Source: Candidatus Caribbeanibacter nitroreducens
Lineage (GTDB): Bacteria; Gemmatimonadota; Gemmatimonadetes; Palauibacterales; Palauibacteraceae
DNA: 49,471 bases
Assembly (NCBI GenBank): GCA_947581645.1
Contig: CANPVF010000183.1
Location: 1-49,471, forward strand
Direction: 5' to 3'
Position numbers and translations under genes: made by a program
The notes under the pieces: model-generated
Databases searched by the model: none
What the model was told of the DNA's origin: nothing
The model's input: the letters and a program-made list of their open reading frames with translations, nothing else
Part shown: piece after piece, positions 1 to 49,471 of the stretch
Layout: every line of letters begins with the position of its first letter
How positions within the stretch are numbered: the stretch's first letter is position 1

Positions 1-149
1 CCGTCCCCGGCCACCTCGGCGGCCTGGCGACGAACGCTGTCCGCCGCGCTGTTCGCGTCACCGCCTCCTCCTCCCCGGAGGAGCCAGATCCCGCCCAGCG
101 CTGCGGCGAGAATCGCGACGGCGCCCGCCAGCCTGATACCTCGGCTCAT
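1..149 (-). CDS. N-terminus of a membrane-anchored or exported protein (cut by window edge)
   Basis: An ATG at 149 preceded by GGGAGA opens a frame that runs off the left edge, so only 49 residues are visible. They start MSRGIRLAG, continue as one hydrophobic stretch (about residues 7-24, ending GIWLL), then a glycine run and a hydrophilic Asp/Arg/Ala segment. This is the pattern of a signal anchor or signal peptide. An AT-rich patch at 186-215 lies just upstream, as expected for its promoter. No family can be assigned from this fragment. Confidence 0.6.
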   Translation of the reverse strand, partial: MSRGIRLAGAVAILAAALGGIWLLRGGGGGDANSAADSVRRQAAEVAGD

Positions 150-185
150 ACCGTCTCCCGCAGTCGGTGTCGTCCTCCATCGTGT

Positions 186-215
186 ACGTATCTACGATAA
201 TTATAATATTTTGTT
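186..215 (-). promoter_or_regulatory. AT-rich candidate promoter for the left-edge gene
   Basis: The stretch is almost entirely A/T in a roughly 70% GC background. It carries TATAAT on the minus strand at 200-205, about 50 nt upstream of the ATG at 149, and a TACGTA palindrome between the two. No good -35 box is visible at the usual distance, so an activator or a non-standard promoter is possible. Confidence 0.35.
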
Positions 216-238
216 CGGCGGCGGGGCGCCGTGCCAGG

Positions 239-2329
239 CTACGACGAGCCGTCCACCTCCCTCGCAACCCGGAAACCGCGGGTGTAGGACTTCCGCTCGT
301 ACCAGTTGGGGTTCGGAAAATAGAAGGAGCGGTGGGCGGCCCGGATCGTCCACGAGTAGTAGCCGTAGGCGCCGCCGCGCCTGACGGGCCGCTCGCACGG
401 CTCCCCCCTCCGGGTCTCCCAGCCCTCCTCCCTCCACCACGGCGAGCTCTCGACCCGGGCCGACGCGTCGCCCGGGTGTCCCTCGTGGCTCTCGTGCCAG
501 CAGTCGGCCACCCACTCCGTGACGTTGCTCAGCATGTCGTGCAGCCCCCAGGGATTGGCGGGAAAGGACCCGACGGGAGCCGTCGACTCCCTGTCCCGGC
601 GGGTGCCGCAGCCGTCACACGGAACCCGTCCCCGGCCCAGCGAGTCGCCCCACCAGCGCGCCGTCTCCGTCCCCGCCCGGGCGGCGTACTCCCACTCGGC
701 CTCGCTGGGCAGGCGGTACTCCTCGCCGGTCCGACGGCTCAGCCATTCGACGTACTGCCTCGCGTCCGTGCGTGCGACGTGGATCACCGGACGGTCGCCG
801 CGCCCCCATCCCTCGTCCTCCGGCCGGTGCTCGCATCCCCCGGCCTCCACGCACGCCTCCCACTGGTCGAAGGTCACCTCGTATTTCCCGATGGCGAACG
901 GCCGCGCGATGGTCACCTCCACCTGTGGCTTCTCGGCCCTCTCCGTATGCTCCGGGCGGGTGGAGATCTCCGCGGCCGGCGCCTCCCCCTCGGGCGACCC
1001 CATCAGGTACTCTCCCGCCGGGAGCTCCACCATCACGGGACACTCCGGACAGTCACGGATCTCGGGCAGGTCCTCCTGCACCGGCGGCGCCCACGCCGGA
1101 CGACCGTCCGGCTCCTCCCCGGCCGAGGCGGCCGCCGTGTCCTCCTCCGCCTCCGGCTCTTCCTCCAGTTCGTTGAGAGACAGGACCGGCCGGCCGGTGT
1201 CCTCCCGGAGCCGCAGCCCCACGAAGCGCGTGGTGGACACGAACGCCAGCGGCATCACCGACGCGTCAACCGATCCCCGATACCGTCCTTCCGGCGAGAA
1301 CAGGTCGATGCGCTCGGCCGCCAGGTGACCCGCGCCCCGGGCCACCCGTAGCCTCCCGGCGGGGTCCACCGAGAGCCACCGGATCGGGGTGATCCGCTCG
1401 GCGTGGCCCACCTGCTCCAGGAACTGCTCCGCGGAGACGCCGCACCTCCGGAGGAAGCCGCGGAACTGGAGACGGGCACGCTCCGCGGCCATCTCCGCGG
1501 TCACCCTCACCGGCTCCACGGGCCTCCTCACGCTGGCCACCATCTCACCGCCGGCGAAGAGGTCGATCCGGTAGTCCGGTCCGTTCACGGCCCAGATCGT
1601 GCCCCCCCGCGCCGTCCACGCCAGGGTCGGCTCCAGCACCTTCGGCATGGGCCCCTGCATGCAGGGGAGCCGCACGGTGGCCGTCTCCTGCTCCTCCACG
1701 TGGAGCACGGAGGTGTCGGCGTCCGCCCCGTCCCCGGAGCGGGCCTCGACCAGCAGCTGACGCACGGCGGACGGCGAGCGCCGCGAGGTGACGGTGACCA
1801 GACGACCTCCGTGCAGGTGGACGCCGGGCCCCCAGTACGAAATGCCTGGGGACGGACGCTCACCGACGTGTCGCCCGTCCTGCGACCACCGGCTCAGCAC
1901 GCCCCGGCCCGTGTCCCAGACGGTCAGCATGCCGTCGTCCGCCACCGAGAGAGCCGACGGGTCACGGAACTCGCCCGGTCCTCCGCCCTCCCGCCCCAGG
2001 GTCTCCACGTAGTCCCCGGAGCGGCCGAACACCACGACTCGGGGCGATGTCCGGTCCAGCACGTAGATCCGCCCCGTCTCCGGATCAGCGTCCACCCCCC
2101 AAGGCAGCGGCGTCAGGGCGCTGTCCGGTGGCTGCAGTTCCGTCAGCCGGGTGACCCGCCGATTCGCCGACCGATCAGCGGCGGTGTTCCGAACCAGATC
2201 CACCCCGCCCGAATCGAGGACGGCGACACCGGACGAATCACCTTCGCCCCTCTCTCCTCCCCTGCAGCCGAGGAGCGCGAGCAGGACGACGACAGCGGCC
2301 AGCGACCCGGATCGAGCGTTGACGGGCAC
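239..2329 (-). CDS. Lipoprotein with six-bladed beta-propeller fused to a SUMF1/FGE-type domain
   Basis: The protein has 696 aa and starts at a GTG with GGGAGG five bases upstream. It begins with a lipoprotein signal (hydrophobic stretch ending LLALLGC). Residues about 35-400 have the repeated pattern of a six-bladed NHL-like propeller (for example GVDADPETGRIYVLD and GREGGGPGEFRDP). Residues about 427-696 form a formylglycine-generating-enzyme/SUMF1 domain (PAGEYLMGS, YEVTFDQW, RLPSEAEWEYAARAG, NVTEWVADCW, RRGGAY). The cysteine pair of true FGE, in the segment after the GGSY-like motif, is missing; GGAYGYYSWTI stands there. Catalytic formylglycine formation is therefore unlikely, and a binding or structural role is more probable. 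The two domains are common separately in related bacteria; one chain carrying both is unusual. Confidence 0.85.
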   Translation of the reverse strand: MPVNARSGSLAAVVVLLALLGCRGGERGEGDSSGVAVLDSGGVDLVRNTAADRSANRRVTRLTELQPPDSALTPLPWGVDADPETGRIYVLDRTSPRVVVFGRSGDYVETLGREGGGPGEFRDPSALSVADDGMLTVWDTGRGVLSRWSQDGRHVGERPSPGISYWGPGVHLHGGRLVTVTSRRSPSAVRQLLVEARSGDGADADTSVLHVEEQETATVRLPCMQGPMPKVLEPTLAWTARGGTIWAVNGPDYRIDLFAGGEMVASVRRPVEPVRVTAEMAAERARLQFRGFLRRCGVSAEQFLEQVGHAERITPIRWLSVDPAGRLRVARGAGHLAAERIDLFSPEGRYRGSVDASVMPLAFVSTTRFVGLRLREDTGRPVLSLNELEEEPEAEEDTAAASAGEEPDGRPAWAPPVQEDLPEIRDCPECPVMVELPAGEYLMGSPEGEAPAAEISTRPEHTERAEKPQVEVTIARPFAIGKYEVTFDQWEACVEAGGCEHRPEDEGWGRGDRPVIHVARTDARQYVEWLSRRTGEEYRLPSEAEWEYAARAGTETARWWGDSLGRGRVPCDGCGTRRDRESTAPVGSFPANPWGLHDMLSNVTEWVADCWHESHEGHPGDASARVESSPWWREEGWETRRGEPCERPVRRGGAYGYYSWTIRAAHRSFYFPNPNWYERKSYTRGFRVAREVDGSS

Positions 2330-2702
2330 GGGGTCCTCCCTCCGCGGGACAGGGGCGATCCTCCCGACGCGACGACGGACTCGCCCCTAGTATAGTGACT
2401 CTATATATAGAGTACCTATAGTACGGACGGGGCGCCAGGTCCACCCGGGCCGGTTCCCGGCGCCCACCGCCGGCCCCGGGGGACGCCGGGCGGGACGGGT
2501 ACCCGGAGAATGTTCCGACGCCGCGGGCCTTCCGCGGGAAGAAGTTACCGGCCAGGAGGCACGACCAATCTTATATCTTACCTTATATAGAATGTACTAA
2601 CATACTTTTTGACATATATTTACGGTGATGACGATCGACGGGTACGGTGGTTGCGCCCATGCAGGTCTGGACGCCGCGACACTCACGCAGACGAGGTACA
2701 GC
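2330..2702. other. Divergent intergenic region, no gene
   Basis: This gap of 373 nt separates divergent genes. Two AT-rich islands (2388-2425 and 2570-2625) bracket a GC-rich middle of about 145 nt. The second island has CTTATAT repeated 12 nt apart (2570 and 2582), a TATATAGAATGTAC element resembling the TATATAGAGTAC of the first island, and TTGACA at 2609-2614 on the plus strand. No plausible reading frame or structured RNA was seen. Confidence 0.6.
2387..2424 (-). promoter_or_regulatory. Promoter with perfect 16-nt palindromic operator
   Basis: ACTCTATATATAGAGT at 2398-2413 is a perfect palindrome. Its flanks add an imperfect inverted repeat reaching about 2387-2424. On the minus strand TATACT (2389-2394) makes a plausible -10 box about 60 nt before the GTG at 2329, which places the palindrome over the spacer and -35 region. 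That position suits a repressor operator. A dimeric winged-helix regulator such as PadR is a guess, since none is encoded in the window. Confidence 0.5.
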
Positions 2703-3341
2703 ATGGCACGCCACGGCCGGCCGGCGCTGATCCTCGGGACCGTGTGCGTCGTCGGGGCCTGGGTCCTGGCCGTCCCGGGCCCGGCCGACGCCGCGCTCCA
2801 GGATCGGGACACCGCGGCCGGCTCCGACACCGTGCCCGTGGACTCGATCGCCGAGCTCCACGTGGGCGCCCTGGAGACCCGGCTCGACTCCCTACGGATT
2901 CGGTCGGCGCGGTTCCGGGCGGCGATCACACGCCTCCGGGTCCGCTACGACGTCCGGGTCCAGCGGGTGGAATCGGGGCTCCGCTTCGAGGTCCCCTATC
3001 CGCCGTCCCTGCCGGCCCGGGAGGACACCGGTGAAGCCGTGGGCCCCGTGGCCCGGATCGCAGACCTGGCCCGAGTCTACTATCCTTCGGCCTCCGTGGC
3101 CGTCCTGGGCACCCTGGACGGCGTCCGTCCCCCCTGCGGCACGGAGCCGGAGCGCCGTCGGGCCCGGGACGTGGTCGAGCGCTTCCGGCAGCGCGGTGGG
3201 ATCGACCCGGAGAGAGTCCGGCGGGCCGAGTGCGTCCGGTCCACCGTGACGGCTGCCGATACGCCGACGAGCGCTCGCGCGGACACGCCTCCCGGCGCTA
3301 CGATCTACATCGAGTGGGACGCCCCGAGCGGCTCGCCCTGA
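2703..3341 (+). CDS. Exported protein with a divergent OmpA-like C-terminal domain
   Basis: The protein has 212 aa from the ATG at 2703. An upstream in-frame start is possible, but this one gives a standard signal peptide (MARHGRPALILG, hydrophobic core, cleavage near ADAALQ). Residues about 45-90 are charged and probably helical. From about residue 105 onward the pattern (VARIADLARVYY, VAVLGTLDG, ERRRARDVVERFRQRGG, ATIYIEW) resembles an OmpA/MotB peptidoglycan-binding domain, with GTLDG in the place of the usual GHTD. The match is weak by eye. The next gene begins 26 nt downstream and may be co-transcribed. The role is probably periplasmic or envelope-associated. Confidence 0.6.
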   Translation: MARHGRPALILGTVCVVGAWVLAVPGPADAALQDRDTAAGSDTVPVDSIAELHVGALETRLDSLRIRSARFRAAITRLRVRYDVRVQRVESGLRFEVPYPPSLPAREDTGEAVGPVARIADLARVYYPSASVAVLGTLDGVRPPCGTEPERRRARDVVERFRQRGGIDPERVRRAECVRSTVTAADTPTSARADTPPGATIYIEWDAPSGSP

Positions 3342-3367
3342 TCCCGCGAGAGCCCGAGAAAGGACCG

Positions 3368-4000
3368 ATGATGCCCCGACGCCTGACGCTGCTGCTGACG
3401 GTGATCCTCTTCGTCGCCCCCGTCACCGCGCCCGCACAGGTCTACGACGCCCCGAGCTTTCGTCCCCCGGACTCCGAGCAGGGCGTGGGCTTCTACGCCA
3501 TCTCCCTGGCGCCTGGGGACGACCTGGGGGAGGACGTGGCGGCCCTGGCGACGTGGCGGATGCCGGGCTCGGACCTGGACCTCGGCCTCCGGGCCGGAGC
3601 CGGCGACGTGGGTGGCGACCTGGCGCTGCTGGGCGGGCTCGAGGTCGAGCAGGGACTCGTGTCCGTCGGGGACGACGCCCCGGTCTCGGTGGCCTGGACC
3701 AGCGGCATGGGAGTCGGGACGGTTCCGGACCGCAACACCGCCCGCATACGGGTCCCCGCGGGCATCACGCTCGGCCGAGAGATCCAGATGGAGGGGTACG
3801 CGCTCCTGCCCTACGCGCACCCGCGCCTGGCGGTGGATTTCTTCGTTCGCGAAGATCCGCCCGGCGGGGCCGGCGACGAGGCCGACCTCAACTTCGACCT
3901 GGACCTGGGCGCCGATGTCGTCTTCGACGAGGGATGGCGCCTGCGCTTCGGCGTGACGCTGGGAAGCAGCGAGGCCGTCGGCTTCGGGGTCGGCCTCTGA
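3368..4000 (+). CDS. Small outer-membrane beta-barrel-like protein
   Basis: The protein has 210 aa. GAGAAAGGA precedes paired ATGs at 3368 and 3371. A signal peptide (MMPRRLTLLLTVILFVAPV, cleavage after APAQ) is followed by alternating hydrophobic/polar strands such as VGFYAISLA, ALATWRM, LDLGLRAGAG and LRFGVTLGSS. The chain ends in aromatic/aliphatic residues (GFGVGL), as many outer-membrane barrels do. No named family is recognised. It ends 12 nt from the convergent lipoprotein gene. Confidence 0.6.
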   Translation: MMPRRLTLLLTVILFVAPVTAPAQVYDAPSFRPPDSEQGVGFYAISLAPGDDLGEDVAALATWRMPGSDLDLGLRAGAGDVGGDLALLGGLEVEQGLVSVGDDAPVSVAWTSGMGVGTVPDRNTARIRVPAGITLGREIQMEGYALLPYAHPRLAVDFFVREDPPGGAGDEADLNFDLDLGADVVFDEGWRLRFGVTLGSSEAVGFGVGL

Positions 4001-4012
4001 ACGGGGCTGCCT

Positions 4013-4654
4013 TCAGCGCCTGAGCCCGCCGCTCCCGGTGTCGGGCGGCTGCTGCAGGTGCACCTGCTTGAGCTGCTCGAGCTGCTTCTCCAGCTGTGCC
4101 GCCCGGCTCAGCGCCGCCTCGAGCTTCTTCTCCAGCCCCTCCGCGGCCGCCAGCTCCTCCTCCAGGCTGTCGACCCGGACCCCGGTCTCCAGGAGCGCCG
4201 CCCGCAGGCTGTCGGTACGGGCGCCGGTCTCCTCCAGCTCGTCCCGGAGCGCGGCCACGCGGGAGGAGGTCGCCTCCACCCGGTCCAGGAGGGAGAGCAG
4301 CCCCTCGGCGTAGGCGCGAAAGCGTGTGTCGGGATGGAGACTCAGCAGGCGATTCAGGAGCATCCGGGCGCGATCCTGATCGTAGAAGGGGCGATTCGGC
4401 GTGGCGCGCAGGAGTCCGACGCGGAAGAGGGGCTCCTCCTGCGTGTGCAGCGAGCTGTCCCGGGCGAAGGTCGCCACGGCGGACTCGTAGTCGCCGGACT
4501 CGAACGCGCGCTCGAAGGAGTTGCCCGACGCCAGGAATCCGCCGGCACACGCGGCGAGCACGGCCGCCGCCAGGAGCGGGACGGCCGCGGCCGCGGGGTG
4601 ACGCCGTGCGGCACGGCCGGGGGGACCCGCACCGCCGACGCCGTCATCCGACAC
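4013..4654 (-). CDS. QseG-like coiled-coil lipoprotein of a two-component system
   Basis: The protein has 213 aa. The GTG at 4654, with GGAGG upstream, overlaps the end of the kinase gene by 11 nt, indicating translational coupling. A lipobox (LAAC, Cys36) is followed by a helical domain with tetratricopeptide-like character (FERAFESGDYESAVATF, RMLLNRLLSLHPDTR). A long coiled coil follows at about residues 120-200, with DSL and LEE heptads and AQLEKQLEQLKQ. In enterobacteria the lipoprotein QseG (YfhG) is encoded between the QseE kinase and the QseF regulator and connects the kinase to the outer membrane. The same three parts occur here in a different order. The equivalence is inferred from architecture and context, not from strong sequence identity. 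Confidence 0.7.
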   Translation of the reverse strand: MSDDGVGGAGPPGRAARRHPAAAAVPLLAAAVLAACAGGFLASGNSFERAFESGDYESAVATFARDSSLHTQEEPLFRVGLLRATPNRPFYDQDRARMLLNRLLSLHPDTRFRAYAEGLLSLLDRVEATSSRVAALRDELEETGARTDSLRAALLETGVRVDSLEEELAAAEGLEKKLEAALSRAAQLEKQLEQLKQVHLQQPPDTGSGGLRR

Positions 4655-6191
4655 GGGCTGCCTCCGTCGCCGGGCCGGGACCGTCCCCCGGCTCCCCCGC
4701 GGCGTCGCCGCCGTCCTCGCTCCCCCGATCGTCCCCGCCGCCCGCATCGGCCCCGGCCGGCAGGAGAACGCGAAACAGGCTTCCGCCTCCCGACCGGTCC
4801 TCGACGCCGATCTCGCCGCCGTGGGCCTCCACGATCTGTCGACAGAGCGTGAGGCCGAGCCCCACACCGCCCCCTCCGGAGGACCGCTCCGAACCGTTGT
4901 CGCCCTGGAAGAAGCGGTCGAAGATCTCCTCCTTCTCCTCGTCCGGCACGCCGGGCCCCCGATCCGCCACGCGGATCTCGGCTCCGCCGTCGGCACGCAT
5001 CACCTCGATGTCCACCGCCTCGCCTTCGGGCGAGAAGCTGAGTGCGTTTTCCAGCAGATTGTCCAGGACCTCTCGCGCCCGCTCCGGGTCCGCCGCCACC
5101 GTGACCGGGCCCGACGGGAGGCTCCGGCGGAGCTTCACCCCCTGTTTCCGGCACGCCGGCTCGAATCGGTCGGCGGCCCGGGCGGCCAGCTCCCGGAGGT
5201 CCACGTCCTCGATCTCCAGGCGCGGAGCCCCGGCCTCGAAGCGCGACACCTCGAGCAGGTTGCGGATCATCTCCGACAGTCGTTCGCCGCTCTGCCGGTT
5301 CAGCTCCAGGAGCCGTCGCTGGTCCCGGCTCAGCTCTCCCGGAACCTCCTCCAGGAGCAGGTTGTGGACCTCCTGGATGGAGGCCAGGGGCGACTTCAAA
5401 TCGTGGGACACTTTCGAGAGGAAGTCGCGCTTCAGCTGATCCAGCTCGCCCAGCCGCTCGTTCATCTCGTTGAAGTCGCGGGACAGCTCCGCGAACTCGT
5501 CCTCGCCCTCCGGCTCCAGGCGATACTCGAACTCGCCCTCGGCGACCCGGCGGGTGCCGGCGGTGAGCCGCTTCAGCGAGCGCGTGATGGACCCCACGAT
5601 GAACACCCATACTCCCACGGCGAGGAGCGCCGCCGCCCCGAGGCCCGCCCAGGAGACGCTCTCGGCCGTGGCGGCCTCGCTCGTGGCCGCGTCCACGTGG
5701 TCCCGCATGGCCCGACGCGTGGCCTCGCTCAGGGCCTCACGCCGGTTTCGCAGCTGCCGGAACTGCTCCTCCAGCACCCGCAGGTCGCCGTCCGGGGGAT
5801 CGGCGGCCAGGGCGGCGTCCAGGTCGCTGGTGGCGTCCTGGAACCGCTCCCAGGCCCGCTCCAGGCGGACCATGTGCGCCCGCTCCCGATCGGTGAGTCC
5901 CAGCTCGCGGATCCGGGTGAGCGAGCTGTCGAAGCGACTGCTCACGTCCTCGAAGGCCTCCAGGTACGCGGAGTCCGCCGGGAGGACGTGGTAGCCGCTG
6001 GCGTACTCCTGCAGCTGGTCCAGCCAGTACTGCTGGTCGGTGGTGCTGATGGTCAGCCGGGCCGAGATCCCGGACAGGCGGCGCGTGGTGGCGGCCGTGT
6101 CGTTCAGGGCCACCACGTGATAGGCGATCAGCCCTCCCAGGAGGACGAGGAGCCCCCCGTACCCGGCGGCGAGCTTGGTCGAGACCTTCAC
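4644..6191 (-). CDS. HAMP sensor histidine kinase, QseE/GlrK type
   Basis: The protein has 515 aa with a GTG start behind GGGGGAGGGG. TM1 spans about residues 8-30, and a helical periplasmic sensor of about 150 residues follows. TM2 spans about 182-203, then HAMP to about 255. The HisKA domain has phospho-acceptor His263 in SHDLKSP. The HATPase domain shows the N-box (LDNLLENALSFSPEG), G1 box (DRGPGVPDEEKEEIFDRFF) and GVGLGLTLCRQIVEAHGG. All catalytic boxes look intact. It lies 75 nt downstream of the sigma-54 activator gene and overlaps the lipoprotein gene. The all-helical sensor region and gene context resemble GlrK/QseE. The ligand cannot be read from the sequence. Confidence 0.9.
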   Translation of the reverse strand: MKVSTKLAAGYGGLLVLLGGLIAYHVVALNDTAATTRRLSGISARLTISTTDQQYWLDQLQEYASGYHVLPADSAYLEAFEDVSSRFDSSLTRIRELGLTDRERAHMVRLERAWERFQDATSDLDAALAADPPDGDLRVLEEQFRQLRNRREALSEATRRAMRDHVDAATSEAATAESVSWAGLGAAALLAVGVWVFIVGSITRSLKRLTAGTRRVAEGEFEYRLEPEGEDEFAELSRDFNEMNERLGELDQLKRDFLSKVSHDLKSPLASIQEVHNLLLEEVPGELSRDQRRLLELNRQSGERLSEMIRNLLEVSRFEAGAPRLEIEDVDLRELAARAADRFEPACRKQGVKLRRSLPSGPVTVAADPERAREVLDNLLENALSFSPEGEAVDIEVMRADGGAEIRVADRGPGVPDEEKEEIFDRFFQGDNGSERSSGGGGVGLGLTLCRQIVEAHGGEIGVEDRSGGGSLFRVLLPAGADAGGGDDRGSEDGGDAAGEPGDGPGPATEAARVG

Positions 6192-6266
6192 GGTCGCCCC
6201 TCCCCCTCGCCCGGTGGCGCGGACGCCTTCGTCACGGCCTGCCGTGGACCGTCGGGAGGAACGACG

Positions 6267-7649
6267 TCACGACCCGCCGTCCTCCGATTCCTCTTCCTCC
6301 CATCGCTTCAGCTTGTTGCGGATGGTCTTGGGATCCAGGTCGAGCTGACGCGCGGCCTCGGCCTTGTTGTGCCCGACGTGGTCCAGCGTCTTCAGGATGA
6401 GCTTCTTCTCGGCCTGCCGGGCCGTCACCCCCACCGGGAGCACCACCTTCGGCTGCTCGCTGTCGCCGCCGTCCAGGTAGGGGGGCAGGTCGTCGGGGCC
6501 GATCCACCCTTCGCCCGTGACGATGACGGCGCGCTCGATCACGTTCCGGAGCTCCCGGACATTCCCGGGCCACTCGTACGCCTCCAGCAGCTCCTCGGCC
6601 TCGTCCGCGATGCCCTCCACCTCCAGCTCGTGCTTCTCGTTGAACGAGCGGACGAAGTGGTGGGCCAGCAGCGGGATGTCGTCGCGGCGGTTCCGGAGCG
6701 GCGGGACCAGTATCTCGAAGACGTTCAGGCGGTAGAAGAGGTCCTCGCGCAGCCGCCCCTCCTCGATGGCTTCCTCCGGCGATCGATTCGTGGCCGCCAG
6801 CACGCGGACCTCGAAGGGGATCATGTCGTCCCCGCCCACGCGCCGGACGCTTCCCTCCTCGATGATCCGCAGCAGCTTCGGCTGCAGCTCCATGGGCATC
6901 TCCGAGATCTCGTCCAGGAGCAGGGTGCCCCCGTCGGCCCGCTCGAAGTATCCCGGCCGGGACTGCTTCGCCCCGGTGAACGCCCCCTCCACGTGTCCGA
7001 AGAGCTCGCTCTCGATGAGCCCCTCGGGGATGGCCGCGGCGTTGACGGCCTCGAACGGCCCGTCGGACCGGTCGCTGAGCTCGTGAATGGTCCGCGCCAC
7101 GACCTCCTTCCCGGTCCCCGACTCGCCGGTGATGATGGCCGAGGCGTCGTTCTCGGCCAGGAGGCGGACGGCCCGGAAGACGGTCTCCATGGCGTCGGTG
7201 CGCCCCACCAGGGAGCCGAGCCCGGCCTCCTCGGACTCCAGCTCCCGCTCCAGCTCCCGCGCCCGCTCCCGGAGCTCCAGCTCCTCGGCCGCCGACTCCA
7301 GCAGGGCCTCGAGCTTGTCGGCGTCCACGGGCTTGGTGAGGAAGTCCCGGGCGCCCCGCTTCATGGCCTCGACGGCCACGTCGATGCTCCCGTGGGCCGT
7401 GACCAGGATCACGGGCCGGTCGGGGTCGTCCTCCTTCAGGTGCTCCAGGAGCTCGAGGTCGTCCACGTCCGGGAGGACCAGGTCCGCCACGACGAGGTCC
7501 GGGTCGCGCTCGCGGAGGACGTCCTTCGCCGACTCCATGTCCTCGGCGGCACACGACTCGTACCCCCAGGCGGAGACGCGCATCTTGAGCGCCTCGCGGA
7601 TCGTGGGATCGTCGTCGACGACGAGGACCAGCAGGCTGCGTTCATTCAT
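6267..7649 (-). CDS. Sigma-54-dependent response regulator, NtrC family (QseF/GlrR-like)
   Basis: The protein has 460 aa from the ATG at 7649; a TTG nine bases upstream is also possible. The receiver domain has the acidic pocket DDD (12-14), phospho-Asp56 in VVADLVLP and Lys in FLTKPVD. The AAA+ domain has Walker A GESGTGKE, the sigma-54 contact loop GAFTGA, Walker B TLLLDEIS and the arginine-finger region LREDLFYRLNVF. A Fis-type helix-turn-helix ends the chain (NKAEAARQLDLDPKTIRNKL). It should activate RpoN promoters when phosphorylated by the kinase encoded next to it. It is the first gene of the operon. No TGGC-N8-TGC promoter was found by eye in the window, so its targets are probably elsewhere. 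Confidence 0.93.
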   Translation of the reverse strand: MNERSLLVLVVDDDPTIREALKMRVSAWGYESCAAEDMESAKDVLRERDPDLVVADLVLPDVDDLELLEHLKEDDPDRPVILVTAHGSIDVAVEAMKRGARDFLTKPVDADKLEALLESAAEELELRERARELERELESEEAGLGSLVGRTDAMETVFRAVRLLAENDASAIITGESGTGKEVVARTIHELSDRSDGPFEAVNAAAIPEGLIESELFGHVEGAFTGAKQSRPGYFERADGGTLLLDEISEMPMELQPKLLRIIEEGSVRRVGGDDMIPFEVRVLAATNRSPEEAIEEGRLREDLFYRLNVFEILVPPLRNRRDDIPLLAHHFVRSFNEKHELEVEGIADEAEELLEAYEWPGNVRELRNVIERAVIVTGEGWIGPDDLPPYLDGGDSEQPKVVLPVGVTARQAEKKLILKTLDHVGHNKAEAARQLDLDPKTIRNKLKRWEEEESEDGGS

Positions 7650-7728
7650 GGTCGGCAAAATCTATCGGGGAGAAAGAGGGATCGACACCGAGCGGGGACG
7701 GCTCGCGCCGGATGTGTCGCGGGAGCGG

Positions 7729-8151
7729 CTACTCCCCGACGACGGTCACGACCACCGTCCGGCTCCGGGGCCGGGTGTCCAGGTCCAGGAGCACCGGCTG
7801 CTGCCAGGTACCGAAGGGGATTTCGCCGTCGACCACCGGGAGCGCCAGCGACGGACCCAGGAGCGTCGCCCGCACGTGGCTGTGGCCGTTGTCGTCGCCC
7901 CAGGTCTTCTCGTGCTCGTAGTGGCCGTCCTCGGGGGCGATGTCCTCGAGGGCCGACTCGATGTCGTCGTCCACGAGACCGGGCTCGAACTCGACCGTGG
8001 AGAGGGCCGCCGTGGAGCCCACGACCATGGCGTTGGCCTGGCCGCGGACCACGCCGCTCTCCTCCACGACCCGCTGCAGGGAGTCGGTGAGGTCCAGGAT
8101 GTCGCAGTTCCCCTCGGTCTCGAGCTGAATGCTGTGGGACGTGGCGTTCAT
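7729..8151 (-). CDS. YjbQ/UPF0047 family protein
   Basis: The protein has 140 aa from the ATG at 8151; a GTG at 8178 would add nine residues, and neither has a clear ribosome-binding site. The family signature is strong: HEKTWGDDNGHSHVRATLLG, then GPSLALPVV, IPFGTWQQPVLLDLD and a VVVTVVGE ending. YjbQ proteins are small trimeric proteins with a His-rich pocket. Some show thiamine-phosphate synthase activity when overproduced, but their main cellular role is unsettled. The gene is followed after 79 nt by the response regulator gene on the same strand, so the two may share a promoter. Confidence 0.88.
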   Translation of the reverse strand: MNATSHSIQLETEGNCDILDLTDSLQRVVEESGVVRGQANAMVVGSTAALSTVEFEPGLVDDDIESALEDIAPEDGHYEHEKTWGDDNGHSHVRATLLGPSLALPVVDGEIPFGTWQQPVLLDLDTRPRSRTVVVTVVGE

Positions 8152-8364
8152 CACGACGTGGCGTTCATTGCCGGGCACCAGGGCTTCGCGTCAGTACAGT
8201 CCGACCTCGGACAGGCGGTCCCGCGTTCTCCTCCCCCAGTCCAGCAGAACCCCAAACTGCTCCGACGGGTCCCCTTCGGCGAGACGCTGGCTCCCGCCGG
8301 AGGCGTTCCCTAGTTTCGGCTCCGCCGATCGCGATTCCGGCTTCAACCCGGTCAGGAGCTCACG

Positions 8365-9972
8365 ATGACGCGCCGTCTCCTCGCCCTTCCCCTCCTCGCC
8401 CTCGTCCTCCTCCCCGCCTGCCAGCCGGTCGACGCCGGGGACGGGGACGAGTTCACCGTGGCCGTGGCCCGCTTCCAGCACGAGACGTGCACGTTCTGCC
8501 CGGGCGGCGACACCGACATCGAGGCGTGGACGCGCCACCGCCCGCCCATCGAGGGCCAGGAGGTGCTCGAGGCCGGCTCCTACATCGAGGGCTTCGTGGA
8601 CCGCTCCCGGGAGTACGGCGACGTGCAGCTCGTCGGCCTCCGCTCCCCCTACGAGGTGTTCGGCGGCTCCTCGCGGAGCTGGAACACGGAGAAGGCCTTC
8701 GACCACTTCGCCGACATGATCGTCGAGGACCTGGAGTCGGAGATGCCGGTGGACGGCGTCTACCTGGCCCTGCACGGCGCCATGGCGGTGCGCGACGTGC
8801 CGCGCCCCGAAGCCGAGCTCGCCCGCCGGGTGCGGGAGGCCGTCGGGCCGGACGTCCCCATCGTGGGCACCTTCGACCTGCACGGAAACGAGGACGGCGA
8901 GTTCCTCCGCTGGGCGGACGGCGCCTTCACGACCAAGCGCTACCCTCACTACGACTCCTACCTCCAGGGCGAGCGCGCGGCCCGCTTCCTCCGCCTGGTG
9001 ATGTCCGGCGAGTACGAGCCCACGACGGCCACCCGCAAGCCGCCGGTGGCCACCGCCACGGTGCTGCAGTGGACCGGGCAGTCGCCCGCCATGGACATCA
9101 TGGAGCGGGCGCGCCGGTGGGAGGCGCGGGAGGACGACGCCTTCGTGAGCGTCTTCTTCGGTTACCCCTGGTCGGACGTCCCGGACGTGGGCACCACCGT
9201 CCACGTGATGACCGACGGCGACCGGGCGCTGGCGGACACCATCGCCGCGGACATGGAGGAGTACATCTGGCGCGTGCGCGAGGACTTCGCCCACGGCGAC
9301 TATCCCATGCCGGAGGAAGCCGTGTCCATGGCGCGGGACTCCATCGAGGCCGGCGCCACGCCGGTGGTCCTGGGCGACTACAGCGACCGCCCCGGCGACG
9401 CCACATGGATCCTCCGGGAGCTGCAGGAGCAGGGCGTCGGCAGCGTCCTCTACGGCGCGCTCCGGGACGAGAACGCCCTGCAGGCGCTGGCCGAGGCCGG
9501 GGCCGAGCCCGGCGACGACTTCTCCCGCGAGGTCGGCGGCTTCACCGGCGAGAGCGCCGGCGAGCCGGTCCGGATCGACGGCACGATCCGCTACTTCGGC
9601 CCCGCCTTCGGCTACGACACCGTGGCCGCCGTGGACTACGGCGACGGCAACGTGCTGTTCATCACGCCCGCCTACGAGCAGGTCACCCACCCCGGGGAGC
9701 TGGCCGTGGGCGGGGTCGACCCGGACCAGTACGACGTCTTCGTCCTCAAGTCACGGGTCCACTTCCGGCGCGGCTTCGACGAGACCGGCTACGCCCGGGC
9801 GATGATCGTCACCGACGCCCCGGGCCCCTTCGTGGGGACCACCCGGCTGGAAGCCCTGGACTACAGGTACCTGCCCCTGGACCGCATGTATCCCTTCGGC
9901 GACCCCGGCGACTGGCGGGGTCGGTCGATGAACCCGGGCGTCAGCGCCATGGAGGCCGCGGCGCAGCAGTAG
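8365..9972 (+). CDS. M81-family (MlrC-like) metallopeptidase, lipoprotein
   Basis: The protein has 535 aa with CAGGAG upstream of the ATG. A lipoprotein signal ends LPACQP (Cys19), so it is likely membrane-anchored in the periplasm. MlrC hallmarks follow: RFQHETCTF (His39), YLALHGAM (His137), GTFDLHGN (His173), KRYPHYDSY (His195), GDYSDRPGDATW, and KSRVHFRRGF in the C-terminal half. MlrC was first known for degrading linearised microcystin. Most relatives are of unknown specificity, some acting on small peptides or isoaspartyl-type bonds. It starts a plus-strand set in which the decarboxylase begins 2 nt after its stop, suggesting a shared pathway for small amino-acid or peptide derivatives. 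Confidence 0.88.
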   Translation: MTRRLLALPLLALVLLPACQPVDAGDGDEFTVAVARFQHETCTFCPGGDTDIEAWTRHRPPIEGQEVLEAGSYIEGFVDRSREYGDVQLVGLRSPYEVFGGSSRSWNTEKAFDHFADMIVEDLESEMPVDGVYLALHGAMAVRDVPRPEAELARRVREAVGPDVPIVGTFDLHGNEDGEFLRWADGAFTTKRYPHYDSYLQGERAARFLRLVMSGEYEPTTATRKPPVATATVLQWTGQSPAMDIMERARRWEAREDDAFVSVFFGYPWSDVPDVGTTVHVMTDGDRALADTIAADMEEYIWRVREDFAHGDYPMPEEAVSMARDSIEAGATPVVLGDYSDRPGDATWILRELQEQGVGSVLYGALRDENALQALAEAGAEPGDDFSREVGGFTGESAGEPVRIDGTIRYFGPAFGYDTVAAVDYGDGNVLFITPAYEQVTHPGELAVGGVDPDQYDVFVLKSRVHFRRGFDETGYARAMIVTDAPGPFVGTTRLEALDYRYLPLDRMYPFGDPGDWRGRSMNPGVSAMEAAAQQ

Positions 9973-9974
9973 GG

Positions 9975-11447
9975 ATGACCGAGCGCGAGCAGCGTATACG
10001 TGAGCTGGAGGAGGTGAGCCGCCGGCTCGAGCCCGACGCGGGCGAGCGTGCCCGGATGCGGGACGCCGTGGTCGAATACTCGGAGGACTTCCTCCGGCAC
10101 ATCGACGAGCTCAGGGCTTTCGAGACCGACCGGTCGGCGGTGGAGCAGCTGCGCGAGACCCCGATTCGGGAGCGGGGACGGGAGATCGACGAGCTCCTCC
10201 CCCTGCTCCGCCGGGCCGTGGACACGCCGGGCCTGAACCCCGCGTCCGGTGGACACCTGGCCTACATCCCCGGGGGCGGTCTCTACCCCTCGGCCCTGGG
10301 CGACTACCTGGCCGCCGTCACCAACCGCTACGCCGGGATCCAGTTCACGGGGCCCGGCGCCGTGGAGATGGAGAACATGCTCCTGGACTGGATGGCGGAG
10401 CTGGTGGGCTACCCCGGGGAGGCCGGCGGCAACCTCACCTCCGGCGGGAGCATCGCCAACCTGGTGGCCGTGGTCACGGCGCGCGAGGACCGCGACCTGG
10501 ACCCGGAGTCGTACGGAGACGCCGTGGTGTACGTCTCCGAGCAGACCCACCACTGCGTCGACAAGGCGCTCCGGATCGCCGGGCTCGGCGACAGCGTCCG
10601 GCGCGTCGTGCCGGTGGACGACCGGTACCGGATGGACCCGGACGCCCTGGAGGAGGCCGTGGAGGGCGACCGGCGCTCCGGGCTCCTGCCGTGGATGGTG
10701 GTGGGGTCCGCCGGGACCACGGACGTGGGGGCCGTGGACCCCCTGGAGGCCATCGGAGACGTGGCCGACCGCCAGGGGCTCTGGTTCCACGTGGACGCCG
10801 CCTACGGCGGCTTCTTCGCCCTCTGCGAGTCCTGCCGGGAGCTGCTCGCCGGCATGGGCCGGTCGGACTCGGTGGTCCTGGACCCGCACAAGGGCCTCTT
10901 CCTCCCCTACGGCAGCGGGGCCGTTCTGGTGAAGGACCGGGCGGCCCTGCACCGGGCGCACCACTACCGCGCCGACTACATGCAGGACATCCAGCAGGCC
11001 GAGGCGGGCCGGGTCGAGTCGCCGGCGGAGCTCTCCCCGGAGCTCACCAAACACTTCCGCGGCCTCCGCCTGTGGCTCCCGCTGCTCCTCCACGGCGTGG
11101 AGCCGTTCCGCGCCGCCCTGGAGGAGAAGCGGCTCCTGGCCCGCCGCTTCCGGGAGCGGGCGCGGGAGCGCGGCTTCCAGGTGGGGCCCGAGCCCGAGCT
11201 CTCGGTGGCCGCCGTGCGCTGGATGCCGGAGTCCGGGGCCGACCCCGACGCCTTCAACGAGGCCCTGGTCGAGGCCGTGCGCGAGGACGGGCGGGTCTTC
11301 CTCTCCTCCACGACCCTGGACGGCCGCTTCGTGATCCGGATGGCGGCCCTGGCCTTCCGCACGCACGTCGAGACGGTGGACCTGGCCCTCGAGATCCTGT
11401 GCGAGGAGGCGCGGGAGCTGGAGGAGACGGGACTCCCGGCGGCGTGA
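9975..11447 (+). CDS. Group II PLP-dependent amino-acid decarboxylase
   Basis: The protein has 490 aa from the ATG at 9975 (upstream AGTAGGG). Family features are PASGGHLAYIPGGGLYPS, an NLTSGGSIANL substrate/cofactor loop, SEQTHHCVDKALRIAG (His stacking on PLP), HVDAAYGGF with the PLP-binding Asp, and the Schiff-base Lys in VLDPHKGLFLPYGSG. This places it with aromatic-L-amino-acid and related decarboxylases (DDC/GadB-like fold). The substrate cannot be predicted securely. It lies 2 nt after the M81 peptidase, and its stop codon overlaps the start of the methyltransferase (GTGA), so the three are probably translated together. Confidence 0.9.
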   Translation: MTEREQRIRELEEVSRRLEPDAGERARMRDAVVEYSEDFLRHIDELRAFETDRSAVEQLRETPIRERGREIDELLPLLRRAVDTPGLNPASGGHLAYIPGGGLYPSALGDYLAAVTNRYAGIQFTGPGAVEMENMLLDWMAELVGYPGEAGGNLTSGGSIANLVAVVTAREDRDLDPESYGDAVVYVSEQTHHCVDKALRIAGLGDSVRRVVPVDDRYRMDPDALEEAVEGDRRSGLLPWMVVGSAGTTDVGAVDPLEAIGDVADRQGLWFHVDAAYGGFFALCESCRELLAGMGRSDSVVLDPHKGLFLPYGSGAVLVKDRAALHRAHHYRADYMQDIQQAEAGRVESPAELSPELTKHFRGLRLWLPLLLHGVEPFRAALEEKRLLARRFRERARERGFQVGPEPELSVAAVRWMPESGADPDAFNEALVEAVREDGRVFLSSTTLDGRFVIRMAALAFRTHVETVDLALEILCEEARELEETGLPAA

Positions 11448-12235
11448 GGCTCGGCCACTGGGCGCGGCATCTCCTGCGGCGGCTCCGGGAGGAGCTCCAT
11501 CCCCGGAAGCTCACGCGGAAGGCCGGCGGCCGGCACGTGGACCTGCTGGAGGACGAGGCCTTCATGGAGCTGTACGAGGCGTGCCGCCCGTACACCGTCA
11601 CCTCGGTGGAGCGGATGTACGCCCTGTACCGGGCCACCCGATGGATCGCGAGGCGCGGGCTCCCGGGCTCGGTGGTGGAGTGCGGGGTGCTCCGGGGGGG
11701 CAGCATGATGCTGGCCGCGCTCCAGCTCCAGCGGGACGGGGAGGCCCGGCGCGACCTGTGGCTCTACGACACCTTCACGGGCATGGAGGAGCCCGGGCCG
11801 GAGGACGAGAGCGTGTTCGGCCTCCGCCCCCGTCACCGGTGGCGGCGCCGGCAGGAGGAGGACCACAACCGGTGGGGATACGCCCCGCTGGACGAGGTGC
11901 GCGCCAATATGGAGAGCACCGGCTATCCGCCGGACCGGGTCCGATTCGTCCGGGGGCGCGTCCAGGACACCCTGCCGGGGACGCGGCCCGAGCGTGTGGC
12001 CCTCCTGCGGCTGGACACCGACTGGTACGAGTCGACGCGGCACGAGCTGGAGCACCTCTACCCGCGCCTGGTGCCGGGCGGGATCCTCATCGTCGACGAC
12101 TACGGACACTGGAAGGGCGCGCGCCGGGCCGTGGACGAGTACCTGGACGGGCGGGAGTGCCCGCCCTTCCTGCATCGGATCGACTACACGGGACGAATCG
12201 CCGTGAAGCCGCCCGGTGGCGATCTCACCGAATGA
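11444..12235 (+). CDS. TylF/MycF-family O-methyltransferase
   Basis: The protein has 263 aa; the GTG at 11444 overlaps the previous stop by 4 nt. The N-terminus is basic (RHLLRRLREELHPRKL). The SAM-binding fold shows GSVVECGVLRGGSMMLAALQ and LWLYDTFTGMEEP. The family's metal-site region is visible as LLRLDTDWYESTRHELEHL and GGILIVDDYGHWKGARRAVDEY. TylF-type enzymes are Mg-dependent and methylate sugars or small-molecule hydroxyls. Coupling to a decarboxylase suggests modification of an amine product, but that is inference. Confidence 0.87.
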   Translation: MRLGHWARHLLRRLREELHPRKLTRKAGGRHVDLLEDEAFMELYEACRPYTVTSVERMYALYRATRWIARRGLPGSVVECGVLRGGSMMLAALQLQRDGEARRDLWLYDTFTGMEEPGPEDESVFGLRPRHRWRRRQEEDHNRWGYAPLDEVRANMESTGYPPDRVRFVRGRVQDTLPGTRPERVALLRLDTDWYESTRHELEHLYPRLVPGGILIVDDYGHWKGARRAVDEYLDGRECPPFLHRIDYTGRIAVKPPGGDLTE

Positions 12236-12254
12236 GCCGAAGGAGCTGATCGGA

Positions 12255-12590
12255 ATGGCGGAGCGCATCACCGTCGAGGACGTCATGGAGGCCCGGAGGG
12301 AGATCCGGGACGAGCTGCTCCCCGCGGTCCGCGACGCGGAGCTGGAGGTCGTCGCCGAGTACTTCTGGGCCCTGGACCCGGATGCCCCGCAGGTGGAGGG
12401 CCACTACACGGTGGACGAGCTGGTGGGGATCCTGGAGGGCGAGCGCCCGTGGCCGGCGGACTCGCACCTCCGGGGGCTCCTCAACCAGTACCTCCAGCGG
12501 CGCGACGCGAACCCCTACCTGGACGAGTGGGACCGCCAGGGAGAGGTCCGGGACGGACTCCCCGAGCTCCTGGAGCGGGCGGCGGCCTGA
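12255..12590 (+). CDS. Small acidic protein of unknown function
   Basis: The protein has 111 aa. AAGGAG lies about nine bases before the ATG at 12255, which favours this start over an in-frame one at 12216. It is soluble and strongly acidic (MAERITVEDVMEARREI, GHYTVDELVGILEGERPWP, QYLQRRDANPYLDEW). There are no cysteines, no signal and no membrane segment. It follows the methyltransferase by 19 nt on the same strand, so it may be the last gene of that set. It ends 10 nt from a convergent gene. No family was recognised. Confidence 0.65.
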   Translation: MAERITVEDVMEARREIRDELLPAVRDAELEVVAEYFWALDPDAPQVEGHYTVDELVGILEGERPWPADSHLRGLLNQYLQRRDANPYLDEWDRQGEVRDGLPELLERAAA

Positions 12591-12600
12591 GCCGGTCCCG

Positions 12601-12918
12601 TCAGTGGGCGTGGGCGTCCCCGGCCGGGGCCCGCTCGACCTTCACGCCGAACACGAGGAAGCCGAGGCGGGAGATCAGCGGCACCAGGAGCAGAGCCACG
12701 ATCGTCGAGAGGACCACGGCGAAGAAGGCGGACATCACCCCCTCCAGGAGGCCCTGCAGGAGGACCGCGGCGGCCAGGTAGGCGGCGAAGCTGACCACGA
12801 GCCCGCCAGTCTGTCGCACTCCTGCCCCGCCCTCGATCCGGATGGCCATGCCCCCGTAGTACATGGGAGCGGCGACCAGGAACGAACAGATCGGCACCAG
12901 CCAGTGGACGACGTTCAT
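12601..12918 (-). CDS. Small three-TM membrane protein, last gene of the oxidase operon
   Basis: The protein has 105 aa and is preceded by AGGAGATGAC. It has an N-terminal hydrophobic helix (VHWLVPICSFLVAAPMYYGG), a central pair of helices (SFAAYLAAAVLLQGLLEGV and FFAVVLSTIVALLLVPLI) and a His-ending hydrophilic tail (GDAHAH). It follows the duplicated membrane protein by 8 nt. No family was recognised. An accessory or assembly role for the oxidases is suggested only by position. Confidence 0.65.
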   Translation of the reverse strand: MNVVHWLVPICSFLVAAPMYYGGMAIRIEGGAGVRQTGGLVVSFAAYLAAAVLLQGLLEGVMSAFFAVVLSTIVALLLVPLISRLGFLVFGVKVERAPAGDAHAH

Positions 12919-12926
12919 GTCATCTC

Positions 12927-13970
12927 CTATTCGGTGGATTCCTCGGGCGCCTCCGCTCCCGCCGGTCCCTGACCCGTCGCCCTGCCGGGGCCGGACCCCG
13001 GGACGGCGGCCTCGTCCGCCCAGACGTCGCCGTCGAGCACCGTTCGCCTCAGGTCCGGGTGTCGTCGCCACAGGTATGCGCCCATGGCGAGGGCGGCCAG
13101 GAGGTTGCCGCCCAGGACGGACCACCAGGCGAACTCCTGCAGGACCCAGGTGCCCAGCGACGCCACCAGCCCCACGAAGAACAGCTCGAAGACCACGCCC
13201 AGCAGCACGACGCCGAAGATGAAGGAGGGCATCCGGTCCGCCTGGGCCACCAGGGCCGACACCACCATGCCGAACAGGAGGAACGCGGCCACGTGGACCA
13301 CGGTGTAGCCCCCGACGGTGGCTGCCGTCAGCCGGACGTTCTCGGGGTTGGCCACGCCGTGGAAGAGGAGGCTCCCCAGCGCCGCGGGCGTGAACAGCGG
13401 CTGGCGCATCACGCCGTCGAGGAGAAGGAACCAGGCGGCCACGACCGCCGCTCCCAGGAGCCCCGACACCAGCCCCTCCCGAAGGACCCTGTTCTCGTCC
13501 AGGTGACGGGCCAGTCCCGTGACCCCCGGCTCCGGGCCGGTCCAGTGCAGGTAGGTGCCGAGCACGACGCCGCCGATCAGGTTGCCCACGAGGACCGCGG
13601 GCCACGACGGGGCCGCCAGCACCGCCGACCCGGTGGTCACCAGAGACCCGTAGAAGAGCACGGTGCAGACGAAGAGCCCGTAGACGCCGCCCGTCAGGGG
13701 GTTCAGGGGCAGGTCCGTGAGCCGGAACAGCAGGTGGGCCGTCCCGCCGATGGCCGCGAAGGCCGCCAGGTGCACGGCGGTGAACGCCGACACCAGGAGC
13801 AGCCCGGCCTCCCCCTCGCCGCCGTTGAAGAGGGCGCCGGCCAGGAAACGCGGCGTGTGCAGGGGCTCCGCCCGGAGGGTGTCCACGAGGAGGAAGTACG
13901 CCGCCACCGCCAGGCCCGCGAGCACGCCGGCGATCAGGCCGTCGCGGAGGTCCTGCGCCTCGTCCGTCAT
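12927..13970 (-). CDS. Multi-pass membrane protein made of two tandem homologous halves
   Basis: The protein has 347 aa from the ATG at 13970 behind GGGAGGGAG. Residues about 8-145 and 160-300 repeat the same plan: LRDGLIAGVLAGLAVAAYFLLVD against LREGLVSGLLGAAVVAAWFLLLD, then PLHTPRFLAGALF against PLFTPAALGSLLF, VHLAAF against VHVAAF, and WPAVLVGNLIGGVVLGTYL against WSVLGGNLLAALAMGAYL. Each half has about four TM helices. The C-terminal 45 residues are soluble and acidic. Its position after the heme O synthase suggests an oxidase-related role, but no known assembly factor was recognised. Confidence 0.75.
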   Translation of the reverse strand: MTDEAQDLRDGLIAGVLAGLAVAAYFLLVDTLRAEPLHTPRFLAGALFNGGEGEAGLLLVSAFTAVHLAAFAAIGGTAHLLFRLTDLPLNPLTGGVYGLFVCTVLFYGSLVTTGSAVLAAPSWPAVLVGNLIGGVVLGTYLHWTGPEPGVTGLARHLDENRVLREGLVSGLLGAAVVAAWFLLLDGVMRQPLFTPAALGSLLFHGVANPENVRLTAATVGGYTVVHVAAFLLFGMVVSALVAQADRMPSFIFGVVLLGVVFELFFVGLVASLGTWVLQEFAWWSVLGGNLLAALAMGAYLWRRHPDLRRTVLDGDVWADEAAVPGSGPGRATGQGPAGAEAPEESTE

Positions 13971-13983
13971 GGTCTCCCTCCCG

Positions 13984-14274
13984 TCAGCTGTCCACGTTCG
14001 ACTCGGAACCCCGGTCCCCGGCACCCTCGCCCTTCGACCCGCCGGAGCGGGCGAACCCGAGGGCGATGAGTCCCACCACGCTCACCGGCGCCGCGATGAG
14101 GAGGAGGATGCTCCACACCAGCGCCCCGTGCTCGCCGCCCACCGCGGCGTCGAACAGCGCGGCCACGTGGAAGAAGAAGACGGCCAGGACGCCGGCGCCC
14201 CACAGCCCGAACTTCACCCTCTCGCTCCGGGAGTCCAGGGCGTCGCCCAGGTGGCCGATCATCCGCGCCAGCAT
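13984..14274 (-). CDS. Small two-TM membrane protein in the oxidase operon
   Basis: The protein has 96 aa; the ATG at 14274 is preceded by GGAGGG, which overlaps the end of the heme O synthase gene. An amphipathic N-terminus (MLARMIGHLGDALDSRSERV) is followed by two hydrophobic helices (GLWGAGVLAVFFFHVAALF and LVWSILLLIAAPVSVVGLIAL) and a charged tail. Size and position suit an oxidase accessory subunit, but no family is recognised. Confidence 0.65.
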   Translation of the reverse strand: MLARMIGHLGDALDSRSERVKFGLWGAGVLAVFFFHVAALFDAAVGGEHGALVWSILLLIAAPVSVVGLIALGFARSGGSKGEGAGDRGSESNVDS

Positions 14275-14282
14275 CGCCCGTC

Positions 14283-15668
14283 TCACCCTCCGTACAGCAT
14301 CCCGTACACCACGAGGCCGGTGATCGACACGTAGAGCCACACCGGATACGTCCAGCGGGCAACCCTCCGGTGCCCGCGCCTCCTGCCCTTCAGCGCCCGG
14401 TACAGGGTGAAGGCCACCGCCGGCACCACGGCCGCGGCCAGGAAGGCGTGGGAGGCCAGGACGGCATGATAGATCGTCTCCGACCACCCGGTGCCCGGGT
14501 AGGAGACGGAGCCCACCCGGAAGTGGTAGACCACGTAGGAGGCCAGGAACGCCCCGGACGACGCCACGGCCGCCCCCATGGCCGCCCGGTGCCGGCGGAG
14601 CGCGCCGCGCTTCACGTACCACAGCCCCATCACCAGCGCCACGGCCGCTGCCGCGTTGAGGCCGGCGTTCAGCGTGGCATGGGGGGGCGCCGTGGAGACC
14701 GTCTCCTCCGCCCAGACCACGGCGCCGGTCAGCGCCTGTCCGGAGGCCGGCCCGTCGGCCACCAGGGCCGCCAGCAGGAGCGGGAGGTAGAGCAGCGAGG
14801 CCCCGAAGAGGCGCCGGGCCCCGTCCTCCCCTCCGCGGAGCGCGAAGCCCGCGGCCCCGCCGAGAAAGATCAGGCCGAGCAGCGCGGCCGCCGCCCCGTA
14901 GACCGGTCCGGCCAGCCCCAGAGGCACCCACAGCGAGAGGCTCACCGGCACCAGGAACGCGGTGTAGGCGACGCTCCGCAGGCGACCGCGCACGCCCCCC
15001 GGATCTCCCACCGGCGGCACCCGGAAGCCGGCCCGGCGGTAGTCGTCCAGGTGGAGGCGGCCCAGGGCCAGGACGTGGGGCACCTGCCACAGGAAGAGCA
15101 CCGCGAAGAGGGCCAGGCCGCCCGATCCCACACGCCCCGTCGCCGCCGTCCAGCCCCCGAGGGCCGGGAGCGCTCCCGAGACGGCCCCGACCGGTGTCGA
15201 CGCGGACGTCTTCTGCTTGAGCGGGGTGTACACGAAGGCGTAGGACGCCGCCGTGGCCAGTCCCAGGGCCGCGGTGAGCCCGTTCACGGCGACTGCCAGG
15301 TAGGCGGCGCCGCCCAGCACCAGCAGCGCGGCGAAGACGGCGGCGTGGGAGGGCTCCATCCTCCCGTCCGGCAGCGGCCGCCCCCGGGTGCGCCGCATCC
15401 GCCCGTCCGCCTCCCGCTCGAGCAGCTGGTTCAGGGCGTTCGTCCCGCCGGCCAGCAGACCGATCCCGAGCAGAGCGTGGAGGAGTCCCATCGCCCCGGC
15501 CGGGGCGAGCCCGCTCCCCGTCAGGTACCCCGCCGCGGCCACGGCCAGCACCAGCAGGGTGATCCTGGGCTTGGTGAGCGCCAGGAGGTCCGCAGCGGCC
15601 GGGAGCTCGGCCGGGGAGAGCCCCGGGGCGCTTCCGTCCATCCGCTCCGACCGCGAGGATCCGCTCAC
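14283..15668 (-). CDS. ctaB: Protoheme IX farnesyltransferase (heme O synthase) fused to a DUF420/CtaM-like domain
   Basis: The protein has 461 aa from the GTG at 15668 behind GAGGGC; an ATG at 15641 is the alternative. Residues about 35-310 are a UbiA-type prenyltransferase (LALTKPRITLLVL, GGTNALNQLLEREADGRM, RTRGRPLPDG, YAFVYTPLKQKTSASTPVGA, LWQVPHVLALGRLHLDDYRRAG), the CtaB pattern. It farnesylates heme b to heme O in the membrane. Residues about 326-461 form a four-helix DUF420 domain with its spaced histidines (RRHRAAM, YHFR, SHAFL, GHRR) and WLYVSITG ending. In Firmicutes this family is CtaM, needed for aa3-type oxidase maturation. No stop or frameshift separates the two parts, so this looks like a genuine fusion. 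No heme A synthase (CtaA) is in the window. Confidence 0.93.
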   Translation of the reverse strand: MSGSSRSERMDGSAPGLSPAELPAAADLLALTKPRITLLVLAVAAAGYLTGSGLAPAGAMGLLHALLGIGLLAGGTNALNQLLEREADGRMRRTRGRPLPDGRMEPSHAAVFAALLVLGGAAYLAVAVNGLTAALGLATAASYAFVYTPLKQKTSASTPVGAVSGALPALGGWTAATGRVGSGGLALFAVLFLWQVPHVLALGRLHLDDYRRAGFRVPPVGDPGGVRGRLRSVAYTAFLVPVSLSLWVPLGLAGPVYGAAAALLGLIFLGGAAGFALRGGEDGARRLFGASLLYLPLLLAALVADGPASGQALTGAVVWAEETVSTAPPHATLNAGLNAAAAVALVMGLWYVKRGALRRHRAAMGAAVASSGAFLASYVVYHFRVGSVSYPGTGWSETIYHAVLASHAFLAAAVVPAVAFTLYRALKGRRRGHRRVARWTYPVWLYVSITGLVVYGMLYGG

Positions 15669-15679
15669 CGCTCGAGCCC

Positions 15680-15988
15680 TCAGAACTCCGTCATGACGGC
15701 GAACACCAGGATCGGCGCCAGCGCCAGCGGAGCCGCGGCGATGAGCACCAGTCGCCCGGGCTCGAAGCGGAGGTGCATGAAGTAGAGGGCCACCAGCAGG
15801 GCCTTCCAGACGGCCAGCCCCAGCAGCGACAGCACGATCACCTCGCGGGGGAGGTTCACGAACGCCACCCCCACCTCGATGAGCGTGAGCACGGCCAGCC
15901 CGGCCCACACCGCCATGTAGTTGGGATGGTGCCGCCCCCCGTCGTCCTGCCCGTGGGTGTCGACCCCGGTCTCGTCGCTCTCGGTCAT
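15680..15988 (-). CDS. ctaF: Cytochrome c oxidase subunit IV
   Basis: The protein has 102 aa. A hydrophilic His-rich start (MTESDETGVDTHGQDDGG) is followed by three TM helices with the COX4_pro pattern (YMAVWAGLAVLTLIEVGVAF, REVIVLSLLGLAVWKALLVA, YFMHLRFEPGRL). The small subunit stabilises the CuB/heme a3 core in bacterial aa3 oxidases. It lies between subunit III and heme O synthase, the standard order. The symbol follows Bacillus usage. Confidence 0.9.
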   Translation of the reverse strand: MTESDETGVDTHGQDDGGRHHPNYMAVWAGLAVLTLIEVGVAFVNLPREVIVLSLLGLAVWKALLVALYFMHLRFEPGRLVLIAAAPLALAPILVFAVMTEF

Positions 15989-16028
15989 CTCGACCTCCGG
16001 TGGCTGGTCGCGGCGTGAACCGGCCGCA

Positions 16029-16628
16029 TCAGATCAGATAGACGATGGTGAACAGGATGATCCACACGAGGTCGACGAAGTGCCAGTACAGCCCCAGCAC
16101 CTCGATCGACCGGTAGCTGCCGTCCGAGTACCCGCCCATGTAGGCCTTCACCGTGGTGAACCCCACGCAGAGCACCCCCAGGAAGACGTGGAAGCCGTGA
16201 AAGCCCGTCATGGTGAAGAAGGTGGAGCCGTACAGGCCCGTGCTCGGCAGGAAGCCGTGGCCGATCAGCTCCGCGTACTCGTAGACCTGGATCCCCAGGA
16301 AGACGCTCCCCATGACGAAGGTGGCCAGCAGCCACATCCAGGTGCCGCGATGGTCTCCCCCCTCAGCCGCGGCGAAGGCCTTCACCATGCTCACGCTGCT
16401 GCAGATCAGGATGAAGGTATTGACCGCGGTGATGGGAACGGCCAGGACCTCCCCGGGCAGCGGCCACGTGCCGGACGCTCCGAAGCGGAGGATCACGTAG
16501 GCGCCGATGAGCCCGGTGAAGAACATCACCTCCGAGCCCAGGAACACCCACATGCCCACCTTGGAGTCGTACGCGCCGACCCCGGTCTCCTGCGCGTCCG
16601 CCGTCATCGTCGCTGCCTGTGCTCCCAT
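16029..16628 (-). CDS. ctaE: Cytochrome c oxidase subunit III
   Basis: The protein has 199 aa with five TM helices, typical of short bacterial COX3. Diagnostic segments are KVGMWVFLGSEVMFFTGLI, ICSSVSMVKAFAA, MWLLATFVMGSVFLGIQVYEY, FFTMTGFHGFHVFLGVL and LYWHFVDLVWIILFTIVYL. It lies 83 nt after subunit I and 40 nt before subunit IV. Subunit III supports oxygen delivery and stability of subunit I. Confidence 0.95.
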   Translation of the reverse strand: MGAQAATMTADAQETGVGAYDSKVGMWVFLGSEVMFFTGLIGAYVILRFGASGTWPLPGEVLAVPITAVNTFILICSSVSMVKAFAAAEGGDHRGTWMWLLATFVMGSVFLGIQVYEYAELIGHGFLPSTGLYGSTFFTMTGFHGFHVFLGVLCVGFTTVKAYMGGYSDGSYRSIEVLGLYWHFVDLVWIILFTIVYLI

Positions 16629-16711
16629 CGCCTGGCGTCCCTCCCTGGAGTCTCGACCTCACCGCCGCGTCGCCGCGCGTCGTCGTCCGTCCGCCCGCGC
16701 TCTCCCCGCCC

Positions 16712-18520
16712 CTAGCCGGCTCCGGCCGGCGCCACGTCCGTCGATCCGGCGCCCTCCGGCTCCCCCTCGTACGGGGTGACGACCTCGGGGCGCTCGTTCT
16801 GCGCCAGCCAGTCCTTGTCGCTCACCTCGGGGTGGCTGTACTCGTACGCTCCGTGGTAGACCGTGGGCAGGGTGACCCAGTTGCCGTGCTTCGCCGGCGA
16901 GGGCGTCTGCCACTCCAGCGTGTTGGCGTTCCACGGATTCGCCTCGGCCTCCTCGCCCCAGAGCATCCCGTAGATGAAGTTCCCGGCGAAGATCAGCCCC
17001 ACCAGGAAGAGCCCGAGCGCGCTCCACGAGATGAACTCGTTCAGCCCCTGCATGTCCTGCAGGTACTGGTAATTGCTGGCGTCGTAGATCCGGCGCATCA
17101 TCCCCCCGAGCCCCACCTCGTGCATGGGCAGGAACGCCAGGTTGAAGAACACGAAGGTGAGGGCGAAGTGGATCTTCCCCACGGTCTCGCTCATCATCCG
17201 CCCGAACATCTTCGGGAACCAGTAGTAGATCCCCGCGAAGATGGCGAAGAGGCTGCCCCCGAAGAGGACGTAGTGGATGTGGGCGACGATGTAGTAGGTG
17301 TCGTGGATGTAGACGTCCACCGGTGTCGAGGCCATGTAGATGCCCGACAGGCCGCCGATGACGAAGAGCATCACGAAGCCGATGCCGAACAGGTTGGACG
17401 TCCGGAGCTGGATGTTCCCCCGCCACATGGTGCCCATCCAGTTGAACGTCTTGATGGCCGACGGGACCGCGATGACCAGCGTGGAGATCATGAAGCTGGT
17501 GCCCAGCGTCGGGTTCATCCCGCTCTGGAACATGTGGTGCCCCCAGACGATGAAGCCCAGGAACGAGATGGCCACCATGGCGAAGACCATGGACTTGTAG
17601 CCGAAGATGGGCTTCCGGGAGCCGTTGGCGATCACCTCGGAGGCGATGCCCATGGCCGGGAGGATCAGGATGTAGACCTCCGGGTGCCCGAAGAACCAGA
17701 AGAGGTGCTGCCAGAGCAGCGGCTGCCCGCCGCCGGACTGGAGGAAGAACTGGGTCCCCAGCGTCTGGTCGAAGAGCAGCATGATCACGGCGCCGGAGAG
17801 GATCGGCAGGGCCAGCAGGGCCAGGATCGCCGTGATGAACAGCGACCACACCGAGAGCGGGAGACGGAACCAGGTCATCCCCTCCGCCCGGTTGTTGATC
17901 ACCGTGGTGATGTAGTTCACCGATCCGGCGATGGACGACAGCCCCAGCACCACCAGGCTCACGCACCACAGCTGCTGACCCAGGGAGACGCCGGTGTACT
18001 CCGGGTTCGCCGACAGCGGTGCGTAGGAGGTCCATCCGGCCCCCGCGGCACCGCCCTCCACCAGGAAGCCGGCGAGCATGATCAGCCCCGCCGCGAAGGC
18101 CAGCCAGAAGGAGGCCATGTTCAGCCGCGGGAACGCCATGTCCCGGGCCCCGATCTGCAGGGGGATCAGGAAGTTCGCGAACACCCCCACCAGCAGCGGC
18201 ATGATGGCGAAGAACACCATGAACGTACCGTGCATGGTGACCAGGGAGTTGTAGAACTCCGGGAGCATGATGCCGCTCGGGGCCATGGCCTCCGGGAACA
18301 GTCCCCCGATCAGGGGAATCGGCTCGCCGGGGGCGGCGATCTGCCACCGGATCAGCAACGCCAGCAGGCCGCCGAACAGCAGGAACAGCAGGCTGGTGAT
18401 CAGGAACTGTACGCCGATCACCTTGTGATCGGTGGAGAAGACGTACTTCCGCAGGAACGACTGCTCGTGCTCCACGTCGGTGACCGGAGTGCCGGCCGCC
18501 TCGGTCGTCACCGTCGCCAT
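16712..18520 (-). CDS. ctaD: Cytochrome c oxidase subunit I, A1-type heme-copper oxidase
   Basis: The protein has 602 aa. It carries 12 core TM helices with the heme a / a3-CuB ligands in WFFGHPEVYILILPAMGI, WGHHMF and YIVAHIHYVLFGGSLFA. The GHPEV motif with Glu is the A1-subfamily D-channel signature, and the adjoining Tyr supplies the cross-linked His-Tyr. The first helix region is STDHKVIGVQFLITS. The C-terminus ends in a hydrophilic tail (PEVVTPYEGEPEGAG). It reduces O2 to water with proton pumping, using electrons from the CuA site of subunit II. The gene sits directly between subunits II and III. Confidence 0.97.
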   Translation of the reverse strand: MATVTTEAAGTPVTDVEHEQSFLRKYVFSTDHKVIGVQFLITSLLFLLFGGLLALLIRWQIAAPGEPIPLIGGLFPEAMAPSGIMLPEFYNSLVTMHGTFMVFFAIMPLLVGVFANFLIPLQIGARDMAFPRLNMASFWLAFAAGLIMLAGFLVEGGAAGAGWTSYAPLSANPEYTGVSLGQQLWCVSLVVLGLSSIAGSVNYITTVINNRAEGMTWFRLPLSVWSLFITAILALLALPILSGAVIMLLFDQTLGTQFFLQSGGGQPLLWQHLFWFFGHPEVYILILPAMGIASEVIANGSRKPIFGYKSMVFAMVAISFLGFIVWGHHMFQSGMNPTLGTSFMISTLVIAVPSAIKTFNWMGTMWRGNIQLRTSNLFGIGFVMLFVIGGLSGIYMASTPVDVYIHDTYYIVAHIHYVLFGGSLFAIFAGIYYWFPKMFGRMMSETVGKIHFALTFVFFNLAFLPMHEVGLGGMMRRIYDASNYQYLQDMQGLNEFISWSALGLFLVGLIFAGNFIYGMLWGEEAEANPWNANTLEWQTPSPAKHGNWVTLPTVYHGAYEYSHPEVSDKDWLAQNERPEVVTPYEGEPEGAGSTDVAPAGAG

Positions 18521-18554
18521 GGGTCTCTCCTCGTGCTCCCGTTGCAGGCCGCGC

Positions 18555-19331
18555 TCACTGATGCTCTCCGCTTCCCTCGCCCCCGGACTCCGCCGTGCCG
18601 TAGTCGTCGGGCAGGCCGGAGACGGTCTCGGGCGTGTTCGGCGGGGTCTCGGTCCAGAACGAGGAGTCCGCTTCCGCCGCGGCCTCCTTCGCCCGGGTCT
18701 GGTACCAGGTGCTGAAGCTGTCCGCCGGCAGGACCGCCACGCTGGCCGACATCCGGTAGTGCCCCAGTCCGCACAGCTCGGCGCAGGCCAGCTGGAAGTC
18801 GCCGGTCTCCGCCGCCTCGAACCACGTCCGCGTGGTCATCCCGGGCACCGCGTCCTGCTTCACCCGCATGAAGGGGAGGAAGAAGGAGTGGATGACGTCC
18901 TCGGTATGGAGCTTCACCGAGACGGCGCGGTCCACCGGTATCCGCACGTCGTTGCGGAGGGTGAAGTCGTCGGCGGTGCCGAGCTCGCTGTCGGCCCCCG
19001 GGTAGGTGATCATCCACTCGAACTGACGGGCGGTGACGCCCAGCTCGAAGGCGTCGTCGGGCGCCGAGTCTCCCTTGATCTCGGACCAGATCCCCCCGCT
19101 GTGGATCCCCAGCCAGACCATGGCGATGGCGGGGATCGCGGTCCAGATGATCTCGGCCGTGTTGTTCCCGTGGACGTAGTCGGCCTCGCGGTTCCGGTAC
19201 CGGAACATGAACCACAGAATGCCCGCCTCCACCAGGACGAAGGCGATGGCCGTGAGGACGAGGATGATGTAGTACGTCTCGTCGATGGCCATCCGCCCGG
19301 CGGCCAGGTTCGGCGGCAGCGTCCAGTCCAT
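18555..19331 (-). CDS. ctaC: Cytochrome c oxidase subunit II (CuA)
   Basis: The protein has 258 aa. Two TM helices (YYIILVLTAIAFVLVEAGIL and IIWTAIPAIAMVWLGIHSG) are followed by a cupredoxin domain. The complete CuA site is present: His in EDVIHSFFLP and CAELCGLGHYRM with both Cys, the second His and Met. No cytochrome c domain is fused, so electrons must arrive from a separate cytochrome c or cupredoxin. Several are encoded immediately upstream. It is 34 nt before subunit I. Confidence 0.96.
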   Translation of the reverse strand: MDWTLPPNLAAGRMAIDETYYIILVLTAIAFVLVEAGILWFMFRYRNREADYVHGNNTAEIIWTAIPAIAMVWLGIHSGGIWSEIKGDSAPDDAFELGVTARQFEWMITYPGADSELGTADDFTLRNDVRIPVDRAVSVKLHTEDVIHSFFLPFMRVKQDAVPGMTTRTWFEAAETGDFQLACAELCGLGHYRMSASVAVLPADSFSTWYQTRAKEAAAEADSSFWTETPPNTPETVSGLPDDYGTAESGGEGSGEHQ

Positions 19332-19429
19332 GGGCTTCCTCCCGGGTGCTCGTGGTCAGGCGGATCGGCCCCGCCCGCGGGCACGGTCTCCCGTCCCCGC
19401 CGGCGCGGCACGGACCCGTGCGCCGATGA

Positions 19430-20326
19430 TCACCGGTTGCCGACCTCGGCGTCGGCCGGCGCGGCGTGGCTCTCCTCGCCGTGGTCGTGCGGGTAGATCG
19501 GGTCGCCCAGCGGCACCTCGGCACCCGCCATGTCGGCGCTGTACGTGAAGCTCACCGAGGCGGTGTCGCCGGCGGCCAGGGTCACGGTGTCCGACATCAC
19601 CCCGTAGCGCTCGTGCCAGGCCTCGATCACGTACTCGCCGGGCGGCAGACCGTCCATGGCCACCGACCCGTCCTGTCCCGAGACGTCGTAGAAGGGGTGG
19701 GGGAGCACGCCGATGTAGGCGTTCATCCACCCGTGGACGTCGCAGGCCACCGGGATCATGACCTCCTCCACGGCGAACTTGCGCGTGGTGGTCATCCCGG
19801 CCTGCGGCTGGCTGACGTTGAAGCCGCGGTTCGCCGAGGGCGTGGCGTTGATGTTGTGCAGGACCGAGTCGCTGTTCATGATCGCCAGCGGCTGACCCGC
19901 CTGTACGCCCATCACGTGCGGCCGGTAGCGGCAGGCCTGCTGGTCCAGCGTCTCGGCCTCCTGCGGCGTCGGGAAGCTCCGCTCCAGCCCGCTGCTCACG
20001 TAGACGAAGACGTTCTGGAGCATGCCGTCGTTCACGACCACGTGCTGGGTCCGGGGCTCCGGAGCCTCGTACCGGGCCGCGCAGAACTGCTCCTGCGACA
20101 TGTCGATGCTCTCGGCCTCCGGGGCGGTCCCCTCGAACTGGACCGCGCCCCGGACGAAGGCCTGGGAGTCCGGCGGGACCACCGGTCCCTGCTGCTGGGC
20201 CGCCTGCTGGCCCTCGCCTCCCTCCTGGCCCGCCTGGTCGCCGCCGCCTCCGCACGCGACGAAGGCCGCGGCCGTCACGGCCGCCACGGCCGTCGGAATC
20301 CATCCGCGCAGATCGGTCGTTCTCAT
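19430..20326 (-). CDS. Plastocyanin-like (cupredoxin) lipoprotein with C-terminal carboxypeptidase-regulatory-like domain
   Basis: The protein has 298 aa; AGGAGGAGAAAAGCG precedes the ATG. A lipoprotein signal ends FVACGGGG (Cys25) and a Gln/Gly/Pro linker follows. Residues about 60-230 form a cupredoxin-type domain with candidate copper ligands His in DSVLHNINAT and Cys, His, Met in ACDVHGWM. The segment GSVAMDGLPPGEYVIEAWHE is a carboxypeptidase-D-regulatory/FN3-like motif. It is the first gene upstream of subunit II after the cytochromes. This makes it a candidate periplasmic electron carrier between the c-type cytochromes and CuA, or a copper donor. Confidence 0.82.
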   Translation of the reverse strand: MRTTDLRGWIPTAVAAVTAAAFVACGGGGDQAGQEGGEGQQAAQQQGPVVPPDSQAFVRGAVQFEGTAPEAESIDMSQEQFCAARYEAPEPRTQHVVVNDGMLQNVFVYVSSGLERSFPTPQEAETLDQQACRYRPHVMGVQAGQPLAIMNSDSVLHNINATPSANRGFNVSQPQAGMTTTRKFAVEEVMIPVACDVHGWMNAYIGVLPHPFYDVSGQDGSVAMDGLPPGEYVIEAWHERYGVMSDTVTLAAGDTASVSFTYSADMAGAEVPLGDPIYPHDHGEESHAAPADAEVGNR

Positions 20327-20429
20327 CGCTTTTCTCCTCCTGAAGTGCGCTGGCTCGATGCTCCGTGCTCGGTGATCGTCGCTTCCGTTCTCGCGCCGGC
20401 CGCCGCGCCCCGTCGCGCCCCGGCCGGCC

Positions 20430-22076
20430 TCACGCCCCGCTCCCGTCGTCTCCGGCGCCGCCCCCCGTCTCCCCCTGCCGGGCGCTCCGCACCATGAAGA
20501 CGCCGAAGCCGGCAACCAGGAGAACCACCGCCGCCGGGGCCACGTAGACCTCGTTCCCGGTGGGCACCTCCAGGACGACGAAGTACCAGCTGCTCACGGC
20601 CGCCCGCTTCCCCGTCTCGGCGTTGTTCCCGTCCCACGCGTAGAAGGCCACCGGGACGGCCACCCCCGACTCCAGGGAAATGCGCTGTCCCTCCCCCTCG
20701 AGGGAGCGGCGGAAGACGACGCTCCACTGTCCCGCCGACCAGGTGGCCTGGCCCTGCAGCCGGCTCTCCGGCAGCGGACCGGCCGTGCCCAGGCCGGTGG
20801 CGGTGGACTCGCGGATCCCGTCCCGGCTGTTCCAGCGCCACAGGTAGACCGGCTTCTGGGCCGATCCCATGAGGAAGTAGGGACGCTCGCGGCCCTCGGG
20901 GATCTCCGTCGGGAACTGCACCGCCAGCCGGTCCGGCAGCGAGTCGGTGGGCCACGGCGTGCCGTCGGCGTACAGGGCGCCGGCCACCCGACGCTGCCAC
21001 TGCATCCAGGCCGAGTCGGGACTCTGCGACGGGTCGTTCCACGACACGCGGAGGGCGATCTCGCTCCCGTCGTGGACGCCCTCGACCCAGACCCCGTCCA
21101 CCATGGGCTCGAACTGCCGCGGCCGCTCGAGCACCTGTCCGGCCATGGGGAACCAGTAGCGATCGACGTCGTCCCACGCGTCGGCCCCGGGCCCCGCCGG
21201 CAGCTCTTCGTCGTCCGCGATCCGCTCCACGCGGACCACGTTCCGCCCCGGGGGCGGCACGCGCTCCGGCGCCAGGCTGCGGACGTAGTAGGCCAGGTCC
21301 CACAGCTGGGCCGAGTCCACCACCCCGGCGTTCAGGGCGTCCGCCTGCGTGGGCATGGGCGTGCCGTCGAGCCCCGTGAGGAAGCGCCGGTGGATCTCCT
21401 CCACGGAGCTTCCCCCGTTGAACAGCCACGGCTGCGTCAGGTCGGCGGCGCGGACGGGCTGATCCCGCCAGTCGGTGAGCGTCGGCGCCGAGGGCCCGTC
21501 GCCGCGCCCCGCGCTCCCGTGGCACCGGTCGCACTCGAGCTTCGTGTAGACCTGTCGGCCGCTCTCCAGCGCCTCCTCGCCGCCCCCCGGCGGACTCTCG
21601 AAGGAGAGGGAGTCCGGCGGGCCGAGCCGCTCGAAGAAGGGGGAGAGCGACTTGAGATACGCCGTCAGGTCGCGCTGCTGCGAACGGTTCAGGTTCGGCC
21701 AGCCGGGCATGGTGGTGCCGGGAAGGCCGTGCTCGATGGCACGCATGATGTCGCCGGTGGTCGGCAGGTTGCCGCTGGCCGTGGTCCGGATCTGGTACCG
21801 GGCCTCGGTGAAGTCCCGGGGGCGGGGCAGCATCCGCGAGGCCGCCGGGCCGTCGCCCTCGCCCTCGGCGCCGTGGCACTCGGCGCACCACCGCTCGTAC
21901 AGCCGCTGGCCGTTCTCCACGTCCTGGGCGTCGGCGGCGGACGGGAGCGCCAGCCCGGCGATCAGCAGGAGCGGCATCAGCGACAGGAACGACGTCCACC
22001 CGGGGCCGTTCCCGTGCGCGCCCGCGTTCCATCTTCCTGCCCCCCGATGCCGTGCCACCCGGCGCGTGCCCCTCAC
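20430..22076 (-). CDS. Di-heme cytochrome c fused to an ethylbenzene-dehydrogenase-type heme-binding domain
   Basis: The protein has 548 aa; the GTG at 22076, behind GGAGGGG, overlaps the previous stop by 4 nt. After a signal sequence (FLSLMPLLLIAGLALPSAADA) there are two cytochrome c domains with heme sites CAECHG (about residue 65) and CDRCHG (about residue 185), each with a downstream Met. Residues about 285-480 match the EB_dh/DMSO-reductase gamma-type domain (EIALRVSWNDP, DRLAVQFPTEIP, YLWRWNSRDG, WSVVFRRSL). A C-terminal TM (VYVAPAAVVLLVAGFGVFMV) follows. EB_dh domains bind heme b, so three hemes are possible. No molybdenum dehydrogenase is nearby, so ethylbenzene oxidation is not implied; membrane-bound electron transfer is likely. 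Confidence 0.87.
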   Translation of the reverse strand: MRGTRRVARHRGAGRWNAGAHGNGPGWTSFLSLMPLLLIAGLALPSAADAQDVENGQRLYERWCAECHGAEGEGDGPAASRMLPRPRDFTEARYQIRTTASGNLPTTGDIMRAIEHGLPGTTMPGWPNLNRSQQRDLTAYLKSLSPFFERLGPPDSLSFESPPGGGEEALESGRQVYTKLECDRCHGSAGRGDGPSAPTLTDWRDQPVRAADLTQPWLFNGGSSVEEIHRRFLTGLDGTPMPTQADALNAGVVDSAQLWDLAYYVRSLAPERVPPPGRNVVRVERIADDEELPAGPGADAWDDVDRYWFPMAGQVLERPRQFEPMVDGVWVEGVHDGSEIALRVSWNDPSQSPDSAWMQWQRRVAGALYADGTPWPTDSLPDRLAVQFPTEIPEGRERPYFLMGSAQKPVYLWRWNSRDGIRESTATGLGTAGPLPESRLQGQATWSAGQWSVVFRRSLEGEGQRISLESGVAVPVAFYAWDGNNAETGKRAAVSSWYFVVLEVPTGNEVYVAPAAVVLLVAGFGVFMVRSARQGETGGGAGDDGSGA

Positions 22077-22918
22077 GACGTCCCCTCCGCGGCGGATCCC
22101 GAGCTCCCGGCCTCGCCCCCGCCGTGGCCCTCCGTGGATCGCGGCGTGAAGCCGGTCTGCTCGTACAGGTAGACGATCACCGACCAGATCTCCCGCTGAC
22201 TCAGCACGCCCTCCCACGCGGGCATGGCCGAGTTCCACGGCGTTCCCTCCGGCGGGAGCCCCGGCCCGCCCTTGGCGATGCGCCAGAAGACGAAGCTCTC
22301 GGACAGCTGCGGGAGGTTCCCGCCCGAGGTCAGGTCCAGCGGCGCCGGATTGAAGGCGTTGGCGAAGTGGCCCTGGCCGTCCAGCCGGTCGCCGTGGCAC
22401 GGGACGCAGTTCTCGGCGTAGATCTCCGCTCCCCGCTCGTAGTGCTCCTGCAGGTCTCCCTCCTCCCGGAGCGGGTTCTGGAGCCGCGAGAGACGGAGCG
22501 TCTCCCCCTCGAACTGGATCTGGTCCGGCGGCGCCGGGTGGATCGATCGGAGGGCCGCCGGCGCGCCGTAGCTGGGGCGGACGTTGGTGTAGGTGAGCCA
22601 GCCCGTGATCGCCATGGCGGCCACCAGCACCGCCACCCGGAGCCAGCCCAGGTCCGGTTCCACCAGCAGGACCCGGATCGGCTCCCTGAACCGCTCCCAC
22701 CGCTCCTCGTTCGCGCTCACGTAGAGCATGAGCGCCAGGAAGACCGAGAGCATGTACTGGAGCACGACGGAGCTCGGCACCGGCGCGCTGGCCACGCCGA
22801 ACAGGGGCGGCACGTGGGGAATGCCGAACCGGATCGCCGCGTAGGCCAGGACCAGGACCAGCGCCGTGGCCCAGAAGGGATGACCGACCCACTCCCGCAC
22901 CCGCTCCGGGCCGCTCAT
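22073..22918 (-). CDS. Membrane-anchored mono-heme cytochrome c
   Basis: The protein has 281 aa. Three hydrophobic segments come first (FWATALVLVLAYAAIRFGI, VLQYMLSVFLALMLYVSA, LRVAVLVAAMAITGWLTYT). A periplasmic class I cytochrome c domain follows at about residues 155-255, with heme site CVPCHGDRLDG and likely axial Met in WNSAMPAWEG. The tail is Gly/Ser-rich. It overlaps the next cytochrome gene by 4 nt, so the two products are probably partners. The multi-TM anchor is unusual for a mono-heme cytochrome and suggests embedding in a membrane complex. Confidence 0.85.
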   Translation of the reverse strand: MSGPERVREWVGHPFWATALVLVLAYAAIRFGIPHVPPLFGVASAPVPSSVVLQYMLSVFLALMLYVSANEERWERFREPIRVLLVEPDLGWLRVAVLVAAMAITGWLTYTNVRPSYGAPAALRSIHPAPPDQIQFEGETLRLSRLQNPLREEGDLQEHYERGAEIYAENCVPCHGDRLDGQGHFANAFNPAPLDLTSGGNLPQLSESFVFWRIAKGGPGLPPEGTPWNSAMPAWEGVLSQREIWSVIVYLYEQTGFTPRSTEGHGGGEAGSSGSAAEGTS

Positions 22919-22949
22919 CGGAGCACCTCCCGCCGCCGGATGCCGTCGC

Positions 22950-23786
22950 TCACGAGCCCTCGCCCCCCTCGCCGGAGAGCCAGTCCACGAAGGCCTGGAG
23001 CTCGGCGTCGCTCAGCCGCTGGTCGAAGTTGCCGAGCATGGTGCCCGCGAACTGGCTGTAGTCCTTCTCGTAGCCGCTGGCCGTGTCGGCGTTGGGCTGG
23101 AGGATCGAGCGGCGGACGTACTCCGCCGAGAGCCCCTTCTCCTGGATGGCCTCGAAGGGCGGCGCGGTCACGCCGCCGGTGCCGCCGAGCTGGTGGCAGG
23201 CCAGGCACCCGTACTTCTTGGCCAGGGCGCCCGGCTCCGAGCCGGCTCCCCCTGCCCCGCCGGCCGCGGCCTGGCCGCCGCCCGCCGACGGCCCCGATCC
23301 TCCGCCGGCGGCGGGGCCTCCCGTCCCGCTCCCGGCCGAGGCCAGGTCCTCCGAGGAGACCGTCACCTCGCCCCCCTGGCTCTGGAGGAAGGCCACCAGC
23401 GCCCAGATCTGGCCCGGGCTCAGCTGGGCCTCCATGGAGGGCATGATGGGCTGGAATCCCTCCACCACGAAGTCTCGAGGCTGGACCAGCGAGCGGTGCA
23501 GGTATTCCTTGCAGCTCAGCTCCGGCTGCCGCTCGCCGCACCGGGCGCCGATCTCCCCCATCAGTGTCGGGGCCCGGGTGCCGAGGCCGTGGCACGCCTG
23601 GCAGCCGCCGGCGCCCTGGTAGATCTTCTCCCCCATGCTCACCAGCTGCTGGGTGGAGGTGTTGGGCCCCACCTCCACCCGCTCCGGGACCTGCGACTCC
23701 ACCTGCGGGATGACGTTCGAGATCCCGGTGTACACCCCCAGCGTGAGCAGCACCGTCCCGACGATCTTCGCGTTCGTCTTCCACAT
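22950..23786 (-). CDS. Di-heme cytochrome c with N-terminal anchor
   Basis: The protein has 278 aa and starts 1 nt after the CydA-like gene. N-terminal signal/anchor MWKTNAKIVGTVLLTLGVYT. Two cytochrome c domains follow: CQACHGLG (about residue 62), with PIMPSME as probable Met ligand, and CLACHQLGG (about residue 195), with TMLGNFDQRL. A Gly/Ala/Ser-rich flexible linker joins them. Its immediate coupling to the CydA-like gene makes it the best candidate for that protein's electron donor. Confidence 0.88.
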   Translation of the reverse strand: MWKTNAKIVGTVLLTLGVYTGISNVIPQVESQVPERVEVGPNTSTQQLVSMGEKIYQGAGGCQACHGLGTRAPTLMGEIGARCGERQPELSCKEYLHRSLVQPRDFVVEGFQPIMPSMEAQLSPGQIWALVAFLQSQGGEVTVSSEDLASAGSGTGGPAAGGGSGPSAGGGQAAAGGAGGAGSEPGALAKKYGCLACHQLGGTGGVTAPPFEAIQEKGLSAEYVRRSILQPNADTASGYEKDYSQFAGTMLGNFDQRLSDAELQAFVDWLSGEGGEGS

Positions 23787-23787
23787 C

Positions 23788-25659
23788 TCAGGCCACCTGC
23801 TCTTCGGCTGACTCCAGGCGGGGCCCCTCCTCGCCGACGTCGGCGCCCGGACCGCCGCCCGCGCCCTCCTCCCCGACGGCCTTCGCTCCGCCCCCGCCGG
23901 AGCCCTCCTCGGCCAGCGTGCCGAGCCAGAAGATCAGGCCCACGAGGGCGAAGAAGATCAGCACGCAGACGCTGATCATGATCGCGGCGTGGCCCAGGGC
24001 CGGGGTGGCCGCCTGGCTGCTGGTGTCCCGCACCGTCTGGTAGACGTGCCAGTGCTGGCGGATGCCGCTCCGCGCGAAGCCCATGAGGCCCATGAGCCAG
24101 GTGAAGGTCACCGCCAGGATGAAGAGGGCGTACTGCGAGCGCTCGGGCATCTTGCCCCACCGTATGCTCCCGCGGCTCTCGGCGCCGCGCATCATGGCCA
24201 CGTCGAGCCCCACCACGAAGACCATGGCGGCCAGGACCGAGAGCACCTGGTAGACGCTGAACCCGATGCGCACCTCGGCGGTGACGAAGTAGCCGTACAC
24301 GCCATAGAAGAGCACCACCCCCGCGGCCACCGCCACGGCCGCAGCCTGCACCCAGGTGCCGGCCTTCGCCCAGTCCACCTTCGGCACCTTGTTGGCCCGG
24401 CGGTAGAGCATGAACGAGATGAAGGTGGCCAGGATCATGAAGTTCACGGCCGTGTTCTTGGCGCTCATCACCCCCAGGACGTTCAGGAAGGGGTGGTGGC
24501 TCCCGCCCATGGCCGCCAGCTCCTGGCGGCTGGCGATCATGGTGTGCGGCGTGGCCCACACCACGAACCCGAGGACCAGCACCGCCAGCAGGTACTTCGT
24601 GTACTTCTGGAAGCGCTCGGCTCCCGGGATCCGGTCCATGCCGGTCCACAGGTAGTAGTTGCCGGCCAGGAAGAGGACCCCGATGAGGAAGGCCTGGATG
24701 ATCCACAGCCAGCTCATGAAGCCGCCCATCATCGTGATCCCCATGGCCTGGTCGTAGGCGTAGATCTCCCGCCCCAGCCAGTAGCCGGCGAAGGGGAGGA
24801 CCAGGAGGGCGGCGATGGCGATGAAGTTCCCCACGTAGCCCATCCAGTCGTAGTGGGCCCGCTCCTCGTCGGAGTCGGCCGCCAGGAAGCGGTAGGCGGC
24901 ATAGGCCCCGACGATGGCCCCGCCGAACACCACGTTGGCGATGAGCCGGTGGATGTTGATGGGCATCCACGTGAAGTTCATCACGGCGTTCCACAGCTCG
25001 ATGCTGGCCGGATCCGTCTGCGCCGTCACCCCCGACGGCGGGCTCATCATGTAGCTGAGCCACGAGTCGGCGATGAAGAGGACCAGGGTGCCCCAGACGT
25101 TGAGCAGGACGCCGAGCCCCAGGTGGAGCTTCTTCTTCGCCCCCTCCTTCATGTGGTTCCAGCCGTAGTAGTAGACGTACAGGGTGAAGGACTCGAAGAA
25201 GAAGAGCCCGGCGTACGCCCACATGGTCGGCGCGAAGACCTCGGTGAGGTGCCGCCAGAAGGTGGGGTAGAGGGTGGAGAGGAAGAAGACCAGCACCGCC
25301 CCCCAGATGGCGGTGGCGCTGTAGGCCACCAGCAGGAGGCGGGTGAACTCCTTGGAGAGCCGGTCGTAGCGCTTCTCCCCGGTCCACATCCCGATGCCCT
25401 CCACGACCACCGCGAACATCGGGACGCCCAGCACGAAGGCGGCGAACATCAGGTGCAGCTGCGCGGCGATCCACACCGCGCCGCGCGGACCCACCACCGG
25501 GAAGTCGCCGTAGACCTGCTCCGTCTGCTGGGCCAGCCCCGGCTCGACCAGGGCCAGGACGGCCAGCAGGGCCGCCGCGGCGGCGCCGGACCAGCGCACG
25601 GCCCGTGACGACCCGGAGCCGGACCGCCCGACCCCGTCCGCCGCGCCGGTCTCACTCAT
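23788..25659 (-). CDS. CydA-like (cytochrome bd superfamily) oxidase subunit I, no CydB
   Basis: The protein has 623 aa. The ATG at 25659 overlaps the radical SAM stop by 8 nt. The fold matches CydA: QLHLMFAAFVLGVP (His69, equivalent to the b595 His), MWAYAGLFFFESFTLYVYYYGW (conserved Glu) and INIHRLIANVVFGG (His237, equivalent to the b558 His). The canonical E-x-GRQPW motif is replaced by RSGIRQHW (residues 530-537), so the Glu that ligates heme b595 in E. coli aligns with Ser531. No CydB gene is in the operon. C-type cytochromes follow instead. Phylogenetic work describes CydA families outside the quinol oxidases, including ones from Nitrospira-like bacteria, and this may belong to one. It could oxidise cytochrome c or quinol. 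Confidence 0.85.
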   Translation of the reverse strand: MSETGAADGVGRSGSGSSRAVRWSGAAAAALLAVLALVEPGLAQQTEQVYGDFPVVGPRGAVWIAAQLHLMFAAFVLGVPMFAVVVEGIGMWTGEKRYDRLSKEFTRLLLVAYSATAIWGAVLVFFLSTLYPTFWRHLTEVFAPTMWAYAGLFFFESFTLYVYYYGWNHMKEGAKKKLHLGLGVLLNVWGTLVLFIADSWLSYMMSPPSGVTAQTDPASIELWNAVMNFTWMPINIHRLIANVVFGGAIVGAYAAYRFLAADSDEERAHYDWMGYVGNFIAIAALLVLPFAGYWLGREIYAYDQAMGITMMGGFMSWLWIIQAFLIGVLFLAGNYYLWTGMDRIPGAERFQKYTKYLLAVLVLGFVVWATPHTMIASRQELAAMGGSHHPFLNVLGVMSAKNTAVNFMILATFISFMLYRRANKVPKVDWAKAGTWVQAAAVAVAAGVVLFYGVYGYFVTAEVRIGFSVYQVLSVLAAMVFVVGLDVAMMRGAESRGSIRWGKMPERSQYALFILAVTFTWLMGLMGFARSGIRQHWHVYQTVRDTSSQAATPALGHAAIMISVCVLIFFALVGLIFWLGTLAEEGSGGGGAKAVGEEGAGGGPGADVGEEGPRLESAEEQVA

Positions 25660-27106
25660 CGCCGTCCCCCTCCCCGCCGCGGGCGAAGAAGGGCATGCGC
25701 TCCGAGAAGTCGATGGGCATCTCCTTCCGCACGCGGGTCATGAGCTCGGCCGTGACCCGGCTCTCCCCCTTCCGGCGGGCGTAGTCCTCCAGGCGGTTGG
25801 CCACCACACCGCGGACGAAGGAGGGCACCCGCTCGAGCCGCTCCTCGGCGTCCTCCGTCCACGGCATCTCCCGGTCCGCCGACTCGCCGTAGGTGATCTC
25901 CCGCGGCGGCTGGATGGCCTCCTCCCGCCCGTCCGGCTCGTACGCACAGGACTCGTCGGGGCCCATCGGATCGCCGGTCTCGGCGTGGGCCCGGGCGCGA
26001 CATCCGCCGCACAGCTCCCGGTAGGCGCAGCGCCCGCACTTCCCGCCGAGGCTCTCCTCCCGCAGCCGCCGGAAGAGCTCCGATCCCCGCCACACCTCGC
26101 CGAAGCTCGCCTCCCTGAGGTCGCCGGCCACCTCCGGCATGTACGGGCACGGGGTCACCTTGCCCTCCGGCGTGATGCGGCAGTACTGGACGCCGCACGG
26201 ACAGCGGGTCCGGTAGTTGAGCAGCGGGGAGTCGGGGTCGCGCTCGTGGACGTGGCGCATGAGCTGCGGCTGGCACTTGGAGCGGATCATCAGCCGCCCC
26301 CGGTACTCCCGCTGCAGCTCGGCCAGCTCCGCCAGGACCTCCTCGTTCTGCTCCGGCGACAGGCCGGTCAGCCGTCCGTCGCTGGCCATGCCCTCGCCCC
26401 GGCCCGTGCCCACCAGGAAGTACAGGTTGAAGCACACGGCCCCCTTCTCCGCCGCCCACGCCACCAGCTCCGGGACCTCCTCCCGGTTGGCCCGGGTGAG
26501 GGTGGTCTGGACCACGAAGTCCAGCCGTCCCTCCCGCAGGCGCTCCACGGCCGCGAGCGTCTGCTCCAGGGCGCCGGCCCCGCGCCGGAACCGGTCGTGA
26601 TAGTCCGGGTCCAGGGAGTCGACGCTGATCGCCACCCCGCGCACGCCGGCGTCCTTGAGCGAGGCGATCCGGTCCCGGGTCAGGAGCGTCCCGTTGGTGC
26701 CCACCACCACGGTGGCGCCCTGCCCGGACGCGTAGGCGGCGATCTCCTCCAGGTCGTCCCGGACCAGGGGCTCGCCGCCGGAGAGCACGAACAGGGGCGC
26801 CGGGTTCACGTCCAGCACCTGGTCGGTGATCCGCCGGCACTCCTCGGTGGAGAGGTCGTCGCCGTCGGAGCGCCAGGAACCGGCCGAGATGTAGCAGTGG
26901 GGGCACTCCAGGTTGCAGCGCGCCGTGAGGTTCCAGGCCACCACGTGCGGCAGGTCGCGGTCCGAGTCCTCCGCGGCCTCCGCGGCCGTCGCCCCGGCCG
27001 TCTCGGCGCCGGCGCCCGGCTCCCACGCGTCGCGGTAGGCGGACGGAAAGCCGTCCCCCTCCCCGAGGTCCGCGCCGGCGTCTCTGCTGGCCCCCGTCTC
27101 GCTCAC
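25652..27106 (-). CDS. Radical SAM/SPASM enzyme (NirJ/AhbD-like) with C-terminal PCP_red-like domain
   Basis: The protein has 484 aa; the GTG at 27106 overlaps the stress-protein stop (GTGA). An acidic N-terminus of about 50 residues is followed by the radical SAM core with CNLECPHC (Cys64, 68, 71), LSGGEPLVRDDL and a TNGTLLT strand. A SPASM region holds auxiliary-cluster cysteines (RCPCGVQYC, TPCPYMPE, KCGRCAYRELCGGC). This layout resembles heme-biosynthesis enzymes NirJ, AhbC and AhbD, and also peptide-modifying SPASM enzymes. Residues about 415-465 (PWTEDAEERLERVPSFVRGV and following) match the PCP_red domain seen at the C-terminus of BchB/ChlB. Heme or tetrapyrrole chemistry is an attractive inference; a peptide substrate is the alternative, but no small precursor gene was seen. 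Confidence 0.87.
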   Translation of the reverse strand: MSETGASRDAGADLGEGDGFPSAYRDAWEPGAGAETAGATAAEAAEDSDRDLPHVVAWNLTARCNLECPHCYISAGSWRSDGDDLSTEECRRITDQVLDVNPAPLFVLSGGEPLVRDDLEEIAAYASGQGATVVVGTNGTLLTRDRIASLKDAGVRGVAISVDSLDPDYHDRFRRGAGALEQTLAAVERLREGRLDFVVQTTLTRANREEVPELVAWAAEKGAVCFNLYFLVGTGRGEGMASDGRLTGLSPEQNEEVLAELAELQREYRGRLMIRSKCQPQLMRHVHERDPDSPLLNYRTRCPCGVQYCRITPEGKVTPCPYMPEVAGDLREASFGEVWRGSELFRRLREESLGGKCGRCAYRELCGGCRARAHAETGDPMGPDESCAYEPDGREEAIQPPREITYGESADREMPWTEDAEERLERVPSFVRGVVANRLEDYARRKGESRVTAELMTRVRKEMPIDFSERMPFFARGGEGDGDE

Positions 27107-29268
27107 CCCGACCCGCCTTCCCTCTCGCCGTCTCCGTCCTCGCCGCCGTCGCCCTCCGCCTCCATGTAGGCTTCGATGGCCTCCTCCGCCTGATCCGGGG
27201 TGGCCATGTCGAAGTCCACCGGGCAGTCGTCCTCGTCCCGGGCCTCCTCGGCCACGTCCCGGATCGGACACTTCTCGACGCCGCTCTCCTTGGCCTCCTC
27301 GATGAACTTCTTCATCTCCGGGCTCAGGCCCTCGGCCCCGGCGGCCTCCGCCCGGGCCTGCTTGGCCTTCATGTTCTCGAACATCACGAGCATGGTGTCG
27401 ACGTCGAACGTGTCGGCGTCGATCATGGCCTGCTTGTTCTCGTCCATGAGGTCGGTGGTCACCCGCCAGTCGCCCCGCTCCCGGGCGAACTTCTCCACCG
27501 TGTTCCGGGCCAGCGGGCGGGGGATCAGCGGCACCTGCTTCAGCCGCTCGAAGGCCTCGTGTGTCCACACCACCGGGTCGGACTCGGTGCGCTCCCGCTC
27601 CTGCTCGTGGCCGGTGTACGGGCACTCCTCCACCACCGCGGGCGGCTCCGGGTCCTCCTCGTCCTCGTGTCCGTGGACCACCGTCCGCTCCATGGCCTCC
27701 TCGGCCTTCACCTCGGCACGGGCGATCTCCTCGGCGTCGCCGATCCCCATGACCATCTGCATGTGGGTGGGGAGCAGCTTCTCGATGGCCTCGTCCAGCC
27801 GCTCGTTGGTCACCACCGGCAGCTCCTCGCGGGTGAGCTGCGGCGCCTCGCCGTCGCCGTTCGCCGAGCCGGGCCCCGGGGCCTTCTGGGCGCCCGTCCC
27901 GTTGCCCCCGTTCTCGCCCGGCTTCCAGTCGTCGACGAAGGCGGCGGCGAACTCGGACCCGGGGCCGTAGTGCTCCAGGACGTACTCCTCCACGGCGTCC
28001 CGTGCGATGCCGATGGCGAAGGGGGGAACGCGCTGGATGCGGACCTCCGCGTCGGGCGCCCACTCCAGTCCCTTCTTCCCGTCCTCCTCGATCCAGGGCA
28101 CGTCCTCCGGGTTCACGTCCTCCGTGCCGGTGAGCATGACGCTGCACGGGGCCATGCGGAGCAGGTTGTCGGCGTTGGAGCCCAGGTCGGGGCCGTCGAT
28201 GCGGTGGGAGCCGTGACGGGCCAGGAAGAGCATGGAGGGCTCCACCTCGTCCGCCCACTGGAGGATGGACTGGAAGGGCTTCCCGATCAGGACCTGGGTC
28301 TCCAGCGGGACGTCCGGGTACTCCTCCGCCATCTTTTTGGCCCGCTTGATGTTGGCCTGTGATAGACGGAGCAGCCCCTTGTCGATGACGTTGTTATGGA
28401 GCTCCTCCTGCTCCTCGAACTTGAAGACCTTCGAGGCCTGGGCGGAGAGGACGTCCTTGATGTTGTTGAAGACGGCGTGGTGGTACTGGACGTCGAAGGA
28501 ACTGCACACGTAGAGCTTGGCTCCGAACTCCTCCGCCATCTCCAGGGCCATCTTCATCGCCCGGTAGCTGTAGGCCGAGCCGTCGACGCAGACCATCCAC
28601 TCGCCGTTCTCCAGCGGCGAGTCCTCCCGTACCAGGAGCATGTCCTTGTCGACGCCCCTGGCCACGCGGGAGACGACGCCGCCCAGCTGCGAGCGGGGCT
28701 GCCGGCCGATGCCGTGGGCGCCGATGACGAGCAGGTCGTAGTCGCGACCCGAGCTGCCGGCGAGCTTCTCCTCCTGCTCCTCGTCCTCGGCGACGATGTT
28801 GCCCTCGTCGTCGACCTCGACGTCGCCCCGGACGTCGTCGCCGCCGTCGTACTTGTCGGCGATGTTCCGGTCGAAGCCGATGAGGCTGGGGAGCTGGCCG
28901 GCGCCCCGGTTCGTCTCCTTGACGATCTCCTCGTAGTTGATCCCCTCGAGGAGCTGGCGGGTCATGGAGACGTCCCGCTCGCGGCAGCGCTCCGCCACCT
29001 CGTTCAGGAAGCTGTCGGAGATGAGCTGGAGGCCCTTCTCGATCAGCTTGTCGTGGACCTTCCGCTGGCGGCGGATCTCCTCGGGATCCTGGAAGCGGGC
29101 AGGGAGCCCGACCTCGAGCTGGCGGAAGCGGACGTCGTGGAGCCGGGCCGCGTAGACGTGGCTCGCGGTCAGGTGACCGTCGAAGCGGTCGGCGATCTCG
29201 ATGGCCCGGTCGACGGCCCAGTCGGAGTGCTGAGAATTGTCGACGGGGACCAGGAGCTCGCGGTACAT
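27103..29268 (-). CDS. Double universal stress protein with two PCP_red-like domains
   Basis: The protein has 721 aa from the ATG at 29268; a GTG six bases upstream is possible. USP domain 1 covers residues 1-215 (MYRELLVPVDNSQHSDWAVD, VIGAHGIGRQPRSQLGGVVS) with an acidic insert at about 140-172. USP domain 2 covers 223-382 (VCVDGSAYSYRAMKMAL, ARHGSHRIDGPDLGSNADNL). Then comes a PCP_red-like segment split by a linker (401-436 WAPDAEVRIQRVPPFAIGIA and 483-500), and a clearer copy at about 568-617 (WTHEAFERLKQVPLIPRPLA). The C-terminal 100 residues are very acidic with Cys in EKCPIRDV and DDCPVDF. It is the first gene of the oxidase operon. It may sense nucleotide or redox state, or act as a scaffold. 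Confidence 0.85.
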   Translation of the reverse strand: MYRELLVPVDNSQHSDWAVDRAIEIADRFDGHLTASHVYAARLHDVRFRQLEVGLPARFQDPEEIRRQRKVHDKLIEKGLQLISDSFLNEVAERCRERDVSMTRQLLEGINYEEIVKETNRGAGQLPSLIGFDRNIADKYDGGDDVRGDVEVDDEGNIVAEDEEQEEKLAGSSGRDYDLLVIGAHGIGRQPRSQLGGVVSRVARGVDKDMLLVREDSPLENGEWMVCVDGSAYSYRAMKMALEMAEEFGAKLYVCSSFDVQYHHAVFNNIKDVLSAQASKVFKFEEQEELHNNVIDKGLLRLSQANIKRAKKMAEEYPDVPLETQVLIGKPFQSILQWADEVEPSMLFLARHGSHRIDGPDLGSNADNLLRMAPCSVMLTGTEDVNPEDVPWIEEDGKKGLEWAPDAEVRIQRVPPFAIGIARDAVEEYVLEHYGPGSEFAAAFVDDWKPGENGGNGTGAQKAPGPGSANGDGEAPQLTREELPVVTNERLDEAIEKLLPTHMQMVMGIGDAEEIARAEVKAEEAMERTVVHGHEDEEDPEPPAVVEECPYTGHEQERERTESDPVVWTHEAFERLKQVPLIPRPLARNTVEKFARERGDWRVTTDLMDENKQAMIDADTFDVDTMLVMFENMKAKQARAEAAGAEGLSPEMKKFIEEAKESGVEKCPIRDVAEEARDEDDCPVDFDMATPDQAEEAIEAYMEAEGDGGEDGDGEREGGSG

Positions 29269-29670
29269 CGGCACCTCGAAGCCTCGGTGAACGCAGCGCC
29301 ATCGCTGTCGGCCCTGAGGAAACGGCGATGCCGCCGGTCCGTCCGCCTCGAGTCACTGCACAGGCCACCGGGGTGGGCTCTCTCGACTCTCAACGGCCGC
29401 ACTGCGACCGCCGCGCCGTCCCGGCACGTTCGAGCCTCGAGGCGCCCTCGGCGCCTTCCGACCCCGCCTGTCACCGGCTGGATCTCGTGAACTCGCGGAC
29501 GCCTCGTGGCAGTCCGCCGTTCCTCGGCTTCTCGGTGCCTCCGGAGCTCCCGTCAGGGAGAATCCGTGAGGCAGGAAAAATGGATCCGTGACCCGGATCC
29601 ATTCCTGTTTCGAATATTGTCTGTAATTATCCGACGTCCAGATCGTATATAGCTGCCCCTGCTGGTCACG
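29269..29670. other. Inter-operon region, no gene
   Basis: This stretch of 402 nt separates two minus-strand operons. Positions 29270-29570 are GC-rich with no convincing frame. Positions 29572-29670 are AT-rich and hold the hairpin and the promoter described separately. The leader between the promoter and the first gene would be about 370 nt long. Confidence 0.6.
29576..29603 (-). terminator. Intrinsic terminator or attenuator hairpin
   Basis: AATGGATCCG (579-588) pairs perfectly with CGGATCCATT (594-603) around a 5-nt loop. Read on the minus strand the stem is followed by further T residues (five T at 576-580, two of them in the stem). CAGGA/TCCTG adds outer pairing. It can terminate the upstream ABC-transporter operon. 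Because a strong promoter lies just before it, it could also attenuate the downstream oxidase operon. Confidence 0.75.
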
Positions 29671-29674
29671 TCAA
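29646..29674 (-). promoter_or_regulatory. Strong sigma70-type promoter for the oxidase operon
   Basis: On the minus strand TTGACG (29669-29674) and TATATA (29646-29651) are separated by exactly 17 nt. The -35 box overlaps the TGA stop of the ABC permease gene. Transcription would begin near 29639, about 36 nt before the hairpin at 29576-29603. It is the best-matching housekeeping-type promoter noticed in the window. Confidence 0.7.
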
Positions 29675-30432
29675 AAGTGGTTGTCGGTGCCGGTGAGCCG
29701 ACGGCCGACCCACGGTCCACCGATCCACGCGCACGCAATCAAGAGGAGCGTCGCCGCGGCGGGCCCCGTCCAGAGCCCCGCCGATCCCCATCCCGCAACC
29801 GACGCCGCAGAGCCCCAGAGGTCGGTGGCGCCAGCGAGGTTCCGGAAGGACGAGAGGGCCGGCCGGAAGGGGCTCACGGCCGCGGCGGTCTCCTGCCAGC
29901 TCCCCGGCGACGGCGGGCGGAACGCGCCGGCCAGGTGCAGCGCCACGAGGCCCGCGCCGGCACACACCAGCGCCCCCTCCGCCAGCGAGCGCACCGCGGC
30001 GGCGACCAGGGTTCCCACCAGGTTGGCGGCCACCAGCGCCAGGAGGGCCCCGGCCGTCACCGACGCCGCCGGCAGCGCCACCCGGGCGCCGCCCTCGATC
30101 CAGATCACCGCGGCCAGCGCCGGAGCCAGCTGCAGAAGGTCCTGGAGGGAGTGGGCGGCGGTCCGTTCCACGAGCCACCGGCGGACGCCGCATCCCGTGA
30201 GCAGCACACGCTCGACCCAGCCACGCTCCGCGTCCCGGATCACCGGTGCGGCGGCCCCGAAGAGCCCGAAGAAGACGACGAAGAGCGCGTAGACCGTGGC
30301 CCGGTGCGCGTCAGCGGCGCCGCTCAGCGCCACCGGGACCAGCAGCAGCACCGGAACGGAGACGCTCCACGCCAGGCGGCCCGGGCGGGAGAGGACGATC
30401 CGCCACTCCAGCCGCCAGACGCCCCCCGTCAC
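29671..30432 (-). CDS. ABC-2 type transporter permease
   Basis: The protein has 253 aa; the GTG at 30432 overlaps the ATPase stop by 4 nt. It has six TM helices ([85 protein letters not shown] and [19 protein letters not shown]). [15 protein letters not shown] is the coupling-helix region usual for ABC-2 exporters. Size and topology also resemble the heme-exporter component CcmB, but specific CcmB motifs are not evident. Substrate unknown. Its stop overlaps the promoter of the next operon. Confidence 0.8.
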
Positions 30433-31382
30433 GGGCTCTCCCGGCGGAGGGGCTCGCCCGCCAGCGCCAGGAACGCGTCGTCCAGGTCCGGGCTCCGGAC
30501 CCGGACGCCGGCGATCTCCGCGCCCGCCTCCAGGAGGCGGGCCGAGAGGTCCGGCAGGGAGGCGCCGCCGTCCCGGGCGCTGAACCGGAGGCGTCCGCCG
30601 TCCCGGGCCGCGAGTCGGACCCCCTCCGGCCACTCCCGCCCCTCCGCCACGCCGTCTTCCGCCGGACCCACGAGCTCCACCTCGATGGTGGCCGAGCCCT
30701 CCACGGCGCCGATCAGCTCCTCCGGGCTCCCCAGCGCCGCGAGCTCCCCGGCGCGGAGGAACGCGACCCGATCGCAGACGTCCTCCATGAACGCCGCGCC
30801 GTGGCCCGTGACCACAGTGGCACCGCCGGCGCGGGCCCGCTCCCGCAGGCTCCCGGCCAGCGTGGAGCGGGCGGCGGCGTCCAGGGCGTCCAGCGGCTCG
30901 TCCAGGAGCAGGAGGTCGCCGGCCGCGGCGAAGGCCAGGGCCAGGTCCGTCTTCCGGCGCATGCCCCGCGAGTAGGTCGCGACGGGATCCCCCGAGCGGT
31001 CGGCGAGGCCGAACCGGCCCAGCCACGTCTCGGCGCGGTCCCGGGCCTCCGGGCCCGGAACGCCGCGGAGCTCGAGCAGGCGCGTCACGTTCTCGCGGCC
31101 CGGGAGGCTGTCGGCGAAGGGGGAGCGGTCGAGGACCGTGGCGGTGCGGCGGAGGGCGCCGCCGGCGCCTCCCCCGAAGCGCTCCACGCGGCCGCCGTCG
31201 GGCTCCAGGGCCCCGGCCAGCACGCGCAGGAGCGTGCTCTTGCCCGATCCGTTGGGCCCCATGACTCCCAGCACCTCGCCGCGGCGGACCACGAGGTCCA
31301 CGTCCCGTAGCGCGGACCGCCCCTCCTCCCAGGCGTGCCGGATCCCCTCGGCGCGGACCGCAGGCTCTTCCCGGGGCGTCAC
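30429..31382 (-). CDS. ABC-2 type transporter ATPase
   Basis: The protein has 317 aa; the GTG at 31382 overlaps the ferredoxin stop. Walker A is GPNGSGKST, the Q-loop lies near ATVLDRSPF, the signature is a variant [16 protein letters not shown], Walker B is LLLLDEP and the H-loop is VVTGHG. About 100 C-terminal residues follow, like the DUF4162 extension of ABC-2 drug/lipid exporters. It forms a two-component exporter with the permease that follows. Coupling to a ferredoxin and a PCP_red protein suggests export of a cofactor or cluster-related compound, but this is speculative. Confidence 0.88.
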
Positions 31383-31630
31383 GGCGCCAGCAGGTTCCCC
31401 TCGTCGTCCCGGGCGGTGATGGCGTCCACCGGACACGAGCGGCACGCCTCGAGCAGCGTCTCACGGTCCACGCTCTCCGGCTCCGTGAACTCGGCCAGGT
31501 CGTCCTCGTTCAGCTCGAAGCACTCCGGCGACGCGTCCACGCAGTCGCCGAATCCCACGCAGAGGTCCAGGTCGACCTTCACCGTGAGCCCGTGGACCTC
31601 GCGCTCGTAGCGGAGGTCGGCGTCGCTCAC
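31379..31630 (-). CDS. Small 3Fe-4S/4Fe-4S single-cluster ferredoxin
   Basis: The protein has 83 aa; the GTG at 31630 overlaps the previous stop by 4 nt. The cluster-binding pattern is [20 protein letters not shown] and CRSCPVDAI, the layout of mono-cluster ferredoxins that serve P450s and other oxidoreductases. It is highly acidic. Its place between a PCP_red protein and an ABC ATPase, upstream of a radical SAM gene, makes it a candidate reductant for that enzyme. Confidence 0.88.
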
Positions 31631-32148
31631 ATTCCCTCCAGTCCCAGGTCGCTCCGGGCACGGTCCATGACCTCGGGCGTGATCTCCTCGATGCCCCGCT
31701 CCCGGGCCCAGTCCGTGTAGATCCGGTGGACCATGCCGCGCACGAAGCTCGGCACCCGCTCCAGGCGGTCCGCGGCGTCCTCGGTCCACGTCACCGAGAC
31801 ATCGCCGTCACCGTCGCCGTCGCCGCCGGAGGTGCCCTCCGCGCCGGCCCCGTCGTCCCCGCCGCCGGCGTCCGTCGCGGCCGCCGGGAGGTCGCCGTCG
31901 TCGAAGGCGTCCTCCCGGCCCGAAGCCACCTGCTTCCGCGTGGACTCCATGGGCTGCTGCTCCACCGTCCGCCCGCCGATCTCCACGCCCAGCGAGGAGA
32001 CCAGCTGCGTCTCCATGGGATTGGTCAGCATGCCCACCGCGCGGCCGCAGTCCGGGCACTCGAAGACGGCGGCCAGCGTCCCGTCGCCGGGCTGGTCCCG
32101 CTGGGCGAACTCCATCTGCTCGTCGCACCCGACGCACAGGAATTTCAC
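31627..32148 (-). CDS. Zinc-ribbon protein with C-terminal PCP_red-like domain
   Basis: The protein has 173 aa; the GTG at 32148 overlaps the Mrp ATPase stop. The N-terminus has two CxxC pairs (FLCVGCDEQM and FECPDCGRAVGML), a zinc ribbon or small metal site. An acidic Gly/Asp/Ala linker follows at about residues 85-117. Residues about 119-173 (VTWTEDAADRLERVPSFVRG and following) are a clear PCP_red domain. The core ERLERVPSFVRG is nearly identical to that of the radical SAM protein. Homologues are annotated as PCP reductase family proteins; no function is established that I know of. Confidence 0.85.
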   Translation of the reverse strand: MKFLCVGCDEQMEFAQRDQPGDGTLAAVFECPDCGRAVGMLTNPMETQLVSSLGVEIGGRTVEQQPMESTRKQVASGREDAFDDGDLPAAATDAGGGDDGAGAEGTSGGDGDGDGDVSVTWTEDAADRLERVPSFVRGMVHRIYTDWARERGIEEITPEVMDRARSDLGLEGM

Positions 32149-33053
32149 GCGGTCCTCCCGGCCTGTTCTCCCGGTGACTCCAGTCGATCGGCGATCCCCG
32201 ACAGCTCCCGACCCGCGGCGGTCTCCCGGAGGGCGCGGGCCGTCTCGCCCCGGTCGGCCAGCTCCGCCGCCCGGGGATCGAAGGGCACGGTCCCCAGCAG
32301 CGGCAGGTCGAAGCGCTCGGCCAGCTCCCGGCCCGCCTCGCCCGGGAAGAGGGGCCCCCGGCTCCCGCAGTCGCCGCACGCGTAGGACGACATGTTCTCC
32401 ACCACGCCGGCCACGGGAACGTCCCCGGAGCGAACGAGGCGGAGGGAGCGCTCGACGGCGGAGCGGGACGCCCCGGTGGGGAGGGTGACGGCCACGGCGG
32501 CGTGGAGGCCGGGGACCAGCTCCAGCAGCTGCTCCAGCCGGCCGCTGCCCGGCGGCAGGTCCACCACGAGCCACGCGAGCTCACCCCAGGACACGTCGCC
32601 CAGGAATTCCCGCAGGACGCCGTGCTCCTGGGCCCCGCGCCACACGAAGCTCTCCGAGTCCGGCTCCCGCCACGCCAGCGGGGCCTCCTCCTCCAGCAGG
32701 AGCCCGGTGGAGATGAGCCGGACGTCACCGGCGGCGGCCGGCTCGACGCCGCCCTCGGTGACGGCCAGCGGCTCCCGCGGGGCCCCGAGCATCCGATCCG
32801 CGGTGGGAGCGTCCAGGTCGGCGTCCAGGAGGCCCACCCGGCCGGGGTCGGCCCGGTCGGCCAGCGCCGCGGCCAGCGACGCTGCCACGTAGCTCTTCCC
32901 CACCCCGCCCTTCCCGCTCATCACGGCGAGGATCCTGTCCACGTCCTCCATCCGCCGCGTCACCCGGGCGCGCTGCTCCTCCACCTGCCCGGCCAGGTCC
33001 GAGCGGTCCTCGCCCTCCACCTCGGCGTAGGTGCGGATGTCGTAGTCGCTCAC
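32145..33053 (-). CDS. Mrp/NBP35-family Fe-S carrier ATPase
   Basis: The protein has 302 aa with a GTG start. The deviant Walker A MSGKGGVGKSYVA, the switch segment GLLDADLDAPTADRMLG, the VVDLPPGSG motif and VENMSSYACGDCG, with the CxxC that holds a bridging 4Fe-4S cluster, identify a Mrp/ApbC-type ATPase. It lacks the N-terminal MIP18/DUF59 domain of many Mrp proteins and has a charged N-terminus of about 38 residues instead. It probably delivers clusters to the ferredoxin or radical SAM enzyme encoded downstream. Confidence 0.9.
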   Translation of the reverse strand: MSDYDIRTYAEVEGEDRSDLAGQVEEQRARVTRRMEDVDRILAVMSGKGGVGKSYVAASLAAALADRADPGRVGLLDADLDAPTADRMLGAPREPLAVTEGGVEPAAAGDVRLISTGLLLEEEAPLAWREPDSESFVWRGAQEHGVLREFLGDVSWGELAWLVVDLPPGSGRLEQLLELVPGLHAAVAVTLPTGASRSAVERSLRLVRSGDVPVAGVVENMSSYACGDCGSRGPLFPGEAGRELAERFDLPLLGTVPFDPRAAELADRGETARALRETAAGRELSGIADRLESPGEQAGRTA

Positions 33054-33111
33054 GCCGCGCCCTCCCCGGGGTCGGGTCCGCCGGTCCGGGTCGGCCGCCC
33101 GCGGCCCGACG

Positions 33112-33600
33112 TCACAGGTCCCAACCGGCCCGGGCCAGGAAGGCCAGGTTCACGACCACGACCACCAGGGCCGTGAGGTAGAAGGACGGGGGGAGACGGG
33201 AACCGGCCTCGGGGAGGAACGCCCCCTGGATCAGGGCCGGGAGGCGGAGGGCGTGGAGCCCCCAGATGATCCGGGCGAACCAGCGGTTCTGCCACGCCCA
33301 CAGCCCGAGGAAGACCACGGCCAGGATGCCGGCCCCCACCAGGAGCCAGACCCAGACGGGGCCGCGATCCGCCGGGAGCGCTCCCCCCTGGTGCATGGCC
33401 CACACGGCGGCCTCGTACAGCAGCCCCACGTGCAGGTAGGCGAACGCCGCCTGCCGGAACTTCCGCGACCGGCGTTCGTCGGCGGCGTCGTCCACGTCCT
33501 CGGCCGCTCGCTGCTCCTCGGTGTCCAGCCGCGCCTCCCGTTGGAGTGCCCGGTCCGGCGGGAGAGGCGTCCCGCGCCTCCCCGGCCGGGCTAGGATCAC
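33112..33600 (-). CDS. Four-TM membrane protein of unknown function
   Basis: The protein has 162 aa from the GTG at 33600 (GGCGAGGGCG upstream); the start is uncertain. A charged N-terminus (RLDTEEQRAAEDVDDAADER) precedes four helices (AFAYLHVGLLYEAAVWAM, VWVWLLVGAGILAVVFLGLW, WFARIIWGLHALRLPALI, FYLTALVVVVVNLAFLARA). It is 58 nt upstream of the Mrp gene and probably heads that operon. Family not recognised. Confidence 0.65.
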   Translation of the reverse strand: MILARPGRRGTPLPPDRALQREARLDTEEQRAAEDVDDAADERRSRKFRQAAFAYLHVGLLYEAAVWAMHQGGALPADRGPVWVWLLVGAGILAVVFLGLWAWQNRWFARIIWGLHALRLPALIQGAFLPEAGSRLPPSFYLTALVVVVVNLAFLARAGWDL

Positions 33601-33747
33601 GCCGCGCCCTCGCCTCCGCAAGACGGGCGGCGCTCGGGCTGCCGTCGCCCGCTCCCGGCCGCTCCCTTATGTTGCCCCCGACGGTCGGGCCGGAGTCGAC
33701 ACCGGACGGGGACGGGCTCCCCGTCCTCCGAGAATCGGGAGGTCGCC

Positions 33748-33954
33748 GTGTCCCTCATCGCGTTCCACCGGGTGCTCATCACCACCGGGATCCTCTTCGC
33801 CGGCGGCTTCTCCGCCTGGCAGATCCAGCGGTTCCTCGAGGGAGGCGCCCCGCTCCAGCTCGTGCTGGGGGCGGTCTTCGGCCTCGCCGCGCTGGGGCTC
33901 GTCTGGTATCTGCTCCACCTGGACCGCTTCCTCGGGCGGGCCTCCGGCGGCTGA
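33748..33954 (+). CDS. Very small two-TM membrane protein
   Basis: The protein has 68 aa from a GTG at 33748 with GGGAGG seven bases upstream. Two hydrophobic helices (FHRVLITTGILFAGGFSAW and LVLGAVFGLAALGLVWYLL) are followed by a short tail (HLDRFLGRASGG). It is divergent from the Mrp/PCP_red operon and 31 nt before the HmuY-like gene. It resembles small accessory subunits of respiratory complexes but no family is assigned. Confidence 0.65.
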   Translation: MSLIAFHRVLITTGILFAGGFSAWQIQRFLEGGAPLQLVLGAVFGLAALGLVWYLLHLDRFLGRASGG

Positions 33955-33985
33955 CCGGCAGCGACGGGGGCGAACGCCGGAGCCC

Positions 33986-34627
33986 GTGAGCCGTCTGCTG
34001 CCCGACGACCTCGGCCGCGTCCCCTGGTGGCTGGGGGCCGCCGGAGGGGTCTTCGTCCTGGCGGTGGCCTACCTGGTGGCCTCGTCCCTGGTCCGGCCGT
34101 CGCCGCCGACCCGCCTGCCCTCCTCCCCCTCCCCCGCCGGGGTCGGCGACAGCCTGGTCGAGGACCGCGTCGTCACGCTGGACACCCGGGACCGGGAGGA
34201 GTGGCGTCGGTTCGACTTCTCCCGCGGCGCCCCGGTCGCCGGCGCCCGGAGGAGCGAGTGGGACCTGGCGGCCCGCCGGTACCGCCTGATCGTCAACGGC
34301 GGAGACCAGTTCGCGGGACGGGCCGGAGTCGTCTCCCTGGGTGCGGTCCCCTTCGACTCCGTCCGCCGCGTCCCGGCGGAGGGCTACCGGGGAACGCGCC
34401 GCGACCAGGGAGGCGACCCGGAGCACCCGGTCCTGGACGGGTGGTACCGCTACGACTTCTTCTCCCACCTGCTCCTCTCCCGGGGACGGGTCTTCGCGGT
34501 CCGCACGGCCGACGGCCGCTACGCCAAGGTGGCGGTGGTGAGCTACTACTGCCCCGGGCCGGAGCCCGGCTGTCTGACGATCCGCTACTCGTACCAGGGC
34601 GGCGGCAGCCGGCGGGTGGCCCGCTGA
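33986..34627 (+). CDS. HmuY-like protein (candidate heme-binding)
   Basis: The protein has 213 aa with a GTG start at 33986. An N-terminal TM (WWLGAAGGVFVLAVAYLVASS) anchors a periplasmic domain. HmuY-family features: RRFDFSRGAP, EWDLAARRYRLIVNGG, WYRYDFFSHLLLSRG, VRTADGRYAKVAVVSYYC and IRYSYQGGG. In Porphyromonas HmuY is a surface heme-binding lipoprotein; relatives in environmental bacteria are uncharacterised. Location beside a respiratory and tetrapyrrole-related region makes periplasmic heme capture or delivery plausible, but heme ligands cannot be identified with confidence. Confidence 0.75.
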   Translation: MSRLLPDDLGRVPWWLGAAGGVFVLAVAYLVASSLVRPSPPTRLPSSPSPAGVGDSLVEDRVVTLDTRDREEWRRFDFSRGAPVAGARRSEWDLAARRYRLIVNGGDQFAGRAGVVSLGAVPFDSVRRVPAEGYRGTRRDQGGDPEHPVLDGWYRYDFFSHLLLSRGRVFAVRTADGRYAKVAVVSYYCPGPEPGCLTIRYSYQGGGSRRVAR

Positions 34628-34646
34628 CCGGCTCCCCCCGGGACGG

Positions 34647-35081
34647 TCAGCGGACGTCGCCCCGGATGTACTGCCGCAGGTAGCGGTTCTCGGCCTTGAC
34701 GTCCCGGCGGGACGCGTTGACCACGTCGCCGATGGAGACGATGCCCTTCAGGTCGCCGTCCTCGACGATGGGCAGGTGCCGGACCTTGTTCTCGGTCATG
34801 ATCTCCCGGATGTAGTCCAGCTGGTCGTCCTGGACGGCCACCAGGAGCTCCTCCGTCATGACCTCCGAGACCGAGATCTCCGGCCATCCCTCGGGATCGC
34901 GGGCAGCGAGACGGAGGGCGTCCCGCTCGGTGACGATGCCCCTGACCTCGCCCGAGTTGGTCACCACGAGCGACCCGATGTCGTGGTCCACCAGCAGGCC
35001 GACCGCCTCGCGCACCGTCCGTTCGGGAGACACGGTCACGACCTGCCGTCCCTTCCGGTCCAGGATATCCCGGATCTTCAT
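34647..35081 (-). CDS. CBS-domain pair protein
   Basis: The protein has 144 aa and is built of two CBS motifs (residues about 8-60 VSPERTVREAVGLLVDHDIG and 72-125 MTEELLVAVQDDQLDYIREI), with GEVRGIVTERDAL and GDLKGIVSIGDVV as the conserved second halves. It is soluble. Such stand-alone pairs bind adenine nucleotides and act as energy or signal sensors. The partner is unknown. It lies downstream of the amidohydrolase on the same strand, separated by hairpins. Confidence 0.92.
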   Translation of the reverse strand: MKIRDILDRKGRQVVTVSPERTVREAVGLLVDHDIGSLVVTNSGEVRGIVTERDALRLAARDPEGWPEISVSEVMTEELLVAVQDDQLDYIREIMTENKVRHLPIVEDGDLKGIVSIGDVVNASRRDVKAENRYLRQYIRGDVR

Positions 35082-35111
35082 CGTCCCCTCCTCGTCGGAG
35101 GTGGATGCTCG

Positions 35112-35181
35112 GCCGGGCGCGGCCGCGCCCGGCGGCGGGGCGAGCGCCGCGGGCCGGTGACCCGGACGGCCGTGTCACCGG
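35112..35181. repeat. Two consecutive stem-loops between amidohydrolase and CBS genes
   Basis: 35112-35133 is a perfect 22-nt GC palindrome (GCCGGGCGC, GGCC centre, mirrored). 35154-35161 (CCGGTGAC) pairs with 35174-35181 (GTCACCGG) across 12 nt. Neither is followed by a clear T run, so a Rho-independent role is uncertain. They may end transcription of the amidohydrolase operon or protect mRNA ends. Confidence 0.5.
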
Positions 35182-35247
35182 TCCGTGCGGCACCCCCCGC
35201 ACATCAAGGGATAGTGCACGAGGCGGCTGCGCGCCAGCGGGCGGGGC

Positions 35248-36756
35248 TCAGCGCACGCCGGCCACGCCCCGCACGGCGTCGATCAGCTCCCGGGAATCGT
35301 AGCCCACCCCGTCCTTGAAGACGGTGGTCACGTTCCGGATCTCGCCGGGCTCCTCCAGCGGGTTGCCGTCGATGAGCACCAGATCGGCCCGCTTGCCCTC
35401 CTCGACGGTCCCGAGCTCGTCGCCGATCCCCAGGACGCGGGCGCCGTTGTACGTCATCACCTGGATGGCCTCGACGGGCGGGAAGCCGGCCTCCACCAGA
35501 AGCTCGAAGTTGCGCTGGTCGCCGAAGCCGGGGAGCGCGCCCCCGATACCCGTGGGATCGACGCCGGCCGCCAGGAGCCCTCCCGCCTCGTGGAACGCCA
35601 GCTCGAACTGCTGCGCTTTCCGGAAGACCGCGGGCATGTGCGACTCGTCCGCCCGCTCCGCGATGCTCCTCCGCGTCGACAGGTATTCCTCGCGCACCTC
35701 GGGCGCCATGACGTTCAGCGCCCGCTCGATCTTCGACAGAGGGGGACGATTCGGCACCGACAGCTCGTAGACGGCCAGCGTCGAGGTCAGCGCCACGTCG
35801 TTCTCGACCATCGTCCGGATGGTCTCCCGCACCTGCTCGCTCTCGACGTCGAGCGTGGCCAGGTGCTCCCGGAAGCCGTCCGGGCACCGGTCCGGCTCCT
35901 TGCCCGGGAACCATCCGGTGTTCGTGAAGTAGCCGTGCTCCAGGTTGTCGATGCCGAGCTCCACGGCCTCGGTGAAGGTCACCGAGCAGAGGTGCGCCGT
36001 GAACTCCAGGCCGTGGGCGTGCGCCTCCTCGATGGCGGCGCCCAGGGCGGCCCGGCTGATGCGCGTGTAGGCCTTGAACCAGGTGGCGCCCTCACCGGCC
36101 CAGTAGTCCACCACCCGCCGGGCGTCGTCGGGGCCCTCCACCTGGTACATGCTGGAGCCCCCGCCCTCGCCGGTGATGTACGGGCCGGTGATGTGGGTGG
36201 AGGGACCCGGGACGTCGCCGGACCGGACGCTCTCCATCAGGTTGATCTCGCTGTACGGCGAGTAGCTCCCCGTGGTCCGGATCGTGGTCACGCCGCTGGC
36301 CAGGTACAGCCGCGGCGCGCTGAAGGTGAGCTGCGTCTGCCGGCTCGACGTCGTGTAGAAGGTGTGGTTGTGCAGCCCGACGAGCCCCGGCATCAGGGTG
36401 TGGCCGGAGCGATCCAGGACTTCGGCCCCGTCGGGGATCTCCACCTCGCCGTCCGGCCCCACGGCGGCGATGCGGCCGTCCCGCAGGACGACGGTGCGAT
36501 CCTCGGCCGCGGGGGCGCCGGTGCCGTCCACGAGCCGGACCCCGGTGATGGCCACCACCGGTGCGTCCACCGAGACGAACTGTCGGGCGTCCTCGGAGAG
36601 GTCGTCCGCCCTCACCGGGGGACGCGGCCCGTCCTGGACGGCGGCGTGGACCGGCGGCGCCCACGGCATGGTCGCGGCGAGCAGGGCGCCGCCGACGAGG
36701 AACGCGGCGGCGGATCGGAGCGACCGGCCGTCTCCGGCCACTTCTCTCTCTGTCAT
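35248..36756 (-). CDS. Exported amidohydrolase, imidazolonepropionase/prolidase-like
   Basis: The protein has 502 aa; AGGAGAGATCTC precedes the ATG. An N-terminal signal (SAAAFLVGGALLAATM, cleavage near VHAAV) sends it to the periplasm. The metal-dependent hydrolase fold shows the strand-1 metal motif GLHNHTFY, WFKAYTRISRAAL (Lys in the bridging position), EFTAHLCSVTFTEA, DNLEHGYF and AAGVDPTG, and a C-terminal small domain (GTVEEGKRADLVLIDGNPLE). Family members cleave cyclic amides or Xaa-Pro and other dipeptides; specificity here is unknown. It lies 37 nt downstream of the multicopper oxidase and is likely co-transcribed. Confidence 0.9.
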   Translation of the reverse strand: MTEREVAGDGRSLRSAAAFLVGGALLAATMPWAPPVHAAVQDGPRPPVRADDLSEDARQFVSVDAPVVAITGVRLVDGTGAPAAEDRTVVLRDGRIAAVGPDGEVEIPDGAEVLDRSGHTLMPGLVGLHNHTFYTTSSRQTQLTFSAPRLYLASGVTTIRTTGSYSPYSEINLMESVRSGDVPGPSTHITGPYITGEGGGSSMYQVEGPDDARRVVDYWAGEGATWFKAYTRISRAALGAAIEEAHAHGLEFTAHLCSVTFTEAVELGIDNLEHGYFTNTGWFPGKEPDRCPDGFREHLATLDVESEQVRETIRTMVENDVALTSTLAVYELSVPNRPPLSKIERALNVMAPEVREEYLSTRRSIAERADESHMPAVFRKAQQFELAFHEAGGLLAAGVDPTGIGGALPGFGDQRNFELLVEAGFPPVEAIQVMTYNGARVLGIGDELGTVEEGKRADLVLIDGNPLEEPGEIRNVTTVFKDGVGYDSRELIDAVRGVAGVR

Positions 36757-36793
36757 GAGATCTCTCCTGTTCGGGGCTGGCGGGGGTCTTCGG

Positions 36794-39244
36794 TCACGAG
36801 TTCGGCTCCACCTCGAAGGTCATCTGCATGCCGGCGTCCAGGTGCTCGGCGATGTGACAGTGGATCATCCACGTCCCCGGGTTGGTGAGCTCCAGGAGGA
36901 TGGTGGCGGTCGTGCCCACCGGGATGATCGTGGTGTCCTTCCAGACCAGGTTCTCCTCGGGCTCGCCGTTGCGGGAGAGCACGAGGAAGCGCTGGCCGTG
37001 GATGTGGATGGGGTGCTGCATGGCGTGGGTGGCGTGGCGCAGGTTCCGGATCCGGATCTTCTCGAGCTCGCCGACGCGGAAGTCCCACTCGATGCCACGG
37101 TTCTCGCGTCCCGTGTCGGGGTCGCGCAGGATCCACCGCACCTGGCGGGTGGTGGTGACCCAGTTCATCCGCGGCATGGTCCCGGCCGCCTCCACGGGAT
37201 GGAAGTAGGTGGAGTCCTTCCGCACGAGCGGCGAGACGGGGAACGGCAGGCCGCGGGCATCCATGGTCAGGTGGAGGCGGCGGTCCACCGGCCCGTCGAA
37301 GGCCTGGCGGTAGCGCTCGATCCCCCGCTCCACGTCGGGGTGGGAGCGGAGCGTCCGGAAGGCGTCCGCGTGACTCTCGTCCGCCGACTCCTCCCGGACC
37401 CGGACCGTGCCCAGGGTGTCCACCTGCGTGAAGAAGTTGCCGTAGACGTGGTCGATGGCCTGCACGCGGTTCAGGATCGGCACCGTGCCCGGCTCGTCGA
37501 AGCGCACCTCCACCACGTACCGCTCCGCCGGCGCCAGCACCACGTTCGGGCTCCGGGCCTCCCGCTCGAAGCGGCTCAGGTCGGAGGCCACGACCTTGGT
37601 GGGGAGGTCGCCGAAGGAGAGGTTGAAGGTCCGCGTGTTCGCGACGTTGGTCAGGTAGAAGCGGACCACCTCGCCCCGGTCCACCTCCAGGCGGTACCGG
37701 GGCTCGCCGTTCACGAGGAACGTGTTGCCGAACCGGCCCATGAGCGCGTTGGTGGCCACCCCCCTGCCCCAGGGGACGAGGTCGCCGCCGGAGAGCAGGA
37801 GGTCGTCGAGGGTGAGGACCTCCTCCCGGTTCACCGGCCCGAAGTGGCCGCCGTAGGTGAAGTCGCCCTCGGCCGGGTCGGAGCGGAGCCCGGCCGGCTC
37901 CGGTTCGGGCAGCCGGGCGGCGGGCGGGCCGGCCGCCGGATCGCCCCCCTGCCCCGTCTCGTTCCCGGCGTCGGGACGCTGTCCGCCCTGCCCGTCGCGG
38001 CCGGGCTCCACCAGCATGTTGCCGTAGAGCCCGAGATCCTGCTGCAGGTCCTCCCGCACGTGGGGGTGGTACCAGTAGATGCCGGCGTCCGGGAACCGGA
38101 TCCTGTACGTGAAGGAGCCCCCGGGCGGGACCGGCTCCTGGGTCACGCCGGGGACGCCGTCGAAGCGGTTCTCCAGCCGGAGTCCGTGCCAGTGCACGGT
38201 GGTGGGGTGGGAGATCCGGTTCTCGAAGAGCACCACGATCTCGGCACCACGGGCGACGCGGATGAGGGGGCCCGGGTACTGCCCGTTGAAGCCGTACATG
38301 ACGTAGGTGCGGCCGCCGACCTTCCGCCGCACCCGGCGCGCCGCCAGCCGGAGGGTGTCGCCGTCCTCCAGGCGGGCCACCTCCCGGGGGCGGGCCCGTG
38401 GCGGCGGCTCGTCGCCGACCTCGGACACCGGCAGGAAGGGCTCCGTCCCGGGGCGGAGCGGACGGAGCGGCGGCACCATGGACAGGCCCGCCGGCATGCG
38501 CGGCGGCCGCCACCGCACGCCGGGCGACGCGGCGCCCCCGGCCTCCGGCGGGTCGGCCTCGGCCGTGTCCCCGGCGCCTCCGCCCATGAAGCCGTAGGGC
38601 AGGTCGTGGGGCTGCAGCCGCATGCTCGGCGACTGCGCCCGGAGGACGATGGGGCCCTGCCTGCGCCGGACGTCGGAGCTGCGCTCGGCGCTCACCAGGA
38701 GCAGGAACTTGTTCAGGTCCACCGTGCCCAGGCGGAAGGTACCCCCCTCGCCCACCTCCCCGAGTCGGACCATGGGGCGGAGCGTCGGGGACGCCGCCCA
38801 CGCCACGTAGGTCTCGAACTCGCCCAGGCTCGAGGGCGGCGGCAGATCCTGAAGCCGCATGGAGACGCGGTAGCGGACCCGCCCCTCCGGCGTCAGGGGC
38901 ACCCCGAACGGGGACTCGGCCGGCGCGAGCTGGGCCCGGGCGCTCGCCTCCTGCGCCGAGGACGTCGGGAGGAGGTCCGGGCAGTACAGGTCGCGGTTTC
39001 CACCGGCGGCGCGCTGCTCGACCGCGTCGCGCTCCGGCCGGCGTCCGGGCCGGCCGCAGAACCAGTTCACGGAGTCCGGCGCCGGCCGATCCTCCACCCC
39101 GGGCTCCTCCGGCCCGCCGATGTGACCCGGGGGAGCGGCCTCCGGCCCGCCCCGGGCCGACAGCCCGGCCGCCCCCAGGAGGGCGAGGAAGGCGACGACG
39201 ACGGCGAATCTCCGTCCGTGAGCGGGCCGACCGGGTTCGTTCAT
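36794..39244 (-). CDS. Multicopper oxidase with long N-terminal extension
   Basis: The protein has 816 aa, longer than usual two- or three-domain laccases (about 450-600). Signal region FAVVVAFLALLGAAGLSA. All copper motifs are present: TTVHWHGLRL, GIYWYHPHVR, QHPIHIHGQRFLVLS and WMIHCHIAEHLDAGM, covering the type 1 and trinuclear sites. About 290 residues precede the first cupredoxin. Within them EFETYVAWAASPTLRPMVRL and NKFLLLVSAE hint at an anti-sigma-K-like (RskA) beta domain. An insert of about 80 residues, rich in Gly and Pro, separates cupredoxins 1 and 2. It probably oxidises Cu(I), Mn(II), Fe(II) or phenolics in the periplasm. Confidence 0.92.
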   Translation of the reverse strand: MNEPGRPAHGRRFAVVVAFLALLGAAGLSARGGPEAAPPGHIGGPEEPGVEDRPAPDSVNWFCGRPGRRPERDAVEQRAAGGNRDLYCPDLLPTSSAQEASARAQLAPAESPFGVPLTPEGRVRYRVSMRLQDLPPPSSLGEFETYVAWAASPTLRPMVRLGEVGEGGTFRLGTVDLNKFLLLVSAERSSDVRRRQGPIVLRAQSPSMRLQPHDLPYGFMGGGAGDTAEADPPEAGGAASPGVRWRPPRMPAGLSMVPPLRPLRPGTEPFLPVSEVGDEPPPRARPREVARLEDGDTLRLAARRVRRKVGGRTYVMYGFNGQYPGPLIRVARGAEIVVLFENRISHPTTVHWHGLRLENRFDGVPGVTQEPVPPGGSFTYRIRFPDAGIYWYHPHVREDLQQDLGLYGNMLVEPGRDGQGGQRPDAGNETGQGGDPAAGPPAARLPEPEPAGLRSDPAEGDFTYGGHFGPVNREEVLTLDDLLLSGGDLVPWGRGVATNALMGRFGNTFLVNGEPRYRLEVDRGEVVRFYLTNVANTRTFNLSFGDLPTKVVASDLSRFEREARSPNVVLAPAERYVVEVRFDEPGTVPILNRVQAIDHVYGNFFTQVDTLGTVRVREESADESHADAFRTLRSHPDVERGIERYRQAFDGPVDRRLHLTMDARGLPFPVSPLVRKDSTYFHPVEAAGTMPRMNWVTTTRQVRWILRDPDTGRENRGIEWDFRVGELEKIRIRNLRHATHAMQHPIHIHGQRFLVLSRNGEPEENLVWKDTTIIPVGTTATILLELTNPGTWMIHCHIAEHLDAGMQMTFEVEPNS

Positions 39245-39300
39245 CGGCGTACAACCTGCCGTGTCACGGCGGCGGGGCGAAAGCGGTCCCCGCGGCCGGG

Positions 39301-40074
39301 CTATCCGACCGGCTCCTCGCGTCCGGCGCGGAGACAGAGGGTGGCGTAGAGCTCCCGGGTCTCCCGCCCCATGGCTCCCTCGGTGTCCGCACGCCGGAGA
39401 TCACGGTCGATGAAGGACGGGTCCACCTCGGCTCCGGTGAAGCGGGCCAGCTCCTCGATGCGGCTGCCCTCCAGGAGCTGATCGTAGTGCACGAACATCC
39501 ACATCTCCTCGTCGCGGACCTGCCGCTCGAGGATGTAGCGGTAGCAGCATCTCCAGACCCGCAGCACCCGCTCCCGGTCCAGCCCCAGGCTCTCGCGGTA
39601 GCCACGGCGCTCGCCGTGCCGGAGCACGCTCTGGGCCACCTCCAGCGGGTGGCGCACCACGCAGATGAACCGGGGGTCCCGGAGCTCCGGCCGCCACGCC
39701 CCGAGGGTGTAGGAGAACCGCGGATCCTTGAAGCAGTAGGGCTCCCGGGAGAGGATGTCGCGCATCCGGCGGCGGAGCCCGGGCGTGGAGTCGATGTCGA
39801 CGTCCGGCTCCAGCGCCAGGAGCCAGCGCGTGGCCGCCGGCACCGTGCTCTCGCCCACCACCCGCCGCACGACCTTCCGCTGATCGGAATGGTCGACGGC
39901 CTCCAGGAGCCGCTCGTTGACGAAGACGACCCGCTCGGACTGGTAGTACCCCCGGGGATTGCTCTCGTCGGCGGGGATGAGCTTCTCGCCCATGAAGTAG
40001 CCGGCGTTCCGGAAGAGGCCGGCGAGCATGCTCGTCCCGCTCCGGCCGCACCCCAGGATGATCAGGTTCTTCAT
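39301..40074 (-). CDS. Sulfotransferase-family protein
   Basis: The protein has 257 aa. The PAPS-binding P-loop is at the N-terminus (IILGCGRSGTSMLAGL). The 3'-phosphate site region has CVVRHPLEVAQSVLRHGER. KDPRFSYTLGAWRP and MFVHYDQLLEGSRIEELARF complete the usual order. No signal or TM is present, so it acts in the cytoplasm. The acceptor may be a glycan, lipid or polyamine. It lies 57 nt upstream of the multicopper oxidase gene on the same strand, but the functions do not suggest a common pathway. Confidence 0.87.
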   Translation of the reverse strand: MKNLIILGCGRSGTSMLAGLFRNAGYFMGEKLIPADESNPRGYYQSERVVFVNERLLEAVDHSDQRKVVRRVVGESTVPAATRWLLALEPDVDIDSTPGLRRRMRDILSREPYCFKDPRFSYTLGAWRPELRDPRFICVVRHPLEVAQSVLRHGERRGYRESLGLDRERVLRVWRCCYRYILERQVRDEEMWMFVHYDQLLEGSRIEELARFTGAEVDPSFIDRDLRRADTEGAMGRETRELYATLCLRAGREEPVG

Positions 40075-40208
40075 GCTCTCGGCACCGTCGACGGCGAACC
40101 ACTCCCCTGCGCGATCGCGCGTTCACGTGTAGCGTTTCGTCCGATTTCGTCCCAAGATAGACTCAACGTTCAGTCATCTTGAACCCGACCGGGAACAGGG
40201 AACGAGGA

Positions 40209-40571
40209 ATGAGTCGCTCGGAGCTTCGCCGCCTCGATCTTTCCGTACACCAGCGGGTGAAGGACCGCGAGGTCGAGGCCCTCCCGTCGGCCGGCTACGA
40301 GGCGGACCCGCCGGTGGTGGACGCGGTGACCCACGAGGAGGTGCCGTTCTACTCCACGGACCGGACGGCCGCGCTCCACCTGGCGGAGTGGGCGGAAGAG
40401 CAGATCGGGTGGGACTTCTCGGAGGAAGACCTGCCGGAAGAGGGGCTGTACCGGGTGATCGTCGAGGTCGGCGGGGACGGCACCGATCCCGTCGAGGCCG
40501 ACGGAGACGACTTCGCCGAGGCCGTGGCGCGGGCGGCACTCGCCGCGGCCGACGCCGCCGGTCGCCGCTAG
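40209..40571 (+). CDS. Small acidic protein of unknown function
   Basis: The protein has 120 aa from the ATG at 40209, with an AGGGAACGAGGA purine stretch before it. It is soluble and acidic. The segment PFYSTDRTAALHLAEWAEEQ, followed by GLYRVIVEVGG and a helix DFAEAVARAALAAADAA, recalls the phage ABA-sandwich type of small alpha/beta domain, but only faintly. It is divergent from the sulfotransferase gene and convergent with the VTT-family gene. Confidence 0.6.
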   Translation: MSRSELRRLDLSVHQRVKDREVEALPSAGYEADPPVVDAVTHEEVPFYSTDRTAALHLAEWAEEQIGWDFSEEDLPEEGLYRVIVEVGGDGTDPVEADGDDFAEAVARAALAAADAAGRR

Positions 40572-40637
40572 TCCCGCACCGGCAGGAGGGGAATCTCCTC
40601 CCGGAGTCCCGCCTCGCCGGGGGCTCCCTGCGTCCCG

Positions 40638-41342
40638 TCATTCGCCGAGTCGATCGCGCAGCCACCGGCGGAGCCGCCTCGCCACCGCGGGGCCGCCCCG
40701 CCAGGCGTAGGCGAGCAGGATCCCCAGGAAGAGGGCCGCGAGGATCCAGGTGGGGATGTCGAAGACCGCGCCCGCCCACAGAAGGATCAGGTACCGCGGA
40801 AAGCGCGAGACGGCGATGGCGGCCAGGTACCGGCCCATCGGATAGGCGTCGGAGAAGCTCAGGAACTTGAAGGGGAAGAACGGGAGGGGCGTGAGGCCGG
40901 CCACCACGAGCATCAGGAAGGGCCACCGCCGGTACAGGTCGATGGCCTTCCGGTAGAGGCGCACGTCCCGATATCCCTGAATGGACCGCAGCTGGAGGAG
41001 AGGGACGAAGACCGTGTAGTCCATGATCCCCGCCACCAGCGTACCCGCCGTGGCGACGGCCGCCCCGATCCACACGTTGGCGAACTTGCCGAAGTAGAGC
41101 AGGACCGGCTCGTGCGGGAAGACCGAGATGGCAGCGTTGGACGGTATGGAGTAGAACGCCAGGTACAGGTAGCTGCGGGAGCGGAAGTCCTGGAGCATGA
41201 GGACCGTGGTCACGATCCCCAGGAGCAGCATGGCGGCGCCCGTGATCCACACCGTGGCGCTCACGTCCTCGAGGCCCTGCGGGGAGGGAGGCTCACCAGC
41301 CCGGGACGCGCCCTCCTCTTCCGGGTAGCCCTCTCCGCTCAC
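40638..41342 (-). CDS. VTT-domain (SNARE-associated/DedA-like) membrane protein
   Basis: The protein has 234 aa; the GTG at 41342 overlaps the CDP-alcohol transferase stop. TM segments include VWITGAAMLLLGIVTTVLM, VWIGAAVATAGTLVAGIMDY and WILAALFLGILLAYAW. The VTT region shows SIPSNAAISVFPHEPVLLYFG, RRWPFLMLVVAGLTPLPFFPFKF and FSDAYPMGRYLAAIAVSRFPR. VTT proteins of the DedA/YqaA type transport or flip lipids. Coupling to a phosphatidyltransferase supports a lipid role. Confidence 0.85.
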   Translation of the reverse strand: MSGEGYPEEEGASRAGEPPSPQGLEDVSATVWITGAAMLLLGIVTTVLMLQDFRSRSYLYLAFYSIPSNAAISVFPHEPVLLYFGKFANVWIGAAVATAGTLVAGIMDYTVFVPLLQLRSIQGYRDVRLYRKAIDLYRRWPFLMLVVAGLTPLPFFPFKFLSFSDAYPMGRYLAAIAVSRFPRYLILLWAGAVFDIPTWILAALFLGILLAYAWRGGPAVARRLRRWLRDRLGE

Positions 41343-41932
41343 GGCTCCGGCGGCGGCTCCAGCCGGGCCAGCCTCCGGAGGTTGGCGGCCACCCGAACCA
41401 GCAGCAGTCCGACCATGCCCAGCGCGACGATCGCGCCCGCGACGTCGAAGATGGTGGCTCCGTAGCCCAGCGCCTCGAAGTCCAGCGGGCCCACGGTCAC
41501 CGCCACCGTGTTCAGGCCGATGAGCGCCACCCTGGCCTCCGTGGGCCCGAGCCAGCCGTAGCCGAAGCTGAACTCCTCGTAGACGTAGGTCTCCAGGTAG
41601 ACGTTGATGGAGAGGAGCAGGTAGGCCACCACGATGGCCAGCCCCACGGAGAGCAGCATGTAGGGGGAGAGGCCGAGGCCGAGCCCGATGGCCACCGTGG
41701 ACGCGGCGTCCACGAGGTGGTCCAGATAGAAGCCGTACCGGGGCCGCTCGATGCCCCGGTGCCGGGCCAGCGTGCCGTCCAGGCTGTCCCCGAACCACTG
41801 CACCACGAGGCCCGCGCTGGCGGCCCACAGCCACGCGGGATCCTCGTTCGTCAGGACGTAGAACGCCCCGATGGAGAGGGACGCGGCGACGCCCAGGAGC
41901 GTCAGGTGGTCGGGCACGACCCGCCGGGGCAT
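41339..41932 (-). CDS. CDP-alcohol phosphatidyltransferase
   Basis: At least 197 aa from the ATG at 41932. The catalytic CDP-alcohol motif is complete (DSLDGTLARHRG, then YGFYLDHLVDA, giving DGx2AR...Gx3Dx3D). About six TM helices are present. It makes phospholipids by displacing CMP. The frame stays open upstream beyond 42120, and the residues just before the ATG (SFEARVLPWLADR) look like the normal family N-terminus. The true start is probably further upstream. The only plausible one is a CTG at 42043 five bases after GGGGAGG, because no ATG, GTG or TTG occurs in frame back to the PEP carboxylase stop. Confidence 0.88.
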   Translation of the reverse strand: MPRRVVPDHLTLLGVAASLSIGAFYVLTNEDPAWLWAASAGLVVQWFGDSLDGTLARHRGIERPRYGFYLDHLVDAASTVAIGLGLGLSPYMLLSVGLAIVVAYLLLSINVYLETYVYEEFSFGYGWLGPTEARVALIGLNTVAVTVGPLDFEALGYGATIFDVAGAIVALGMVGLLLVRVAANLRRLARLEPPPEP

Positions 41933-42161
41933 CCGGTCGGCGAGCCACGGCAGGACCCGGGCCTCGAAGGACCGGAGGAGATGGCGGGAGCTCCGCTCGT
42001 GCCCGCCCCCGTCGCGGCTCTCGGCCGGAGTGTCGTCGTCCAGGTCGCCCTCCCCTGCATCGCCCTTGGCCGGCGTTCCGGGCCGACGGCGTCGTCGGCC
42101 GGCCTCGTCGCTACGCGACCAACCTATCCATCGACGGGAGCGAGGCGGAGGTCCCGGCCGC

Positions 42162-45062
42162 TCACCCGGTGCTCTGCATCGCCGCGGCGATGCCGTTGAT
42201 GCTGAGCAGGATCTCCCCCACCAGAGCTTCCTCGGCCGGTGGCTCCCGCTCTCCCTCCTTCTCCGTCGCGCCTCCGGCGGCGCTCCGGTGCCGACGCAGG
42301 AGCTCCACCTGCAGGAGGTTGAGCACGTCCGTATACGGGTTCCGGAGGCGGATGGAGCGCTGGATCACGGGCTCGTTGTCCAGGAGCTCGTCCTGCTCCG
42401 TGATCCGGAGAACGGCGGCCCGGGCCCGTTCGAATTCCTCCTCGATCCACTCGTGGACATCGGGCGTCTCCGGATCCGCCAGGTCGGCGTAACGCCGGCT
42501 CATCGAGAGACGTGCCCGCGCCATTTCCCGCTGTGCATCGTCCACGACCGCCGCGAAGAAGGGCCAGTTGCGGTACATCTCCCGGCACGCCTCCAGCCCC
42601 TCCGGGTCGTCGACCAGGGGGCCGAGAGCCCGCCCGGTGCCGAACCAGCCCGGCACCAGATGGCGGGTCTGGGTCCATGCGAAGTTCCAGGGGATGGCCC
42701 GGAGCGCCCCGAACTCCACCTCCGCACCCTCTCTCGACGCCGGACGGGACGCCAGGGGGAGCCGGCTGATCTGTCGGATCGGGGTCGCCTCCAGATACCA
42801 CCGCCAGAATCCCTCCGCCTCGATCAGCTCGCGGTAGGCCCCCATTCCGCGCTCGGCGATCTCGGCCACGAGCCGCGCCTGTCGATCGTCGCGACATCCG
42901 AGATCACGATTCCCGGGATCGGCGGGCGTCCGCTCAGCCCCGGTACGGCCGGCCCCGCTGGCGGCGGCCGCGGCGCCCAGGAGAACCGCGCTCACGACCT
43001 GCTCGGTGTGCCGGTGAGCGATCGCCGGCAGGGAGTATCGGAACGACAGCACCTCCCCCTGCTCCGTGGCCCGGAACCGACCGTTGTGCACCACATCGGG
43101 CATCGCCCGGATCGCACGGTTCGCACGTCCGCCGCCGCGGCCGACGGTGCCCCCGCGACCGTGGAAGAGGCGGAGCTCGACCCCCTCCTCCCGGCAGACC
43201 CGGCCGATGCACTCCTGGGCCCGGTGGAGCGACCAGTTGGCCATCCAGTAGCCGCCGTCCTTGTTGCTGTCCGAATAGCCGAGCATCACCTCCTGCAGCT
43301 CGGCGCGGCCCGCCAGGTGCAGACGGTACAGCGAGTGCTGCAGCAGCCGCCGGACGCGCTCCTCGGCCGCCTCGAGGTCGTCGATGGTCTCGTAGAGGGG
43401 GACGAAGTCCAGCGGCGTGTGGACCGACTCCCCGTCCAGGCGCCATAGCCCCGCCTCCTTCGCCAGCAGCATGGGCTCGAGCAGGTCACTGAGCTCGTGC
43501 GTCATGCTCACCACCCAGGCGCCCACCGACCGCCGGTCCCGCCGCACGGCTTCACGCACGACCGCGAGGGTGTCGAGCACCCGCCGCGCCTCCGCTCCGA
43601 CCTCCCTGTCCACCGGCAGCAACGGTCGCGGGTTGCGGAGCTCACGTTCCAGGACCTCCACGCGCTCCTCTTCGCCCAGGGAGCCGTAGTCCGTGGACAC
43701 GCCGGCGGCCTGCAGGAGCTGCGAGACCGCGGCCTCGTGGACCTCGCTGTGCTCCCGTATGTCCAGCGACGCCAGGTGGAGCCCGAAGCTCCCCAGCAAC
43801 CGCTGGAGCCGGCGCAGTCGTCCCGACCGGGCGACGTCGCCGAAGCCGGTCTCCTCGAGGCACGACTGCATGAGCCCGAGGTCCCCGGCGAAGGTTTTCC
43901 GGTCATAGGGCCCGGTTTCGTCCCGGCCGGTCGCCCCTGACCTCGTGCCGGACGGTCGGGCCCGGTCAGCCGTCGTGCCGGCCGCTTCCTCGAGACTCCG
44001 GAGACGGCTCAGCATGCAGGTGATCTTCTGTCGATAGGGCTCCCCGGTATACGCGGCCAGGTCGTCGGCCGAGAGCCCGAGCCGGCGACGGTCCTCCTCC
44101 ACCGACGCCTTCAGTCGCGGCGGCACCTCGGCCTCGGACTCCGAGATGGTGAGCTCCTCCCGCAGCGCCTCCAGCTCGCGGCGGTAGAGCCTCGCGGCCC
44201 GTCGTCGGTGCGTGGCGAGCGTCCACCGCGTCACCGAGGGCGTGACCTTCGGGTTGCCGTCCCTGTCGCCGCCGATCCAGGAGCGGTACCGGAGGAAGCA
44301 GGGGACCTCCTCCGGGGGGGCGCCGAACGTCCTGCGGCAGGCCCGTTCCACGTCCTCGTAGATGCGGGGCACCGTGTCCCAGACCGACTGCTCCAGGTAG
44401 TGGAGCCCCTGCTCCACCTCTTCCCGCACCGTGGGCCGCTCGGATCGAACCTCCCTGGTGGACAGCAGGAGCGCGATCTGGTTCGACAGCTCCTCCCGGG
44501 CCCTCTCCGTCTCCTCCGGAATGATTCCGGGATCCTGCAGGGTGGCCAGGAGGGAGGCGATCCGGCGCTGCCGGGCCAGGATCGGATCACGGCGGGCCTC
44601 GGTGGGATGAGCCGTGAACGTCGGGATGACCTCCAGGTGCTCCAGGAGGCTCTCGACGTCGCTCAGATCGAGCCCGCGCTCCTTCAGCTCGGCCAACGTG
44701 GCCGTCAGGGACTCCGGCCGCGGCCGCCGCGCTCCGTCGACACGGGACCGCTCCCGGTTCACCCGGACGATCTCCCTCTGCTCCGCCTGATTGACGAGAC
44801 GGAAGTAGGTGGTGTAGGCGCGGAGCAGCCAGCCGATATGCCCGAGAGACAGCCCGGAAATCCGATCTGCCGCCCGCCGGAGCGGCTCCGTCGACTCCTC
44901 CTCCGCCGCCTCCCGGCATGCGAGCCGCAGCTCCTCCACGAGCCCGAACACCTCCGGCCCGGCCCGGTGCCGGACGGCCCGGCCCAGGGTGTTCCCCAGG
45001 AGCCGAACCTGCTCGCTCAGCGGCTCAGAGATCCTCCCCCGTGGTTTCCGCGTCTCAGTCAA
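42162..45062 (-). CDS. ppc: Phosphoenolpyruvate carboxylase
   Basis: The protein has 966 aa, typical full length. The first codon is TTG (45060-45062) with GGGAGC upstream; no in-frame ATG or GTG gives a better N-terminus. Catalytic landmarks: FTAHPTEARRDPILA, SWIGGDRDGNPKVTPSVT, SDSNKDGGYWMANW, RLFHGRGGTVGRGGG, FRATEQGEVLSFRYS and LPLASRPAS, and a C-terminal QSTG end in place of the common NTG. It carboxylates PEP to oxaloacetate for TCA-cycle replenishment. No neighbours relate to carbon metabolism. Confidence 0.96.
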   Translation of the reverse strand: MTETRKPRGRISEPLSEQVRLLGNTLGRAVRHRAGPEVFGLVEELRLACREAAEEESTEPLRRAADRISGLSLGHIGWLLRAYTTYFRLVNQAEQREIVRVNRERSRVDGARRPRPESLTATLAELKERGLDLSDVESLLEHLEVIPTFTAHPTEARRDPILARQRRIASLLATLQDPGIIPEETERAREELSNQIALLLSTREVRSERPTVREEVEQGLHYLEQSVWDTVPRIYEDVERACRRTFGAPPEEVPCFLRYRSWIGGDRDGNPKVTPSVTRWTLATHRRRAARLYRRELEALREELTISESEAEVPPRLKASVEEDRRRLGLSADDLAAYTGEPYRQKITCMLSRLRSLEEAAGTTADRARPSGTRSGATGRDETGPYDRKTFAGDLGLMQSCLEETGFGDVARSGRLRRLQRLLGSFGLHLASLDIREHSEVHEAAVSQLLQAAGVSTDYGSLGEEERVEVLERELRNPRPLLPVDREVGAEARRVLDTLAVVREAVRRDRRSVGAWVVSMTHELSDLLEPMLLAKEAGLWRLDGESVHTPLDFVPLYETIDDLEAAEERVRRLLQHSLYRLHLAGRAELQEVMLGYSDSNKDGGYWMANWSLHRAQECIGRVCREEGVELRLFHGRGGTVGRGGGRANRAIRAMPDVVHNGRFRATEQGEVLSFRYSLPAIAHRHTEQVVSAVLLGAAAAASGAGRTGAERTPADPGNRDLGCRDDRQARLVAEIAERGMGAYRELIEAEGFWRWYLEATPIRQISRLPLASRPASREGAEVEFGALRAIPWNFAWTQTRHLVPGWFGTGRALGPLVDDPEGLEACREMYRNWPFFAAVVDDAQREMARARLSMSRRYADLADPETPDVHEWIEEEFERARAAVLRITEQDELLDNEPVIQRSIRLRNPYTDVLNLLQVELLRRHRSAAGGATEKEGEREPPAEEALVGEILLSINGIAAAMQSTG

Positions 45063-45162
45063 CGCACGCTCCCGGGCAGGTGACGTCCCCTGCCCGCCTT
45101 CGTCAGACGCGGGACGTCGGGGTCTGGTGGAGTTGTGGTGCCGCCCGCGACGGGACGGCCTG

Positions 45163-45225
45163 GAAAGGTGATCAGAAACCCGCGGCGCTCGTGACGCGCC
45201 TCACCGGGGTTTCTGATCACCTTTC
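45163..45225. repeat. 18-bp perfect inverted repeat (extended stem-loop)
   Basis: GAAAGGTGATCAGAAACC at 45163-45180 is perfectly repeated in inverse at 45208-45225, separated by 27 nt. Within the spacer GGCGC (45184-45188) pairs with GCGCC (45196-45200). The right arm also encodes the last residues (KGDQKP) of the small anchored protein. A terminator or mRNA-end structure between that gene and ppc is likely. Confidence 0.75.
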
Positions 45226-45518
45226 TGGGAGATCTCGTCCACGGGTTCCTCTTCCGGGTGCCGGCTCTCTCCCTCCGGCGTGCCGAGCACCCTGCTCACC
45301 TGCTCCAGCGCCGTGGCGACCCGCTCGGCCTGATCGGCGACCTGGCGCGTGGTCCGCGCCGCCCGGTCGATCTTCTCCCGGTTCTTCCGCAGGACGAGGT
45401 ACGCCCCGGCGAGTCCTCCGACCCCCGCCCCGGCCAGGAAGAGGAACAGCCTGGACGAACTCTTCGTCTCCTGGCTCTCGGGAGAACGACCCTCTTCCTC
45501 GCGTCGACTGCGCAGCAT
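45201..45518 (-). CDS. Small single-TM protein, YtxH-like
   Basis: The protein has 105 aa. A charged N-terminus (MLRSRREEEGRSPESQ) precedes one Gly-rich TM (LFLFLAGAGVGGLAGAYLVL). A charged heptad-like helix follows (NREKIDRAARTTRQVADQAE, VATALEQVSRVL). This is the general plan of YtxH/gas-vesicle-like stress proteins, but no specific motif proves it. Its last six codons form one arm of the 18-bp inverted repeat. Confidence 0.65.
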   Translation of the reverse strand: MLRSRREEEGRSPESQETKSSSRLFLFLAGAGVGGLAGAYLVLRKNREKIDRAARTTRQVADQAERVATALEQVSRVLGTPEGESRHPEEEPVDEISQKGDQKPR

Positions 45519-45778
45519 CTCCTACCTCCCGTGGAACGTCCTCTCTCGATCACCCTCAACGTTCGCCGGGAAGGGATGCCGCATCTGTGGGGCGCTCCTC
45601 ACCTTCGCCTGTAGGGAATATTCAGCCCGGGTCGATTCGGACGCCTGCAGCCGATCCGCCCGTCGGGTGCTGGTCGCCCCCGCATGATTGGACTCGAGGT
45701 ACGGCCTCCCCCTGTGTCCGCCGGCGGGCCGAACGTCTCCTTCGATCGGTACTCAACGGCAGGCGTGAGGCGGTGGCG

Positions 45779-46363
45779 CTATTTCGGAAGGGGCGCGCCG
45801 CTCTCGGCCCATTCGACGATTGCTTCCGAGTCCCCTGCCCGGTGGACCAGCACCTCGTCCCCGTACTCGGCTCTTGCCTCGTACAGAGTGTCTCCGGTGC
45901 TCGCCACTCGGATCGGTTCGCCCTGGACCAGCTCCACCCGCTGCTCGGTGAGCACGATCTGAGGGGTGGACGCCTTCGCAGGAAACGTTCGGTGCCAGTA
46001 GCGCACGCCCGCCGTGTTGTACCAGCTGCGTCCCGAGATGAGTTCGTCGAACGCTCCGTACTTCCGCAGATGTTCGATGCCCGCCTCGACATCCCAACCC
46101 GCCGAGACTCCGACCGCCGAGAACGGTCGACCGACGGAGTCGGTGTAGGAGGCCAGGCGCCTCTTGATCTTCCTGACGGCCTCGATCACTTCCGGTCGCT
46201 GGCTGGGTCCGCACGCATGGCTCGTGAGGAAGACCATCACCAGCTCCTCCCCCGACGGAGGCCGCCCGCTGACTTCATACGGGGACTCCTGTGCAGCGAG
46301 CGAAGCGGGACCCGACAGAGCCAGGACGATGAGCACCGTGGTGATCAGGCGGCCGATTCCCAT
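45779..46363 (-). CDS. Exported protein, possible thioredoxin-like fold
   Basis: The protein has 194 aa. Signal peptide MGIGRLITTVLIVLALSG, cleavage after LAAQ. The mature part ELVMVFLTSHACGPSQRPEV, RPFSAVGVSAGWDVEAGIEH and GAFDELISGRSWYNTAG recalls the beta-alpha-beta opening of thioredoxin-like proteins. There is a single Cys in the loop and no CxxC, so redox activity is doubtful. The AT-richer 45519-45778 stretch downstream of it holds no gene that I can support. Confidence 0.6.
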   Translation of the reverse strand: MGIGRLITTVLIVLALSGPASLAAQESPYEVSGRPPSGEELVMVFLTSHACGPSQRPEVIEAVRKIKRRLASYTDSVGRPFSAVGVSAGWDVEAGIEHLRKYGAFDELISGRSWYNTAGVRYWHRTFPAKASTPQIVLTEQRVELVQGEPIRVASTGDTLYEARAEYGDEVLVHRAGDSEAIVEWAESGAPLPK

Positions 46364-46447
46364 ACGGACCTCCGCTGTTCCGATCGGGATTCGAGCAGGA
46401 CCTGCGGTCCGGGAAACGACGAACTGGAAGGGCAGCCCCGCCGCAGA

Positions 46448-47056
46448 TCACGGGAGCGACAGTGCCAGCCCCGCACCCGTGGACCACTCGTGCGCCAGTC
46501 CTCCGTCGGTGCCGGGCGGCGAGAACCACGACGCGCTGTACTCGACCTGGAGGCGCACGTCCACGGGACCGAAGAGACCGAACCCGCCTCCACTGCCCAG
46601 TGTCAACCGTAGGTCGGTGTGCGCGTCGGCACCATCGGGGACGTACCTCACCGTGCCAGCTCCGGCCGAGAGGTCTACGCCCGGGGACAGGAGATAATGC
46701 ACGGCTCCCCCCCACTCGCGGAGCGCGATGTCCACATTCGCGAGCCCGAACTTCGTATCGAGCCAGGAGTGCTCGCCCTTCACGATCCACCGCTCGGCCA
46801 CGCGCATGCCCAGTCGGATCGAGTACCCGTTTCCGGACGAGAGAGAATGGTCGCGGTCGAGAGTGCGGGCGGTGAGCTGTTCGAGATAGCTCTCGGGCAG
46901 GGCAGAGGTCCAGATCGTCGAGACCGAACTCATCTCGACCAGGAATGGCCCATCAGGCCCGTACGGCGTTTCGTGCGGCCTGTCCCGTTCCTGGGCGGGG
47001 AGCGGTGTGGCGGCGGCGAGGATGAGAGCGGCCGGCAGGACGCAGTTGATTCGCAT
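46448..47056 (-). CDS. Outer-membrane beta-barrel-like protein
   Basis: The protein has 202 aa. Signal peptide MRINCVLPAALILAAATPLP, cleavage after AQ. Alternating strand patterns follow: SIRLGMRVAERWIVKGEHSW, GLANVDIALREWGGAVHYLL, LSAGAGTVRYVP, LRLTLGSGGGFGLFG, VRLQVEYSASWFSPP, and a C-terminal TGAGLALSLP. It resembles small OmpW/opacity-type barrels without a firm match. Divergent from the porin gene; 84 nt upstream of the exported 194-aa protein gene on the same strand. Confidence 0.65.
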   Translation of the reverse strand: MRINCVLPAALILAAATPLPAQERDRPHETPYGPDGPFLVEMSSVSTIWTSALPESYLEQLTARTLDRDHSLSSGNGYSIRLGMRVAERWIVKGEHSWLDTKFGLANVDIALREWGGAVHYLLSPGVDLSAGAGTVRYVPDGADAHTDLRLTLGSGGGFGLFGPVDVRLQVEYSASWFSPPGTDGGLAHEWSTGAGLALSLP

Positions 47057-47260
47057 GACGGTTCTGATGCTCGAGGATCACCGATGACCACGAAGCTACC
47101 CCCCCCGCTCCGTTCTGCAAGTACGTACACGGACATTGATCGGTCAAATCGGCGACATCCGCAGGCTACGGAGAACACGATTCGCCACAGTCCCGATTTC
47201 GGTATTATCCGGAGCAGCGCCGCGAACACGTGGACCGGAGAGTGGGAAAGGATGCGTGCG
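47057..47260 (+). promoter_or_regulatory. Divergent promoter region, porin side TATTAT box
   Basis: This 204-nt region separates the divergent barrel and porin genes. It contains a GTACGTAC palindrome near 47119, TTGATCGGTCAA near 47137-47148 (near-palindromic), and TATTAT at 47203-47208. The last is a possible -10 for the porin with weak TTCGCC 16 nt upstream. Boxes are suggestive only. Confidence 0.35.
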
Positions 47261-48451
47261 ATGAATTCGGAGAAGCCGATCGCCGGGGACCTCCGGCAGC
47301 GGGAGGCGGCACCCGGCCGCGCGGCGAGCGTCCCCCCTGCCTTCGGCCCGGTCATGGCCGTGGTCCTTCTCGCCGCCGGTCTCCTGCTCTCACCGTTCCT
47401 CCCGGCAAGTCAGGACCGGGCCGAGGCTCAGGTGACGGTGGCCGAGGACCCGGAGCGCGATGTGCTGGTGACGCTTCGTGGCCGCGTGCAGCCGCGTTTT
47501 CAGCTGGAGCTCCGCGACGGGCTCGAGGACCGGAGCAGCTTTTTCATGCGGCGGGTCCGACTCGACGTCCGCGGGCATGTGCTCACCGAGAGCCTGACGT
47601 TCCGGATCTACCCGGCCCTGGAGCGGTCGGCCAGCCTGCGGGACGGTTGGATCAACTACGCCTTCTCGCCGGAGGCCGAGCTGCGATTCGGCCAGTATAC
47701 GGTCCCCTTCCAGTGGCATCGGTTCATCAGCTCCACCAGACTGCACTTCGCGGAGCGGGCGCTGGCGTCGGCGACCTTCGGCTTCCCCAGCGGCAGGGAC
47801 ATCGGGATGATGCTCCACGGACGGCTCGAGGACCGGGGGCTCGGATACGCCGTGGGAATCTTCGACGGTGCTGGCCGGAACGTCCGGGAGAGCGACAGCT
47901 CCGGGAACATGGTCTCGGCCCGGGTGGTCCACGCGGTGCTGGGCGAGATTCCCCGGGACGAGACCGACTTCCAGCGTAGCTCGGAACCGGACCTCGCCGT
48001 CGGCCTCGCCGGACAGTCGGCGTGGCGGAACGCGGCCCGCGACTGGTCACTCGGGCGCTCTCCGGCCGGCGTCCGCCGGGGAGACTGGGCCACGGGCACC
48101 GCCTTCGCGCACCTGTCCTGGCAGGGGGTCTCGCTGACCGCGGATGGGTATCTCCGCCATGTGAGTCCGGAAGCCCCGACGGTCGAGGACTACGACGGGT
48201 GGGCGTACATGGTGACCGGCGGTTACGCCGTGCTCCCGGAGCGGCTGGAAGCCGTGGCACGGGTCTCCCAGGTGAAGCTGGACCGGGACGACCCGACCAC
48301 GAAGGAGACAGAATGGGGGCTGGGAGTGAACGTGTACCAGAGCGGCCATCTCGCCAAGACGCGGGTCCAGTGGTTGGCCCGTCGCATCACCGGCCCCACC
48401 GGTCCGGAGGTCGATCACACGGTGCTCGTGGAGCAGCACCTCATGTTCTGA
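47261..48451 (+). CDS. Phosphate-selective porin (OprO/OprP family)
   Basis: The protein has 396 aa from the ATG at 47261, eight bases after AGGA; an ATG nine bases earlier is possible. A long signal region (AFGPVMAVVLLAAGLLLSPF) is followed by the barrel: RVQPRFQLELRD, SSFFMRRVRLDVRGHV, FRIYPALERSASLRDGWINY, ELRFGQYTVPFQWHRFISS, RDIGMMLHGRL, and a C-terminal aromatic HLMF as in classical porins. OprP relatives admit phosphate or polyphosphate. Anion selectivity here is inferred from the family only. Confidence 0.88.
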   Translation: MNSEKPIAGDLRQREAAPGRAASVPPAFGPVMAVVLLAAGLLLSPFLPASQDRAEAQVTVAEDPERDVLVTLRGRVQPRFQLELRDGLEDRSSFFMRRVRLDVRGHVLTESLTFRIYPALERSASLRDGWINYAFSPEAELRFGQYTVPFQWHRFISSTRLHFAERALASATFGFPSGRDIGMMLHGRLEDRGLGYAVGIFDGAGRNVRESDSSGNMVSARVVHAVLGEIPRDETDFQRSSEPDLAVGLAGQSAWRNAARDWSLGRSPAGVRRGDWATGTAFAHLSWQGVSLTADGYLRHVSPEAPTVEDYDGWAYMVTGGYAVLPERLEAVARVSQVKLDRDDPTTKETEWGLGVNVYQSGHLAKTRVQWLARRITGPTGPEVDHTVLVEQHLMF

Positions 48452-48517
48452 GGTCGCCTGGTGGGAGATGAGGCCGGACAGCGGGGACCGGACCACCGGC
48501 GAGTAAACGCGAAACAG

Positions 48518-48591
48518 TCGGGGCGCCCGGATTTGAACCGGGGACCCCCAGCTCCCAAAGCTGGTGCGCTACCTGACTGCGCTACGCCCCG
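48518..48591 (-). tRNA. tRNA-Pro (anticodon TGG)
   Basis: On the minus strand CGGGGCG (5' end, 48585-48591) pairs with CGCCCCG (48519-48525), with discriminator A at 48518. The D-stem is GCGC/GCGC, and the anticodon stem CCAGC/GCTGG encloses TTTGGGA, giving anticodon TGG. The T-arm is CCCGG TTCAAAT CCGGG. No CCA is encoded. The cloverleaf is complete and lies between the porin and hemQ. Confidence 0.96.
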
Positions 48592-48806
48592 AAGTGCACT
48601 GCGGCTCTGTCGACCGCAGCCCCAAGGGTAGTACACCCCGCCGCCGTCGTCACGCTCCACGTCCCCGTTGCCCTCCCGGCGGAAACAGATAAGCTTGCAG
48701 TCTCGTCGTCGCGCGACCACGCCGCGGCGCGCCCCCGGCTGCCGATCCGCGAGGCGGTCCGGGCCCTCTCTCGACCGAGACCCGCACTCCCAGAACTCCT
48801 GCGAAC

Positions 48807-49471
48807 ATGAGCGAACCCCGCCTCCCCGCACTCACCCTCGACGGCTGGTACGTACTGCACCAGTTCTTCCGGCTCGACTGGGCTCCCCTGAAGCGGCTCG
48901 ACTCCGACCAGAGACGCGATCACGAGGAGGAGATGGCCGCCTTCCTGGAGGGCCGTGCCGACCTCGGCGACGAGGGCTGGTCCGGCGGCTACCGCATCGT
49001 CGGCGGCGACTCGGACCTGCTCCTCATGCACTTCCGGCCCGACCTCGAAGGGCTCGCCGCCGCCGAGAGGCGCGTGGCGCTCACGGGCCTCGGCGATTTC
49101 CTCACTCCCTCCTACGACTACCTCTCGGTGGTGGAGCTGGGCCAGTACTCGCTCACCGCGGGCCTGGTGAAGCAGCTCGAGGAGGAGGGCGTGGAGCGAC
49201 ACTCCGACGAGTGGAACCGCCGCATGGAGGAGGCCCTGGAGGACGCCGCGGAGAGCAGCTACGTGGAGCACCGACTCCAGCCGCGGCAGCCGGACGACAT
49301 GCCGTACGTCTCCTTCTATCCCATGGACAAGCGGCGGGAGCCGGAACAGAACTGGTACCGTCTCTCGCTGGAGGAGCGGGAGGAGCTGATGGCGGAGCAC
49401 GGCCGCATCGGACGGCGCTACGCCGGACGGGTCTCACAGGTGATCTCCGGCTCGGTGGGATTCGACGACTG
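48807..49471 (+). CDS. hemQ: HemQ-type coproheme decarboxylase (chlorite dismutase family), truncated by window edge
   Basis: 221 codons from the ATG at 48807; the frame is still open at the right edge. Family pattern: LDGWYVLHQFFRLDW at the start, LLLMHFRPDLEGL, VELGQYSLTAGL, YVSFYPMDKRREPEQNWYRL, and LMAEHGRIGRRYAGRVSQVI with the proximal heme His, ending SGSVGFDD. The KRR...NWY loop and HG-GR motif distinguish HemQ from true chlorite dismutases. It converts coproheme III to protoheme in the coproporphyrin-dependent heme pathway. That pathway would supply the many hemoproteins encoded here. Confidence 0.93.
   Translation, partial: MSEPRLPALTLDGWYVLHQFFRLDWAPLKRLDSDQRRDHEEEMAAFLEGRADLGDEGWSGGYRIVGGDSDLLLMHFRPDLEGLAAAERRVALTGLGDFLTPSYDYLSVVELGQYSLTAGLVKQLEEEGVERHSDEWNRRMEEALEDAAESSYVEHRLQPRQPDDMPYVSFYPMDKRREPEQNWYRLSLEEREELMAEHGRIGRRYAGRVSQVISGSVGFDD

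Follow-up and report, generated by a model that had tools for sequence, protein, structure and literature searches.

Organization of the locus

The window, that is, the whole stretch of 49,471 nucleotides analysed here, is one contig of a 2.96-Mb genome that is 95.9% complete. It contains a minus-strand run of closely spaced genes that begins at about 29.3 kb (perhaps 32 kb) and ends at about 14.3 kb. The genes between positions 20430 and 25659, with which the original prediction was concerned, are present as described there, but the run is longer than that span. In the order of transcription, it encodes a universal-stress protein (Usp), a radical SAM protein, a CydA-like protein, a diheme cytochrome c, a membrane cytochrome c, a diheme/EB_dh protein, a cupredoxin-like protein, CoxB, CoxA, CoxC, CoxD and heme O synthase/DUF420. 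The intergenic gaps down to CoxD range from -67 to 98 nt, and the run is presumably read as a single transcript.

The CydA-like core subunit (23788-25659, minus strand, as are all genes of the run) comprises 623 amino acids and matches PF01654; an N-terminal signal/helix precedes its 13 membrane helices. The next gene starts 1 nt past its stop codon and encodes a membrane-anchored diheme cytochrome c (22950-23786) with CxxCH motifs at residues 62 and 194 and invariant Met115 and Met250. The two genes that follow also proved to be as claimed: a cytochrome c with about three N-terminal membrane helices (22073-22918; one CxxCH, at residue 171, and invariant Met232), and then a diheme cytochrome c with an EB_dh domain and a C-terminal membrane anchor (20430-21977; start codon uncertain). 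For each c heme, a conserved Met is a candidate second ligand. The EB_dh domain was considered as a heme b site, but no conserved Met or Lys was found in that domain, and heme b is not claimed for it.

Downstream lies the gene for a putative cupredoxin-like periplasmic protein (19430-20401, with the start near 20401). Its identity is suggested by a conserved His, Cys-x2-His and Met (H182, C220, H223 and M226); it has no strong Pfam match. It is followed by CoxB, cytochrome c oxidase subunit II, which has the CuA-type motif CAELCGLGH (18555-19331); CoxA, heme-copper oxidase subunit I (16712-18520); CoxC, subunit III (16029-16628); CoxD, subunit IV (COX4_pro; 15680-15988); and a reading frame that combines DUF420 with a heme O synthase of the UbiA family (14283-15908).

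Upstream, the gene for a radical SAM/SPASM protein with a C-terminal PCP_red domain (25652-27169) runs into the start of the CydA-like gene, and is itself preceded by one for a protein with universal-stress-protein repeats and two PCP_red domains (27103-29274). Farther upstream are a conserved 4Fe-4S ferredoxin gene (31379-31789) and a frame with a further PCP_red domain, whose start is uncertain (31627-32574). Upstream of the whole run, and likewise on the minus strand, is the gene for a large multicopper oxidase (816 aa; 36794-39244).

Family and fold of the CydA-like core

The CydA-like protein matches PF01654 with 82.1 bits (gathering score 26.2; E 4e-23) over residues 64-305, and in the Protein Data Bank it matches 5doq and 9r2g by sequence. 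An AlphaFold2 model of moderate confidence (mean pLDDT 70.8, pTM 0.70) has 13 long helices in addition to the N-terminal signal/helix. When compared with ten solved CydA chains in VIA-align, the model gives Z scores of 27.5-30.1 and rmsd values of 4.0-4.7 over 337-353 aligned residues, and the alignment spans residues 46-592. Judged by its PF01654 score and by the CydA fold of the model, the core is a member of the cytochrome bd superfamily. The model also aligns with membrane subunits of alternative complex III (6f0k_F, Z 21.8; 6btm_C, Z 19.1) and with polysulfide reductase (2vpw_C, Z 16.1). This likeness to NrfD-type folds may reflect a shared CydA/NrfD ancestry, or merely a common helix arrangement.

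Heme-ligand and quinol-site residues

The ligands in E. coli bd-II are His186 and Met393 for heme b558, Glu445 for heme b595 and His19 for heme d (PMC8585947). The residue alignment comprised 102 relatives, some of them from the same genomes and two of them divergent paralogs; 15 canonical CydAs of Gemmatimonadota served for comparison. Equivalents of His19, Glu107 and His186 are retained in all 102 relatives. The two N-terminal heme His positions that had been recognized in the window protein are indeed these ligands, His69 corresponding to His19 and His237 to His186. The helix-3 Glu, said to be kept, is retained as regards Glu156 (the equivalent of Glu107), but Glu99 is replaced by an invariant Tyr149. 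Pairing Glu99 of the E. coli protein with Tyr149 requires a one-residue gap, which corresponds to the Leu101 insertion. Geobacillus CydA does not have this insertion (PMC8585947), and alignment to it places the Tyr opposite the Glu99 equivalent without a gap.

The altered motif RSGIRQHW is found at residues 530-537, and RQ-x-W thus survives in the core. The claim that the b595-ligating Glu is replaced also holds, since neither the multiple nor the profile alignment places a Glu at the Glu445 position. In the multiple alignment, this position is Leu in 101 relatives and Met in the remaining one; the profile-profile alignment agrees, and inserts six residues ahead of RQHW. With another placement of these residues, Glu445 pairs with Ser531, again not Glu. 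Further, the b558 ligand Met393 is replaced by Tyr in 100 of the 102 relatives, and the quinol-site residue Glu257 by Met in every one. Lys252, also of the quinol site, is Met in 97 relatives and Leu in five, and the window protein has Met at both quinol-site positions. None of these three losses had been mentioned in the original prediction. All of these residues, Lys252 and Glu257 included, are retained in 15 of 15 canonical CydAs from the same phylum. Because about 100 relatives share these changes without exception or nearly so, they are not the product of chance.

CydB and distribution among the Gemmatimonadota

A search with the CydB profile (PF02322), which detected CydB in ten of the control genomes, found no match anywhere in the 95.9%-complete genome, bearing out the reported absence of this subunit. 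The CydA-like gene is also the only PF01654 gene of the genome. The wider sample consisted of 298 draft genomes of Gemmatimonadota, in which a few CydB absences may be gaps. The window-type gene is present in 78 of them, which is about half of the 151 genomes having a CydA-type match, and CydB is absent from 61 of these carriers. In the other 17, CydB always lies on a contig other than that of the window-type gene, and in at least nine of them it adjoins a separate canonical-type CydA. Strict co-occurrence with a cydB elsewhere, which had been named beforehand as an observation that would speak against the original prediction, was thus not found. Among the best 80 matches of a scan of genome contigs, there were only Gemmatimonadota-type loci, a few of which are titled otherwise but belong to the same family. 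Viral contigs yielded none, and plasmids yielded only short, weak matches.

A tree (midpoint-rooted, with long branches) places 16 quinol oxidases on one side of a branch with 100/100 support and the CydA-like protein outside them. A position inside the canonical quinol oxidases, the second contrary observation named beforehand, was therefore not found either.

Conservation of the cytochrome cassette

The gene order is strictly conserved, as counted over those loci that reach far enough, with some genomes counted twice. The three cytochrome genes lie 3' of the core gene in 89 of 89, 83 of 83 and 77 of 77 loci, respectively. The universal-stress gene is found in 80 of 80 and the radical SAM gene in 87 of 87, the cupredoxin-like gene in 72 of 72 and coxB in 65 of 65; coxA, plus coxC where it is reached, comes next in most of the longer loci. 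This fixed union of a CydA-like cassette with an aa3 oxidase operon is a new point of the present analysis. Two divergent paralog loci, L053 (6775-8685) and L054 (2983-4749), encode proteins about 51% identical to the CydA-like protein and have the core and three cytochrome genes without cox genes. Their genomes (G238 and G274) also have a window-type gene, and both paralogs share the losses of Glu99, Lys252, Glu257, Met393 and Glu445. That the same genes recur without cox genes suggests that the four products, core and three cytochromes, belong together.

The central claim is sustained: the core is a bd-superfamily subunit that lacks CydB and falls outside the canonical quinol oxidases, and c-type cytochrome genes adjoin it in every relative inspected. 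On the evidence of gene content and conservation, the run is a conserved, non-canonical respiratory operon of the Gemmatimonadota.

The radical SAM and PCP_red proteins

A second new point is the near one-to-one co-occurrence of the radical SAM/PCP_red gene with the CydA-like gene. The radical SAM protein is found (E below 1e-60) in 80 of the 298 genomes, 76 of which also have a window-type CydA-like gene; two genomes have the latter without the former, and four have the radical SAM protein only. One of these four (G264) has a fragment of a CydA-like gene, and two others are weak matches at 39-46% identity. The tie is judged by these counts, as the Fisher test ignores shared ancestry.

The models nearest to the radical SAM protein are those of NirJ2 and AhbD, with 289 and 287 bits against an NCBIfam equivalog cut-off of 500. 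PCP_red domains are known from protochlorophyllide reductase. Four of them are distributed over three proteins here (25652-27169, 27103-29274 and 31627-32574, all minus), with a ferredoxin nearby, and we found no paper describing four such domains on radical SAM/universal-stress proteins in one stretch. The radical SAM/PCP_red protein is a candidate cofactor maturase, probably of the oxidase system, and together with the ferredoxin the set may mature a tetrapyrrole. A gene of the HemQ type (PF06778; 48924-49469, plus strand) is present at the contig end, by which it is cut. The idea that the radical SAM protein is the genome's heme b synthase was downgraded, as HemQ-type sequence in the genome suggests that heme b can be made without it. 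Because the cox genes travel with the radical SAM set, a maturation role toward the aa3-type oxidase is possible.

Respiratory context of the genome

No match to the cytochrome b of bc1 was found in the genome. Genes for ActC (NrfD), ActD and an ActE-like cytochrome c occur in a row, and electron transfer from quinol to cytochrome c is thus covered. A role for the core as a replacement for complex III was considered, and it was lowered once these genes were found. The genome also has other heme-copper oxidase sequences. A search for CydDC gave no match above the CydD cut-off in the genome, a test that is blurred by many other ABC transporters.

Proposed function

We consider it somewhat probable (about 0.55) that the CydA-like protein forms the catalytic core of a bd-superfamily O2 reductase that has no CydB and is fed by periplasmic c-type cytochromes and not by quinol. 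Electrons from quinol would travel via alternative complex III to c-type carriers, and from these to the three membrane-anchored cytochromes of the adjoining genes, which together have five covalently bound c hemes. They would then reach the hemes of the CydA-like subunit, held by His69 and His237, where O2 would be reduced; Tyr149, Met523, Met526 and His538 are further candidate heme ligands. The same run supplies an aa3-type cytochrome c oxidase as well, so that it would make either a pair of terminal oxidases linked to cytochrome c or a single joint assembly, and the dedicated radical SAM/PCP_red protein would mature a cofactor of the system. The donor, the substrate, the formation of a complex, the heme type and the maturation are all points that we infer. 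Three considerations count against this reading. With Glu99, Met393 and Glu445 gone, the core might bind fewer hemes or be incapable of O2 chemistry; a different quinone site may be compatible with the loss of the known quinol residues; and, with a complete aa3-type oxidase already in the run, the system could strictly do without another site for O2.

A possible, though doubtful, alternative is that the CydA-like subunit transfers electrons without being an oxidase itself: together with its cytochromes, it would hand them on from quinol, or between carriers, to the aa3 oxidase encoded downstream, either in the manner of a complex III or as a supercomplex linker. It would accord with the invariable presence of coxB downstream (65 of 65 loci), the loss of O2-active heme ligands, the resemblance of the core model to membrane subunits of alternative complex III (Z 19-22), and the alternative-complex-III-like role that has been proposed for bd-like proteins of nitrite oxidizers (PMC3578206). 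However, alternative complex III genes are already in the genome, NrfD is found almost throughout the phylum, the residues known to form the quinol site are gone, and the cassette recurs without cox genes.

It is unlikely that the protein is a protective enzyme, fed by cytochrome c, that reduces nitric oxide, peroxide or another small molecule in place of O2. The surroundings of the active site are altered relative to canonical cytochrome bd (Glu99 to Tyr, and Glu445 lost), and a universal-stress-protein gene is in the run, but a terminal oxidase run with heme O synthase better fits respiration, and none of the genes observed next to the CydA-like gene is one for nitric oxide or peroxide. An ordinary quinol oxidase with a CydB too divergent for detection is very improbable: the CydA fold and the RQ-x-W motif are kept, but the conserved run has no CydB-like gene, the quinol-site residues are lost in all relatives, and the tree places the protein outside the quinol oxidases.

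We advance only tentatively a more elaborate reading. The core would contain a modified tetrapyrrole that its dedicated radical SAM/PCP_red protein makes or inserts, with the ferredoxin and the Usp-PCP_red protein helping, and would function together with the co-encoded aa3-type oxidase in a single cytochrome-c-linked assembly. If this is true, the system would be a bd-type oxidase in which both the heme and its maturation route are new.

Relation to known systems

The OR-C and OR-N forms of the bd superfamily are reportedly listed in many phyla by Murali et al. 2021. In papers that cite that study, from which our criteria for these forms were drawn, the superfamily is split into qOR, OR-C and OR-N, and OR-N is proposed to be a user of cytochrome c (PMC10839748, PMC13189123, PMC12342949). 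O2 reduction with cytochrome c by OR-N is proposed and as yet unproven (PMC10839748). The idea of such an enzyme is accordingly less new than the original prediction took it to be, as forms devoid of the quinol site, with cytochrome c as the proposed donor, are already in the literature. The features given for OR-C/OR-N in these papers, a missing quinol site and c-type cytochrome partners encoded alongside, are both found here. Those of a canonical qOR (CydAB), namely CydB, Lys252/Glu257, the ligands Met393/Glu445 and the position in the tree, are not. In type, the protein most likely fits the non-quinol (OR-type) branch.

The core shares with CydA of qOR its fold, His19, Glu107, His186 and RQ-x-W, but it is without CydB, Glu99, Met393, Glu445, Lys252 and Glu257, and has extra helices and c-type cytochrome partners. 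In Nitrospina and Nitrospira, the bd-like proteins are reported to have 14 helices, close to the count found here, and likewise have no quinol-binding residues (PMC3578206). Like these CydAA'-type oxidases, the protein is a CydA relative without a quinol site, with a proposed cytochrome c donor, c-type cytochromes and cupredoxins nearby, about 13-14 helices and retained N-terminal heme ligands. The present run differs in having a single CydA-like gene instead of the proposed CydA/CydA' pair, and in being joined to a complete aa3-type set and a dedicated radical SAM/PCP_red gene. The TO clusters of Ca. Manganitrophaceae are likewise composite, with non-canonical bd-like proteins and periplasmic redox partners; TO_2 has MrpD-like subunits, whereas the cluster described here has an aa3-type oxidase instead (PMC9040806).

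According to a survey of the Gemmatimonadota, 53% of genomes have "cytochrome bd oxidase", which is described there as quinol-oxidising (PMC9426454). Because 78 of the 151 genomes with a CydA-type match have the CydB-less form without the quinol site, energy yields and O2 affinities taken from such annotations may be wrong. Cytochrome-c-linked bd oxidases are a prediction from genomes, for which this run offers a compact, conserved and complete test set, and the near one-to-one tie to the radical SAM protein provides a handle on the cofactor question. In the same survey, fewer than 10% of Gemmatimonadota had alternative complex III (PMC9426454); it may have been missed through KEGG annotation. 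NrfD-type proteins are present in 296 of the 298 genomes in our sample.

Follow-up and report, generated by a model that had tools for sequence, protein, structure and literature searches.

PCP_red-domain proteins encoded beside a CydA-like/cytochrome c complex, a putative heme maturation module of nonphototrophic bacteria

The PCP_red domain (PF08369) is known from DPOR (BchB/ChlB; structures 2xdq and 2kru), which pairs with a P-loop Fe-S ATPase, BchL, and a ferredoxin. PCP_red outside BchB is already on record in the small Asr4154-type proteins of Nostoc (2l09), each a single 62-residue domain with no radical SAM or Usp fusion. The radical SAM enzymes NirJ, AhbC, and AhbD, from the pathways to heme d1 and, via siroheme, to heme, act on Fe-tetrapyrroles (PMC7242693), and a CX2CX5CX20-21C motif has been described for NirJ and AhbC (PMC12505453). 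Tandem universal stress proteins such as Rv2623 and TTHA0350 carry two Usp domains. In the cytochrome bd superfamily, the quinol-oxidizing enzymes (qOR) are marked by a CydB partner, a Q-loop, E99, and a GRQPW motif with E445. Putative cytochrome c-linked branches, OR-C and OR-N, reportedly stem from a 2021 CydA phylogeny by Murali et al.; both are named in PMC10839748 and PMC13189123. CydA-like/cytochrome c oxidoreductases are a widespread, biochemically uncharacterized family, and the open literature searched gave no account of PCP_red accessory genes for OR-C/OR-N oxidases.

We analyzed a window of 49,471 nt, the whole stretch of DNA under study, from Candidatus Caribbeanibacter nitroreducens (assembly GCA_947581645.1, contig CANPVF010000183.1); all coordinates are positions in this window. 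The minus strand encodes, in order, an Mrp ATPase, a Zn-ribbon protein, a ferredoxin, an exporter pair, a Usp protein, a radical SAM (rSAM) protein, a CydA-like subunit, and cytochromes c (profile E values in brackets).

32145..33053, minus strand: Mrp/NUBPL-type P-loop ATPase (PF10609, 3.4e-58)
31627..32148, minus strand: Zn-ribbon protein with two CxxC pairs and a C-terminal PCP_red domain, 173 aa (PCP_red, 6.4e-14)
31379..31630, minus strand: single-cluster ferredoxin (Fer4_13, 1e-10), found in Gemmatimonadota loci
29671..31445, minus strand: ABC-2 type exporter pair, accessory; ATPase at 30429-31445, permease at 29671-30438 (ABC_tran, 2.8e-22; ABC2_membrane, 4.3e-8)
27103..29268, minus strand: tandem Usp domains followed by two PCP_red domains, with Cys-Pro motifs, 721 aa (Usp, 8e-33; PCP_red, 5.4e-16)
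25652..27106, minus strand: radical SAM/SPASM protein of the NirJ/AhbC/AhbD group with a C-terminal PCP_red domain, 484 aa (PF04055, 6.7e-29; SPASM, 5.3e-9)
23788..25659, minus strand: CydA-like membrane subunit, the conserved partner, 623 aa (Cyt_bd_oxida_I, PF01654, 4.1e-23, N-terminal half)
22950..23786, minus strand: diheme cytochrome c subunit, conserved beside CydA (Cytochrom_C, 2.9e-13, two stretches)
22073..22918, minus strand: membrane-anchored monoheme cytochrome c subunit, conserved (Cytochrome_CBB3, 1.6e-10)
20430..22100, minus strand: fusion of diheme cytochrome c with EB_dh (heme b-binding), analyzed over the C-terminal 556 aa of a longer open reading frame (Cytochrom_C, 2.9e-21; EB_dh, 1.6e-15; DMSO_red_II_gam, 1.5e-27)
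33521..34624, plus strand: HmuY-like protein, divergent from the operon, accessory (PF14064, 4.4e-10)

Past the EB_dh fusion, a gene for a secreted protein is followed on the same strand by COX2, COX1, COX3, and a UbiA-DUF420 fusion. Open reading frames overlap by 4 bases at Mrp/Zn-ribbon, Zn-ribbon/ferredoxin, and Usp/rSAM and by 8 bases at rSAM/CydA, a pattern as in a translationally coupled operon, which this arrangement would represent. A first-pass annotation of this DNA, made from the letters alone, had placed an Mrp ATPase, a ferredoxin, a HmuY-like protein, and an exporter here, and the profile matches above agree on all of them. It had also listed a NirJ/AhbD-like SPASM enzyme as a neighbor of the radical SAM enzyme; such an enzyme is present, but the two are the same gene.

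Four PCP_red-like domains had been proposed from the sequence, one each in the rSAM and Zn-ribbon proteins and two in the Usp protein. Pfam-A profile searches bore this out: PF08369 matched the rSAM protein at residues 416-459 (54.4 bits, E 1.3e-14), the Usp protein over two stretches (58.8 bits, E 5.4e-16), and the Zn-ribbon protein at residues 121-165 (52.2 bits, E 6.4e-14), against a curated cut-off of 32.5 bits. A whole-genome profile search returned exactly four PCP_red matches, every one at this locus.

25730..25861, minus strand: PCP_red domain 1, C terminus of the rSAM protein (57.3 bits, E 5.8e-15; three high-confidence helices in the model)
27433..27567, minus strand: PCP_red domain 2, second copy in the Usp protein (48.4 bits, E 3.5e-12)
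27973..28062, minus strand: PCP_red domain 3, first two helices (25.6 bits, profile positions 1-30 of 45)
27769..27816, minus strand: PCP_red domain 3, third helix, past a linker of about 50 residues; contiguous with the first two in relatives L030 and L031
31654..31788, minus strand: PCP_red domain 4, Zn-ribbon protein (54.9 bits, E 3.3e-14)

Three of these domains exceed the cut-off. Domain 3 scores just 25.6 bits because the linker interrupts the window copy; at the same position in linker-free relatives the match is full length and above the cut-off (38.9 bits in G031 and 36.3 bits in G029), so the original reading, in which a linker splits one copy, is correct.

Among PDB chains, the profile of the Zn-ribbon protein matched 2xdq, subunit B of DPOR (2.8e-10), together with two structures of PCP_red on its own, 2kru and 2l09, consistent with the description of PCP_red as the C-terminal part of BchB/ChlB. 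None of the three PCP_red carriers matched the Oxidored_nitro core in Pfam-A, so they are not BchB/ChlB, and none of the four whole-genome PCP_red matches belongs to a BchB, in line with the earlier statement that no BchB catalytic core is present. A true BchB from a phototrophic relative does show this core before PCP_red. In a control set of 14 well-known genomes, PCP_red was matched in Synechococcus only. Mean PCP_red identity between the groups of the three carriers was 32-42%, close to that with BchB (32-36%), and we therefore rejected recent duplication or copying of the domain among the three proteins. In Scalindua, PCP_red forms a fusion with NIR_SIR, a siroheme-protein domain. Proteins with multiple PCP_red copies also occur elsewhere.

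The rSAM protein shares with NirJ, AhbC, and AhbD a radical SAM core, a SPASM/twitch domain, and the auxiliary cluster motif. CxxxCxxC and CX2CX5CX20C were present in 67/67 orthologs, the combination of CxxxCxxC with CX2CX5CX20-21C that defines the NirJ/AhbC radical SAM group, and PCP_red was present in 65/67. Its best NCBIfam models were NirJ2 (289 bits) and AhbD (287 bits), each with a cut-off of 500 bits; the protein is therefore a relative, not a member, of these equivalogs. It further differs from NirJ, AhbC, and AhbD in four additional invariant cysteines (C278, C302, C320, and C369) and its C-terminal PCP_red domain, and the nir/ahb partner genes of those systems are absent from the window operon. 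An AlphaFold model had a pLDDT of 86 overall and about 95 in the PCP_red helices. The best Foldseek matches of this model were PqqE and SkfB, and its fold-match list contained no tetrapyrrole rSAM structures of the NirJ/AhbC/AhbD group.

Like Rv2623 and TTHA0350, the Usp protein has two Usp domains, and its model matched the tandem Usp folds 3cis and 3ab8. It departs from them in its extended helical inserts with conserved His pairs, at least two PCP_red domains, and Cys-Pro motifs. At least 99% of 67 sequences kept H37, H44, H72, H263, H291, and H355. Of the orthologs, 65/67 had two or more PCP_red domains, and Cys-Pro occurred 139 times in the 67 orthologs versus 22 expected. Three regular Cys-Pro sites are found in Gemmatimonadota-type Usp proteins only. 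Judged by sequence, the Cys-Pro sites appear heme motif-like; we take them to resemble heme regulatory motifs. In the Zn-ribbon protein, C5, C8, C31, and C34 were invariant across 44 orthologs, and several phyla other than Gemmatimonadota have a KCPFTG motif in it.

In the CydA-like subunit, H69, H179, H237, H389, and H538 were invariant in 89 orthologs. H69, E156, and H237 align to H19, E107, and H186 of the E. coli type, and Tyr occupies the E99 position; this ligand comparison refers to the N-terminal half, as the C-terminal half gave no alignment with canonical CydA. The PF01654 match and the H19-equivalent H69 place the protein in the cytochrome bd subunit I superfamily. The Tyr at E99 together with the further invariant His residues suggests that heme ligation may be altered. 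No cydB was recognized among the annotated genes neighboring the CydA-like gene. The N-terminal half, the H19/E107/H186 equivalents, the c-type cytochrome subunits, and the lack of a recognized cydB nearby all liken the locus to OR-C/OR-N, a branch placement that we treat as a candidate. A search for a bc1-type cytochrome b in the window genome found none. We nonetheless set aside the idea that the CydA-like complex obligately replaces complex III, as the genome encodes an NrfD/ActC-like protein that would fit an alternative complex III and several carriers of the module have cytochrome b.

The PCP_red genes and the CydA-like gene occurred together in genome after genome, most of those compared being metagenome assembled. 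Among 41 relatives, PCP_red was found in 21, typically in exactly four copies, and in none of the other 20. The CydA-like profile gave strong full-length or near-full-length matches in 19 of the 41, all within the 21 with PCP_red, versus about 1e-15 to 1e-19 for canonical cydA in the remaining relatives. In the two PCP_red relatives with no CydA-like match (G019 and G026), the module lies on short contigs or at contig ends. Of 249 Gemmatimonadota genomes at least 85% complete, 60 had both the CydA-like gene and at least three PCP_red domains, 2 had the domains only, 2 had the CydA-like gene only, and 185 had neither. The locus stops at contig ends in the two genomes with the module only (G097 and G284), and the two with the CydA-like gene only have two PCP_red domains (G115) or none (G296). 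A further 27 genomes with one or two PCP_red domains and no CydA-like gene were mostly consistent with phototrophs; the profile check covered L128, whose PCP_red protein is a BchB with the Oxidored_nitro core. For 297 Acidobacteriota genomes the corresponding counts were 30, 4, 0, and 263, the 4 having PCP_red without CydA-like; three of these could be phototrophic Chloracidobacterium, their PCP_red frames being as large as a BchB. Fisher p values of 1e-52 (Gemmatimonadota) and 4e-37 (Acidobacteriota) ignore phylogeny and serve as a guide.

An alignment scan of named genomes for CydA-like found 80 loci in about eleven phylum-level groups, 60 of them with a PCP_red gene inside the 10-kb flank. 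A whole-genome search of 45 genomes, mostly from other phyla or with an incomplete set in the flank, found PCP_red in 43. The rSAM, Usp, and Zn-ribbon proteins with PCP_red and the Mrp ATPase recur beside CydA-like and c-type cytochrome genes in Gemmatimonadota, Acidobacteriota, Bacteroidota, and Calditrichota, and the module likewise adjoins them in Fibrobacterota, SAR324, Rhodocyclales, and Planctomycetota. About 12 kb separate the module from CydA-like in Rokubacteria (G046) and Chloroflexi (G054), where it lies just past the flank and presumably on the same contig. Pairs no more than 300 bp apart included rSAM-CydA at 39 loci, Usp-rSAM at 38, and Mrp-Zn-ribbon at 42, the loci being partly redundant. 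The conserved core is the three PCP_red proteins, Mrp, the CydA-like subunit, and three cytochrome c proteins, and the module and the CydA-like/cytochrome c complex form an almost obligate genomic partnership. This near-perfect co-occurrence rejects chance scatter of PCP_red. The idea under scrutiny from the outset had been an undescribed tetrapyrrole-binding or heme-modifying module; a strong PF08369 match and linkage conserved across phyla agree with a module tied to CydA-like, and the tetrapyrrole and heme parts of the idea come from family resemblance. The resemblances are to BchB, to NirJ/AhbD-type rSAM enzymes, and to the fusion of PCP_red with a siroheme-protein domain, along with the conserved His and Cys-Pro sites.

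Because the three PCP_red proteins are nearly confined to genomes with the CydA-like gene, they probably prepare or install the heme of the oxidase, and we lean toward their being a module dedicated to maturing or modifying heme for the adjacent CydA-like/cytochrome c complex. That PCP_red binds a tetrapyrrole, what the rSAM enzyme acts on, how the steps are ordered, and which heme is involved are all inferred. The tandem-Usp/PCP_red protein would capture heme or another Fe-tetrapyrrole in the cytoplasm, using PCP_red, the conserved His, and the Cys-Pro sites. The NirJ/AhbC/AhbD-type rSAM enzyme would then modify a side chain or the ring of the tetrapyrrole, its own PCP_red domain docking or capping the substrate and its clusters being supplied or reduced by the Mrp ATPase, the Zn-ribbon/PCP_red adaptor, and the ferredoxin. 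The finished cofactor would finally pass to the CydA-like subunit. More tentatively, with the odds against it, the radical SAM chemistry might yield a previously unknown modified heme (e.g., chlorin-type or propionate-altered) that PCP_red chaperones insert into CydA-like.

Peptides are frequent substrates of SPASM rSAM enzymes, and even in BchB the role of PCP_red could be protein docking. The main rival is that the rSAM enzyme installs a peptide modification in the CydA-like or a cytochrome c subunit, with PCP_red as a shared docking domain. The SPASM domain and the peptide-modifying enzymes PqqE and SkfB at the head of the fold matches speak for it, four PCP_red domains in three neighboring proteins and multicopy proteins elsewhere suit docking, and Zn-ribbon and Usp are typical adaptor folds. 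We nevertheless hold it unlikely: sequence profiles put the enzyme nearest NirJ2/AhbD, with the NirJ/AhbC cluster motif, and PCP_red is also found in BchB and fused to a siroheme-protein domain.

Less probable still is a regulatory or protective Usp/PCP_red complex that senses heme or ATP and controls assembly or activity of the oxidase, the heme staying chemically unmodified. A tandem Usp fold near ATP-binding Usp proteins and Cys-Pro motifs presumed to resemble heme regulatory motifs would fit, but such a complex explains neither a near-universal rSAM enzyme with intact clusters nor the Mrp ATPase. That the rSAM enzyme is the general AhbD-like heme b synthase of the organism, making the module housekeeping heme synthesis, is highly improbable. 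The 287-bit AhbD score that suggests it falls far under the 500-bit cut-off, the genome has ferrochelatase and ChdC, and relatives with ferrochelatase and without CydA-like (e.g., G006, G010, G025, and G027) also do without the module. We ruled out this general route because the module tracks the CydA-like gene, not ferrochelatase.

The module shares PCP_red with DPOR and pairs it with Mrp and ferredoxin where DPOR uses BchL and ferredoxin. In contrast to DPOR, it has PCP_red on rSAM, Usp, and Zn-ribbon proteins, its hosts are nonphototrophic, and its link is to a respiratory complex. The openly licensed literature searched (PCP_red, PF08369, CydA with rSAM) gave no description of the module; should a novel heme be involved, there is a sizeable chance that the module is new in category. 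This bd-family respiratory complex occurs in many uncultured phyla from soil, marine, and groundwater settings, and the rSAM, Usp, and Zn-ribbon proteins with PCP_red, together with Mrp, give it a concrete accessory gene set. A chlorophyll-pathway domain thereby gains a likely role in nonphototrophs, and an unusual heme in CydA-like complexes becomes a testable question. If these complexes do carry one, respiration would become linked to tetrapyrrole handling of the DPOR type and radical chemistry of the NirJ type, and the expression and study of these terminal oxidases would change.

Fe-S carriers of the Mrp/NUBPL type are marked by a deviant Walker A and a CxxC. Of the remaining genes, Mrp had Walker A in 56/56 orthologs and CxxC in 41/56, both present in the window protein, which we treat as a candidate carrier. 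We rejected the ABC exporter, the ferredoxin, and HmuY as core parts, as they were found in only part of the loci. All three are common in Gemmatimonadota only; the exporter occurs in a part of the Gemmatimonadota loci, and HmuY homologs were present at 19 of the collected loci.

Three further genes in the window stand apart from those of the module:

33521-34624, + strand, HmuY-like protein, divergent from the module
14286-15908, - strand, UbiA prenyltransferase-DUF420 fusion, downstream of the COX genes
48924-49469, + strand, ChdC (coproheme decarboxylase), interrupted by the contig end

The HmuY-like gene is kept adjoining or close to the module in many Gemmatimonadota. The UbiA part of the fusion protein resembles heme O synthase, and the rest of the ChdC gene is probably on contig C59. 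Among relatives from genera g2 and g4, neither ferrochelatase nor ChdC had a match in genomes G001, G003, G007, G009, G012, G015, G018, and G021, all of which encode cytochrome b. It is possible that these organisms are heme auxotrophs or use another heme route.

Beyond the window, PCP_red occurs in additional protein contexts:

L135:6693-7763, PCP_red-NIR_SIR fusion protein (Scalindua genome G051)
L140:609-2741, L142:9990-12425, and L134:4261-5967, Usp or radical SAM proteins with several PCP_red domains
L142:8978-9928, 317-amino-acid protein of unknown family ending in PCP_red

In the fusion protein, PCP_red forms the N-terminus and is followed by NIR_SIR with a pair of 4Fe-4S motifs, as in proteins like sulfite reductase subunit C; this is a further PCP_red architecture linked to tetrapyrrole. 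There are four to five PCP_red domains per Usp protein in one Myxococcota and one SAR324 genome, and two in the Scalindua radical SAM protein. A protein resembling the 317-amino-acid one occurs in locus L082.

Loci L082, L086, and L142 (Myxococcota and SAR324) each carry two CydA-like genes, each with its own cytochrome c set, possibly representing paired subunits or two complexes. Two contigs are likely misbinned or mislabelled: that of L073 is labelled Gammaproteobacteria, yet its module is Gemmatimonadota-like, and that of L102 is labelled Acidimicrobiia, yet it is placed within Acidobacteriota in the genome collection.
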